Assembly: GCA_903855985.1 (NCBI GenBank)
Contig: CAIOAO010000004.1
Location: forward strand, 1 to 40,502
DNA: 40,502 nucleotides
Source: an uncultured Opitutia bacterium
GTDB lineage: Bacteria > Verrucomicrobiota > Verrucomicrobiia > Opitutales > Opitutaceae
Direction: 5' to 3'
The translations under genes were made by a program, and so were the position numbers. The notes beneath the pieces were generated by a model, which had not been told where the DNA came from, ran no database searches, and saw only the letters and a program-made list of their open reading frames with translations. Below are positions 1 to 40,502 of the stretch, piece by piece; the stretch's first letter is position 1, and the number at the start of each line of letters is the position of its first letter.

Positions 1-247
1 AATAGGCGGTGGCATAGGCCTGGCCATGGCCGGGTCGGCCGCGCGGGACGCCGGCCCAGGGGAAGAACGTGAGGATCGTGCCGGGCGAACCGTTGTAATC
101 ACCGTAGTAGAGGTGATAGGTGCCCGGGTCGTCCTGATTGATGGACTTCTTGACGAAGCGCTGGCCTAGCACGCGGGTGTAGAAATCCACGTTCTTGCGG
201 ATGTCGCCCGAGATGGCGGTGATGTGATGAAGGCCGTGGAGGTTCAT
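1..247 (-). CDS. VOC-family ring-cleaving dioxygenase (MhqO-like), C-terminus outside window
   Basis: The gene starts at the ATG on the minus strand at 247 and runs off the left edge, so only about 82 N-terminal residues are seen. They begin MNLHGLHHITAISGD and continue through NVDFYTRVLGQRFVKKSIN, then a YHLYYGD segment and PGTILTFFPW. This is the typical first vicinal-oxygen-chelate module of ring-cleaving (hydroquinone/catechol-type) dioxygenases; the HH near the start includes the first metal-ligand histidine of the fold. Family members (MhqO and relatives) open or detoxify quinone-type aromatics in the cytosol. The MarR gene lies 102 bp upstream on the same strand, an arrangement known for MhqR-controlled quinone-resistance genes. 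The substrate is inferred from family and context only. Confidence 0.8.
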   Translation of the reverse strand, partial: MNLHGLHHITAISGDIRKNVDFYTRVLGQRFVKKSINQDDPGTYHLYYGDYNGSPGTILTFFPWAGVPRGRPGHGQAYATAY

Positions 248-349
248 GGCAGGGAGGGTGTTAGGTGTTATGTTTTACGTGGTAAAATCGGAAATAGGTG
301 ACGCTTTGAACTCAAAGTATAGGGTAAAGGAAGAAAAGCAAATCGAGGC

Positions 350-811
350 TTAGGAGCCAGCGGGGGTGGGGACGCCCAGGCCGGCTTTTTTGCAGAGCCA
401 CCCGAGGGTGAACTGCTCGGCGGTGGAGAGGGAGCCGAGCTCGCGGGTGATGCTGGCGGCGACCTTGGGAAATAGATCGGCGATGAAGGCGCGGCCGGAA
501 TCGGTGAGGGAAACGGTGACGAAGCGACGGTCCGAGGCACTGCGTTCGCGCACGACATGGCCGGCTTTCTCGAGGTTATCGACAATGAGGGTGATGTTGC
601 CGCCGCTCTTCAGCAGCTTGCCGGCGAGATCGGTTTGGCAAAGCGGTCCGCAGTGCAGCAGCACCTCGAGCACGCCGAATTGGGAGAGCGTGACATCCTT
701 CGGCAGCACGGTGTGCGCGCGGGTGGTGACGGACTCAGCGGCGCGCATCAGCTTAATGTAAGCGTTAAGCGCGTCGGTTTCTGTCTTGGTGCCTTTATAG
801 CGGTTTGCCAT
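350..811 (-). CDS. MarR-family transcriptional regulator, MhqR-like
   Basis: This 153-residue protein is close to the family's usual length. It has a winged helix-turn-helix: the recognition region LTLSQFGVLEVL...CQTDLAGKLL, followed by SGGNITLIVDNLEKAGHVVRE and the wing DRRFVTVSLTDSGR. The SGxIT..VD.LE pattern is that of the MhqR/YkvE branch, which represses glyoxalase-type dioxygenases and azoreductases and is relieved by quinones. The dioxygenase gene follows on the same strand, so the two probably form an operon repressed by this protein. An inverted repeat overlapping a TTGACA-like -35 sits about 30 bp upstream of the start. The effector is inferred, not visible. Confidence 0.85.
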   Translation of the reverse strand: MANRYKGTKTETDALNAYIKLMRAAESVTTRAHTVLPKDVTLSQFGVLEVLLHCGPLCQTDLAGKLLKSGGNITLIVDNLEKAGHVVRERSASDRRFVTVSLTDSGRAFIADLFPKVAASITRELGSLSTAEQFTLGWLCKKAGLGVPTPAGS

Positions 812-841
812 AACGATTGAACATCGAAGTAATAATTAGAT

Positions 842-857
842 TAATGTCAAATCATTA
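842..857. promoter_or_regulatory. Candidate MarR operator over a -35 element
   Basis: A perfect inverted repeat TAATG-N6-CATTA lies upstream of the MarR gene in an AT-rich stretch. Read on the minus strand its centre contains TTGACA (850 to 845), a consensus -35 hexamer for the MarR/dioxygenase transcript. An operator covering the -35 fits autorepression by the MarR protein. No good -10 hexamer is seen at 17-bp spacing, so the promoter call is tentative. Confidence 0.4.
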
Positions 858-882
858 GATACGCGTTTAACGGCCCGCTGTA

Positions 883-1326
883 TTACAACGGCTTAGCCAA
901 CTCCATCCGCATATCGCCGTTGGTTTCACGCCTGCCGGAGTCCCTCCAGCCGAGTTTGGAATAGAGATGGAATGCCCGGGTGGGTCGTGGGCTGGTGGTG
1001 AGCCAGAGTGTTTCGCAGCCCTGGCTCCAGAGCCAGTCCTGCGCGAGCGTGAGCAGCTTCCGGCCAATCCCGCGTCCCTCATATTCGGGCAGCACGGCAA
1101 TCACCCACATCTCACCCGTGCTGCGTATGCCCACGGAAAATCCGACCACGATGCCATTGATCTCGCAGACCCAACCTTGGTTCGTGGTCGCCATGGCGCG
1201 GATGCACGACTCGACGGTAATGCCGTACTTGGCCAGGTCCTCGAGGGCGAAGGGATGTTCCTTCGCGGCGGTGCGAACGAGAAACGTCATCGGCACATCG
1301 GCCGGGGTCATTTCGCGGAAGATCAT
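883..1326 (-). CDS. GNAT-family N-acetyltransferase
   Basis: This 147-residue protein has the GNAT fold. The acetyl-CoA binding motif A is VLPEYEGRGIGRKLLTLAQ (R/QxxGxG/A), preceded by the beta-strand MWVIAVLPE and followed by the beta-5/alpha-4 region LWLTTSPRPTRAFHLYSKLGW, which ends in the usual Y..LGW signature. It transfers an acetyl group from acetyl-CoA to an amine; the acceptor cannot be told from sequence. It lies 36 bp downstream of rpiB on the same strand and may be co-transcribed with it. ATG at 1326 gives the MIFREMTPADVP start typical of the family. Confidence 0.85.
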   Translation of the reverse strand: MIFREMTPADVPMTFLVRTAAKEHPFALEDLAKYGITVESCIRAMATTNQGWVCEINGIVVGFSVGIRSTGEMWVIAVLPEYEGRGIGRKLLTLAQDWLWSQGCETLWLTTSPRPTRAFHLYSKLGWRDSGRRETNGDMRMELAKPL

Positions 1327-1362
1327 GACGGGGGCGAAGTGACCGGCGGGTGTCCCACCGAC

Positions 1363-1809
1363 TCACGCCATGCTGTCGAGCTTCTGGATGCGCGGGATGT
1401 GCCGGCCGCCCTCGAATTCCGTGGCGAGCCAGACGCGGACGATCTTGAGCGCCTCGTCTTGCGTGATGGTGCGCTCGCCGAGCGAGAGGCAGTTGGCGTC
1501 GTTGTGGGACCGGCTCCAGATGGCGACCTGCTCGTTCCAGCAGAGGCCGCAGCGGACGCCGCGCACGCGGTTGGCGGCGTTGGCCTCGCCGTTGCCGGAC
1601 CCGCCAAGGACAATGCCCCGGTCAACTTCACCGGCGGCGACGGCGCGGGCGACGGGGAAGCAAAAATCCGGATAGTCGCAGCGCTCCGTCGAGTGGGTGC
1701 CGAAATCTCGCACGGTGTGGCCCGCGGCGAGCAGCATGGCCTTGATGGCCTCCTTGTAGGCGAATCCGGCGTGGTCGGAGCCGATGGCGATCGAGAAAGT
1801 CTTATTCAT
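1363..1809 (-). CDS. rpiB: Ribose-5-phosphate isomerase B (RpiB/LacAB family), Glu-base type
   Basis: This 148-residue protein has the GSDHAGFAYKE start and the HTVRDFGTHSTERCDYPDF segment of RpiB, which interconverts ribose-5-phosphate and ribulose-5-phosphate in the pentose phosphate pathway. The catalytic-loop sequence is GIVLGGSGNGEANAANRVRG: the cysteine used as base by E. coli-type RpiB is absent, and the glutamate of GNGE matches the base known for mycobacterial RpiB. An open frame continues upstream to 1875, but MNKTFSIAIGSDHAG at 1809 is the natural start. Convergence on a sugar-phosphate substrate other than ribose cannot be excluded. The GNAT gene follows on the same strand. Confidence 0.9.
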   Translation of the reverse strand: MNKTFSIAIGSDHAGFAYKEAIKAMLLAAGHTVRDFGTHSTERCDYPDFCFPVARAVAAGEVDRGIVLGGSGNGEANAANRVRGVRCGLCWNEQVAIWSRSHNDANCLSLGERTITQDEALKIVRVWLATEFEGGRHIPRIQKLDSMA

Positions 1810-1892
1810 GAGGGGTGAACCGGGGTAGGGATTGCGCTGTCCATTTGCGGAGTCCACTCTGGGCCCAGCAAACAAAATCCCGCCCGAAGCCC

Positions 1893-2315
1893 ATGAATAA
1901 AATCCTCCGCTCCGTGCCCGTGCTGGTGGTGCTCATCGCGGTAGCTGGCTGTTCGACGCCCGCGTCGCGCATCCAGAATCATCAGGCCGCCTTTGATGCC
2001 TGGCCGGCCGCTGTGCAGCAGGAAATCCGGGCCGGTCGCGTCGGTGTCGGCTTCACCCCGGAGATGGTGCAGGTGGCGCTCGGTGAGGCGGACCGGCGGT
2101 ACACCCGCATCTCGCTGCAGGACACGTCCGAGGTCTGGGTCTACCTGGACAACGGGCCGAAGTTTTCCATCGGGGTCGGCCTCGGGGGCTCCAGCGGCAA
2201 TTCGGCCTACGGGGTGGGGATGCGGACGGGCGACGATACCTTCCGCGAGAACGAGAACCTGCGCGTGGTGTTTGAGGGCGGCCAGGTGGTCGCGATCGAG
2301 ACGCGCAAAAAGTGA
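1893..2315 (+). CDS. Small BamE/SmpA-like lipoprotein
   Basis: This 140-residue protein has a lipoprotein signal peptide: MNK, a hydrophobic stretch, then the lipobox VAGC with the lipidated Cys near residue 19. The mature part starts CSTPASRIQNHQAAFDAWP and contains VGVGFTPEMVQVALGEADR and TSEVWVYLDNG, followed by a glycine-rich loop and LRVVFEGGQVVAIE. This 'helix-helix then Y/W-strand, F..G.V' layout is that of BamE-like domains. A clear paralogue lies at 3119-3550, sharing CSTPxSRI, the ALG.(A/P)DR motif and the TSEVW strand. Function unknown; outer-membrane or periplasmic location is expected from the signal. The ATG at 1893 is preferred over an earlier in-frame start because it places the signal peptide at the N-terminus. 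Confidence 0.75.
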   Translation: MNKILRSVPVLVVLIAVAGCSTPASRIQNHQAAFDAWPAAVQQEIRAGRVGVGFTPEMVQVALGEADRRYTRISLQDTSEVWVYLDNGPKFSIGVGLGGSSGNSAYGVGMRTGDDTFRENENLRVVFEGGQVVAIETRKK

Positions 2316-2318
2316 AGC

Positions 2319-3008
2319 CTACGCGGCGCCGAGCGCGCGCAGCAGCGCGGCGGTGTCACTGAGGTCGTCGAACACCGCCGTGGGCGACTCGGCACGCAAC
2401 TCTTCCACGGAGTACCGGCCCGTGGCCACCGCGATGGTCCGCGCGCCGATGACCTTGCCGCACGCGATGTCATGCGGCGTGTCCCCGATCACAAAGACGC
2501 GCTCCGGCGCAAACTCGACGCCGTGATGGGCCCGCGCGCGGCGCAGCGCGACTGGGCCGAGCTCGTTGCGCCACTCGCTGTCGTCGGCGAAGGCGCCGAA
2601 CGCAAAATAGTGCGAGAGGCCGAGGTGGGTGAGCTTGATGCGGGCGCCGCGCTCGACGTTGCCGGTGAGCAGCGCCTGCGCGTAGTCCGCGCGGGCGGCC
2701 AGTAGGTCGAGGGCGGCGGTGACGCCGGGCAGGATCCGGGTGTCGGGGTTTTTCAACGCCTCCGGCAGCTCGGCCAGGTACGCCCGGAGCAGGCGGGCGA
2801 GATTGTCCGCGCTGTCCGGCAGGCCGAGGCTGGCGAAGATTTGCCGCATGATCCAGGTGTCGGTGCGACCCGCGAAGTCGATGCCCTGGGTGGGCGCCGG
2901 CGCGCCGACGTCAAATTCCCGCCGCAAGGCCGATTCCAGCGCCTGCATGCCCGCGCCACCGGAGAGGGTGAGCGTGCCGTCGATGTCCCAGAGCAGCAGG
3001 GTCTTCAT
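2319..3008 (-). CDS. HAD-superfamily hydrolase (Gph-like phosphatase)
   Basis: This 229-residue protein begins MKTLLLWDIDGTLTLSGG, giving the nucleophile and acid aspartates D8 and D10 of HAD motif I. Motif II is the LLTGN strand (ALLTGNVERGARIKL), motif III lysine lies in the RRARAHHG region, and motif IV is VFVIGDTPHDIACG. The helical cap between motifs I and II (about residues 15-85) marks a class-I HAD like phosphoglycolate phosphatase. The substrate is a small phosphate ester of unknown identity. The gene is inserted between two paralogous lipoprotein genes on the opposite strand and its stop is 3 bp from the stop of the first. Start chosen at the motif-proximal ATG. Confidence 0.85.
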   Translation of the reverse strand: MKTLLLWDIDGTLTLSGGAGMQALESALRREFDVGAPAPTQGIDFAGRTDTWIMRQIFASLGLPDSADNLARLLRAYLAELPEALKNPDTRILPGVTAALDLLAARADYAQALLTGNVERGARIKLTHLGLSHYFAFGAFADDSEWRNELGPVALRRARAHHGVEFAPERVFVIGDTPHDIACGKVIGARTIAVATGRYSVEELRAESPTAVFDDLSDTAALLRALGAA

Positions 3009-3118
3009 GGGGTAGGGTCGATGAACCGCCCGCGATGGGCCGGGCGCAAGATTCTTCCGCATTTGCGGAACCGTCCGGTCGGGTTACTTTCCAAGGACGA
3101 TCGGTTCACTTCCCTCCC

Positions 3119-3550
3119 ATGAAAACCTTCCTGTCGTTTTTCATCCTCGTCGCCGGCCTGGCCCTGGCCGGTTGTTCGACGCCCCAGTCGCGGATCAACC
3201 AGAACCCCGCGGTCTTCGGCCGGCTCACGCCGGAACAGCAGCAACTGATCAAGGAGGGCAAGGTCTCCCTCGGCTTTGATGCCGCCATGGTCAAACTCGC
3301 GCTGGGTGACCCGGACCGCATTCACGAGCGCACGGACGCGAGCGGTACGAGCGAGGTCTGGAGCTATGTGACGTACGAGGGCGACGACGGCCTGATCCTC
3401 TACACCGGCTACTATCACCGTTATTATTACGGGCTGAGCGATCCGTTCTACCCGTACTACCTGGCGTATCCCACGCGGCACGAGCACACGCATTTCCGCG
3501 TCGTCTTCCGCGAGGGCAAGGTGGTGCTGATCGAGAACGAGAAAAGCTGA
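3119..3550 (+). CDS. Small BamE/SmpA-like lipoprotein, paralogue of 1893-2315
   Basis: This 143-residue protein has the signal peptide MKTFLSFFILVAGLALAGC with lipobox LAGC. The mature part begins CSTPQSRINQNPAVFGRLT and contains VSLGFDAAMVKLALGDPDR, a TSEVWSYV strand, a tyrosine-rich insert (YYHRYYYGLSDPFYPYYLAY) and the closing FRVVFREGKVVLIEN. The overall plan repeats the first lipoprotein, but the glycine-rich loop of that protein is replaced here by the tyrosine-rich segment. Function unknown; an envelope role is inferred from the signal and BamE-like pattern. The ATG at 3119 sets the signal peptide at the N-terminus. Confidence 0.75.
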   Translation: MKTFLSFFILVAGLALAGCSTPQSRINQNPAVFGRLTPEQQQLIKEGKVSLGFDAAMVKLALGDPDRIHERTDASGTSEVWSYVTYEGDDGLILYTGYYHRYYYGLSDPFYPYYLAYPTRHEHTHFRVVFREGKVVLIENEKS

Positions 3551-3557
3551 GCCGCGC

Positions 3558-4490
3558 CTAGCGGCCGGGCCCCGCCGCCTGAAACTGGCTCGGGGTCAGC
3601 CCGGTGAAGCGGCGGAAGACCGTCGCGAAATACTGGGAGCTCGAGAAGCCGAGCCCGTGCGCCACGCCCGTGACGGTCGCGCCCGGGCGCCGGAGCCAGG
3701 CCTGCGCGACGGTGAGTTTCTGCCGGAGCACATGCTCGCGCGGCGGCAGGCCGACCTCCTCGCGGAAGCGGGCCTTGAAGCGCGACGGCGACAGGCGGAC
3801 AAGGCGGGCGAGTTGGGGCACGGAGGGGAGTTCGCCCACCTGCGCCGCGATGTGCGCCAGGCTGCGCTGGATGCGCGCGGAGGGACCCGCCCGGCGGTTG
3901 CGGTGCGAGGCGCGGAGCGTCGCGAACAGGTAGCGCAGCACCAGCGCGGCGGCGGCGAGGCGTTCGATTTTGGCGCGCGGGCGGTCGAGCGCGGTAAAGA
4001 TTTCTTCCAGCAGCCCGCGCGTGCCGGGCTCGGCGGCGAAGTGGCGCGATGGCATGGCGAGCAGCGCGCGGCGCAGCTCGCGCGATGCCGCGGCGTCGAG
4101 GAAGAGCAGGGGACGTCCCGCCGGCCGGAGGCGGAGAAACATCCAGTAGAGCACGCCTTTCTCCTCGGGCATGCCGGCCGAGTCGTGGGGTTCGCCGGGG
4201 AAGACCAGATACTGGTCGCCGCCCCGCAGGCGGTAGATGCGGTCGTTGACGCGGTACGTCTGCTGGCCGCGGGCGAGGAAGGAAACCTCCAGCCCGTCCG
4301 GATGGGCGCGGAGCCGCAGGCCCTCGTAGGCGGAGGCGTAGCGGTAGCGGCCGATCTCCACCAGCCCCGGGATGCCGAGCTGGCGCTCGAACCGCTCGAA
4401 GCGCCGCGCCAGCTGCTCGGGCGTCATGACGTGCGGTATTTCCGCCGGGGGAACGACCGACCGGATGTTTGATTTTGTACTGCGCGACAT
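3558..4490 (-). CDS. AraC-family transcriptional regulator
   Basis: About 310 residues. The N-terminal half (to about 170) is a cupin-like sensor: YRYASAYEGLRLRAHPDGLEVSFLARG, then VNDRIYRLRGGDQYLVFPGEPHD. The C-terminal ~100 residues contain the AraC double helix-turn-helix: LPSVPQLARLVRLSPSRFKARFREEVGLPPREHVLRQKL and the second HTH VTGVAHGLGFSSSQYFATVFRRFTGLTPSQFQ. It is divergent from the PhyH-type dioxygenase at 4534 with only about 44 bp between starts, so it probably controls that gene and itself. Starts at 4547, 4490 and 4427 are all possible; 4490 is used because 4547 would overlap the divergent gene. The likely ligand is a sugar or aromatic compound; it cannot be read from sequence. 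Confidence 0.85.
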   Translation of the reverse strand: MSRSTKSNIRSVVPPAEIPHVMTPEQLARRFERFERQLGIPGLVEIGRYRYASAYEGLRLRAHPDGLEVSFLARGQQTYRVNDRIYRLRGGDQYLVFPGEPHDSAGMPEEKGVLYWMFLRLRPAGRPLLFLDAAASRELRRALLAMPSRHFAAEPGTRGLLEEIFTALDRPRAKIERLAAAALVLRYLFATLRASHRNRRAGPSARIQRSLAHIAAQVGELPSVPQLARLVRLSPSRFKARFREEVGLPPREHVLRQKLTVAQAWLRRPGATVTGVAHGLGFSSSQYFATVFRRFTGLTPSQFQAAGPGR

Positions 4491-4533
4491 TGTCGGACGC
4501 CACGCTTTGCCGCCGCGGTTAAGCTGTCGAGCG

Positions 4534-5364
4534 ATGAATGCAACCACCCCCTTGCCCGTCCCCGACTACGCCGCACCCGCCAAGCTGAAGCCCACGCGCC
4601 GGCTGACGCCCGAACAGGTCGCGTTCTTCCAGCAGCATGGCTACCTGACGGTGGACAACGTGATGCCGCTGGAGGAGATCCCCGAGGTGCGCCGCATTTA
4701 CGACCGGCTGTTCAACGAGGACCGGAGCAAGACCGAGGCCGACCTCTACAATCTCGCCGGGGACAAGCAGAAGGGGAAGAAGGAGGACATCGCGCAGATC
4801 CTCCAGCCGGGCAAGTATGCCCCGGCGCTGCTGGAAACGCAGCTGGTGGCGAACCTCAAGGCGATGATGCAGCAGCTGCTCGGGCCGGAGACGCGGATGG
4901 TGGGGGACCACGCGATCAACAAGCCGCCGCACAATGCCAAGGCGACGCCCTGGCACCAGGACGAGGCGTACTGGAACCCGGCGAAGGAATACCGCGGCCT
5001 CAGCGTCTGGGTGCCGCTCCAGCCGGCGACGAAGCTGAACGGCTGCATGTATTTCGTGCCGGGCTCGCACAACTTCGAAGTCATCCCGCACCAGCCGATC
5101 GGCGACAATCCGCTGACCCCGGGCCTGGAAGTGGTGCCGGGCTCGTTCGATTTCAGCGCGGCGGTGGCCTGCGAACTGCCGGCGGGTGGGGCGACGTTTC
5201 ACCTCGATCGCACGCTGCATTACACGCCGGCCAACCAGTCGGACGACTACCGCCGCGCCTACATCGCGGTGGGCACGCAGTTCGAACGCCCGCGGGCGAC
5301 GGCGCGGAAGTTTCCGTGGCAGGAGCGGCAGGCCGCGGCCCGGGCGGCGGCGAAGGTGGCCTGA
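4534..5364 (+). CDS. Phytanoyl-CoA dioxygenase (PhyH) family Fe(II)/2-oxoglutarate oxygenase
   Basis: This 276-residue protein matches PhyH family length. The N-terminal LTPEQVAFFQQHGYLTVDNV is the family opening. The iron facial triad is visible: H141 and D143 in PWHQDEAYW and a distal histidine at about H229 in FHLDRTLHYTPANQS, followed by the 2-oxoglutarate-binding arginine region YRRAYIAV. Such enzymes hydroxylate small organic substrates or CoA esters in the cytosol. The divergent AraC regulator suggests an inducible catabolic role. The ATG at 4534 gives a short leader before the conserved start. A hairpin with a T-run follows the stop codon. Confidence 0.85.
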   Translation: MNATTPLPVPDYAAPAKLKPTRRLTPEQVAFFQQHGYLTVDNVMPLEEIPEVRRIYDRLFNEDRSKTEADLYNLAGDKQKGKKEDIAQILQPGKYAPALLETQLVANLKAMMQQLLGPETRMVGDHAINKPPHNAKATPWHQDEAYWNPAKEYRGLSVWVPLQPATKLNGCMYFVPGSHNFEVIPHQPIGDNPLTPGLEVVPGSFDFSAAVACELPAGGATFHLDRTLHYTPANQSDDYRRAYIAVGTQFERPRATARKFPWQERQAAARAAAKVA

Positions 5365-5370
5365 TTTTGC

Positions 5371-5413
5371 AAGGGCCCAATGGGCCGCATCAGACCCATG
5401 GGCCTTATTTTTT
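5371..5413 (+). terminator. Rho-independent terminator after the PhyH gene
   Basis: An imperfect inverted repeat (AAGGGCCCAATGGG with CCCATGGGCCTT, two bulges) is followed on the plus strand by a run of six T. It ends the PhyH transcript and overlaps the last codons of the convergent DMT transporter gene. Confidence 0.6.
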
Positions 5414-6289
5414 GCTGAGTGCCGGCAGGGCGCTGCCGCCGAGAATGAGCGCGGCGCCGACCAGCTCGTGCACCGCAAAGTGCTCGCGGAAAAACGCCGC
5501 GCCGCCCACGGCGACGCCGAGGGGCACGAGCATCTGCAGCAGCGAGCCCTCGGCCACGGGCAGGTCGCGAAAGGCGCGGGTCATCAGGATCTGACCCCCG
5601 CCGGCGCAGAGGGCGGCGACCACCATCAGGACCCAGGCGAGGAGGGAGGGTGGCGCCCAGTGAAGGACGGCCGGCCCCAAGCAGAGCAGCAAACCGTAGC
5701 AGCATTGCGCGGCAAAGATGGTGGACGTGTGTTCGCCCTCGGCGTGCAGCTGCCGGATGGTGACCACGACATAGGCGGAGGCCATGGCGGAACCGATGGC
5801 AATCAGGTCGTAGACACTCACGCCGGCGCCGGTGCCCATGACATTGGTGATCAACGCCAGGCCGGCGAGGGCGGCCAGGCCGCTGAAGGCCAGGACCGGC
5901 CGGAAGCGCTCGCCGAGCATCACGACGGCGAAGACCGCGCCCATGACGAAATAGGTGTTGTTGATGAACGTGGCGCGTCCGGCGCCCAGCTTCACCACGG
6001 TGAGATAGTAGGTGTACACCCCGATGCTCCCGGCCACGCCGCGCCAGACCAGGCGCCGGTGGCGGTAGAGGTGGTGCGGCTGGAAGGCTTCCGGGCCGAC
6101 GCGAAACACCGCCAGGATCAAAACCAGGCCAACGATGAAACGCACGCAGACCAGCAGCCACACATCCACCGCCTGCACCGTGCCGAGCGCACGGATGATG
6201 AGCGCATTCGCGGTGAAAAAGGCCGCGGAGAGCAGCATGAGCTTCACGCCGCGGGCGTGAACGGCAGAGGTGGAGGAGGGAGGTGTCAT
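5405..6289 (-). CDS. EamA/DMT-superfamily transporter
   Basis: This 294-residue membrane protein has ten predicted hydrophobic segments in two EamA repeats. Repeat 1 begins KLMLLSAAFFTANALIIRAL and includes GVYTYYLTVVKLGAGRATFINN, the short-helix signature; repeat 2 begins DLIAIGSAMASAYVVVTIRQL and ends VHELVGAALILGGSALP. The family exports amino acids, nucleotides or other metabolites across the inner membrane; the substrate is unknown. The open frame extends far upstream because of high GC, but the ATG at 6289 (MTPPSSTSAVHARG) places the first TM properly. It is convergent with the PhyH gene and lies downstream of the terminator that ends the odh operon. Confidence 0.85.
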   Translation of the reverse strand: MTPPSSTSAVHARGVKLMLLSAAFFTANALIIRALGTVQAVDVWLLVCVRFIVGLVLILAVFRVGPEAFQPHHLYRHRRLVWRGVAGSIGVYTYYLTVVKLGAGRATFINNTYFVMGAVFAVVMLGERFRPVLAFSGLAALAGLALITNVMGTGAGVSVYDLIAIGSAMASAYVVVTIRQLHAEGEHTSTIFAAQCCYGLLLCLGPAVLHWAPPSLLAWVLMVVAALCAGGGQILMTRAFRDLPVAEGSLLQMLVPLGVAVGGAAFFREHFAVHELVGAALILGGSALPALSKK

Positions 6290-6322
6290 GGGTGATCGGC
6301 AGAAGCCCGATCGGCGCGGGAA

Positions 6323-6352
6323 ATAAAAAACCGCGCCGGATCTGGCGCGGTT
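6323..6352 (-). terminator. Rho-independent terminator of the odhA-odhB-lpd operon
   Basis: A perfect 9-bp stem AACCGCGCC / GGCGCGGTT with a 6-nt loop (6329-6352) is followed on the minus strand by TTTTTTATTT. The site lies about 155 bp downstream of the lpd stop. The sequence between (6353-6507) shows no coding signal. Confidence 0.85.
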
Positions 6353-6507
6353 GCGGGGAGGACGGATTGGTTGAAGGTCAGTTCCGGATTCCCACGCACG
6401 CACGCCGCGACGTCTTAAGGACGCGCCAGAGCGAGCGTTGGCGGAGGTTGACGGAAGGGAACATGGGAAAACAGTGAAGCGCGGCGCGGCGTTGGGCAAG
6501 CCCCGGA

Positions 6508-7896
6508 TTACAGCGCGTGGATGGCGCTCTTGCTGACGGCGAGGCCGGCTTCCTTGACCGCCTCGCTCATCGTGGGATGCGCATGGATGGTGCGGGCGAG
6601 GTCCTCGGCGCTGCCGCCGTATTCCATGTGCGTGACGACCTCGCTGATCAGCTCGCCGGCGCCATGGCCGAGGATCTGGGCGCCGAGGATTTTGTCGGTC
6701 TGGGCATCGGCGATGATCTTCACGAAGCCGTCGGTGGCGTCCTGCGCGATGGCGCGGCCGTTGGCGGCGAAGTTGAACTTGCCGACGTTGATGGCGCGGT
6801 TCGCGGCCTTGGCGGCGTCCTCGCCGAGGCCGACGCTCGCGACCTCGGGCTCGGTGTAGACGATGGCGGGAACGAGGTCCCAGTTCACGTGGCCGGCCTT
6901 GCCGGCGATCCACTCGGCGACGGCGTAACCGTCCTCCTCGGCCTTGTGGGCGAGCATCGGGCCGGCGATGACGTCGCCGATGGCCCACACGCCGGGGGCG
7001 GTGGTTTTGAGCTGGGCGTCGACCTTGACGCGTTTTTTCTCATCGAGCTGCACGCCGGCCTGTTCGAGGCCGAGATGGTCGGTGTACGGGCGGCGGCCGA
7101 CGGCGACGAGGACCTTGTCGGCGGGAAACTCGAGCTTCTGGCCGGCGCGCTCGGCGGTGAGGACGCCGTTGGCGAAGCCCGTCACCTTGGCGCCGGTTTC
7201 GATCTTGATGCCCTGCTTGCCGATGATGCGGGTGAAATTGCGGACGATGTCGTCGTCGTAGGTGGCGATGATCTTGGGCAGGAACTCGACGACCGTGACC
7301 TCGGCCCCGAGGCGGGCCCAGACGGAGCCCAGCTCGACGCCGATGACGCCGCCGCCGACCACGATGAGTTTCTTCGGAACCGCGGGGAAAGCGATGGCCT
7401 GGTCGCTGGAGACGACGGTCGTCCCGTCGAACTTCATGAACGGGAGCTCGACGGGGGCGGAGCCGGTGGCGATGACGATGTTCTTCGCGGTGACCGTGGT
7501 GGTTTCCTTCTCGCCCTTGACCGCCAGGGTGCTGGCGGAGGTGAAGGAGGCGGTGCCGGTGAGGACGGTGACCTTGCGGGCCTTGGCGAGCAGGGCGAGG
7601 CCGCCGACGTTCTTGGCGACGACCTCGTCCTTGCGCTTCAGGAAGGTGGCGAGGTCGAGTTCGACGGAGCCGAGCTTGATGCCGTGGGCGGCGGCGTGGC
7701 CCTTGGCGAAGGCGAACTGCTCGCTGGAGTGGAGGAGGGCCTTGCTCGGGATGCAGCCGACATTGAGGCAGGTGCCGCCGAGGGTGGCGCGCTTGTCAAT
7801 GAGCGCGACCTTGAGCCCCAGCTGCGCGGCGCGGAAGGCGCAGACGTAGCCGCCGGGACCGGCGCCGATGATGATGAGATCGAAAGTTTCAGGCAT
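6508..7896 (-). CDS. lpdA: Dihydrolipoyl dehydrogenase (E3)
   Basis: This 462-residue flavoprotein reoxidises the dihydrolipoyl arm of E2 and passes electrons to NAD+. FAD binding: DLIIIGAGPGGYVCAFRAA near the N-terminus. Redox-active disulfide C43/C48 in GGTCLNVGCIPSK. NAD binding: KLIVVGGGVIGVELGSVWARLGAEVTVVE. Second FAD contact: GVWAIGDV. The C-terminal dimer interface holds the catalytic His-Glu pair in HAHPTMSEAVKEA. It is the third gene of the 2-oxoglutarate dehydrogenase operon (odhA, odhB, lpd), 81 bp after odhB across a palindromic repeat, and is followed by the operon terminator. It may also serve other 2-oxoacid dehydrogenases. Confidence 0.97.
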   Translation of the reverse strand: MPETFDLIIIGAGPGGYVCAFRAAQLGLKVALIDKRATLGGTCLNVGCIPSKALLHSSEQFAFAKGHAAAHGIKLGSVELDLATFLKRKDEVVAKNVGGLALLAKARKVTVLTGTASFTSASTLAVKGEKETTTVTAKNIVIATGSAPVELPFMKFDGTTVVSSDQAIAFPAVPKKLIVVGGGVIGVELGSVWARLGAEVTVVEFLPKIIATYDDDIVRNFTRIIGKQGIKIETGAKVTGFANGVLTAERAGQKLEFPADKVLVAVGRRPYTDHLGLEQAGVQLDEKKRVKVDAQLKTTAPGVWAIGDVIAGPMLAHKAEEDGYAVAEWIAGKAGHVNWDLVPAIVYTEPEVASVGLGEDAAKAANRAINVGKFNFAANGRAIAQDATDGFVKIIADAQTDKILGAQILGHGAGELISEVVTHMEYGGSAEDLARTIHAHPTMSEAVKEAGLAVSKSAIHAL

Positions 7897-7905
7897 GGGA
7901 GAGGT

Positions 7906-7972
7906 TCACGCAGAGGCGCTGAGGCGCGGAGAGAGAAATGCTGTGCTCTGCGGCTTGGCGTCTCTGCGTGAG
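7906..7972. repeat. Palindromic intergenic repeat of CACGCAGAG type
   Basis: Arms CACGCAGAG (7907-7915) and CTCTGCGTG (7962-7970) form a 9-bp perfect stem around a purine-rich loop. The element fills the gap between odhB and lpd. Its sequence resembles the CACGCAGAGACGCAGAG repeats scattered through many verrucomicrobial and planctomycete genomes (from memory, not searched). It may weaken read-through into lpd or protect the odhB mRNA 3' end. Confidence 0.65.
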
Positions 7973-7977
7973 CAAAT

Positions 7978-9207
7978 TCAAATTCCTATGACCAGACGGG
8001 CCGGGTCTTCGAGGGCCTGCTTCACCTTCACGAGGAAGGTGACGGCCTGTTTGCCGTCGACGAGGCGGTGGTCGTAGCTGAGCGCGACATACATCATCGG
8101 GCGGATGACCACCTGGCCGTTGACGGCCATGGGGCGCTCGTTGATCGCATGCATGCCGAGGATGGCGCTCTGCGGCGGGTTGATGATCGGCGTGGAGAGC
8201 AGCGAGCCGAATGTGCCGCCGTTGGTGATGGTGAACACGCCGCCCTCGAGGTCGGCGAGGGTGATCTTGCCGTCGCGGGCCTTCACGGCGGCGGCGGCGA
8301 TCTGCTTCTCGACGTCGGCCATCGGGAGGGTGTCGCAGTTCTTCACGACGGGCACCATGAGGCCGCGGTCGGTGGAAACGGCCACGCCGATGTCGTAGTA
8401 ATGGTTCTCGATGATGGTGTCGCCGTCGATTTGGGCGTTGACGGCGGGGACCTCCTTGAGCGCGTGGACGACGGCCTTCACGAAGAAGGACATGAAGCCG
8501 AGCTTCACGCCGTTCTTTTTGACGAAATCGTCCTGGTACTTGGCGCGGAGGGCCATGACGCCGGACATGTCCACCTCGTTGAAGGTGGTGAGCATGGCGG
8601 CCTCGTGCTGGGCGGCGACGAGGCGCTGGGCGATCTTCTGGCGCAGCGGCGTCATCTTGCGACGGGTCTGCCGCTCGCCGGTGCTCGCGGCCGGTGATGG
8701 GTTAGGGGTGAGGGGTGCTGGGGCCGGAGTCGGAGCCGCGGGAGCCGCCGCGAGCATGTCCCCTTTGGTCACGCGGCCGGCTTTGCCCGTGCCGGCGATG
8801 GCGGCGGGATCGATGCCGGTTTCGGCGGCCAGACGGCGAACCGCGGGGGACGGCGGATTTTCGGTTTCCGATTTGGGATTTTCGATTTTCACGGGAGCCG
8901 ATTTAGCGGGCGCAGGTGAAGCGGTCTTCGCCGCCTCAGCCGGCGCGGGAGCCGCGAGTGCAGCGGCCGTGGCTGCCGTGTCGATCGCGGCGACGACCTG
9001 ACCGATCTTGACCTCGGCGCCGGCGGCGACCTTCAGCGAGATTTTTCCGGCGGCCTCGGCGGTGCCCTCCGATGTGATCTTGTCGGTCTCGAGTTCGAAG
9101 AGCGGCTGGTCTTTCTTGACGGTGTCGCCGTCCTTGACGTGCCACTTGGCGAGCACGCCGGAATTGATGGATTCACCCATCGGGGGGATTTTTACTTCAA
9201 GGGCCAT
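7978..9207 (-). CDS. odhB: Dihydrolipoyl succinyltransferase, E2 of 2-oxoglutarate dehydrogenase
   Basis: This 409-residue protein has a lipoyl domain (residues 1-77, lipoylated K43 in [11 protein letters not shown]), an Ala/Pro-rich linker, a peripheral-subunit-binding domain (about 117-150: [32 protein letters not shown]), a second linker, and a catalytic domain with [16 protein letters not shown] and the active-site [13 protein letters not shown]. It transfers succinyl from E1 to CoA. The two linkers contain stretches unlike ordinary linker sequence, [12 protein letters not shown] and [15 protein letters not shown], which look like in-frame captures of dispersed DNA repeats. The gene is 20 bp after odhA. 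ATG at 9207 places the lipoyl domain at the N-terminus; the frame is open further upstream without meaning. Confidence 0.95.
8672..8714 (-). repeat. Repeat-derived insert in the second linker of odhB
   Basis: The segment encodes [15 protein letters not shown]. The LTPNPSP...GE pattern is a translation often produced by a widespread intergenic repeat (CTCACCCCTAACCC-like). It sits between the subunit-binding and catalytic domains, where length changes are tolerated. Repeat identity is from memory of the motif, not from a search. Confidence 0.45.
8855..8890 (-). repeat. Repeat-derived insert in the first linker of odhB
   Basis: The segment encodes [12 protein letters not shown]. Its DNA (GAAAATC and GGAAACC units with unusually low GC) resembles the GATTTTCGATTT-type repeats seen in this window at 15508-15586 and 19131-19161. 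The base composition differs sharply from the flanking Ala/Pro-rich linker. Confidence 0.5.
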
Positions 9208-9227
9208 GGGAAAAGGGGTGGGAGGGA

Positions 9228-12023
9228 TCAGATGGTGAATGCTTCCTTGAGGAAGCTGCCGAGTTCGTGCTTGTGCAAGGCCAGCGAACCGACGGCGGGG
9301 GACGCGGAGGCGTCGCGGCCGGCATACAGCGGGACAAAGCCGTTGAACGTATGCGTGAGCAGCGGGGCGATGTAGGACCAGGCGCCCATGTTCTGGGATT
9401 CCTCCTGGCACCAGACGATGCGCGCGCCGGAATATTTCTTCGCGATCTCGGCGAGCCGCTTCAGGTGCAGCGGGTAGAGCTGCTCGAGCCGGACGATGGC
9501 GGTGTCGGTGTGGCCGTTTTTTTCCCGGTAGTCCACGAGGTCGTAGTAAACCTTGCCGGAGCAGAACACGACGCGGGCGGGCGCCTTGGCCGCGGTGGTG
9601 AAGGGGGCCTTGGTGCCGCTGCCGGTGGTGGCGAACACGGGGTCGTCAATGATCTCCTTGAACGAGCCGGTGGTGAATTCCTCGAGCCGCGAGGTGGCGG
9701 CGGGCAGGCGCAGGAGGGACTTCGGCGACATCGCGATGAGCGGCTTGAGGAAGTCGCGCCGCATCTGGCGGCGGAGGGCGTGGAAGAAGTTCGCTGGCGT
9801 CGTGATGTTCACGACCTGCATGTTGTCCTCGGCGCAGTTCTGGAGGAAACGCTCGAGGCGGGCGGAGGAGTGCTCGGGGCCCTGCCCCTCGTAGCCGTGC
9901 GGGAGGAGGAGGACGATGCCGCTGGCACGCTGCCACTTGGATTCACCGCTGGCGATGAACTGGTCGATGACGACCTGCGCGCCGTTGGCGAAGTCGCCGA
10001 ACTGGGCCTCCCAGATGCAGAGCATGCTGGGGTAGTCGAGTGAGTAGCCGTAGTCGAAGCCGAGCACGGCGGCCTCGGAGAGCAGGGAGTTGTAGACGCA
10101 GAACCGCGCCTGCTTCTCGTCGAGGTTGAGCAGCGGGGTGTAGGTCTCGAGCGTCTCGGCGTCGTGCAGCACCGCGTGGCGGTGGCTGAACGTGCCGCGC
10201 TGGGTGTCCTGGCCACTGAGGCGGATGGGCGTGCCCTCGAGCAGCAGGCTGCCGAACGCGAGCGCCTCGCCAAAACCCCAGTCGATCGGCCCGCCCTCCT
10301 TGAAGGCCTGGGCGCGCGTCTCGAGGAAGCGCTTGATCTTGGGGTTCAGCTTGAAGTCGGCGGGGACCTTGGTGAGGCCGCGGACAATCTTTTCGAGCTG
10401 GGCGGCATCCACGCCCGTGGCCACGGGCTTGAAGTGGTAGTCGGGCTGAAACACCGCGGTGGAACCCTGGAACTTCTTCGCCTCGAGGATGGCGGCGCGC
10501 TTGGCCGACTTGGCGGTCTCGGAGGCCTTGGCTTTTTCGAGGTTGGTCTCGAGGGCGAGGGTGTACTCGGCCTTGATGGAGTCGGACTCGGCCTCGGTGA
10601 TGGTGCCCTCGGCGACGAGCTTGCGGCTGAGCACGGCGGAAACCTGCGGATGGGCGGCGATCTTGCGGTAGAGGAGGGGCTGGGTGAACGCGGGCTCGTC
10701 GCTCTCGTTGTGCCCGTGCTTCCGGTAGCAATACATGTCGATGACGACATCGCGCTGCCATTCCTCGCGGAAATCGAGGGCGAGCTGCGCGACCATGCAG
10801 ACGGCCTCGGGGTCGTCGCCGTTCACATGGAACACCGGCGCCTCGATCATCTTGGCGACGTCGGTGCAGTAGCGCGTGGAGCGGGCGTCCTCCGGGTCGG
10901 TGGTGAAGCCGATCTGGTTGTTGACGATGAAGTGCAGGGTGCCGCCGGTCTTGTAGCCGGGCAGCTGGGAGAAATTCATGGTTTCCGCGACGACGCCCTG
11001 GCCGGCAAAGGCGGCGTCACCGTGGATGAGCAACGGGAGCACGCGCTTGCGTTCGGTGTCACCGCGGATGCGCTGCCGCGCGCGGGCCTTGCCCTCGACG
11101 ACGGGGTCCACGATCTCGAGGTGGGACGGATTGGCGGCGAGGCGGACCTCGACCTTCTGGCCGGAGGCGGTGTCGAGGATGGCCTCGTAGCCGAGGTGGT
11201 ATTTCACGTCACCGTCGCCGCCGACGGCGTCGGGGATGTAGTTTTCCGAGAACTGCTCGAACAGCAGGTCGAAGTTTTTCCGCATCACGCTCGTGAGGAC
11301 GTTAAGCCGGCCGCGGTGGGCCATGCCGAGGACGACCTCCTCGACGGTGACGGCCGGGCAGTGCTCGATGATCGAGTCGAGCGCGGCGATCATGGTTTCG
11401 CCGCCCTCGAGGGAGAAGCGCTTCTGGCCGACGTATTTCGTGTGGAGGAACTTCTCGAAGAGCTCGGCCTTGTGGACGCGGCGAAGGATGCGGATCTTCT
11501 CGGCGGGGGTGAAATTGGGCTGGTTGCGCGTGGATTCCATGCGCTCCTGGAGCCAGCGGCGCACGTCCACGTCCTGGATGTGGGTGTACTCGACGCCGAT
11601 GTGGTCGCAGTAGGTCGTGCGCAGGGCGATGAGCACGTCGGCCAGTTTCATCTGGCCGCCGCCGAGGAAGGTGCCGACGTCAAAGGCGGTATCGAGGTCC
11701 GCCTCGCCGAGGTCGAACTGCGCCAGCGACAGTTTGGGATGCGGCTCGGGGGGATCGCTGAGCGGGTCGAGGTGCGCCTCCATGTGCCCGATGGCCCGGT
11801 AGGTGTTGATCAGGTAATGGACGTGCGACTGCTTGAGGCTGTCGATGATCGGGGTGTTGACGGCGGCGGAAGCCGCGGGGGTGGCGCCATTGCTGCCGAG
11901 CGTAAAACCCTGAAAGAAAGCGCGCCACGTCGGGTCGACGGAGTCGGGATTCTGTTGCCACGCCTCGTACGCCGCCTCGATGACGGCGGAATTGGCGCTG
12001 GTGGGTACATTCAGGGAATTCAT
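9228..12023 (-). CDS. odhA: 2-oxoglutarate dehydrogenase E1 component
   Basis: This 931-residue protein is full family length. It opens with the E2-binding helix region ([21 protein letters not shown]) and has the thiamine-diphosphate enzyme signatures: [80 protein letters not shown], and the transketolase-like C-terminal half with [10 protein letters not shown] and [20 protein letters not shown]. It decarboxylates 2-oxoglutarate and succinylates the E2 lipoyl group in the TCA cycle. First gene of the odhA-odhB-lpd operon. The start at 12023 ([12 protein letters not shown]) is preferred; an in-frame ATG at 12080 would add 19 residues not typical of the family. The upstream region is shared with a divergent small gene at 12207. 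Confidence 0.97.
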
Positions 12024-12206
12024 TAGGAGGCGGAGGGACTCAGGGTGGACTGCTTGAAGCCGCCGCCACAGGGTACCCATTGGGCAATAATTGTTCGAAC
12101 ATTCAGCACGGGAAGGTCGCTTACACAAGCCCGAGGGCGTTTTGGCTCGGGGATTGCAATCGCGCTTAAGTGGGGTAACGACGGGATTAGTTTCTTCATC
12201 CGCCCC

Positions 12207-12494
12207 ATGCCGCCGCAAATCAAGGAATCACTTATCTCGTTGATGGACGCCATCAAGCGTTCGGATGGGCCGGTCATCGCCGGCGAGATGGCGCGGCTGG
12301 ATGGGTTGCTGGAAACCGGCCGGGCGGCGGGCGTACTGCACCCGCAACTGGAGCATTTCCTGGAGAAGCGCAGCTACGCGAAGGCGCTGCAGTATTTGGG
12401 GGGCGAAACCCTGCAAAACCAGGGATTCCCCGGGCGGCCGGCCAACCCGGCGGTGGGTTGTGACGCGAAGCCGAAGCCGGCGACGAAAGGCTGA
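12207..12494 (+). CDS. Small helical protein of unknown function upstream of SUI1 factor
   Basis: This 95-residue protein is not recognised. The first 65 residues look fully helical and well ordered (PPQIKESLISLMDAIKRS, GEMARLDGLLETGRAAGVLHPQLEHFLEKRSYAKALQYLGGE); the C-terminal 30 are Gly/Pro/Lys rich and probably disordered. Its stop codon is 2 bp before the ATG of the SUI1-like gene, so the two are almost certainly co-transcribed and translationally coupled. It is divergent from odhA across about 180 bp. The frame is open upstream to 12045, but ATG at 12207 begins the regular helical part. A role near translation is only a guess from its neighbour. Confidence 0.65.
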   Translation: MPPQIKESLISLMDAIKRSDGPVIAGEMARLDGLLETGRAAGVLHPQLEHFLEKRSYAKALQYLGGETLQNQGFPGRPANPAVGCDAKPKPATKG

Positions 12495-12496
12495 AG

Positions 12497-12895
12497 ATGG
12501 GCGCGGACGGAAAGATTCCGACCGATGGCGGCGGCGGACTGGGGCAGAATCCGTTTGGCGCGCTGAGCGCGGCGGGCCTGCCGGTTGCGCCCAAGTCCGT
12601 CCTGGAACAAGCGGCGGCCAAGGCTGGCGGGGCGAAACCCGCGGAGAAGAATCGCGGCCGCGTGGACATTCGCCGTGAGACGGGCAACCGCGGCGGGAAG
12701 ACCGTGACGGTGATTGATGGCTTTGTCGGGATCGGCCTGCCGGAAAAGGAGCAGCTGGCGAAGAAAATGCGCGGGGCCTGCGGCTGTGGCGGGACCGTGA
12801 AGGACGGGGCGATCGAGATCCAGGGCGACCAGCGCGAGAAGATCGCGCAGATTTTGACGGCGGCGGGATTCCGGCCGGTGTTTGCGGGCGGGTAG
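12497..12895 (+). CDS. SUI1/eIF1-like translation factor (YciH family)
   Basis: This 132-residue protein has a low-complexity N-terminus (about residues 1-58, Gly/Ala/Pro rich) and a C-terminal SUI1 domain: VDIRRETGNRGGKTVTVIDGFVGIGLPE, then LAKKMRGACGCGGTVKDGAIEIQGDQREKIAQIL. The CGCGGTVKDG segment is the hallmark of bacterial YciH proteins, which resemble eukaryotic eIF1 and can bind the small ribosomal subunit. It follows the small helical gene with a 2-bp gap. Bacterial members are thought to influence start-codon fidelity or stress translation; the precise role here is unknown. Confidence 0.88.
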   Translation: MGADGKIPTDGGGGLGQNPFGALSAAGLPVAPKSVLEQAAAKAGGAKPAEKNRGRVDIRRETGNRGGKTVTVIDGFVGIGLPEKEQLAKKMRGACGCGGTVKDGAIEIQGDQREKIAQILTAAGFRPVFAGG

Positions 12896-12905
12896 GCTGA
12901 GCCGG

Positions 12906-13403
12906 CTACAGTCGCTTCTCGTACAGGGCCACGTGCAGGTGGAGGAAGGGCTTGATGCCGACGTGCGTGAAACCGGCGGATTCGTAGAAGGCACGAAGTT
13001 TTGGCCGGCTCGAATCCGTGTCGAGGCGCAGCCATTGCTTGCCCCGGGATCGGGCGTGCTCCGCGGCAAAGTCCAGCATGCGGTTTGCCATGCCGCGGCC
13101 GGCATGGGCGCGGCGGACGGCCAGCTTATGGACGATCAGTGCGGTGCCGTCGTCGGGCCAGATGTCCGGGTCGCGGTCCTGGATCAAGGCGGTCACCACG
13201 GATTCGCCCGCGAGTTCGCCAACGAAGACCTCGTGGGGCGAGCAGCGCTGGGCGAGGTGGGCCTCGGTGAGGCTCTCGAGTTCCCACATCTTTTCGCCCC
13301 GTTCGAGCGACCAGCGCGCCGCCTCGCGCATGATCTCAGCGGCGACGGCCAGGGGGGCGTTGCGAAAGACGAGGGTAGGTTCCGGCTGGGCCATCGTGGC
13401 CAA
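12906..13403 (-). CDS. GNAT-family N-acetyltransferase
   Basis: This 165-residue GNAT protein has motif A at LAVRRAHAGRGMANRMLDFAAEHA and the closing KLRAFYESAGFTHVG segment with the characteristic YESAGF. The N-terminal WELESLTEAHLAQ and VTALIQDRDPDIWPDD strands fit the fold. The acceptor is unknown. It lies 11 bp after the metF stop codon on the same strand, so it may be translated from the metF transcript. Starts at 13403 and 13394 are both possible. Confidence 0.83.
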   Translation of the reverse strand: MATMAQPEPTLVFRNAPLAVAAEIMREAARWSLERGEKMWELESLTEAHLAQRCSPHEVFVGELAGESVVTALIQDRDPDIWPDDGTALIVHKLAVRRAHAGRGMANRMLDFAAEHARSRGKQWLRLDTDSSRPKLRAFYESAGFTHVGIKPFLHLHVALYEKRL

Positions 13404-13414
13404 TGGAGCAGGCG

Positions 13415-14293
13415 TCAGGCCGCGAGACCAGCCGCAAGCGCCAGCGCGCTCTTCGCGCGGTTCATGATGTAGAGGTGATAGCCGGGGGCGCCCTGCGCGA
13501 GGAGGTCGCGGATCTGGGTGAGGGCCCAGTCAATGCCGACGCTCTCGACGACCTCGTGGTGCTCGTCGGCGTGCTCCAGCCGCGTGATGAGTTTCTGCGG
13601 CAGGCTCGCGCCGCACATCGTGGTGAAGCGCTGGATCTGCTTCAGCGACAGCACCGGCATGAGGCCGGGGACGATCGGGACCGTGATGCCGGCGGCGCGG
13701 CATTTGTCCACGAAGCGGTAGTACAGGTCGTTGTCGAAGAAGAGCTGCGTGGTGACGAAGGACGCACCGGCGTCCACCTTGCGCTTCAGGTTGGCGAGAT
13801 CGGCCTCGGCGCTGAGGGCCTCCGGGTGTTTTTCCGGGTAGCCACCGACGCCCAGGCAGAAATCGGGGTGACGCGACTTGAGCAGTGCGACGAGGTCGGA
13901 GGCGTAGCGCAGGCCGTCCTGGTAAGGCACGAAGGTGGTGGTGCCGCTCGGCGGATCGCCGCGGAGGGTCATGATGTTGCGGAAACCGCCGGCATGGATG
14001 CGGTCGGCGATGTCGGCCAGCTCGGCGCGTGAGTGGCCCACGCAGGTGAGGTGGGGCATCACCGTGAAGCCGCATTCGCCCCGGAGGAAGTCGCTGACCT
14101 GGGCGCTGCGCTCCTGGGTGCTGCCGCCGGCGCCGTAGGTCACCGAGACGAAGTCGGGCTTGATCCTGGCGAGCGCCACGGCGGTGGCGCGCAGGGCCAC
14201 CAAGCCGGCCTCGTCCCGCGGGGGAAAGAATTCCAGCGAGCGCAGCGGGCGCTGCTGCGCGAAGAGTTCGGCGATGGGGCGGTCGGTTGACAC
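13415..14293 (-). CDS. metF: 5,10-methylenetetrahydrofolate reductase
   Basis: This 292-residue TIM-barrel flavoprotein reduces methylene-THF to methyl-THF for methionine synthesis. Signatures: LRSLEFFPPRDEAG (catalytic Glu in the FFPP motif), FVSVTYGAGGSTQERS, HLTCVGHSRAEL, NIMTLRGDPPSG, LGVGGYPEKHPEA, SFVTTQLFFDN and VPGLMPVLSLKQI. Length matches E. coli MetF. The start is a GTG at 14293; no ATG lies between it and a strong palindrome only 5 bp upstream, which implies tight repression and a very short leader. A GNAT gene follows closely. Confidence 0.95.
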   Translation of the reverse strand: MSTDRPIAELFAQQRPLRSLEFFPPRDEAGLVALRATAVALARIKPDFVSVTYGAGGSTQERSAQVSDFLRGECGFTVMPHLTCVGHSRAELADIADRIHAGGFRNIMTLRGDPPSGTTTFVPYQDGLRYASDLVALLKSRHPDFCLGVGGYPEKHPEALSAEADLANLKRKVDAGASFVTTQLFFDNDLYYRFVDKCRAAGITVPIVPGLMPVLSLKQIQRFTTMCGASLPQKLITRLEHADEHHEVVESVGIDWALTQIRDLLAQGAPGYHLYIMNRAKSALALAAGLAA

Positions 14294-14297
14294 TACA

Positions 14298-14323
14298 TAT
14301 CAACGCATAACGGTATGTTGATA
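14298..14323. promoter_or_regulatory. Palindromic operator immediately upstream of metF
   Basis: TATCAAC-GC-ATA and TATGTTGATA form a near-perfect inverted repeat (ten pairs, one 2-nt bulge) separated by 4 nt and beginning 5 bp before the GTG start. The TATCAA...TTGATA pattern resembles sites bound by ArsR-type regulators of the methionine cycle (SahR-like), an inference from motif shape. Its position means a bound protein would block the promoter or start region of metF. Confidence 0.55.
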
Positions 14324-14387
14324 CGTGTAAAGGGTGAAACGCGACCGGGGTGGGAGGCTCGGGGCGCGTCCCGCGCAGACTTGCCGG

Positions 14388-15503
14388 CTACGCGACCGTC
14401 AGCTCGCGGGATTTTTCGGTCTTGAGGCGCAGCTGGCCGCAGGCGGCGTCGATGTCGTGGCCCTTTTCGCGGCGGAGCGTGACGGAAATGCTGGCGGCGC
14501 GGAGGACGTCGGCGAAGCGTTCCTGGCGCGTGATGGACGGGCGTTTCCACGGCAGGCCCTCGACCGTGTTGTACGGGATGAGGTTCACGTGGGCGTGCAG
14601 GTCGAGTGCGATGTTGCGCAGGAGCTTGGCCTGCTCGAGCGAGTCGTTGATGTCCTCGATGAGGATGAACTCGAGCGTCACCATGCGGCCGTGCTGCTCG
14701 GAGAACGCCTTCACCGCGGGGAGGAGTTTCGCGAGCGGGTAGGCTTTGTTGACGGGCATGATCTTCTCGCGCACGGCATCGGTCGCACCGTGGAGCGAGA
14801 TGGCGAGGCGGAAGCCGAGCGGTTCCTCGGCGAGTTGGAGGATCTTGGGGACGAGGCCGCTGGTGGAGATCGTGATGCGGCGGGCGCCGAAACCGAGGCC
14901 CCACTCGGCGTTCACGATGGTGAGGGCGCGGATGAGGGCGTCGTAGTTGGCGAGCGGCTCGCCCATGCCCATGACCACGATGTTGTCGAAGGAGGCGAGT
15001 TCCATGCGGGCGCGGGGCGTGCGGGCGTCCTCGCTGCGACAGACCTGCAGGAGCTGGGCGACGATCTCGCCGGCGGAGAGGTCGCGCTTGAGGCCGGCAA
15101 GGCCGCTGGCGCAAAACACGCAGCCCATCGCACAGCCGACCTGGGTGGAGATGCAGATGGTCTTGCGCGAGTGGTCGAGCCCGACGCCGTCCTGCGGGGC
15201 GCGGATGATGACGGTCTCGATCAGGGACTTGTCGCGGAGTTCGAGCAGCAGTTTGTCGGTGACGTCCTCCGAGTGCTTGTTGAGTACGAGCTCGGCGGGC
15301 ATGAAGTCGAAGGTGTCGGCGAGCCAGGCGCGCAACGGCTTCGAGAGGTTGGTCATGGCGTCCCACGAGGTGACGCGCTTCTTGTAAACCCACGTCATGA
15401 TCTGTCCCGCGCGGAATGCCGGTTCGCCGGCTTCCTTCAGCCGCGCGGTGAGCGTGTCGAGGGTCTCACCGGTGAGCGCGGGTTTTGCGGGCGTGAACTT
15501 CAT
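14388..15503 (-). CDS. rlmN: 23S rRNA A2503 / tRNA A37 C2-methyltransferase RlmN
   Basis: This 371-residue radical-SAM enzyme methylates C2 of adenosine 2503 in 23S rRNA and A37 in some tRNAs. The [4Fe-4S] triad CX3CX2C is C124, C128 and C131 in TQVGCAMGCVFCASGL. GMGEPLANYD and ITISTSGLVPKI are the SAM-binding signatures, ISLHGATDAVREKIMPVNK follows, and the C-terminal acceptor cysteine lies in DIDAACGQLR. ATG at 15503 starts MKFTPAKPALTGETL; the upstream open frame is repeat sequence. It lies downstream of leuA on the same strand, separated by a palindromic repeat. Confidence 0.96.
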   Translation of the reverse strand: MKFTPAKPALTGETLDTLTARLKEAGEPAFRAGQIMTWVYKKRVTSWDAMTNLSKPLRAWLADTFDFMPAELVLNKHSEDVTDKLLLELRDKSLIETVIIRAPQDGVGLDHSRKTICISTQVGCAMGCVFCASGLAGLKRDLSAGEIVAQLLQVCRSEDARTPRARMELASFDNIVVMGMGEPLANYDALIRALTIVNAEWGLGFGARRITISTSGLVPKILQLAEEPLGFRLAISLHGATDAVREKIMPVNKAYPLAKLLPAVKAFSEQHGRMVTLEFILIEDINDSLEQAKLLRNIALDLHAHVNLIPYNTVEGLPWKRPSITRQERFADVLRAASISVTLRREKGHDIDAACGQLRLKTEKSRELTVA

Positions 15504-15507
15504 GGTA

Positions 15508-15586
15508 ATTTTCGAATCTCGATTGATCGCAAACGGTGGACTGGGCTCGGGCTGGGCTGGGAGATCGAAAATCGAGATTCGAAAAT
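15508..15586. repeat. 17-bp inverted repeat of ATTTTCGAAT family
   Basis: Arms 15508-15524 and 15570-15586 are perfect reverse complements (17 bp, beginning ATTTTCGAAT) around a 45-nt GC-rich loop. The element occupies nearly the whole leuA-rlmN gap and is far richer in A/T than its surroundings. The same 10-mer ATTTTCGAAT occurs twice at 19131-19161. It may act as a weak terminator or an mRNA 3'-end stabiliser for leuA. Confidence 0.75.
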
Positions 15587-15597
15587 CGAAAATAGCG

Positions 15598-17265
15598 TCA
15601 GTGCTTCGCGAGCGCCCGGTTGAGGGCGCTGACGAGAGCCTTGATCGAGGCGAGCTCGATGTTGGTGTCGATGCCGGCGCCAAAGAGGGAGGTGCCGCGG
15701 TCGGTCGTGATCTGGATGTAGCTGACCGCGCGGGCCTCAGCGCCCTTGCCGAGCGAGTGCTCGGCGTAGCTGAGGACCTCGAACTTGGGCAGGGAGGTGG
15801 TGCCGAGCGCGCGGACGAAGGCGTCGATCGGGCCGTTGCCGGCGGCGGTGAGCTTGTGCGACTCGCCGTGGAGCGTGAGCCGGGCCTCGCATTTGACGGC
15901 GCTGTCGTGCTCGGAGGTCTTGAAGTGCTCGAGCGCGAGGGGCGCGGTGCGCTCGAGGTATTCGCGCTGGAAGGCGGCGTTGATCTCCTCGGCGGTGAGC
16001 TCGCGGCCGGTTGTGTCGGCGAGGTCGTTGATGATCTTGCCGATCTCCTTGTGCATGAGCTTCGGCAGCGTGAAGCCGAAGGTGTTCTCCAGCACGTAGG
16101 CGACGCCGCCCTTGCCGGACTGGCTGTTGATGCGGATGATGGCCTTGTAGCTGCGGCCGACGTCGGCGGGATCGATCGGGATGTAGAGGACGTCCCAGGG
16201 GCGGTCGGGCTTCTGGTGCGGCCAGGACTTCTTGATGGCGTCCTGGTGCGAGCCGCTGAACGCGGTGAAGACGAGTTCGCCTGCGTAGGGCGAGCGCACG
16301 GGCACCTCGAGCTTGGTGCAGCGCTCGTAGACCTCGCGGATGCCGTTGATGTCGGAGAAATCGAGGCCCGGGTGGATGCCGTGGGTGTAGAGGTTCTGGG
16401 AGACGGTCACGAGGTCCACGTTGCCGGTGCGCTCGCCGTTGCCGAAAAGCGTGCCCTCGACGCGGTCGGCGCCGGCGAGCAGGGCGAGCTCGGTGGCGGC
16501 CACGCCGGTGCCGCGGTCGTTGTGCGTGTGCAGTGAAATCAGGGTGCGGTCGCGGCGCGTGAGGTGGGTCGCCATCCACTCGATCTGGTCGGCGTGGACG
16601 TTGGGCATCGCGTATTCCACGGTGGCCGGGAGGTTGAGGATGATCTTGTTCGCGACGGTCGGCGCCCAGACGTCGGTGACGGCCTCGCAAATTTCCAGGG
16701 CGAAATCCAACTCGGTGCTGGTGAAGCTCTCGGGGGAGTATTCCAGGCGCAGCTGGGTGCCTTCCGCTACCAGCGGGGCCATGTGCTTTTTCAGGAAGGC
16801 GACGGCGTGCGTGGCGATGCCCACGACCTCGGCGCGGCTGGCGTTGAACACGTACTCGCGCTGCTTCGGCGAGGTGGAGTTATAAAGGTGGAAGATCGCG
16901 GACTTCGCGCCGCGCAGGGCCTCGAGCGAGCGGGTGATGAGGTCCTCGCGGCACTGGCAAAGGATCTGTATGGTGACGCCGGCCGGGATGCGTTTTTCCT
17001 CAATGAGCCGGCGGCAGAAATCGAATTCGATCTGGGAGGCGGACGGGAACCCGACCTCGATCTCCTTGAAGCCGATCTTCACGAGCAGGTCGAAGTACTC
17101 GAGCTTCTCCTCGACGCTCATGGGCTGGGCGAGGGCCTGGTTGCCATCGCGGAGGTCCACGCTGCACCAGATGGGCGCATGGGAGAGGGTGCGGCCGGGC
17201 CACTGGCGGTGGGGCAGGGCGACGGGCGGAAACGGGCGATATTTCGTGACGGGAGCGGGTTGCAT
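15598..17265 (-). CDS. leuA: 2-isopropylmalate synthase (long LeuA2 type)
   Basis: This 555-residue enzyme condenses acetyl-CoA with 2-oxoisovalerate, the first step of leucine synthesis. It is the longer type: N-terminal extension PAPVTKYRPFPPVALPHRQWP, TIM barrel starting WCSVDLRDGNQALAQPMS, metal ligands in LHTHNDRGTGVAATELALLAGADRVEGTLFGNGERTGN split by the barrel loops, then the C-terminal LeuA allosteric domain (VKCEARLTLHGESHKLTAAGNGPIDAFVRAL ... SYIQITTDRG). Leucine feedback is expected from the regulatory domain. ATG at 17265. A leader hairpin lies upstream; rlmN follows. Confidence 0.96.
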   Translation of the reverse strand: MQPAPVTKYRPFPPVALPHRQWPGRTLSHAPIWCSVDLRDGNQALAQPMSVEEKLEYFDLLVKIGFKEIEVGFPSASQIEFDFCRRLIEEKRIPAGVTIQILCQCREDLITRSLEALRGAKSAIFHLYNSTSPKQREYVFNASRAEVVGIATHAVAFLKKHMAPLVAEGTQLRLEYSPESFTSTELDFALEICEAVTDVWAPTVANKIILNLPATVEYAMPNVHADQIEWMATHLTRRDRTLISLHTHNDRGTGVAATELALLAGADRVEGTLFGNGERTGNVDLVTVSQNLYTHGIHPGLDFSDINGIREVYERCTKLEVPVRSPYAGELVFTAFSGSHQDAIKKSWPHQKPDRPWDVLYIPIDPADVGRSYKAIIRINSQSGKGGVAYVLENTFGFTLPKLMHKEIGKIINDLADTTGRELTAEEINAAFQREYLERTAPLALEHFKTSEHDSAVKCEARLTLHGESHKLTAAGNGPIDAFVRALGTTSLPKFEVLSYAEHSLGKGAEARAVSYIQITTDRGTSLFGAGIDTNIELASIKALVSALNRALAKH

Positions 17266-17340
17266 AACGGCGAAACGGACGGAAAAGGGAAAGGGGACTG
17301 GACGGCACGCCGCGAAAGCGGCGGAAAACCAACGGCGCAA

Positions 17341-17382
17341 ACGCACGATCGACCGCTACGCGGCGATTCAAAGATCGTGCGT
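17341..17382 (-). promoter_or_regulatory. Leader hairpin upstream of leuA
   Basis: ACGCACGATC and GATCGTGCGT make a perfect 10-bp stem around a 22-nt loop that itself can pair (CCGC/GCGG). It lies about 75 nt upstream of the leuA start. No T-box TGGNACC signature and no downstream U-run are seen, so an attenuator cannot be claimed; an operator or structured 5' leader is possible. The rest of the 17266-17562 gap shows only the ECF-type promoter. Confidence 0.4.
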
Positions 17383-17500
17383 GGAAGTAAGTCGAAGCGC
17401 CTGGGACCGGTTTCGCATGAAGCGGGGGCCAGTAAGGAAGGGGCCCGGCGGGGTGTCAAGTAGCCGGCTGGCCCGCCGCCGGGGCAAAAGTGGGCAGGGG

Positions 17501-17527
17501 TGTAACCCGGGGGTGGCCGGCCCCGTC
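17501..17527 (+). promoter_or_regulatory. Candidate ECF-type autoregulatory promoter
   Basis: TGTAACCC (AAC at 17504-17506) followed after 17 nt by CGTC (17524-17527) matches the AAC-N16/17-CGT layout common to ECF sigma promoters. It lies 35 bp upstream of the ECF gene start, the expected place for autoregulation. The intervening sequence is GC-rich, as is usual for such promoters in high-GC genomes. Confidence 0.5.
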
Positions 17528-17562
17528 TTGCCTGTTGTGCATGAGTTTGACCACATCCTCCT

Positions 17563-18153
17563 ATGTCTGAAGACGAGTCGTTCGATCTGGCCGGGTGCCT
17601 TGAGCTCGTTCGCCACCGCGATCAGGCCGCGGCGCGGTCCCTCGTCGAGCATCTCCACCCACTCGTCATCCGCATTGTCCGCGCGCACCTGCCCCGCCGG
17701 GTCAGCGAGGAAGACCTGGCCCAGGATATCTTTCTGAAAATGTTCACCCGGCTCGAACAATACAAAGGCGCGGTTCCGTTTCCGCACTGGGTCTCCCGGA
17801 TCGCCGTGACGACCTGCATTGACCAGCTGCGCGCGCAGAAGCGCCGGCCGGAGTTCCGCTGGGCCGACCTGTCGGAGAACGAGGCCGACGTGCTCGACGC
17901 CGTGATGACCAACGAGAACGACATCGCGGCGGGCGACGCCCTCGCGGCCCGCGAGCTCGTCCACAAGCTCCTCGACCAGCTCAAGCCCGACGACCGCCTC
18001 GTCATTCAGCTCCTCGACCTCGAGCAGAAGACCATCGCCGAGATCAGCGCGACCACCGGCTGGAGCCAGTCGCTGGTGAAGGTCCGGGCCTTTCGCGCGA
18101 GACGGAAGTTGCAGAAACTCTTTCAGGAACTAGAACAACAGGACCGCCCATGA
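17563..18153 (+). CDS. ECF-type RNA polymerase sigma factor
   Basis: This 196-residue protein has sigma region 2 (HPLVIRIVRAHLPRRVSEEDLAQDIFLKMFTRLEQY, then FPHWVSRIAVTTCIDQLRAQKRRPE) and region 4 (LDQLKPDDRLVIQLLDLEQKTIAEISATTGWSQSLVKVRAFRARRKLQKLF split by the HTH). It directs transcription of an envelope or stress regulon. Its stop overlaps the start of the next gene in an ATGA, so sigma and partner are translationally coupled, the usual arrangement for an ECF factor with its anti-sigma. ATG at 17563 is the first in frame and gives a normal N-terminus. Confidence 0.9.
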   Translation: MSEDESFDLAGCLELVRHRDQAAARSLVEHLHPLVIRIVRAHLPRRVSEEDLAQDIFLKMFTRLEQYKGAVPFPHWVSRIAVTTCIDQLRAQKRRPEFRWADLSENEADVLDAVMTNENDIAAGDALAARELVHKLLDQLKPDDRLVIQLLDLEQKTIAEISATTGWSQSLVKVRAFRARRKLQKLFQELEQQDRP

Positions 18154-18446
18154 ACCCCTCTGATCAGAAATGGTCGCGTCTGACCGCGGCCGCCCGCGCA
18201 GCCCGGGACCCCCGCGACACCGCGGCGCCCTACGGCTTCGCGACGCGCGTGGCCGCGCTGGCCATGGCGCAGGAGCGCCGGGCCGTTTCCCTGCTCGAGC
18301 GGTTCTCCCTGCGCGCGCTGGGCCTCGCCGGCCTGCTCGCGCTGGTCTGCGTCGCCGCGAATATTTCCACCGTAACGAGCCTGTTCCGCGACGAGGCCGC
18401 CAACGCGGATGATCCCGTGGCGGAAATCGTCGATCTCGCCTCCTGA
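18150..18446 (+). CDS. Small single-TM protein, candidate anti-sigma factor
   Basis: This 98-residue protein overlaps the ECF gene by 4 bp (ATGA). The N-terminal ~50 residues are cytosolic (QKWSRLTAAARAARDPRDT, APYGFATRVAALAMAQ), one transmembrane helix follows (about residues 53-75, LRALGLAGLLALVCVAANIS), and a short acidic tail is periplasmic. No zinc-binding HxxxCxxC of classical anti-sigma domains is present. Position, coupling and topology make it the probable membrane tether and inhibitor of the sigma factor; sequence alone does not prove this. Confidence 0.75.
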   Translation: MNPSDQKWSRLTAAARAARDPRDTAAPYGFATRVAALAMAQERRAVSLLERFSLRALGLAGLLALVCVAANISTVTSLFRDEAANADDPVAEIVDLAS

Positions 18447-18448
18447 CC

Positions 18449-18871
18449 ATGGACAAGCCCTGGAAAGTCATCCTCGCCTTCACCGGCATTTTTGTCGCCG
18501 GCCTCCTGGTGGGCGGGCTCGTGACCCTGCGCTGGGGCAAGAATTTCACGCAGCGGCAGCCGATGGGCGAGCAGTTCGGCCCGCAACTGATGCAGCGGCT
18601 GGTCACCCAGCTCGACCTCACGCCGGCACAGCAGGAAAAGGTGAAACCCATCATCGACTCGGCGGCCGAGGAGCTGAAGCAATTGCGCCGGACCACGCAG
18701 CGGGCCTCCGCGGCGGTGCTGGTGCGCATGCAGGGTGACATCGGCGCGGTGCTGACGCCCGAGCAAAGGGCCAAGTTTGACACCCAGGTCGGCCAGACCC
18801 GCGAGCGCATCCGCCACTTCATGGAAGAGCGCGCGCGCCGGCAGAAGGAACGCCAAGCTCCGCCGCCGTAA
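18449..18871 (+). CDS. Spy/CpxP/CnrX-like periplasmic sensor anchored by one TM helix
   Basis: This 140-residue protein has an N-terminal TM anchor (WKVILAFTGIFVAGLLVGGLVTL, about residues 5-27) and a helical periplasmic domain with the twin LTPAQQEKVKPII and LTPEQRAKFD motifs typical of Spy, ZraP, CpxP and CnrX proteins. These are envelope chaperones or metal/stress sensors. It starts 2 bp after the preceding stop, so the three genes form one operon: sigma, putative anti-sigma, periplasmic sensor, reminiscent of the CnrYXH logic. The stress sensed is unknown; no metal-binding His/Cys cluster is obvious. The 150 bp to the SRP RNA contain only short palindromes. Confidence 0.8.
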   Translation: MDKPWKVILAFTGIFVAGLLVGGLVTLRWGKNFTQRQPMGEQFGPQLMQRLVTQLDLTPAQQEKVKPIIDSAAEELKQLRRTTQRASAAVLVRMQGDIGAVLTPEQRAKFDTQVGQTRERIRHFMEERARRQKERQAPPP

Positions 18872-19023
18872 GGATTGGGTTCGGTCGGGCGGGAAAGCTT
18901 TCCCTAGGGGTGAGCTGGTCGGCGCTTTCCCTAAGCGTCTGCCATCAGGCGGCCTACCGCACCGGTACGGATGACTCCCAAATTGATGTTGCGCGAGGTC
19001 GGAAGCGGGGCATGGTCCGCCTC

Positions 19024-19119
19024 GGCCAGGTGCCATGCATGGGCAGGCGCGTGAACTCCGCCAGGGCCGGAAGGCAGCAACGGCAACGACGTCCTACCAG
19101 TGCCGTGGAGTGCCTGGCC
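19024..19119 (+). ncRNA. ffs: Signal recognition particle RNA, small bacterial (4.5S) type
   Basis: The conserved domain IV is seen as GCCAGGGCCGGAAGGCAGCA: a GGAA tetraloop closed by GCC/GGC, with the symmetric and asymmetric internal loops (AG, AGCAA) that bind Ffh. Flanking strands pair: GGCCAGG (19024-19030) with CCTGGCC (19113-19119), and AGG/CCT inside. Total length about 96 nt fits the 4.5S class. It lies just upstream of dnaX, a common gene order. The RNA works with Ffh and FtsY in co-translational targeting to the membrane. End points are from the terminal stem and could be off by a few bases. Confidence 0.9.
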
Positions 19120-19130
19120 ACCTTCACTTT

Positions 19131-19161
19131 ATTTTCGAATCGCGATTGGCGATTTTCGAAT
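19131..19161. repeat. Copy of the ATTTTCGAAT repeat between SRP RNA and dnaX
   Basis: Two direct copies of ATTTTCGAAT (19131-19140 and 19152-19161) with CGCGATTGGCG between. The same 10-mer, in both orientations, makes the arms of the 15508-15586 element. Further degraded GGATTTCGGATTTGG-like units continue to about 19250. Confidence 0.6.
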
Positions 19162-19254
19162 ACCGGCCACCCCCGGCGCCTTTGGGCGCGGGGATGAACC
19201 CCGCGGCCGACGTTTTTATTTGCGCTTTGGGATTTCGGATTTGGTCTTGGCGCA

Positions 19255-20436
19255 GTGTCCAACGGTTACCAAGTCATCGCGCGCAAGTGGCGTTCGCAGA
19301 CCTTCGACGATGTCGTGGGTCAGGACCATGTGGTGCGGACGCTGAAGAACGCGATCACCCGCAACCGGATTGCCCACGCCTACCTGTTCGTTGGCCCGCG
19401 CGGCACCGGCAAGACCTCACTCGCCCGGCTGTTCGCCAAGGCGCTCAATTGCACCGGCGGCCCGAAGGCCGATTTTGATGTCAACGACCCGGCTTGCATC
19501 GCCATCGCCGAGGGCTCGCACCTGGACGTGATCGAGATCGATGGTGCGTCGAACAACGGCGTGGACCAGGTCCGCGACCTCCGCGACACCGTGCGTTACG
19601 CGCCGGCGCAGGGGAAGTTCAAGGTCTACATCATTGATGAGGTGCACATGCTGTCCGTGCAGGCGTTCAACGCGCTGCTGAAGACGCTCGAGGAGCCGCC
19701 GGAGCACGTGAAATTCGTCTTTGCCACGACCGAGCCGCAGAAGGTGCTGCCGACGATCGTGTCGCGCTGCCAGCGCTTTGACCTGCGCCCGATCCCGCCC
19801 GCGCTTATCGTTGAGCGGCTGGCGAAAATCGCCAAGGCGGAGAAGATCAAGATCACGCCCGAGGCCCTGGCTTGCATCGCCCGGCTCGCCGACGGCGGCA
19901 TGCGCGATGCGCAGTCCATCCTCGACCAGATGATTTCATTCTGCGGCGGGGAAATCTCGGAGCCGGACGTCCTGGATGTGTACGGACTCGTGTCCGCCGA
20001 GAAAATCACCGCGCTGGCCGCGGCGCTGGCCGCCGGCGACCACAAGAAGATCGTGGCGATCGTGGATGAGTGCGACGCCGACGGCCGGGACCTCGTGCGG
20101 CTGCTGACCGATCTGCAGGTGCTGGTGCGCGCGGCGCTGCTCGATGCGATCGCGCAAGGCGGCAAGAGCAGCATTCTCGGCCATTCGACCGGCTCAGGCC
20201 AAGGCGGCGAGTCGATGACAACGGAGCAGATTACCCGGATGCTCGACGGCCTGCGCGAGGGCGAGGGTGCGGTGAAGCTCGGCCTGGCGGAAAAGATCAA
20301 TTTTGAGGTAACGCTGCTGAAAGCCGTCGAGGCCAGCCGCGCCCGGGCGATTGACAGCCTGATCAAGGAACTCGCGTCCCTCGCCGACGAATCCCCGGCC
20401 GCCGCGGGCGCCGACAGCGAAAAAAAAAAGGACTGA
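19255..20436 (+). CDS. dnaX: DNA polymerase III gamma/tau subunit, zero-frame (short) product
   Basis: This 393-residue zero-frame product is the clamp-loader ATPase. Walker A GPRGTGKT is at 47-54, Walker B IIDEVHML, sensor 1 [20 protein letters not shown], sensor 2 [12 protein letters not shown], and domain III follows. The zinc module is reduced: only C66 and C81 remain, where E. coli has four cysteines. The zero frame ends KKKD-stop right after an A10G run (20420-20430), exactly where E. coli gamma ends; the -1 frame stays open to 20828 and would give a 524-residue tau-like form. Start is a GTG at 19255. The SRP RNA lies upstream. A homopolymer sequencing error is the main alternative to a programmed shift. 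Confidence 0.93.
20420..20430 (+). promoter_or_regulatory. A10G slippery site for -1 frameshift or transcriptional slippage in dnaX
   Basis: Ten A residues followed by G are read GAA AAA AAA AAG in frame and contain the canonical A-AAA-AAG heptamer of E. coli dnaX. The zero-frame stop TGA is at 20434-20436. A possible stimulatory stem AGCGC (20450-20454) / GCGCT (20466-20470) lies downstream. No clear internal Shine-Dalgarno is seen upstream, so transcriptional slippage as in Thermus dnaX is equally possible. Confidence 0.7.
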
Positions 20437-20828
20437 TTGACCGGCTGGAAGCGCGGCTCAGCGCGGCGCTGCAAGCGGGCGACCCGACTTTGCCTGGTGC
20501 CGGCGCGGAAAATGTGGCGGGCAAACCGGCTGAGGCTGAAGCGCCGGACGAAGGGCTGATGGAAATGGCGGGAGAAACGGGGGCCAGCAACTGGCCCGAC
20601 GAGTCCGCCGAATCCGCGTTCCGCGCCGAGACCCGCGAACGCGGCGAACCGGAGCTGCCCGCGGGCCTGTTGGTCGAGGCCGCCGAGGAAACGGACACCA
20701 AAGGCCTGCCTGCATTGGAGGACTTGGTAAAACGAATCTCCCCCGAGACGCGTGAGCTGATGGATGAACTTTTCCGGGCGAAGTTTACCGGCGTGAGACG
20801 AGTGCCGGCGAAGGCGCTCAAGGGCTGA
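20430..20828 (+). CDS. dnaX: tau-specific C-terminal extension of dnaX (-1 frame)
   Basis: The -1 frame entered at the A10G run stays open for 132 codons, starting [19 protein letters not shown], running through an acidic Ala/Glu-rich linker ([20 protein letters not shown]) and ending in a compact motif with [17 protein letters not shown] and [13 protein letters not shown]. Full tau would be 524 residues, a usual DnaX length. In E. coli the tau-only domains bind DnaB helicase and the polymerase alpha subunit; the end motif could do likewise. The last 18 codons are duplicated at 23006-23059. Without a shift this segment has only a TTG start at 20490, so independent expression is unlikely. Confidence 0.7.
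20763..20816 (+). repeat. Direct repeat, copy 1 (dnaX 3' end)
   Basis: 54 bp, identical at 53 positions to 23006-23059. The single difference (T20771 versus C23014) is synonymous in the shared frame encoding [18 protein letters not shown]. It lies at the 3' end of the dnaX tau frame. The repeat could be an attachment-site core or a duplicated gene end. Confidence 0.85.
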
Positions 20829-20897
20829 GTGCTTTTACCCAGGCAGGGGAGGTGAGAACCGTGCAGTTCCCGGGGCGACTGCCGGTTCAGGCTGTAA

Positions 20898-22352
20898 CTA
20901 CAAATGTTGGAGCCGGATTTCGATCGTTGTGCCGTACAGGGCTGCGGGCGCGTCCTTCTCGCTCACCGAGCTCAATTGCAGGGTGCCGCCCATGGCCAAG
21001 ACCGTGTCGTGCATCAGCTGCAGGCCAAATCCCGTGCCCGGCTCCTTCTGGGTGCCGGGGCGGCTGACCATCGTCTTCGACTGTTGGAACTGCCGCAGCA
21101 GCTTGGCTGGAATCCCGACGCCGCGATCCTGGATGCGCAGCACGGCCCAGCCGGATTCCAGGGTGACGGAGATCTCGATCCGGCCCCCCTCGTGGCTGAA
21201 CTTGATCGCGTTCGACAACGCATTGCCGATGACCGTGCTGCGCAGCATGCCCGGCTCGGCCAGGACCATGACCTCGGCGGCATCGATCTGGCGCTCGAGC
21301 GAGAGATTTTTGTTCTGCAGCTGCTCCGAAAACAACGCAACGGAGCCATGCACCATCTTCACGAGGTCGGTCGGGACAAGCGGGAGTTTTTTGTCCCCGG
21401 CCACCCGCCGGATCTCGGTATTCCGCACATTGCCGATGATCTCCTCGATGGCCGTGGCCGCCGAGGCGATCCGGAGAAATGACTTGTCGGGGTCCAGGGC
21501 GCGCTGACTGCTCCGGGCGCGCTGGTATAGCTGCACGTGGCCGACAATCACGTTCAGCGGATTGAGGATGTCGTGGCAGAGGACCCGCAGGAAGCGCCCC
21601 TGGACCTCCAGTTCCTGCTCCCGCAGCTTGGCCTGGTGGCGGTGTGCCTCCGCACGCTTGAACCGGTAGGAGAGCCCGAAGGCGCTGGCGAGCAACTCCC
21701 ACAAAAATGCGGCCACGAGCAGCGATAAAATCGCGCCCCAATGTGGCATAAGCCCGAGGTTGATAATACTGCTCACCATTGCCGCCAGCATCAGGGGAAC
21801 GGTGCTGACGAACCAGATTCGTGCTGCGTGCAGCCTGAGCCGTAATGCGGTAATACTGACGGCGATGGCACTCAGCGAGACAACCAGCTGGGCAGTGGCG
21901 ACCAAGCGAAAGAAAATCTCAGGAGTTGCGAAGGGAGCCGCTAGGAGGGCGACGAGGATGAGCAGACCAAGCCACTTCAGGGCGCGGTGGGCCGACGGCA
22001 TGTTCGCTTTCAAATCGTAACTCTCACTGCACCACCAGACGGCGAGCAGCGCGTTAAGCGCCATCACGAACGGCAGGGCATGCCCCAAGTGGTATCCTCC
22101 TGGTACGCCCAGAGTGAGATGGCTCAAAAAGCCCGTCCGGATGAATGTGGCAGTAAGGCCTCCCATCGCAAACAGGACATAGACGAGTGTGGCTCGATCG
22201 CGGGTTTGGAACCAAATCGGAATCTGCAAAGCAGCCATAATGATCACGGCTCCGAAATAGAAGGAGAAGACGCCGACACGCTGATTAGCCCCTAGCGCAA
22301 GTTTAGGCCCGGAAATTATGACCGGGAACAGGCCGTAGGGATGGGCCGGCAC
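20898..22352 (-). CDS. 7TM sensor histidine kinase, kinase half of a 7TMR-DISM protein split by TAA
   Basis: 484 residues from a GTG at 22352. Seven TM segments occupy about residues 25-235 (VGVFSFYFGAVIIMAALQI to ILSLLVAAFLWELLASAFG), then a short coiled coil, the H box FLRVLCHDILNPLNVIVGH with phosphoacceptor His, N box NALSNAIKFSHEGG, G1 DRGVGIP and G2 GTGFGLQL. All kinase motifs are intact. The frame is the same as that of the sensor domain upstream at 22362-22820; only the TAA at 22364-22362 and three codons separate them, so this was one ~640-residue gene. No response regulator is adjacent. The segment is lower in GC than its neighbours and lies between the 54-bp repeats. Confidence 0.85.
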   Translation of the reverse strand: MPAHPYGLFPVIISGPKLALGANQRVGVFSFYFGAVIIMAALQIPIWFQTRDRATLVYVLFAMGGLTATFIRTGFLSHLTLGVPGGYHLGHALPFVMALNALLAVWWCSESYDLKANMPSAHRALKWLGLLILVALLAAPFATPEIFFRLVATAQLVVSLSAIAVSITALRLRLHAARIWFVSTVPLMLAAMVSSIINLGLMPHWGAILSLLVAAFLWELLASAFGLSYRFKRAEAHRHQAKLREQELEVQGRFLRVLCHDILNPLNVIVGHVQLYQRARSSQRALDPDKSFLRIASAATAIEEIIGNVRNTEIRRVAGDKKLPLVPTDLVKMVHGSVALFSEQLQNKNLSLERQIDAAEVMVLAEPGMLRSTVIGNALSNAIKFSHEGGRIEISVTLESGWAVLRIQDRGVGIPAKLLRQFQQSKTMVSRPGTQKEPGTGFGLQLMHDTVLAMGGTLQLSSVSEKDAPAALYGTTIEIRLQHL

Positions 22353-22361
22353 ACTCCGGAT

Positions 22362-22820
22362 TTAGGCCACGCTCCGTCCGCCAGTCAGCTGCTCAAGAGG
22401 AAGCTCCAGATCTATCGGGCTGTCCTTGTCACGGTGCCTCACCCGGGCGAATCCAGCCTCGGCGGTCGCGATCGGTCGGCCGTCAACCAGCAGATAGGCT
22501 TGGATCTGACCAAGGGCGGAGGCACGGATCCGGAGCCAAAGGGGGTCCCCTCCGTCTGTGCCGGGGCCGGCCAATACCAGCTTGTACCAGATCGGCTCGC
22601 CCAGCGGGGCTTTGGCCTCATCCATGGTGCTCACGCGCTGGAGCGCGAACGTCGCCAGTTCGGGGAGCCCCGCGGAACCATGTAATTCAAAATTCTTGGG
22701 GGCTTGGACGACGTAGGTCTCCTCAATCGTCGCAGCTGAAGCGGCGATGGCACCGGAAAAAATCACGCTAGCGAACAAAGAGCGGGAGAACTTGAGCGCC
22801 AAATCGAAGGGCCGTTGCAT
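22362..22820 (-). CDS. Periplasmic DISM sensor domain, N-terminal part of the split histidine kinase
   Basis: About 152 residues from ATG at 22820 (earlier in-frame ATGs at 22850 and 22886). The signal peptide is MQRPFDLALKFSRSLFASV continuing to AASA. The domain ETYVVQAPKNFELHG ... IWYKLVLAGPG ... LWLRIRASALGQIQAYLLVDGR ... IDLELPLEQLTGGRS has the jelly-roll pattern of the 7TMR-DISM extracellular 2 module, which senses small ligands, perhaps carbohydrates. It stops at TAA (22364-22362); after it the same frame reads IRSVPAHPYGLFPVI into the 7TM half. If translated alone it would be a secreted fragment without a kinase. Nonsense mutation or sequencing error are both possible. Confidence 0.75.
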   Translation of the reverse strand: MQRPFDLALKFSRSLFASVIFSGAIAASAATIEETYVVQAPKNFELHGSAGLPELATFALQRVSTMDEAKAPLGEPIWYKLVLAGPGTDGGDPLWLRIRASALGQIQAYLLVDGRPIATAEAGFARVRHRDKDSPIDLELPLEQLTGGRSVA

Positions 22821-23005
22821 GTACTTACTACTGAAAGGTATCTTAAGCATGGGCCACGTCTTTTGCGTGCAATGATTGCACCGCATTTCTGCCAGATTAG
22901 CCCAGATATAGTTCCAATTATTCTTCCTAACGAGTCCTAGTCGTCCGGTTTCATTAGGGAAACGAATTGGATAAAGCGCATCCCCCCGAAGCCCACGAAG
23001 TGCTT

Positions 23006-23059
23006 GATGAACTCTTCCGGGCGAAGTTTACCGGCGTGAGACGAGTGCCGGCGAAGGCG
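23006..23059 (+). repeat. Direct repeat, copy 2 (displaced dnaX 3'-end fragment)
   Basis: 53/54 identical to 20763-20816. Upstream of the repeat the translated sequence still resembles the dnaX end (PPEAHEVLDELF versus [12 protein letters not shown]) though the DNA has diverged. Downstream similarity stops within a few bases. There is no open gene here worth calling. The 22887-23005 stretch is AT-rich and otherwise empty. Confidence 0.85.
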
Positions 23060-23116
23060 TTGAGAGCTCAGGTCGGAAGAACGCAAAGCGCCGTTTTAAT
23101 TCCGATCTGCGCATTT

Positions 23117-23476
23117 CTACTCCCGCCAAGTCGACCCGAGATCTCGCCGGCCATGGATGCTGCGGGCGCAGAGATAGGTTTCAATGGACTGCCCGGCAAA
23201 GGGCGGGAGAAGTTTGATCGACTCGCGGCGGTACAGGCCTTCGGCAAGGCCCTCGAGGAGGTCGAGTTGGGTGAGGCCGGCGGCGTCCACGGACCAGACT
23301 TCACCGGTGACGCCGTCGCGGTCGTCGGGTTTGACGATCATGCCGGGGTAACCGTCGAGTTCATAGAGACGGTAGCCGGGCGGGGTGCGGGCTTCGCCGA
23401 GGAACTGCTGGCCGGCCATGAAGTGGAAATTGCAGCCGCCGCGTTTCAGCGTGCCGTAGACAAAGATCAGGCTCAT
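23117..23476 (-). CDS. Gamma-glutamylcyclotransferase-like (AIG2/GGACT) protein
   Basis: This 119-residue protein has the family's YGTLKRG start (MSLIFVYGTLKRGGCNFHF), the ARTPPGYRLYELDGYPGMI strand, VTGEVWSVDAAGLTQLDLLEG with the catalytic-position glutamate of the GEV/W and LE region, and Y.R.S.....  near the end. Family members cyclise gamma-glutamylamines or similar isopeptide-linked amino acids. Its ATG overlaps the stop of the PP2C gene (ATGA), so it is the last gene of a kinase-PP2C-GGCT operon. The in-frame extension upstream to 23620 lies inside PP2C and is not real. Confidence 0.87.
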   Translation of the reverse strand: MSLIFVYGTLKRGGCNFHFMAGQQFLGEARTPPGYRLYELDGYPGMIVKPDDRDGVTGEVWSVDAAGLTQLDLLEGLAEGLYRRESIKLLPPFAGQSIETYLCARSIHGRRDLGSTWRE

Positions 23477-24324
23477 GACGCCGGAAGCTCGATCACGAGG
23501 GCGGTGGTGTTGTCCCGGCCGGAATTTTGCACGGCTTCGTTCACGAGCCGCTGCGCGGGGGTCGAACCGGACTCCTCGGGCGACGGGGTGCGGATCAGCG
23601 ACTCGAGCCGGTGGTCCCACAGGCCGTCAACGAGGCCGTCGGAGCAGATCAGGAAGCGGTCGCCGGGCTGGTGGCCCACGGCGCCGATGTGGGGCTCGAG
23701 GAACTGGTTGCTGGCGCCGAGGGCCTGGTTGAGCGCATTGCGCAGCGGATGTTCGCGGGCCTGGCGTTCGTTGAGCTGACCCTGGCGGCGCAGCCAGCCG
23801 ACGTGGCTGTGGTCCTGGGTGACTTGGGTGAGTCCGCCCGCACGTGGCAAAAAGTAGATGCGGCTGTCGCCGACGTGGGCGAAATACATCCATTCGGGCG
23901 TGAACCAGCCCAGGCTGAGCGTCGCCCCCATGCCGGCGCATTCCTCGTAGGAGGATCCGAGATTGCGCAGGTCAGTGTGGATGGAGGTGAACAGCTCGAA
24001 GAGCACATCGGTGAACCCGCTGCTCATCCCGGCGGCCGACAGGCGGAAGGCGCGGGGAAGCAGCTTGGTGATGCGGTCCACGGCGATGCGGCTGGCGAAT
24101 TCGCCGGACTTGGCGCCGCCCATGCCGTCGCTGACGGCGAAGACGAAGTCCGTGCCGGCGAGCGAGGCCGAGCCGGTTTTGCCGAGGTAGCGGACCTCGT
24201 GGCCGTCGAAGCTCAGCCCGAGGAAGGCGTCCTCGTTGTTCGGGCGGAAGCGTCCGCGGTCGGTGATCCCCGACCAGCGGAGGCTGGACGACTGCGGGGC
24301 GGCGGACGGATTGGGTGCGTCCAT
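23473..24324 (-). CDS. PP2C-family (PPM) serine/threonine phosphatase
   Basis: This 283-residue phosphatase has the PPM motifs: SGITDRGRFRPNNEDAFL (D22 and E31-D32), VFAVSDGMGGAKSGEFAS (D66 and metal-binding GMGG), GATLSLGW...YFAHVGDSRIYFL, HPLRNALNQALGAS, DRFLICSDGLVDGL and GRDNTTALVIEL. It removes phosphate from Ser/Thr or from another small substrate in the cytosol; no TM or extra domain is present. It starts 2 bp after the kinase-like gene and overlaps the next gene by 4 bp, so kinase and phosphatase are made together, as in Ser/Thr kinase/PP2C pairs. Confidence 0.92.
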   Translation of the reverse strand: MDAPNPSAAPQSSSLRWSGITDRGRFRPNNEDAFLGLSFDGHEVRYLGKTGSASLAGTDFVFAVSDGMGGAKSGEFASRIAVDRITKLLPRAFRLSAAGMSSGFTDVLFELFTSIHTDLRNLGSSYEECAGMGATLSLGWFTPEWMYFAHVGDSRIYFLPRAGGLTQVTQDHSHVGWLRRQGQLNERQAREHPLRNALNQALGASNQFLEPHIGAVGHQPGDRFLICSDGLVDGLWDHRLESLIRTPSPEESGSTPAQRLVNEAVQNSGRDNTTALVIELPAS

Positions 24325-24326
24325 GG

Positions 24327-24737
24327 TCAGCCCGTGGGTTTCAGGGACACGGTGCCGGGTCCGCCGTCGAGCAGGGTGGCGAACTCAAAATCGATGATGC
24401 AGAAGCGCCCGTCGGCGACCCGGTACGTGATGTTGCGGAGTTCGCGGTCCTCGTGGCGCACGCCGAATGGCTCGAGTTCGGCGAACACCTCGGCCGTGCG
24501 CTCGACGCTCAAATGGTCCACCCGCGTGCCGCAATTGGTGGTGACGATCTTCAATTGCGCGGGATCCACCTCCAGCAGCCGCGGCACAAACGTGCAGCCC
24601 TTTGCCTCCAAATGCTGGAGCACCCGCACCTCATGCGCGAAGCGCTCCTGGGCCTGGTGGCCGCGGAAGGTCTTGTGCACCCGGCCGTCGTAGCCGATGC
24701 GCACCAGCGCCCGGGCGGTGTCCTTCATCTCATGCAT
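24327..24737 (-). CDS. Miniature protein-kinase-like protein
   Basis: Only 136 residues but with the order of kinase-fold motifs: a strand and VHKTFRG (K22), the alpha-C glutamate in RFAHEVRVLQHLEAKG (E36), the hinge region LKIVTTNCGTRVDHL, catalytic loop VRHEDRELRNITY (D97, N102) and metal-binding IIDFEFAT (D116, DFE in place of DFG). No glycine-rich loop is evident and the C-lobe beyond DFE is almost absent. It resembles LPS/RIO-type small kinases or phosphotransferases. First gene of the operon with PP2C. Its target may be a protein or a small molecule; catalytic competence is uncertain. Starts at 24737 or 24728. Confidence 0.7.
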   Translation of the reverse strand: MHEMKDTARALVRIGYDGRVHKTFRGHQAQERFAHEVRVLQHLEAKGCTFVPRLLEVDPAQLKIVTTNCGTRVDHLSVERTAEVFAELEPFGVRHEDRELRNITYRVADGRFCIIDFEFATLLDGGPGTVSLKPTG

Positions 24738-24861
24738 GATTAATTAGACGGAGTTTCGGGCGTGTTTTGGCGCTGGCAAGCCTGATGACTGAATGACGAA
24801 AGATGCTGGCAATGAATTTGATGGATTAATCTGTCGCGCGCGGGTCAGTTCGGGCTGGCTC

Positions 24862-24877
24862 TGGCATATAAGGTGCT
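24862..24877 (+). promoter_or_regulatory. Candidate sigma-54 promoter of glnA
   Basis: TGGCATATAAGGTGCT has the invariant GG and GC exactly 10 bp apart and matches TGGCAC-N5-TTGCW with two mismatches. Transcription would start near 24888, leaving an 87-nt leader before the glnA ATG. Sigma-54 control of nitrogen assimilation genes is classical. No clear NtrC enhancer was found in the rest of the 24738-24974 gap, which otherwise shows nothing. Confidence 0.5.
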
Positions 24878-24974
24878 AATTTTACCCTGAGTTTTTGGTG
24901 CTCCCACAGACTCTAGCATACTCGATCAACCTCACCACGAACTCACCCTAAACCTGTCCCTAACCCAACCGACC

Positions 24975-26006
24975 ATGGCCAAATACAAATTGGAATACAT
25001 CTGGCTCGACGGCTACACGCCGCTGGCCAGCCTGCGCAGCAAAACCCAGATCAAAGAATTTGCCAGCTTCCCGAAGCTCGCCGAACTGCCCGCCTGGGGC
25101 TTTGACGGCAGCTCGACGCAGCAGGCCGAGGGCAAGAGCTCGGACGTTGTCCTGAAGCCCGTGGCGGTTTTCCCCGACACGACCCGCAAGAACGGCGTGC
25201 TCGTGATGTGCGAAACCTACCTGCACACGGGTGCCGCGCATCCCTCCAATTCCCGCGCCACGATCCCGGATGATCCGGACACCTGGTTCGGTTTTGAGCA
25301 GGAATATTTCCTGTGGAAAGACGGCGCGCCCCTCGGTTTCCCCAAGGACGGTTTCCCCGCCCCGCAGGGCCCGTACTACACCGGCGTCGGCTACAAGAAC
25401 GTCGGTTGCGTCGCCCGGGAGATTGTCGAGAAGCACATCGACATCTGCCTCGATGCCGGGATCAACCTCGAGGGCATCAACGCCGAGGTCGCCAAGGGCC
25501 AGTGGGAGTTCCAGATCTTCGGCAAGGGCTCCAAGAGCGCCGCTGACCAGATGTGGGTCGCCCGCTACATCCTCGCCCGCCTGACGGAGAGCTACGGCAT
25601 CGACATCGAGTGGCGCTGCAAGCCGATCCTCGCTCCGTTCCAGCAGCCGCTGGACTGGAACGGCTCCGGCATGCACTCCAACTTCTCGACCAAGTACATG
25701 CGCGAAACCGGTGGCAAAGCCTACTTCGAGAAGCTCATGGCGGCCTTCAACCAGTACGTCGGCGAGCATATCGCGGTGTATGGCCCGGAGAATCACCTCC
25801 GCCTCACCGGCCTGCACGAGACGCAGTCGATCGACAAGTTCAGCTACGGTGTCGCCGATCGCGGCGCCTCGATCCGCGTGCCGCACAGCTTCGTCAACGC
25901 CGGCTACAAGGGCTACCTCGAGGATCGCCGTCCGAACTCCGCCGCCGACCCGTACCTGGTCGCCGGCCGGATCCTCAAGACGATCCAGACCGTGCCGACC
26001 ACGTAA
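24975..26006 (+). CDS. Glutamine synthetase, short eukaryote-like (GSII) type
   Basis: This 343-residue enzyme makes glutamine from glutamate, ammonia and ATP. It is the short decameric GSII type: beta-grasp domain with WGFDGSSTQQAEGKSSDVVLK split over a loop, then the catalytic metal motif GFEQEYFLW, VGCVAREIVEKHIDICLDAG, GQWEFQIFGKG, NGSGMHSNFSTKYMR and the arginine loop DRGASIRVP. The adenylylation loop tyrosine of GSI is absent, so regulation is likely transcriptional, agreeing with the sigma-54-like promoter upstream. A strong terminator follows. ATG at 24975 begins MAKYKLEYIWLDGYTP, the family start. Confidence 0.95.
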   Translation: MAKYKLEYIWLDGYTPLASLRSKTQIKEFASFPKLAELPAWGFDGSSTQQAEGKSSDVVLKPVAVFPDTTRKNGVLVMCETYLHTGAAHPSNSRATIPDDPDTWFGFEQEYFLWKDGAPLGFPKDGFPAPQGPYYTGVGYKNVGCVAREIVEKHIDICLDAGINLEGINAEVAKGQWEFQIFGKGSKSAADQMWVARYILARLTESYGIDIEWRCKPILAPFQQPLDWNGSGMHSNFSTKYMRETGGKAYFEKLMAAFNQYVGEHIAVYGPENHLRLTGLHETQSIDKFSYGVADRGASIRVPHSFVNAGYKGYLEDRRPNSAADPYLVAGRILKTIQTVPTT

Positions 26007-26076
26007 GTCTCATATAACGCAGCCGAAAGGCTGTTTCCCCCGCCAACTTTCCGCTCCCCGGAAGGATTGGCACCAC

Positions 26077-26112
26077 AAGATCGAGGACTTTCCGTCCTCG
26101 ATCTTTTGTTTT
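26077..26112 (+). terminator. Rho-independent terminator of glnA
   Basis: AAGATCGAGGAC (26077-26088) and GTCCTCGATCTT (26094-26105) form a perfect 12-bp stem with a 5-nt loop, followed by TTGTTTTT. Confidence 0.93.
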
Positions 26113-26696
26113 TCAGGGGTGCATGGAATTGCTGGGCATGGCCAGCCGATCCTCCGCGGTCATCCTGGCAAATGGGATTGATCCATCAGCGTGATACTGC
26201 AGCCAACGTCCCCCACCTGCCAGACATCCAGCAAAAGGGGTATCCAAGGTTCAGACATAGGGTATATACCTTACGTTTTATTCGGGATAAGGTCTGGAAT
26301 GAACATCAATTTGGCCTGATTTGTCAGCCAAATATCCGATATAAAAAAATGTATGTGGCTAGAAATAAGTTGTTTAAAATACTACAGAATTAGTACCTAG
26401 ACGAAGTAGGGTATATGCCCTATTCGCTCCCGATGCAGATGAACCGTAACAGTGATTTCAGCTCGTCCTCCCACGACCAGCAAAACGCGGCTTTGAACGG
26501 GCATTTTAAGGGGGTTACGGCGGAGAAGGCGGCTCTGGTGGGAGGTTCCCCTGCTTATCCCGCGGCCGCGGTCAAACAGAGCCATTCACGGGTGATGCGG
26601 GGTGGCGAGGTTGGGGCGGGCGCGGCCGTTAACCACGGGCAGTAAAGCAGCATTATCCTGCAAAAACGCCCCGAGAATTTCCATTCAAGAAGAGAA
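26113..26696. other. AT-rich gap with two similar palindromes
   Basis: This stretch has no convincing gene. It is lower in GC than its surroundings between about 26220 and 26420 and contains two similar palindromes, TAGGGTATATACCTTA (26258-26273) and TAGGGTATATGCCCTA (26407-26422), 149 bp apart. The second has a perfect TAGGG/CCCTA pair. They could be operators for one regulator. A weak 76-codon frame starts inside the second palindrome. Confidence 0.45.
26415..26645 (+). CDS. Doubtful small hypothetical protein
   Basis: 76 codons from ATG at 26415 (or 26433/26439). The sequence (MQMNRNSDFSSSSHDQQNAA, then Gly/Ala/Val-rich) shows no domain, signal or membrane segment. The start lies inside a palindrome, which would allow control of expression but could also mean the frame is accidental. 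Coding quality cannot be judged by eye. Confidence 0.25.
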   Translation: MPYSLPMQMNRNSDFSSSSHDQQNAALNGHFKGVTAEKAALVGGSPAYPAAAVKQSHSRVMRGGEVGAGAAVNHGQ

Positions 26697-27824
26697 ATGA
26701 AACTGATTGTTAACAAAAATCACTTCAAACAGCGTAGAAAGCCAGAAACGGCAAAACACATGTCCGCCGGGGACGAGGCCGACTTCCGTGGCTGGTTTAC
26801 TGCCGCCTTTGCCGGACTTGCCCTATATGAAATATTCCGTTCCCACGTCCTGATCTGCCTGCTGTGCATGTTCTGCGCTGCCTTGTACTGGTTCTGGGCC
26901 TGGGCGGTGGCATGCAGAGTGGTCGCAAGTCTGCGGGGATCGGCCGGCCATGGCGCCGTATCCCCCAAGGGCGGCGCGCAAAAGCATGCACCGGGCACGA
27001 TCTCCGCTGCCATTGGGCCGCGGTTGGTCGCTGGCGGAATGGCCTTTGTGGTCCTGGCTGTTCCACTCGGCGTGCTGCACCGCACCACGGTGGCTGGGGA
27101 AGATGCCGCGCGGCATGATGAAGCCCGGCGGAGCGAGCGGAAGGGCGCACTCGACCGCCAGGCGGCGGAACGGCTGGTCAACGAGAGTCTCAAAAAGGCC
27201 CAACTCGCGCGGGAGCGTGCGGAGCAGAGCAGGGCTGAAGCGGCCCGGGTCCGCGCGGAGGAGGCCCAAAAGCAGGACCAGATGCTGGATACGGTGTTAA
27301 GCAAATATGAGGCGGCGCTCTGGAAGGATATTTCACTGTGCCACCTCAAGGATGTCAGACACGGGCGGGATACCGCCTGGTCCATTGTCCGGATGGATCT
27401 GCCTTCGCGGCATAGTTATGGCCTGAAAATTGTCGATCCCATCAGGAACGATCCTGCAGGAGTGGTCATTGCGGACTACACCAAAGACGAGCTGGAGAGA
27501 CTTGTCCGCACATTGGGGCACGCCGAGGAGTGGGCGGCGCAAGCCGAGCGCAACGGCACCAGCGATGACCGCAGCAGCCCGGTTCACGGGGAGGAAGGGA
27601 GCCTTGCGGCCTCGCAAGTGATGACGTGCAAAATGATCGGCGCTGTCCCGCTGCTGGTGGTCGATCCGCCCTTTGGTAATCTTTTCCTCGGGATGGATCA
27701 GGTGCGGATCTTGAAAGCCGCGCTGTCCAGCGCGTTGGCGGACATCAATAGACTGGAAACCGAAGCGGTGGAGCGGGCGGTGGCGGATGTGAAGGATCCG
27801 GCCAAGAAGAACCAATACCTCTAA
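26697..27824 (+). CDS. Unrecognised three-TM coiled-coil protein
   Basis: 375 residues, not recognised. After a basic, Lys/Asn-rich start come two close TM segments (about 33-77: FAGLALYEIFRSHVLICLLC, ALYWFWAWAVACRVVASL), a linker, a third TM (about 110-128, GGMAFVVLAVPLGVL), then a long charged coiled coil (about 135-205: ARRSERKGALDRQAAERLVN and following, EQSRAEAARVRAEEAQKQD) and a C-terminal domain with LKDVRHGRDTAWSIVRMDLP and KIVDPIRNDPAGVVIADY. It stands alone between the glnA terminator and a gene remnant, with AT-rich sequence upstream. A scaffold or sensor at the membrane is possible; nothing firmer can be said. Confidence 0.7.
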   Translation: MKLIVNKNHFKQRRKPETAKHMSAGDEADFRGWFTAAFAGLALYEIFRSHVLICLLCMFCAALYWFWAWAVACRVVASLRGSAGHGAVSPKGGAQKHAPGTISAAIGPRLVAGGMAFVVLAVPLGVLHRTTVAGEDAARHDEARRSERKGALDRQAAERLVNESLKKAQLARERAEQSRAEAARVRAEEAQKQDQMLDTVLSKYEAALWKDISLCHLKDVRHGRDTAWSIVRMDLPSRHSYGLKIVDPIRNDPAGVVIADYTKDELERLVRTLGHAEEWAAQAERNGTSDDRSSPVHGEEGSLAASQVMTCKMIGAVPLLVVDPPFGNLFLGMDQVRILKAALSSALADINRLETEAVERAVADVKDPAKKNQYL

Positions 27825-27863
27825 ACGGCGGACCTGGTGCCAGGATGCCAGTCCGCCCGCTAG

Positions 27864-27998
27864 GGTGACGGGATCAGTAGCTTGGCGCTCGCGCCTCACC
27901 CGGCGGTCATCCGCACGCTGCGGCAGATCGTGCCCGAGGCGCACCGGCGCAAGGTGCCCGTCAGTGTGTGCGGGGAGAGGGAAGGCGGCCCCGTCTAG
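27864..27998 (+). pseudogene. Fragment of PTS enzyme I (PEP-utilising domain)
   Basis: The frame between TAG (27861) and TAG (27996) reads GDGISSLALAPHPAVIRTLR followed by QIVPEAHRRKVPVSVCGERE and GGPV. HPAV.R...Q.V..AHR..VPVSVCGE is the C-terminal active-site region (catalytic Cys in VCGE) of enzyme I of the phosphotransferase system. Everything before and after is missing: only about 40 of about 570 residues remain, with no start. The rest of 27825-28153 shows no gene; a short open continuation to 28074 lacks recognisable content. Confidence 0.65.
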
Positions 27999-28153
27999 GG
28001 ATCGTTGTTGCTCGGCCAAGGAAATCTACGCCAAGTGCGACGCCTTCGATCGCGCGAGGGTGAACGTGGAATAATATAAACGAAAGGTGAGAGTAGGAGT
28101 AGGGACTCCGGAACTCACCGCCGGGGCACTCCGTTGGGCCGGGCGGGTGCCAA

Positions 28154-28185
28154 ACAAAAAGGCCGCCGGACGAACCGGCGGCCTT
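28154..28185 (-). terminator. Rho-independent terminator of the two-TM gene
   Basis: AAGGCCGCCGG / CCGGCGGCCTT stem (11 bp, loop 5 nt) followed on the minus strand by TTTTTGTTTGG, 20 bp after the stop of the 28206-28433 gene. Confidence 0.9.
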
Positions 28186-28205
28186 GGCTGCAGAAGGAGA
28201 ACAGA

Positions 28206-28433
28206 TTATTTCTTGGCCAGAATGGCGTAGAGCACGCCGACCGCCACGAGACCGACGAGGCCGCTCGCACCGAGCGTGCCGATGATCGAGGTCACATTGC
28301 CGATGACATTACCGGGGAGAAACGCGACCTTGTCGCCGAAGATAACGCCCAGGACAATCGCCAGTGCCAGCAGTGCGACAGCCAGTTCAGTGATCTTCTT
28401 AACAGCCGTGATGATCGTATCGAGGTATTGCAT
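28206..28433 (-). CDS. Tiny two-TM membrane protein
   Basis: This 75-residue protein is almost entirely membrane: TM1 at about 14-33 (ITELAVALLALAIVLGVIFG), a loop with KVAFLPGNVIGNVTSIIG, and TM2 at about 55-73 (ASGLVGLVAVGVLYAIL) ending AKK. The pattern of a Gly-Asn-rich loop between two small-residue helices suggests an oligomeric membrane peptide; holin-like or pore-forming activity is only a guess. It has its own strong terminator and starts near the 5' breakpoint of the truncated cyclase on the other strand. ATG at 28433; an upstream extension of the frame lacks sense. Confidence 0.75.
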   Translation of the reverse strand: MQYLDTIITAVKKITELAVALLALAIVLGVIFGDKVAFLPGNVIGNVTSIIGTLGASGLVGLVAVGVLYAILAKK

Positions 28434-28521
28434 ATGATATCTGTTTTGGGGTTTGGGTTGTAGCTGACAGGAGAGAGACGCCGCTGCGCGAACCACGTTC
28501 AATAGTTCTATTACCGAATAT

Positions 28522-30384
28522 TTGCACATCCGCAAGCACAAGAACGTCGTGCTCGCCGCCAACTACGTGCCGGGCCCGGGCATGCTGAAGGATGAGCTGC
28601 ATTTCCCCTTCCTCTTTGAAGGTGCGACCGATCCCGCGAAGAACGACGTGCCGGAGGCGCCGGGTTTCCCGGTCATCGGCCCGTCCTGGGGCACCATCGG
28701 GCTGATCGACACCTACGAGGGCGAAGCGCGCATGGCGCCATTCTTCGCCGACACGCCCCTCGCCACGTTTTACCCGTTGTCGCTGCAACTCTGCCTGATG
28801 AATTGGGGCCTGGGGACGGATGCGATCCACCGTTTCCCCGACCGCCTGGAGATCTGGCGGACCGACGGCAGCCTGCAGACGAGCATCCCGCTCCGGCGCG
28901 GCCAGTTGGTGGAGGCAAATTGGTTTTCCCGCTGGCTCTCGCCCAAAAATCCGCGCCTCAGCGTGGCCGACATCGGTGACTATCTCACGCAGCTGGAGAG
29001 TGAGGACCCGGTGAAACAGGCGCGGGGCCGGGAGTTTTTCGCGCAATTCCAGGACGCAGTCATCCTGATCGGCCCGGTGGACAACCTGTTGCAGGATCTG
29101 GCCCGCACGGCCTTCGACGACGTGCCGGTGCCGCAAGTCGGGTTTCACGGCAACCTCATCAAGACGATGAGCTCCGGGCGCTATCTCCATCATGTCCCGC
29201 GCTGGACGGAGTACGCGTTCGCCTTCTTGCTCACGCTGCTGGTGAGCAGTCTCGCCGCCACGGTCGGCCGGCGCGGCGTCATTTTCAAAATCATCGCCGG
29301 CCTGCTGGTCGTGGCGTATCTCGGCGTGAATTACTATGCTTTCGCGTACCACGAATTGGTGCTCCCGCTGGTCCTGCCGCTGGGGTCGGTGTTCACCACC
29401 AGCTTCGCGGCGATTGGCTGGCAGCTGATCGAGGAGGAGCGGCAGAAAGGCCGCATCAAGGGCATGTTCGGCACGTACGTGTCGCCGCAGCTGGTCGAGA
29501 GCATGGTGGACTCCGGCCAGGAGCCGCAGCTGGGCGGCCACGAGGCGGACATCACCCCGTATTTCAGCGACATCCAGGCCTTCTCCTCCTTCTCGGAAAA
29601 GCTCCCGCCGGACCGGCTGGTGGAGCTGATGAACGAATACCTGACCGCCTGCACCGACATCATCCTCGCGCAGGGCGGGGCGCTGGACAAATACATCGGC
29701 GATGCCGTGGTGGCGATGTTCGGCGGGCTGGTGCCCCTGAAGGACCACGCCTTCCGCGCCTGCGTGGCGTCCCAGCTCGTCCACCGCAAGCTGCGGGAGT
29801 TGCGGGCGAAATGGCAGAGCGAGGGCGACAAGTGGCCGGAAATTGTGTGGCACATGCAGTCCCGCATCGGGCTCAACAGCGGCCCGACCGTCGTGGGCAA
29901 CATGGGCAGCCAGGCGCGGTTCAACTACACGATGATGGGCGACAATGTGAACCTCGCGGCGCGCATGGAGTCCGGCGCCAAGGCCTACGGCGTGTACACG
30001 ATGGTGGCCGATGCGACCAAGGCGGCCTGCGAACAGCACGGCGGCGACCGGGTGGTGTTCCGCTACCTCGACAAGATCGTGGTCAAGGGCCGCACCCGGC
30101 CCGTGCCAATCTACGAGATCGTGGGGCTCAAGGAGGACGTCACCGACCAGACCTACGACTGCCTGATCCTGTTCGCGCAGGGCATGGCGCTCTACCTGGC
30201 GCGGGACTGGGACTCCGCCGAGGGCCGGTTCGGGGAAAGTGCGGTGCTCGAGCCCAACCGCCCGGGTGTGACCCCCGGCGTGGAGAACAATCCCTCCCTC
30301 ACCATGATTGCGCGCTGCCGGTACATGCGGGAAAACCCGCCGGAACCGGGCTGGAATGGCGTGTACGTGATGAAGCAGAAGTAA
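28522..30384 (+). CDS. CHASE2-domain adenylate/guanylate cyclase, N-terminally truncated
   Basis: About 620 residues of a class III nucleotide cyclase. The remaining CHASE2 sensor (IRKHKNVVLAANYVPGPG to about residue 225) is followed by three TM helices (FAFLLTLLVSSLAATVG, VIFKIIAGLLVVAYLGVNYY, LPLVLPLGSVFTTSFAAIG), then the catalytic domain: PYFSDIQAFSSFSEKLPPDR with metal Asp, LDKYIGDAVVAMFGG, SRIGLNSGPTVVGNMGSQAR and YTMMGDNVNLAARMES. The usual start (signal/TM plus the first ~100-150 CHASE2 residues) is missing: the frame opens at 28468 after a stop, and only a TTG (28522) could initiate. Without the first TM the CHASE2 remnant would be cytosolic. Probably a recent pseudogene or a constitutive fragment. 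Confidence 0.82.
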   Translation: MHIRKHKNVVLAANYVPGPGMLKDELHFPFLFEGATDPAKNDVPEAPGFPVIGPSWGTIGLIDTYEGEARMAPFFADTPLATFYPLSLQLCLMNWGLGTDAIHRFPDRLEIWRTDGSLQTSIPLRRGQLVEANWFSRWLSPKNPRLSVADIGDYLTQLESEDPVKQARGREFFAQFQDAVILIGPVDNLLQDLARTAFDDVPVPQVGFHGNLIKTMSSGRYLHHVPRWTEYAFAFLLTLLVSSLAATVGRRGVIFKIIAGLLVVAYLGVNYYAFAYHELVLPLVLPLGSVFTTSFAAIGWQLIEEERQKGRIKGMFGTYVSPQLVESMVDSGQEPQLGGHEADITPYFSDIQAFSSFSEKLPPDRLVELMNEYLTACTDIILAQGGALDKYIGDAVVAMFGGLVPLKDHAFRACVASQLVHRKLRELRAKWQSEGDKWPEIVWHMQSRIGLNSGPTVVGNMGSQARFNYTMMGDNVNLAARMESGAKAYGVYTMVADATKAACEQHGGDRVVFRYLDKIVVKGRTRPVPIYEIVGLKEDVTDQTYDCLILFAQGMALYLARDWDSAEGRFGESAVLEPNRPGVTPGVENNPSLTMIARCRYMRENPPEPGWNGVYVMKQK

Positions 30385-30466
30385 CGGACGCGCGTTTGGA
30401 GTAGGCGGGTCGTCGCCCCGGCCGGGATCAAAGGAGGGCGATAACTGTCCCGCAATTTGTGCGGCA

Positions 30467-30489
30467 AGGGCGGGTCAGAGACCCGCCCT
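30467..30489. repeat. Short palindromic repeat, AGGGCGGGTC type
   Basis: AGGGCGGGTC and GACCCGCCCT form a perfect 10-bp stem with a 3-nt loop. A related element lies at 32535-32556. Such elements are scattered in related genomes (from memory). No U-run follows. Confidence 0.6.
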
Positions 30490-30501
30490 GCCTTCGACCA
30501 T

Positions 30502-30528
30502 AAAAAAGCCCGGCGTTGGGCCGGGCTT
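30502..30528 (-). terminator. Rho-independent terminator of ilvB
   Basis: AAGCCCGGC / GCCGGGCTT stem (9 bp, 5-nt loop; 30506-30528) followed on the minus strand by TTTTTTATGG. It lies 28 bp after the ilvB stop codon. Confidence 0.92.
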
Positions 30529-30555
30529 GAACGTAACGGGGAATGAATCCCCGCG

Positions 30556-32334
30556 TTACTTGAGGATCATGTCCTTCACCGTCTTGCCGGCGGGGATCAT
30601 CGGCAGCACGTGCTCGGTGTAGGGCACGATGACGTCGAGGACGTACGGGCCGTCGTGGTCGAGCATCTCCTGGATGGCGGCCTTGAGTTCGCTCTTCTTG
30701 TGGACGCGGCGGCCCTTCACGCCGAAGCCCTCGGCGATCTTGACGAAATCAGGATAGAGGCCGCCGAGGTTCTCGGGGCTGCCGACGTTGGACTCGTCGC
30801 CGAGGATGGTGTTGCCGCGGACGCTGCCGTAGAAACGGTCCTCCCACTGCACGACCATGCCAAGGTGCTGGTTGTTCAGGATCATGGCCTTCGCGGCGAT
30901 CTTCTCGATGTGCGCGGTGGCGAGCTCCTGGATGTTCATCATGAACGAGCCGTCACCGTCGATATCGATGACCTGCTTGTCGGGGCAGGCGACCTTCGCG
31001 CCGAGCGCGGCGGGATAGCCGAAGCCCATCGCGCCGAGGCCGAGCGAGCTGATGTAGCGGCGGGGCTCGTTGAAGCGGTAGAACTGCGCGGCCCACATCT
31101 GGTGCTGGCCCACGCCGGTGGCGATGATGGCGTCACCCTTCGTGAGTTCATAGAGTGTGGCGACGGCCTCCTGCGGGACGATGTGCTTGCTCTCGTCGTA
31201 CTTGAACGGCTGCTCCTTCTTCCACTTCGCAATCTGGGCGTGCCAGGCGGTGGTGTCGGGGGCCTTGAACTTGTTCGCGGTGGCGAGCTCGTTGAGGCGG
31301 GAGAGCGCGGGCTTGATGTCGCTGACGATCGGCAGGAGGACGCGCTTGTTCTTGTTGTGCTCGGAGGCGTCGATGTCGATGTGGACGATTTTCGCGTGCG
31401 CCGCGAATTTGTTCGTGTCGCCGGTGATGCGGTCGTCGAAGCGCGCGCCGACGCAGAGGAGCAGGTCGCACTGGTCCACGGCCCAGTTGCCGTAGGCGGC
31501 GCCGTGCATGCCGAACCATTGCATCGAGAGCGGGTGGGACTCGGGGAAGCCACCCAGACCCATCAGCGTGGTGGCGACGGGCACGTTGGTCTTCTCGGCG
31601 AAGGCCTTGAGGTCGGCATGTGCGTCGGAGGAGATGATGCCGCCGCCGGCGTAAAGCACGGGCTTCTTGGCGTCGGCGATGAGCGCGAGGACTTCCTTCA
31701 GCTGCTCGTCGGTGGCGGTCTGCGTCGCGGTGGCGTAAGGGTTGCGGAACTCGACCGTGGCCGGGAACACCGGCTGGAATTTCGCCTGCTGCACGTCCTT
31801 CGGCAGGTCGATGATGACCGGGCCGGGGCGGCCGCTGCGGGCGAGGTAAAAGGCCTCCTTGAACACACGCGGCAGCTCGTGGACATCCATCACGAGGTAG
31901 GAGTGCTTCACGATCGGCAGCGTCATGCCGTAGAAATCCGTCTCCTGGAACGCCATCTTGCCGATGTACTTCGAGTACACCTGGCCGGTGATGGCGACGA
32001 GCGGGATGGAGTCCATGTACGCGTCGGCGATGGCCGACACGAGGTTGGTGGCGCCGGGGCCGCTGGTGGCCATGCAGACGCCGACCTTGCCGGTGGCGCG
32101 GGCGTAACCTTCCGCGGCGAACGAGCCGCCCTGTTCGTGGCGGGGGAGGATGGTGCGGATCTTGTCGGTGCGCGCGAGCGACTGGTGGAGCTCCTGCGAC
32201 GCGCCGCCCGGGTAGGCAAAGATGACATCAACACCCTCGCGGATGAGGCACTCGACGACGGCGTCGGAACCCTTCATTTCGCGGCCGATCTCGGCCTTGG
32301 GAAACGCGGCGGGGGAGGTGTGGTCTTTTTTCAT
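30556..32334 (-). CDS. ilvB: Acetolactate synthase large subunit
   Basis: This 592-residue ThDP enzyme condenses pyruvate with pyruvate or 2-oxobutyrate in branched-chain amino acid synthesis. Signatures: [17 protein letters not shown], the catalytic Glu in [19 protein letters not shown] (HEQ), [23 protein letters not shown]-site [10 protein letters not shown], and the ThDP motif [18 protein letters not shown] with [13 protein letters not shown]. No small subunit ilvN lies next to it. The start ATG at 32334 is preferred; [11 protein letters not shown] 19 codons later is also possible. Palindromic repeats fill the upstream region, and a terminator closes the gene as a single transcript. Confidence 0.95.
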
Positions 32335-32450
32335 GGCGGAAAGCGGGAAAAGCGGCCGCGAGATAACACAAATTTGGGCCGAGGTTGCAAGCTGGCATCT
32401 GGGCGTGGGCGGGGGTCTCCCGACCCGGGCAAACCGTGGCAAAACCCTCC

Positions 32451-32515
32451 CCGCGGATGGCGCGGATTAACGCGGATAAATGCCAGTGATCCGCGTCAAT
32501 CCGCGTGATCCGCGG
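32451..32515. repeat. Large palindromic repeat with 27-bp arms
   Basis: Arms 32451-32477 and 32489-32515 are almost perfect reverse complements built from CGCGGAT units, with an 11-nt loop. This GCGGATTAACGCGGAT type repeat is familiar from intergenic regions of Verrucomicrobia and Planctomycetes (from memory). It lies between divergent ilvB and ymdB-type genes, so it is not a terminator; it would fold strongly in either leader. Confidence 0.75.
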
Positions 32516-32534
32516 CCAAGTATTCTCGGAGTAA

Positions 32535-32556
32535 GGCGGGGTGAGGAGACCCCGCC
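32535..32556. repeat. Short palindromic repeat, GGCGGGGT type
   Basis: GGCGGGGT (32535-32542) and ACCCCGCC (32549-32556) make an 8-bp stem, followed by CTA. The sequence AAGGCGGGGT...ACCCCGCCCTA resembles the element at 30467-30489. Confidence 0.5.
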
Positions 32557-32625
32557 CTATATTCCCTAACCGTGTCATAACGATTTCGGTTGGCTGACCG
32601 GGGGGTGCGGGGGCAATTTGGCGGC

Positions 32626-33420
32626 ATGGTACGACTGCTATTTATCGGCGACATCGTCGGCCGGCCGGGCCGGGACATCGTCAACGAGCGGCTCCGGGCG
32701 ATCCGGCTCGAGCACAAGATCGATTTTGTGATAGCGAACGGCGAGAACGCCGCGGCCGGCGCGGGCATCACGGGCACCATCGCCAAGTCCATTCTCGGCG
32801 CGGGCGTGGATGCCATCACGCTCGGCGACCATGTTTGGGACCAGCGCGGCTGGGAGACCGAGATCACCCAAATGGACCGCGTGTGCCGGCCGGCCAACCT
32901 GCCGGCTTCGAACCCGGGCGAGGATCACGTCATTATCGAGGCGCGCGGCTTCAAGGTCGCGGTGTTCACCGTGCTCGGCCGGACGTTCATGAACACGAAG
33001 GCCGACTGCCCGTTCCTTTGCGTGGACCGGATGCTGCAGCGGCTGAAGGGCCAGGCGGACGCTGTCATCGTGGAAGTCCACGCCGAGGCGACGTCGGAAA
33101 AGCAGGCGCTCGGCTGGTATCTCGACGGGCGTGTCACCGCCGTCCTCGGCACCCACACCCACGTGCCGACCGCGGATTACTGTGTGCTGCCCAAAGGCAC
33201 GGCGTTCATGTGCGACGTCGGCATGACCGGGCCGTATGCGAGTGTCCTCGGCCGCGAAGTCGCGCCGGTGGTGGCGAAGTTTCTCGACGGCATGCCGCAC
33301 CGTTTCGAAGTGGCGACGGGTGACGTCCGGCTATCCGGTGCCTTGATCGACATCAGCCCGGCGATGGCGCGGGCGGAGAAGATCGAACTGCTGACGGTGC
33401 GCAGCCCGGTGCGCGCTTAG
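32626..33420 (+). CDS. YmdB-family metallophosphoesterase (TIGR00282-type)
   Basis: This 264-residue protein is a binuclear metallophosphoesterase of the YmdB family, whose studied members hydrolyse 2',3'-cyclic nucleotides or cAMP and affect biofilm and motility in Bacillus. Motifs: LLFIGDIVGRPGR, VIANGENAAAGAGITG, ITLGDHVWDQRG, CRPANLPASNPG, VIVEVHAEATSEKQALG and VLGTHTHVPTADYCVLP, which supply the metal-binding Asp, Asn and His residues. ATG at 32626 begins directly with the strand MVRLLFIGD. Its last 4 bp overlap the end of the convergent accA gene. Confidence 0.92.
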   Translation: MVRLLFIGDIVGRPGRDIVNERLRAIRLEHKIDFVIANGENAAAGAGITGTIAKSILGAGVDAITLGDHVWDQRGWETEITQMDRVCRPANLPASNPGEDHVIIEARGFKVAVFTVLGRTFMNTKADCPFLCVDRMLQRLKGQADAVIVEVHAEATSEKQALGWYLDGRVTAVLGTHTHVPTADYCVLPKGTAFMCDVGMTGPYASVLGREVAPVVAKFLDGMPHRFEVATGDVRLSGALIDISPAMARAEKIELLTVRSPVRA

Positions 33421-34397
33421 CTGTGCACCACGCCGGCTTCCTCGTAGGAGCCGAGCTTGCGGTAGCGGTCGTAGCGCGAGGTGAGCAGGGTCTCGACGTC
33501 GAGGGAGCGCAGGTCGTTGAAATGTTTCAGCAGCGCGTATTTCAGCGCGGCGGCGGCCTGGGCGGGGTCGTTCTGCGCGCCGCCGAACGGCTCGGGCAGG
33601 ACTTCGTCCACGACGCCCAGCTGTTCGAGGGTGGCGGCGTTGAGCTTCAGCGCCTCGGCGGCCTTGGGGGCGGCGGCGCGGTCCTTCCAGAGAATGGCGG
33701 CGCAACCCTCGGGGGAGATGACCGAGTAGTAGCTGTTTTCGAAAATGAGGACGCGGTCGGTCACGCCGATGCCGAGCGCGCCGCCGGAGCCGCCTTCGCC
33801 GACGACGACGGCGATGGACGGGACGCGGAGCATGGCCATTTCGCGGAGGTTGACGGCGATGGCCTCGGACACGTGGCGGGCCTCGGACTCGACGCCGGGG
33901 AAGGCGCCGGGGGTGTCAATGAAGGTCAGGACGGGGAGCTTGAAGCGCTCGGCCGTCTTCATGAGGCGGAGGGCCTTGCGGTAGCCTTCGGGCTGGGACA
34001 TGCCGAAGTTGCGCTCGATGTTTTCCTTGGTGTCGCGGCCCTTCTGTTGGGCGATGATCATGACGGCCTCGCCGTTGAAGAAAGCGGTGCCGCCGATCAG
34101 GGCGCGGTCGTCGTTGTACTGGCGGTCGCCGTGCAGTTCCTGGAAGCCCTCGCAGAGCATCCCGACGTAATCGAGGGCGTAGGGCCGCTTGGGGTGGCGG
34201 GCGATCTGGACGCGCTGCCAGGGGGTGAGATTGGAGTAGATGTCCCGGCGCGTCTGCTCGATGGCCTTTTCCAAGGCTTTTACCTCGACCGACAAGTCGA
34301 GGTTATGCTCCAGGGATTTCTGGTGCAGGGCGTCGAGGTCTTTGGCGAGCTCGCGCAGGGGTTTTTCGAACTCCAGGACGTAGGCCGGTTTTTCCAT
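33417..34397 (-). CDS. accA: Acetyl-CoA carboxylase carboxyltransferase subunit alpha
   Basis: This 326-residue protein transfers carboxyl from biotin to acetyl-CoA, the first committed step of fatty-acid synthesis. Signatures: the N-terminal helical part FEKPLRELAKDLDALHQKSLE, LTPWQRVQIARHPKRPYALDY, GLI-like GFQELHGDRQYNDDRAL, GRDTKENIERNFGMSQPEGYRKALRLM in parts, IDTPGAFPGVESEARHVSEAI and VVVGEGGSGGALGIGVTD. Length matches AccA. ATG at 34397 starts MEKPAYVLEFEKP; an upstream extension is not needed. AccD is not nearby. The TPR gene lies 49 bp upstream on the same strand. Confidence 0.95.
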   Translation of the reverse strand: MEKPAYVLEFEKPLRELAKDLDALHQKSLEHNLDLSVEVKALEKAIEQTRRDIYSNLTPWQRVQIARHPKRPYALDYVGMLCEGFQELHGDRQYNDDRALIGGTAFFNGEAVMIIAQQKGRDTKENIERNFGMSQPEGYRKALRLMKTAERFKLPVLTFIDTPGAFPGVESEARHVSEAIAVNLREMAMLRVPSIAVVVGEGGSGGALGIGVTDRVLIFENSYYSVISPEGCAAILWKDRAAAPKAAEALKLNAATLEQLGVVDEVLPEPFGGAQNDPAQAAAALKYALLKHFNDLRSLDVETLLTSRYDRYRKLGSYEEAGVVHS

Positions 34398-34446
34398 CAC
34401 CCACAAAGTTACGGGGCCGGCCGGAGGGGTGTCAACGGGTGGCGTG

Positions 34447-34809
34447 TCACTTAATGCCACCCGCTTGCTGATCAGGGTTTTTCAACTGGTCTTTCCAGCT
34501 TCCGATCTTGGCCTGGGCGCCGAAATGCTCGGCCTTGGTCTTGTCGCCGCGCTCCATCCAGATGCGGGAAAGGGTGGTGTTGATGAAGAGGTCCGAGGGC
34601 TGCAGGGCGTGGGCCCGTTCGCCGGCGGCGAGGGCGGCATCGAGGCGGCGAAGGGAGAAATTCACCTCGGCGAGGGCATGCCAGGCTTCGAAGGAACCCG
34701 GGGCCGCGGTGGTCGCGCGGGACAGCTTGGCGAGGGCGGAGTCGCTGTCGCCCTTGGCATAGTCGGCGGTGGCGTCCTCGATGAGCGTCTGGAGTTCGTC
34801 GGCGGTCAT
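34447..34809 (-). CDS. Small TPR-repeat protein
   Basis: This 120-residue protein contains about two and a half tetratricopeptide repeats: LQTLIEDATADYAKGDSDSA, FEAWHALAEVNFSLRRLDAA, LFINTTLSRIWMERGDKTKA, with the W/Y, A and G/D positions typical of TPR. Such proteins act as binding scaffolds. It lies upstream of accA on the same strand (49 bp) and may share its transcript. No signal peptide; partner unknown. Start ATG at 34809 is preferred over an earlier frame opening at 34905 which overlaps a terminator. Confidence 0.8.
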   Translation of the reverse strand: MTADELQTLIEDATADYAKGDSDSALAKLSRATTAAPGSFEAWHALAEVNFSLRRLDAALAAGERAHALQPSDLFINTTLSRIWMERGDKTKAEHFGAQAKIGSWKDQLKNPDQQAGGIK

Positions 34810-34870
34810 GGGTTGGGTGGGGAAGTAGCGACTGGCGGGTAGAAGGATGCGAGTAGAGTCTGAACCCGGG

Positions 34871-34902
34871 TAAAAAGAAAGGACGGCCTTGCGGGCCGTC
34901 CT
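34871..34902 (-). terminator. Rho-independent terminator of yceI
   Basis: AGGACGGCC / GGCCGTCCT stem (9 bp, 5-nt loop) followed on the minus strand by TTCTTTTTA, 26 bp after the yceI stop. Confidence 0.88.
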
Positions 34903-34928
34903 CACGTTAAACGCGGTGAAGCGGGGGA

Positions 34929-35516
34929 TTATTTCTTCAGGTCGGCCTCGATCGAGATCGTGACGGCGACTTCGTCGCCAATGGCCTTGCCGAGCCAGCC
35001 GGGACCGTCCACGCCGAAGTCGTGGCGGTTGAGGGTGGTCGTGACATCCCAGCCGGAAACGTAGGCGCCCATCAGGCCGGGGCCGAAGCCGAGCAGCTTG
35101 GCCTGAAGGACAACGGACTTGGTCACGCCCTTGATGGTGAGGTCGCCGGTGACGTCATAAGTGTCGGCGCCGGTCTTCTTCCACGCGGTGCTCTTGAAAG
35201 TGATGGTCGGGGTCTTCGCGACGTTGAAGAATTCAGGGCTCTTGAGGTGCTCATCGCGCTTCTCGCTGCGGGTGTCGACGCTGGCGATCTCGATGGTGGC
35301 CTCGACCTTGCTGGCTTCGAGGTTGGCCTGGTCGAGGGAGAAGGTGCCGCTGAACTTGGTGAAGCTGCCGGGGACCTTGCTGAACACGTGGCGGATCGAG
35401 AAGCCGACCGAGGAGTGAACCGGGTCAATGGCATAGGTCTCGGTGGCGGCGTGCGCAGAAGCCAGCAGCCCGAGGGCGAGGCTGGCGAGAGACAGGATAC
35501 GGAGGGTTTTATTCAT
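34929..35516 (-). CDS. YceI-family periplasmic lipid-binding protein
   Basis: This 195-residue protein has a Sec signal peptide (MNKTLRILSLASLALGLLAS, cut after AHA) and a YceI lipocalin-like barrel: ETYAIDPVHSSVGFSIRHV, KFSGTFSLDQANLEASKVEA, IEIASVDTRSEKRDEHLKSP, FFNVAKTPTITFKST, VTGDLTIKGVTKSVVL and HDFGVDGPGWLGKAIGDEV. Relatives bind isoprenoid lipids such as polyprenyl pyrophosphate or ubiquinone in the periplasm. It is a single-gene transcript with its own terminator. Confidence 0.95.
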   Translation of the reverse strand: MNKTLRILSLASLALGLLASAHAATETYAIDPVHSSVGFSIRHVFSKVPGSFTKFSGTFSLDQANLEASKVEATIEIASVDTRSEKRDEHLKSPEFFNVAKTPTITFKSTAWKKTGADTYDVTGDLTIKGVTKSVVLQAKLLGFGPGLMGAYVSGWDVTTTLNRHDFGVDGPGWLGKAIGDEVAVTISIEADLKK

Positions 35517-35614
35517 GATTGGGTTGGAGCGAAAAATGAAAGCAGGTTTGGCCGCGGCGCAACTCGCAGACCCTCATCTTATGACAAAGTCGCGGCAGGC
35601 AGGCGGCCTCCTTG

Positions 35615-36694
35615 TCACACGATTAACATCGCATCCCCGTAGCTGAAAAACCGGTACTCGCGGGCGATGGCCTCGGCGTAGATTTCGTGCAGCCAGGCGA
35701 TGCCCTCGGTGGCGCCGGGGGTGAGGAAGGCCGCCACGAGGCAGAGCAGGGTGGAGCGGGGCTGGTGAAAATTCGTGATGAGCGCGTCCACGCCCCGGAA
35801 CAGGCGGGGCGGGTATATGAAGAGTCCGGCCTCGGCGAGGTGCGGGTGGTCTCCGGGCGCCGGATGCGTGGCGAGGAAGTCCTCGACCGAGCGGACGGTG
35901 GTGGTGCCGACGGCGATGCGGCGGCCGGAGAAGGGAGGAAACAAGGCCCGCTGGGTGGCGACGGGCAGCTCGTAGAGCTCGCGGTGAATCGCGTGGTCCG
36001 CGATTGTCTCGGTCGTGATCGGCTTGAAGGTGCCGAGGCCGACATGGAGCGTGACCTCGGCCGTGTGCACGCCCTGGGCCCCGAGCTGGGCGAACAGTTC
36101 CGGCGTGAAATGCAGCCCGGCGGTGGGCGCCGCCACGGCGACGGCCTGGGTGCGGTCGGCGTAAACCGTCTGGTAGCGCTCAAGATCATCGGCGCGGCGC
36201 GTGTCGTCGGCGCGGACAATGTACGGCGGCAGCGGCACTTCACCCAGCTCGCGGGCGACCGCGGTGATGGGCTGGTCGTCGCGGGTGGTGAAACGGACGA
36301 GCGCGGAGCCGTCGGGGTCCTTGGCGACGATTTCGCCGCGGAATGCACCGGTCGCATGCGCAAACGTGGCGCCGACCGGCAGTTTTTTCCCGGGCTTGAT
36401 GAGGCAGCGCCAGGTCTGCGCGCCATCGGCGGGACGCAGCAGGAAGCATTCGACCTGACCGCCGGTCGGCCGCTGGGCGCGGAGCCGCGCGGGGAGCACG
36501 GAGGCGTTGTTGCGAAAGAGCGTGTCGCCCGCGCGCAGGAACTCCGGCAGGTCGGCAAACGTCCGGTGGTGCAACGTGCGGGTGGCCCGGTCCACGACCA
36601 GCAGCCGCGACTGGTCGCGGCGCGCGGCGGGAACCTGGGCAATCAGGTTCGCCGGCAGAGTGTAGTCAAAAAGCGAGGTGGGAAGGGACGGCAC
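35615..36694 (-). CDS. queA: S-adenosylmethionine:tRNA ribosyltransferase-isomerase QueA
   Basis: This 359-residue enzyme transfers the ribosyl part of SAM to preQ1 in tRNA to give epoxyqueuosine. Family signatures are clear: LFDYTLPANLIAQVPAARRD, RTFADLPEFLRAGDTLFRNN, LPARLRAQRPTGG, GEVPLPPYIVRADD, RYQTVYADRTQAVAVAAPTAGLHFT split by the loop, TLHVGLGTFKPI, GTTTVRSVEDF, and DALITNFHQPRSTLLCLVAAF. Length equals E. coli QueA. ATG at 36694. The 213-bp gap to the next gene (36695-36907) shows a TATAAT at 36725-36730 but no matching -35. Confidence 0.96.
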   Translation of the reverse strand: MPSLPTSLFDYTLPANLIAQVPAARRDQSRLLVVDRATRTLHHRTFADLPEFLRAGDTLFRNNASVLPARLRAQRPTGGQVECFLLRPADGAQTWRCLIKPGKKLPVGATFAHATGAFRGEIVAKDPDGSALVRFTTRDDQPITAVARELGEVPLPPYIVRADDTRRADDLERYQTVYADRTQAVAVAAPTAGLHFTPELFAQLGAQGVHTAEVTLHVGLGTFKPITTETIADHAIHRELYELPVATQRALFPPFSGRRIAVGTTTVRSVEDFLATHPAPGDHPHLAEAGLFIYPPRLFRGVDALITNFHQPRSTLLCLVAAFLTPGATEGIAWLHEIYAEAIAREYRFFSYGDAMLIV

Positions 36695-36907
36695 GAAAGG
36701 CGAAAATTTCCCGCAGGATGCGGGTATAATTACTTACACGGATTTGTCCCCGCAGGGAAGAGTAGGTGTTAGCTGGTGTTAATCAGGGAGATGCCGTACT
36801 TCGTGAAGATATAGCAACTTTTTTACTACCAATGAATTACGATGAACAACTTGCCGGTGACACCCGGCGGCGTTCATGAATCTCCCGCGCTCACTCCCGC
36901 AGTCGCA

Positions 36908-37399
36908 ATGAAGAAAAACACCATTCTCCTCTCCACGATCTGCATCGCCAGCCTCATCCTGATGGGCTGCCAAACTGCACCCGAGGTGGTGGCCCCGGTG
37001 GCGAAGAAACCCAAGGCGGCGGTGGCCGAGCATGAAACGCTGTACAACAACATCAGCGTGAGTGAGGCCAAGGGGGTCTCCTCGCCGTTAAAGACCGAGA
37101 AGGGCACGGTCTTTCCTGAGAACAAGATGGGCTACAAGCTGATCCTCACGAGTGATGTCTCGATGCCGAACCTCCTCGCCACGCAGCTCGCCACCACGGA
37201 AATCATGGTCCAGATGCGCATCTACAACCGCGGGGACTATGACCGGACCCTCAATATTTTCTGTGCCCGCGGCGAGGACCGGAGCACTTACCAGGCGCTG
37301 GGGGTGTTCTTTCCCGCCAACCGGGCCCGGGACATCAAGTTCACCGTCAGCGAACAGGACAGCAAGAACCTCAGCCTGATTGTGACGCCCACCCGCTGA
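36908..37399 (+). CDS. Lipoprotein of unknown function
   Basis: This 163-residue protein has a lipoprotein signal (MKKNTILLSTICIASLILMGC, lipobox LMGC). The mature part has a short Ala/Lys linker (VVAPVAKKPKAAVAEHE) then a single beta-rich domain: LYNNISVSEAKGV, YKLILTSDVSMPNLLATQLAT, MVQMRIYNRGDYDRTLNIFC, TYQALGVFFPANRARDIKFTV, NLSLIVTP. The order of strands resembles small periplasmic DUF1425 (YcfL)-type domains, but the match is by eye only. The start at 36908 sets the signal peptide; an upstream ATG at 36842 would add 22 residues before it. Confidence 0.75.
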   Translation: MKKNTILLSTICIASLILMGCQTAPEVVAPVAKKPKAAVAEHETLYNNISVSEAKGVSSPLKTEKGTVFPENKMGYKLILTSDVSMPNLLATQLATTEIMVQMRIYNRGDYDRTLNIFCARGEDRSTYQALGVFFPANRARDIKFTVSEQDSKNLSLIVTPTR

Positions 37400-37472
37400 G
37401 CCCGCCGGGGTGGCGGGCCGGGGTTGCAACGGGGCGCAGGGTGGTTCATTCCCGGGATGAACCATCAAACCC

Positions 37473-37868
37473 ATGGCGACGACCGAAGAGCAGCACACGT
37501 TCCGCATCTTCCTCCGGATTCTGGCTGTCGCGCAGTGGGCGCTGGTGGTCATTGCCGCGGCCGCGCTCGTGTTGATTTACATGCTGTACGGCGACACGGC
37601 CGCCCGCGCGGCGAATCCGAACCGCGCGGCCGAGCTTCATGCGCTGGCGACCTACCGGCCGGTGTCGATTGCCATGGCCGTGATCTCGGTCCTGACGGGC
37701 GTGGGCGCTTTGATTTCCGGGGTTAATATCTGGCTCCGGAGGGCCCGGGGGTTTTCGCAGTGCATCGCGGTGGTGAGTTTGCTGCTCTTTCCCATTGGCA
37801 CCGTCATCGGTCTCGCCACGTTGATCGCGCTGGGCCAAAAACCCATCCGCGACCTTTACAAGGCCTGA
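37473..37868 (+). CDS. Three-TM inner membrane protein of unknown function
   Basis: This 131-residue protein has three hydrophobic helices: about 15-42 (LAVAQWALVVIAAAALVLIY), 67-89 (SIAMAVISVLTGVGALISGV), 97-122 (CIAVVSLLLFPIGTVIGLAT) and a short C-terminal tail PIRDLYKA. No known family is recognised by eye. It lies between two small envelope genes on the same strand with gaps of 73 and 48 bp, so they may be one transcription unit. Confidence 0.75.
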   Translation: MATTEEQHTFRIFLRILAVAQWALVVIAAAALVLIYMLYGDTAARAANPNRAAELHALATYRPVSIAMAVISVLTGVGALISGVNIWLRRARGFSQCIAVVSLLLFPIGTVIGLATLIALGQKPIRDLYKA

Positions 37869-37916
37869 GATTTCCCTCGAATCAGCCCTTTCCCTTTCAC
37901 ATCCCAGCCCCGGACC

Positions 37917-38453
37917 ATGAAATCCTTCGCCACCCTCCTGCTCTTGCTCGCCACCGCCTTGGCCGCACCGGCCTCCACGCCCATCGAAGAATTCCTGGCC
38001 CCCGCCCTAGCGGGCCGGGGCACGGTCTACTTCCGGGTCGTGCTGGAAAAAAAGAACGGCGTCGACATCCGTGAAAACACGATGCCCAAGGACATGATCC
38101 AATCGATCGAGAAAACCGGGGCCTCGGTCCGTCCGAATCACACCAACGCAAACGTCAGTTACTGGATTTTCTTCAAGAACGGCGATTTTGCCACCTGCGA
38201 CATCGTCAACGAACCCTCCGCGGTGAACCTGCCGTATGAGAAGCTGGGACCATACTTTGCCGATGCGCCCCACAGCGGCCCCAAGTGGAGCGTCGAGGGG
38301 GAGAGCCTCGCGGTTGGCCAGCGGTATTACTCGGTGCGCGTCCTAACCGCGAACGACCCGGCGACGGGCGGCCGCAAGGGCGAGGTCGAGGTCGCGGTGC
38401 TGAGCGGCGGGGACAAGGTCTATTACTATTTCGGGAAGTTCATTTCCCAGTAG
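37917..38453 (+). CDS. Secreted protein of unknown function
   Basis: This 178-residue protein has a signal peptide (MKSFATLLLLLATALAAPAS). The mature part is beta-rich: GTVYFRVVLEKKNGVDIREN, VSYWIFFKNGDFATCDIVNE, WSVEGESLAVGQRYYSVRVL, GEVEVAVLSGGDKVYYYFG. No family was recognised and there are no cysteines beyond one. It is the last gene before the tRNA and probably belongs with the two envelope genes upstream. Confidence 0.72.
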   Translation: MKSFATLLLLLATALAAPASTPIEEFLAPALAGRGTVYFRVVLEKKNGVDIRENTMPKDMIQSIEKTGASVRPNHTNANVSYWIFFKNGDFATCDIVNEPSAVNLPYEKLGPYFADAPHSGPKWSVEGESLAVGQRYYSVRVLTANDPATGGRKGEVEVAVLSGGDKVYYYFGKFISQ

Positions 38454-38549
38454 GTTCCGGCCCGGCCCGGGGGCGGCGAAATTGCTTGTCTCCCGATTGC
38501 GGCAAAGCGTAATACCCGCCACTCGTCTTTCGACGGGAACAGCTCTTTT

Positions 38550-38625
38550 GCCGAACTAGCTCAGTTGGTAGAGCAACGCTTTCGTAAAGCGTGGGTCATC
38601 GGTTCAAATCCGATGTTCGGCTCCA
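38550..38625 (+). tRNA. tRNA-Thr (anticodon CGT)
   Basis: A complete 76-nt cloverleaf with encoded CCA: acceptor GCCGAAC/GTTCGGC, D arm GCTC-AGTTGGTA-GAGC, anticodon stem ACGCT/AGCGT with loop TTCGTAA (anticodon CGT, reads ACG), T arm ATCGG-TTCAAAT-CCGAT and discriminator T followed by CCA. A terminator follows four bases later. Confidence 0.97.
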
Positions 38626-38628
38626 TTT

Positions 38629-38665
38629 AAACCCCGTCTGCAGCCTGGCTGCGGGCGGGGTTTTT
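38629..38665 (+). terminator. Rho-independent terminator after tRNA-Thr
   Basis: A 13-bp stem (ACCCCGTCTGCAG with CTGCGGGCGGGGT, two G-U wobbles) with a 5-nt loop is followed by TTTTT. It also touches the stop codon of the convergent Lon-N gene at 38664. Confidence 0.92.
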
Positions 38666-39347
38666 AATTGTCCGAGATGCGCTCGTCCGGGAGGCCGCCC
38701 TGCAGCTTGCGGCGCAGCCGGAGCGCGTCGATCTCCCCGCGCAGCTGGCGGGCGAACAGCTCCAGCCGGCGGCGGACATCCAGGGTCTCGAGGAGTTTTT
38801 GCTTCAGCCCGGTGTTTTCGCAGAGGCTGAACGCGGCCAGGTCGATGAACACCTCCGGATCCTCCACGGTCCGCAGGAATTCCGCCATCTCGGCCGGGAC
38901 GGGGGCGCCGAATTTCTGCTTCAGGGCGATGAGCCGGGCGAGTTCGACCCGCAGCCGGGTATTTTCGGCGGGGTCGGCCACGGGTTCGCTCGGGAGCGCC
39001 CGCACGCGGATGCGGCGGAAAGGCTGGTCGGTGACGATGCCGAGGACCTCGACGCGGCAGAGGCCCTGCAGCAGGAGGTTGGAGGTGCCATCGGCGTTTT
39101 TCTGGCAGGCGCGCACGATGCCGACGCTGGCGACGCGATGAGGCGGTTCGAACTCCCCGGATTCGCCCAAGCGTTTCTGGTCGAGGCCGCTGACGGCGAA
39201 GAGCCGGTTCGTGGCGAGGACCTCCTTGAGCATCTGCCGGTAGCGCGGCTCAAAGATATGGAGGGGCATCAGGGCCTGCGGAAAAAAGGCCACGTTGGGC
39301 AAAGTCATGACCGGCACTTCGTCCGGCAGCGTGATTTCCATCTCCAT
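38664..39347 (-). CDS. Lon N-terminal (LAN) domain protein
   Basis: This 227-residue protein consists of the LON substrate-binding domain alone: LPDEVPVMTLPNVAFFPQALMPLHIFEPRYRQMLKEVL begins in the usual MPLHIFEPRY form, then RLFAVSGLD, VASVGIVRACQKNADGTSNL, LLQGLCRVEVLGIV and IRVRALPSEP, followed by helices (LRVELARLIALKQKFGAP, LRRRLELFARQL-like end). The ATPase and protease parts of Lon are absent. Such single-domain proteins are common; their role is unknown, perhaps substrate recognition. ATG at 39347. It is divergent from dnaK across about 210 bp. Confidence 0.9.
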   Translation of the reverse strand: MEMEITLPDEVPVMTLPNVAFFPQALMPLHIFEPRYRQMLKEVLATNRLFAVSGLDQKRLGESGEFEPPHRVASVGIVRACQKNADGTSNLLLQGLCRVEVLGIVTDQPFRRIRVRALPSEPVADPAENTRLRVELARLIALKQKFGAPVPAEMAEFLRTVEDPEVFIDLAAFSLCENTGLKQKLLETLDVRRRLELFARQLRGEIDALRLRRKLQGGLPDERISDN

Positions 39348-39526
39348 GCCGGCCAAGGTAGGCGGGGAGGGGGAAAATTCAACTGTGACGGCTGTGACAT
39401 GTCCCCGCCTGAGCGGGGTAAAAGTGGGACAAGATGGCCTGAATTGGCTCGATTTTAAGGGCCTGAAATAGGCCAGATAAATATTTAACCATATGAACAA
39501 TAGCTAAATAAGAAATTTACCGAGGG

Positions 39527-39562
39527 TGGGGCACATCCATTGCTCAAGGATGGGCCACTATG
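39527..39562 (+). promoter_or_regulatory. Hairpin over the dnaK ribosome-binding site, candidate RNA thermometer
   Basis: CATCC (39534-39538) pairs with GGATG (39548-39552) around a 9-nt loop, and GGC (39530-39532) with GCC (39554-39556) below one mismatch. The only Shine-Dalgarno-like sequence, AAGGA (39546-39550), ends 9 nt before the ATG and lies in this stem and loop. Melting on heating would free it. No CIRCE element is seen upstream. A second small hairpin GGCCT/AGGCC lies at 39460-39474. Confidence 0.45.
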
Positions 39563-40502
39563 AGCAGAATTTTAGGCATCGATCTCGGCACCACCAACTC
39601 CTGCATGGCAGTCATGGAGGGCGGCGAACCCGTCGTCATTCCGAACGCCGAGGGCGCGCGCACGACGCCGTCCGTGGTCGCATTCACCAAATCCGGTGAG
39701 CGTCTCGTCGGCCAGGCGGCCAAGCGCCAGGCGGTGACCAATCCCACCAACACCATCTTTTCCGCCAAGCGGCTGATCGGGCGTAAGTTCTCCGAGGTCA
39801 GCGCCGAGGCCAAGAACATGCCGTTCAAGGTCGTCGAGGGCAAGAATGGCGACGCGTACATCGAGGTTAAGTCCGGCGACAAGACCGAGCAATTCGCGGC
39901 GCAGCAGATTGCGGCGTTTGTGCTCGGCAAGTTGAAGGCCGACGCCGAGGCCTACCTCGGCGAGAAGGTCACGCAGGCTGTCATCACGGTCCCCGCCTAT
40001 TTCAACGACTCGCAGCGCCAGGCCACAAAGGATGCCGGCAAGATCGCCGGCCTCGACGTGCTCCGCATCATCAACGAGCCGACCGCGGCGTCGCTGGCCT
40101 ACGGCCTCGACAAGAAGAAGGACGAGAAGATCGCGGTGTTCGACCTCGGCGGCGGCACGTTTGACGTGTCCGTGCTCGAGATCGGCGACGGCGTCTTCGA
40201 GGTGAAGGCCACCAATGGTGATACGCACCTCGGCGGTGACAACTGGGACGATGCCCTCATCGGCTGGCTCGTCGAAACTTTCAAGAAGGACAATGGCATC
40301 GATCTCCGCAAAGACCCGATGGCGCTCCAGCGCCTGAAGGAAGAGGCTGAGAAGGCCAAGATCGCGCTTTCCTCCACCCAATCCGTGGACATCAACCTGC
40401 CGTTCATCACGGCGGACGCCTCCGGCCCGAAGCACCTCAACGTGCAGCTCAGCCGCGCGAAGATGGAGCAGATCTGCGACTCGCTGTTCGAGCGTTGCAT
40501 CG
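39560..40502 (+). CDS. dnaK: Chaperone DnaK (Hsp70), N-terminal part
   Basis: The gene starts at 39560 and runs off the right edge; 314 residues of the ATPase domain are seen. Signatures: [20 protein letters not shown] (phosphate 1), [40 protein letters not shown] (connect 1) and [18 protein letters not shown] (phosphate 2), [14 protein letters not shown]. It folds proteins together with DnaJ and GrpE, which are not in view. A leader of about 210 bp separates it from the divergent LON-domain gene and contains the hairpin over its ribosome-binding site. Confidence 0.97.

Follow-up and report, generated by a model that had tools for sequence, protein, structure and literature searches.

Gene Organization at the dnaX Locus

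The DNA analyzed here is a stretch of 40,502 nucleotides, referred to below as the window. Its dnaX gene (19255–20828, plus strand) was delineated from open reading frames and from the Pfam domains DNA_pol3_delta2, DNAX_ATPase_lid, and DNA_pol3_gamma3. A short form corresponds to the frame 19255–20436, and a longer form ends at 20828 through a −1 frame change. A run of ten adenines (20420–20429) is followed directly by the zero-frame stop (GGACTGA), the long form being read in the −1 frame. This run is kept in all 13 genomes aligned and is likely a site of programmed frameshifting or of transcriptional slippage. Upstream of dnaX, positions 19024–19122 encode a bacterial small SRP RNA (Rfam RF00169, 61.1 bits).

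The distal linker of dnaX (20441–20762, plus strand) displays an excess of synonymous divergence from two genomes of the same genus, G003 and G005, which ends where a repeat block begins. Downstream of the gene end lies an insert (20829–22960, no strand assigned), composed of some 70 bp of spacer, a 7TMR-DISM histidine kinase gene (20898–22820, minus strand, convergent with dnaX), and an AT-rich stretch of some 130 bp (45.6% GC) separating the kinase gene from the second copy of the repeat. The next gene, GGCT (gamma-glutamylcyclotransferase-like, 23117–23479, minus strand, Pfam GGACT), is by synteny the ancestral downstream neighbor of dnaX. It is followed by a PP2C-type phosphatase gene (23473–24324, minus strand, Pfam PP2C_2), used as a flank in the divergence comparisons, then by a small gene that weakly matches phosphotransferases, and by glnA.

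A Direct Repeat of the dnaX End

When positions 17000–26000 of the window were searched for repeats, the first-ranked direct-repeat family was a pair of 77-nt segments (20740–20816 and 22983–23059), 87% identical, in the same orientation, and spaced by 2243. In its core (20763–20816 and 23006–23059), 53 of 54 bases match, and the sole mismatch is synonymous (CTT/CTC, Leu). The earlier note on this DNA had described the core in the same terms, and it had also recognized that the protein-level resemblance to dnaX continues upstream of the second copy, as the alignment now confirms. When the dnaX end was aligned locally to the DNA that follows the gene, the score was 104, compared with a maximum of 27 in 60 shuffles.

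Copy 1 (20763–20816, plus strand) is the live 3′ end of dnaX, as indicated by the repeat search, the alignment, and the divergence data. Copy 2 (22964–23068, plus strand, the upstream limit being approximate) lies on the GGCT side and includes the second 54-bp block at 23006–23059. It has no in-frame stop at the position where dnaX should terminate. Its resemblance to dnaX reaches about 40 bp upstream of the block, within coding sequence, and soon ceases beyond; the similarity ends about 100 bp before the position of the dnaX stop, in the window as in G005. The two window copies differ at 1 of 54 positions in the block, versus 19 of 42 directly upstream. No duplication of the dnaX side is visible past the stop codon in the window alignment.

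The genome searched for further copies comprises 2.94 Mb in 110 contigs, of which the window is C4. The 77-mer yielded 10 DNA matches at E ≤ 10, among which only these two copies are both long and strong. The next best match, on C32 (79% over 47 positions, E 0.00125), overlaps an unrelated 578-aa open reading frame, and the remaining seven span 14–28 bases each. No third copy of the 54-bp repeat was found across the 2.94 Mb, and the 19-residue tail peptide matches the two copies only. The many unrelated genomic copies that the earlier note had envisaged as a possible objection are thus not seen in this genome. The repeat shows no unusual fold (z −0.59 and −0.10), no terminator-like site was detected in 20400–23500, and a conserved RNA in the 54-mer finds no support.

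The Junction Between dnaX and GGCT in Related Genomes

In 6 of the 11 other genomes of the genus (G001, G003, G004, G006, G008, and G010), dnaX and GGCT are convergent, at most 120 bp apart, and without the insert. The empty site that the earlier note had proposed to look for in relatives does therefore exist. The distance between the dnaX stop and GGCT is 50 bp in G003. It is about 300–350 bp in G002 and G007, and GGCT was not found within 8.4 kb downstream of dnaX in G009. The two genes are separated by a kinase gene in G005 and by a GH15 gene in G011.

This GH15/glucodextranase-like gene of G011 (L045, 6070–8493) encodes a product ending in PAKALKN, to be compared with the dnaX end PAKALKA, and the six homologues inspected end differently. 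The PAKALK match lies 79 bp from the GGCT end and is not significant over the whole gap (p 0.19, 200 shuffles).

The survey was extended to 76 loci of the family, which do not form a random sample, since they were taken from listed matches with enough surrounding contig. A convergent GGCT is present in 54 of them, at a distance of at most 120 bp in 40, of 225–348 bp in 6, and of 0.8–3.3 kb in 8. It was not found in the stretch taken for another 21 loci, some of which are cut by contig ends and three of which have PP2C nearby, and it lies elsewhere in the last one. Four loci of genus g37 (L078, L079, L095, and L100) have 1.56–1.77 kb between dnaX and GGCT.

The conserved tail of dnaX is matched at E ≤ 0.001 in 227 of 252 family genomes. 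Two tail matches per genome were reported in five of the 252 (the genome of the window, G005, G043, G123, and G246). Among the positions listed, the two matches share a contig in the window and in G005 only, and lie on different contigs in G246 and G043. Enlarged gaps were also inspected for fossil dnaX ends: of 17 cases (the window and 16 loci), only the window and G005 gave a clear one. Two further loci, L054 (p 0.045) and L103 (0 of 200 shuffles), stood out in this test, with low DNA scores and in a series of 17 tests. In L103, the peptide RRLPRSALFRQG (about 1397–1433), within an 848-bp gap between dnaX and GGCT, resembles the local dnaX end RRMPRDALKVQG.

The breadth of this conservation is what could recommend the view that the repeat is a dispersed C-terminal tail, as the earlier note had suggested in the alternative, or a functional DNA or RNA motif kept in two places. 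Such a view is hardly credible, given that there are only two copies in the genome, with no unusual fold and no terminator-like site, that pairs on one contig are confined to the window and G005 among the positions listed, and that copy 2 is without its stop in the window and decayed in G005.

A Second Carrier of the Insert

The G005 contig is identical to QQNC01000125.1 (MAG Opi-474) and carries the same insert as the window, together with a fossil dnaX end. The junctions of the two species can be aligned, with 74 of 100 identical bases in each of two stretches on the left side, and only 61 of 98 and 63 of 95 on the right. Between the fossil end and GGCT, G005 has about 290 bp of extra DNA (L043, about 2890–3210) that is absent in the window.

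Within G005, the two copies are separated by 18 differences in 57 sites. The ends of G003 and the window are closer to copy 2 of G005, with 14–15 differences in 57, than is the live end of G005 itself. Over the 42 bases just upstream, the nearest to this copy 2 is G003, with 8 differences, versus 11 for the G005 live end. Because of this nearness pattern, of the position on the GGCT side, and of the lost stop, copy 2 is best read as the displaced former end of dnaX, now non-coding.

Being a 40.5-kb contig from a draft assembly in 110 contigs, the window could in principle reflect an assembly artefact or a mixture of strains. This is very improbable: a separate assembly, that of G005, has the same arrangement with a different sequence, the copies are not identical, and upstream of copy 2 the sequence is no longer dnaX after a short distance.

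The Kinase Gene

The kinase product comprises, in this order and above the Pfam cut-offs, the domains 7TMR-DISM_7TM (PF07695), HisKA (PF00512), and HATPase_c (PF02518). Its homologue in G005 is a single open frame of 658 aa, whereas the window gene is interrupted by an in-frame TAA at 22362–22364; the second stop in the window match, a TAG at 20898–20900, is the window gene's own end and occurs earlier than in G005. Unless the TAA is a sequencing error, the gene may be decaying. No response regulator was seen beside it. The earlier note had reported a lone sensor kinase in a segment of low GC. The kinase is indeed there, but interrupted, and the GC content is only mildly low: it amounts to 60.8% for 20900–22899, where 2-kb stretches average 64.7% (SD 2.5), and the minimum over 2 kb (57.3%) belongs to a stretch of the window that starts at 24801, outside the kinase segment.

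Of the 252 family genomes, 8 have kinase matches at E ≤ 1e-60. Those of the window and G005 are the only close ones, the others standing at 32–36%. In G178, G191, G246, and G247, which are the genomes with a distant kinase whose dnaX tail position was listed, the match lies on a different contig from the tail. Viral contigs offered 47 candidate stretches, and by the method used no kinase relative is encoded in any of them. Partial matches are found in 899 plasmid records, all below 60% identity and none covering 80% of the query, the five listed showing 26–31% identity.

In both the window and G005, the kinase fills the insert, and no recombinase was seen among the open reading frames beside it, to which the check was limited. 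The earlier note had likewise seen no integrase. These observations bear on the possibility that the insert is what is left of an integrative element that targeted an attachment site in the dnaX 3′ end by site-specific recombination. Such an element would have supplied a version of the gene end of its own, and its integrase and other cargo would have disappeared before the window and G005 diverged. Much of the layout would suit such an origin, namely insertion at the 3′ end, the end restored and the old one displaced, a direct repeat of 54–77 bp, and empty sites in relatives. We nevertheless consider it unlikely, in view of the lack of a recombinase among the open reading frames beside the kinase, of a fossil that extends some 40 bp upstream of the block inside coding sequence, of G005 copies too different for the repeat to have been kept as an attachment core, and of the viral and plasmid searches.

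Age of the Insertion and Its Probable Loss in G003

Between the window and G005, the dS of the kinase is 0.30 for its main part and 0.25 for the DISM half, with dN values of 0.14 and 0.11, respectively. The corresponding flank dS values are 0.31 for dnaX, 0.34 for GGCT, 0.31 for PP2C, 0.24 for the gene at 24330–24737, and 0.15 for glnA. The kinase thus falls in the range of four of the five flanking genes (0.24–0.34), glnA being the outlier. As its divergence is in step with that of its flanks and as G005 shares the insert, the insertion looks old; it appears to predate the split between the window and G005 and to have been inherited since. The earlier note had counted the same two copies and kinase, vertically inherited in a relative, as evidence against its reading of the locus, and this is what G005 shows. 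That the window lineage alone acquired the kinase recently is ruled out by the insert in G005 and by the dS values.

The relationships within the trio were approached through site patterns polarized with G008 as the outgroup. For the pairings window + G003, G003 + G005, and window + G005, the counts are 18, 28, and 10 at 9260–12210 (which we take to be sucA), 11, 8, and 3 at 30560–32350 (presumably ilvB), and 41, 26, and 20 from GGCT to glnA. Window + G005 is the least supported pairing at all three loci. A concatenated tree groups G003 with G005 (support 89/94), whereas the GGCT–glnA and ilvB patterns favor window + G003, and a nine-genome flank tree leaves the trio open. Because window + G005 is the least supported pairing, the empty junction of G003 is interpreted as a loss, and G003 probably once had the insert. 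Recombination between the two direct copies would most simply offer the path for it.

An exchange of alleles between lineages could mean that the insert was never present in G003. The kinase would then have been inserted twice independently or passed on laterally, for instance by transfer of a G005-type locus into the window lineage. The absence of support for the window and G005 as sisters is in favor of such transfers, and so is the introduced look of the window linker 20441–20762. We hold this scenario to be quite unlikely, because the kinase dS agrees with four of the five flanks, as inheritance predicts, and because the junctions can be aligned in both species. It can be combined with the other explanations, so that the likelihoods given in this article do not sum to one.

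Apparent Mosaicism of the dnaX Ends and Probable Homogenization

Divergence along the distal part of dnaX is far from uniform. From 20457 up to the repeat block, dS is 0.96 for window–G003, 0.89 for window–G005, and 0.25 for G003–G005. From DELF on, the corresponding values, based on only 21 codons, are 0.13, 0.63, and 0.97. From the same point, 9.0 of 16.5 synonymous sites distinguish the live end of G005 from G003, versus 16.0 of 75.7 just upstream. Differences private to the window amount to 50 of 319 sites in 20441–20762, versus 8 of 328 in 20056–20440, 0 of 65 in 20763–20830, and 67 of 2870 in the GGCT–glnA flank. These sharp shifts in dS at the block edge suggest mosaicism. By the dS values, the foreign-looking DNA occupies different stretches in the two species: the linker in the window and the last codons in G005 look introduced, and the last codons of the window look G003-like.

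The window linker 20441–20762 is probably a recombinant tract. No donor was found among the 252 family genomes, of which ten, its own included, match it at E ≤ 1e-8; only G003 (79%) and G005 (78%) do so over the whole length, the other matches being partial (68–80%). A local acceleration, instead of a foreign source, is possible.

Copy 2 of the window is identical to G003 over the 54-bp block and differs from it at 16 of 42 bases just upstream (ungapped), while the G005 fossil differs from G003 at 15 of 57. Since the insertion looks old and the G005 copies are so different, the near-identity of the window copies is not the scar of a fresh integration. The proposal of integration at the gene's 3′ end made in the earlier note is supported in part: the empty junctions and the affinities of G005 copy 2 uphold copy 1 as the live end and copy 2 as the old one, displaced, but the 54-bp identity is not supported as the trace of the insertion. 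Later or continued homogenization by recombination fits best, because copy 2 equals G003 in the block, diverges upstream, and has a G005 counterpart well removed from G003. The identity of the block far exceeds that of the flank and of the sister copies, as expected of short-tract gene conversion between direct repeats. A later exchange of the end block between copy 2 and copy 1 would account for both the G003-like end and the 53 matches in 54. The live end of the window being G003-like and the 322 bp upstream foreign-looking, a single donor event would not suffice for both species without such a later exchange.

These data also bear on a somewhat unlikely alternative, in which the kinase was inserted illegitimately and some 100 bp of target DNA were duplicated in the process, through a staggered break or template switching. 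Both ends would then be native, with no foreign dnaX DNA involved. It draws on the near-identity of the window copies and the G003 end over 54 bp, and on the lack of a visible dnaX-side duplication past the stop codon. It leaves unexplained, however, the divergence of the G005 live end from G003 and the window tract 20441–20762, which could be separate events.

A Proposed History of the Locus

The comparison establishes an empty junction in relatives, an insert and a fossil end shared with G005, and a kinase divergence that matches most flanks. The history that we propose starts with the entry of a kinase gene into the convergent dnaX/GGCT junction, in an ancestor of the window species and G005, and probably also of G003. 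The incoming DNA would have comprised the 3′ end of a related dnaX and, behind it, the kinase. Its left side would have recombined homologously within dnaX, and its right side would have been joined illegitimately, some 100 bp ahead of the dnaX stop. In this way, dnaX would have gained a working new end, and the old one would have persisted, non-coding, next to GGCT. A short tract would later have been exchanged between the two ends in the window lineage, leaving 54 bp nearly identical, and in G003 the kinase would have been lost, most simply by recombination between the direct copies. As for the mechanism of entry, our confidence is about evenly divided, and the same holds for this sequence of events taken as a whole.

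A more general idea is that the dnaX 3′ end could be a recurrent entry point in the family that works without a recombinase, varied cargo entering with foreign dnaX ends and leaving by recombination between the ends. The GH15 gene of G011 with its PAKALKN terminus and the gaps of 0.8–3.3 kb at 8 of 76 loci are cues in this direction, but the idea is a speculative one, which we judge improbable.

As a genome rearrangement, the insertion is of an ordinary kind, but comparing relatives that carry it with relatives that lack it documents it well. The value of the locus is that the state before insertion, the inserted state in two species, a fossil gene end, and a probable loss are all visible, with no recombinase seen. 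It also calls for caution, since a direct repeat that is nearly identical and lies at the 3′ end of a gene is not necessarily the scar of a fresh integration. In the present case, the insertion apparently predates the split from another species, and the repeat identity would be secondary.

Comparison with Known Systems

The kinase shares with 7TMR-DISM sensor histidine kinases the same three domains in the same order. It departs from them in that its extracytoplasmic half has no Pfam match and its gene is interrupted.

Genomic islands and other integrative elements inserted at the 3′ ends of protein genes form a known class. As in the window, the target gene is restored, its old end displaced, direct repeats are present, and empty sites occur. 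Unlike these elements, the window insert has a single cargo gene and no recombinase seen, its repeats have diverged in G005, and the fossil is longer than the identical block. The closest parallel to the proposed entry is homology-facilitated illegitimate recombination, in which one junction is homologous (here, putatively, dnaX) and the other is formed without evident homology, a gene being added beside a homologous gene end. The event in the window differs from it in being apparently old, natural, and deduced from comparisons, with a putative homologous junction.
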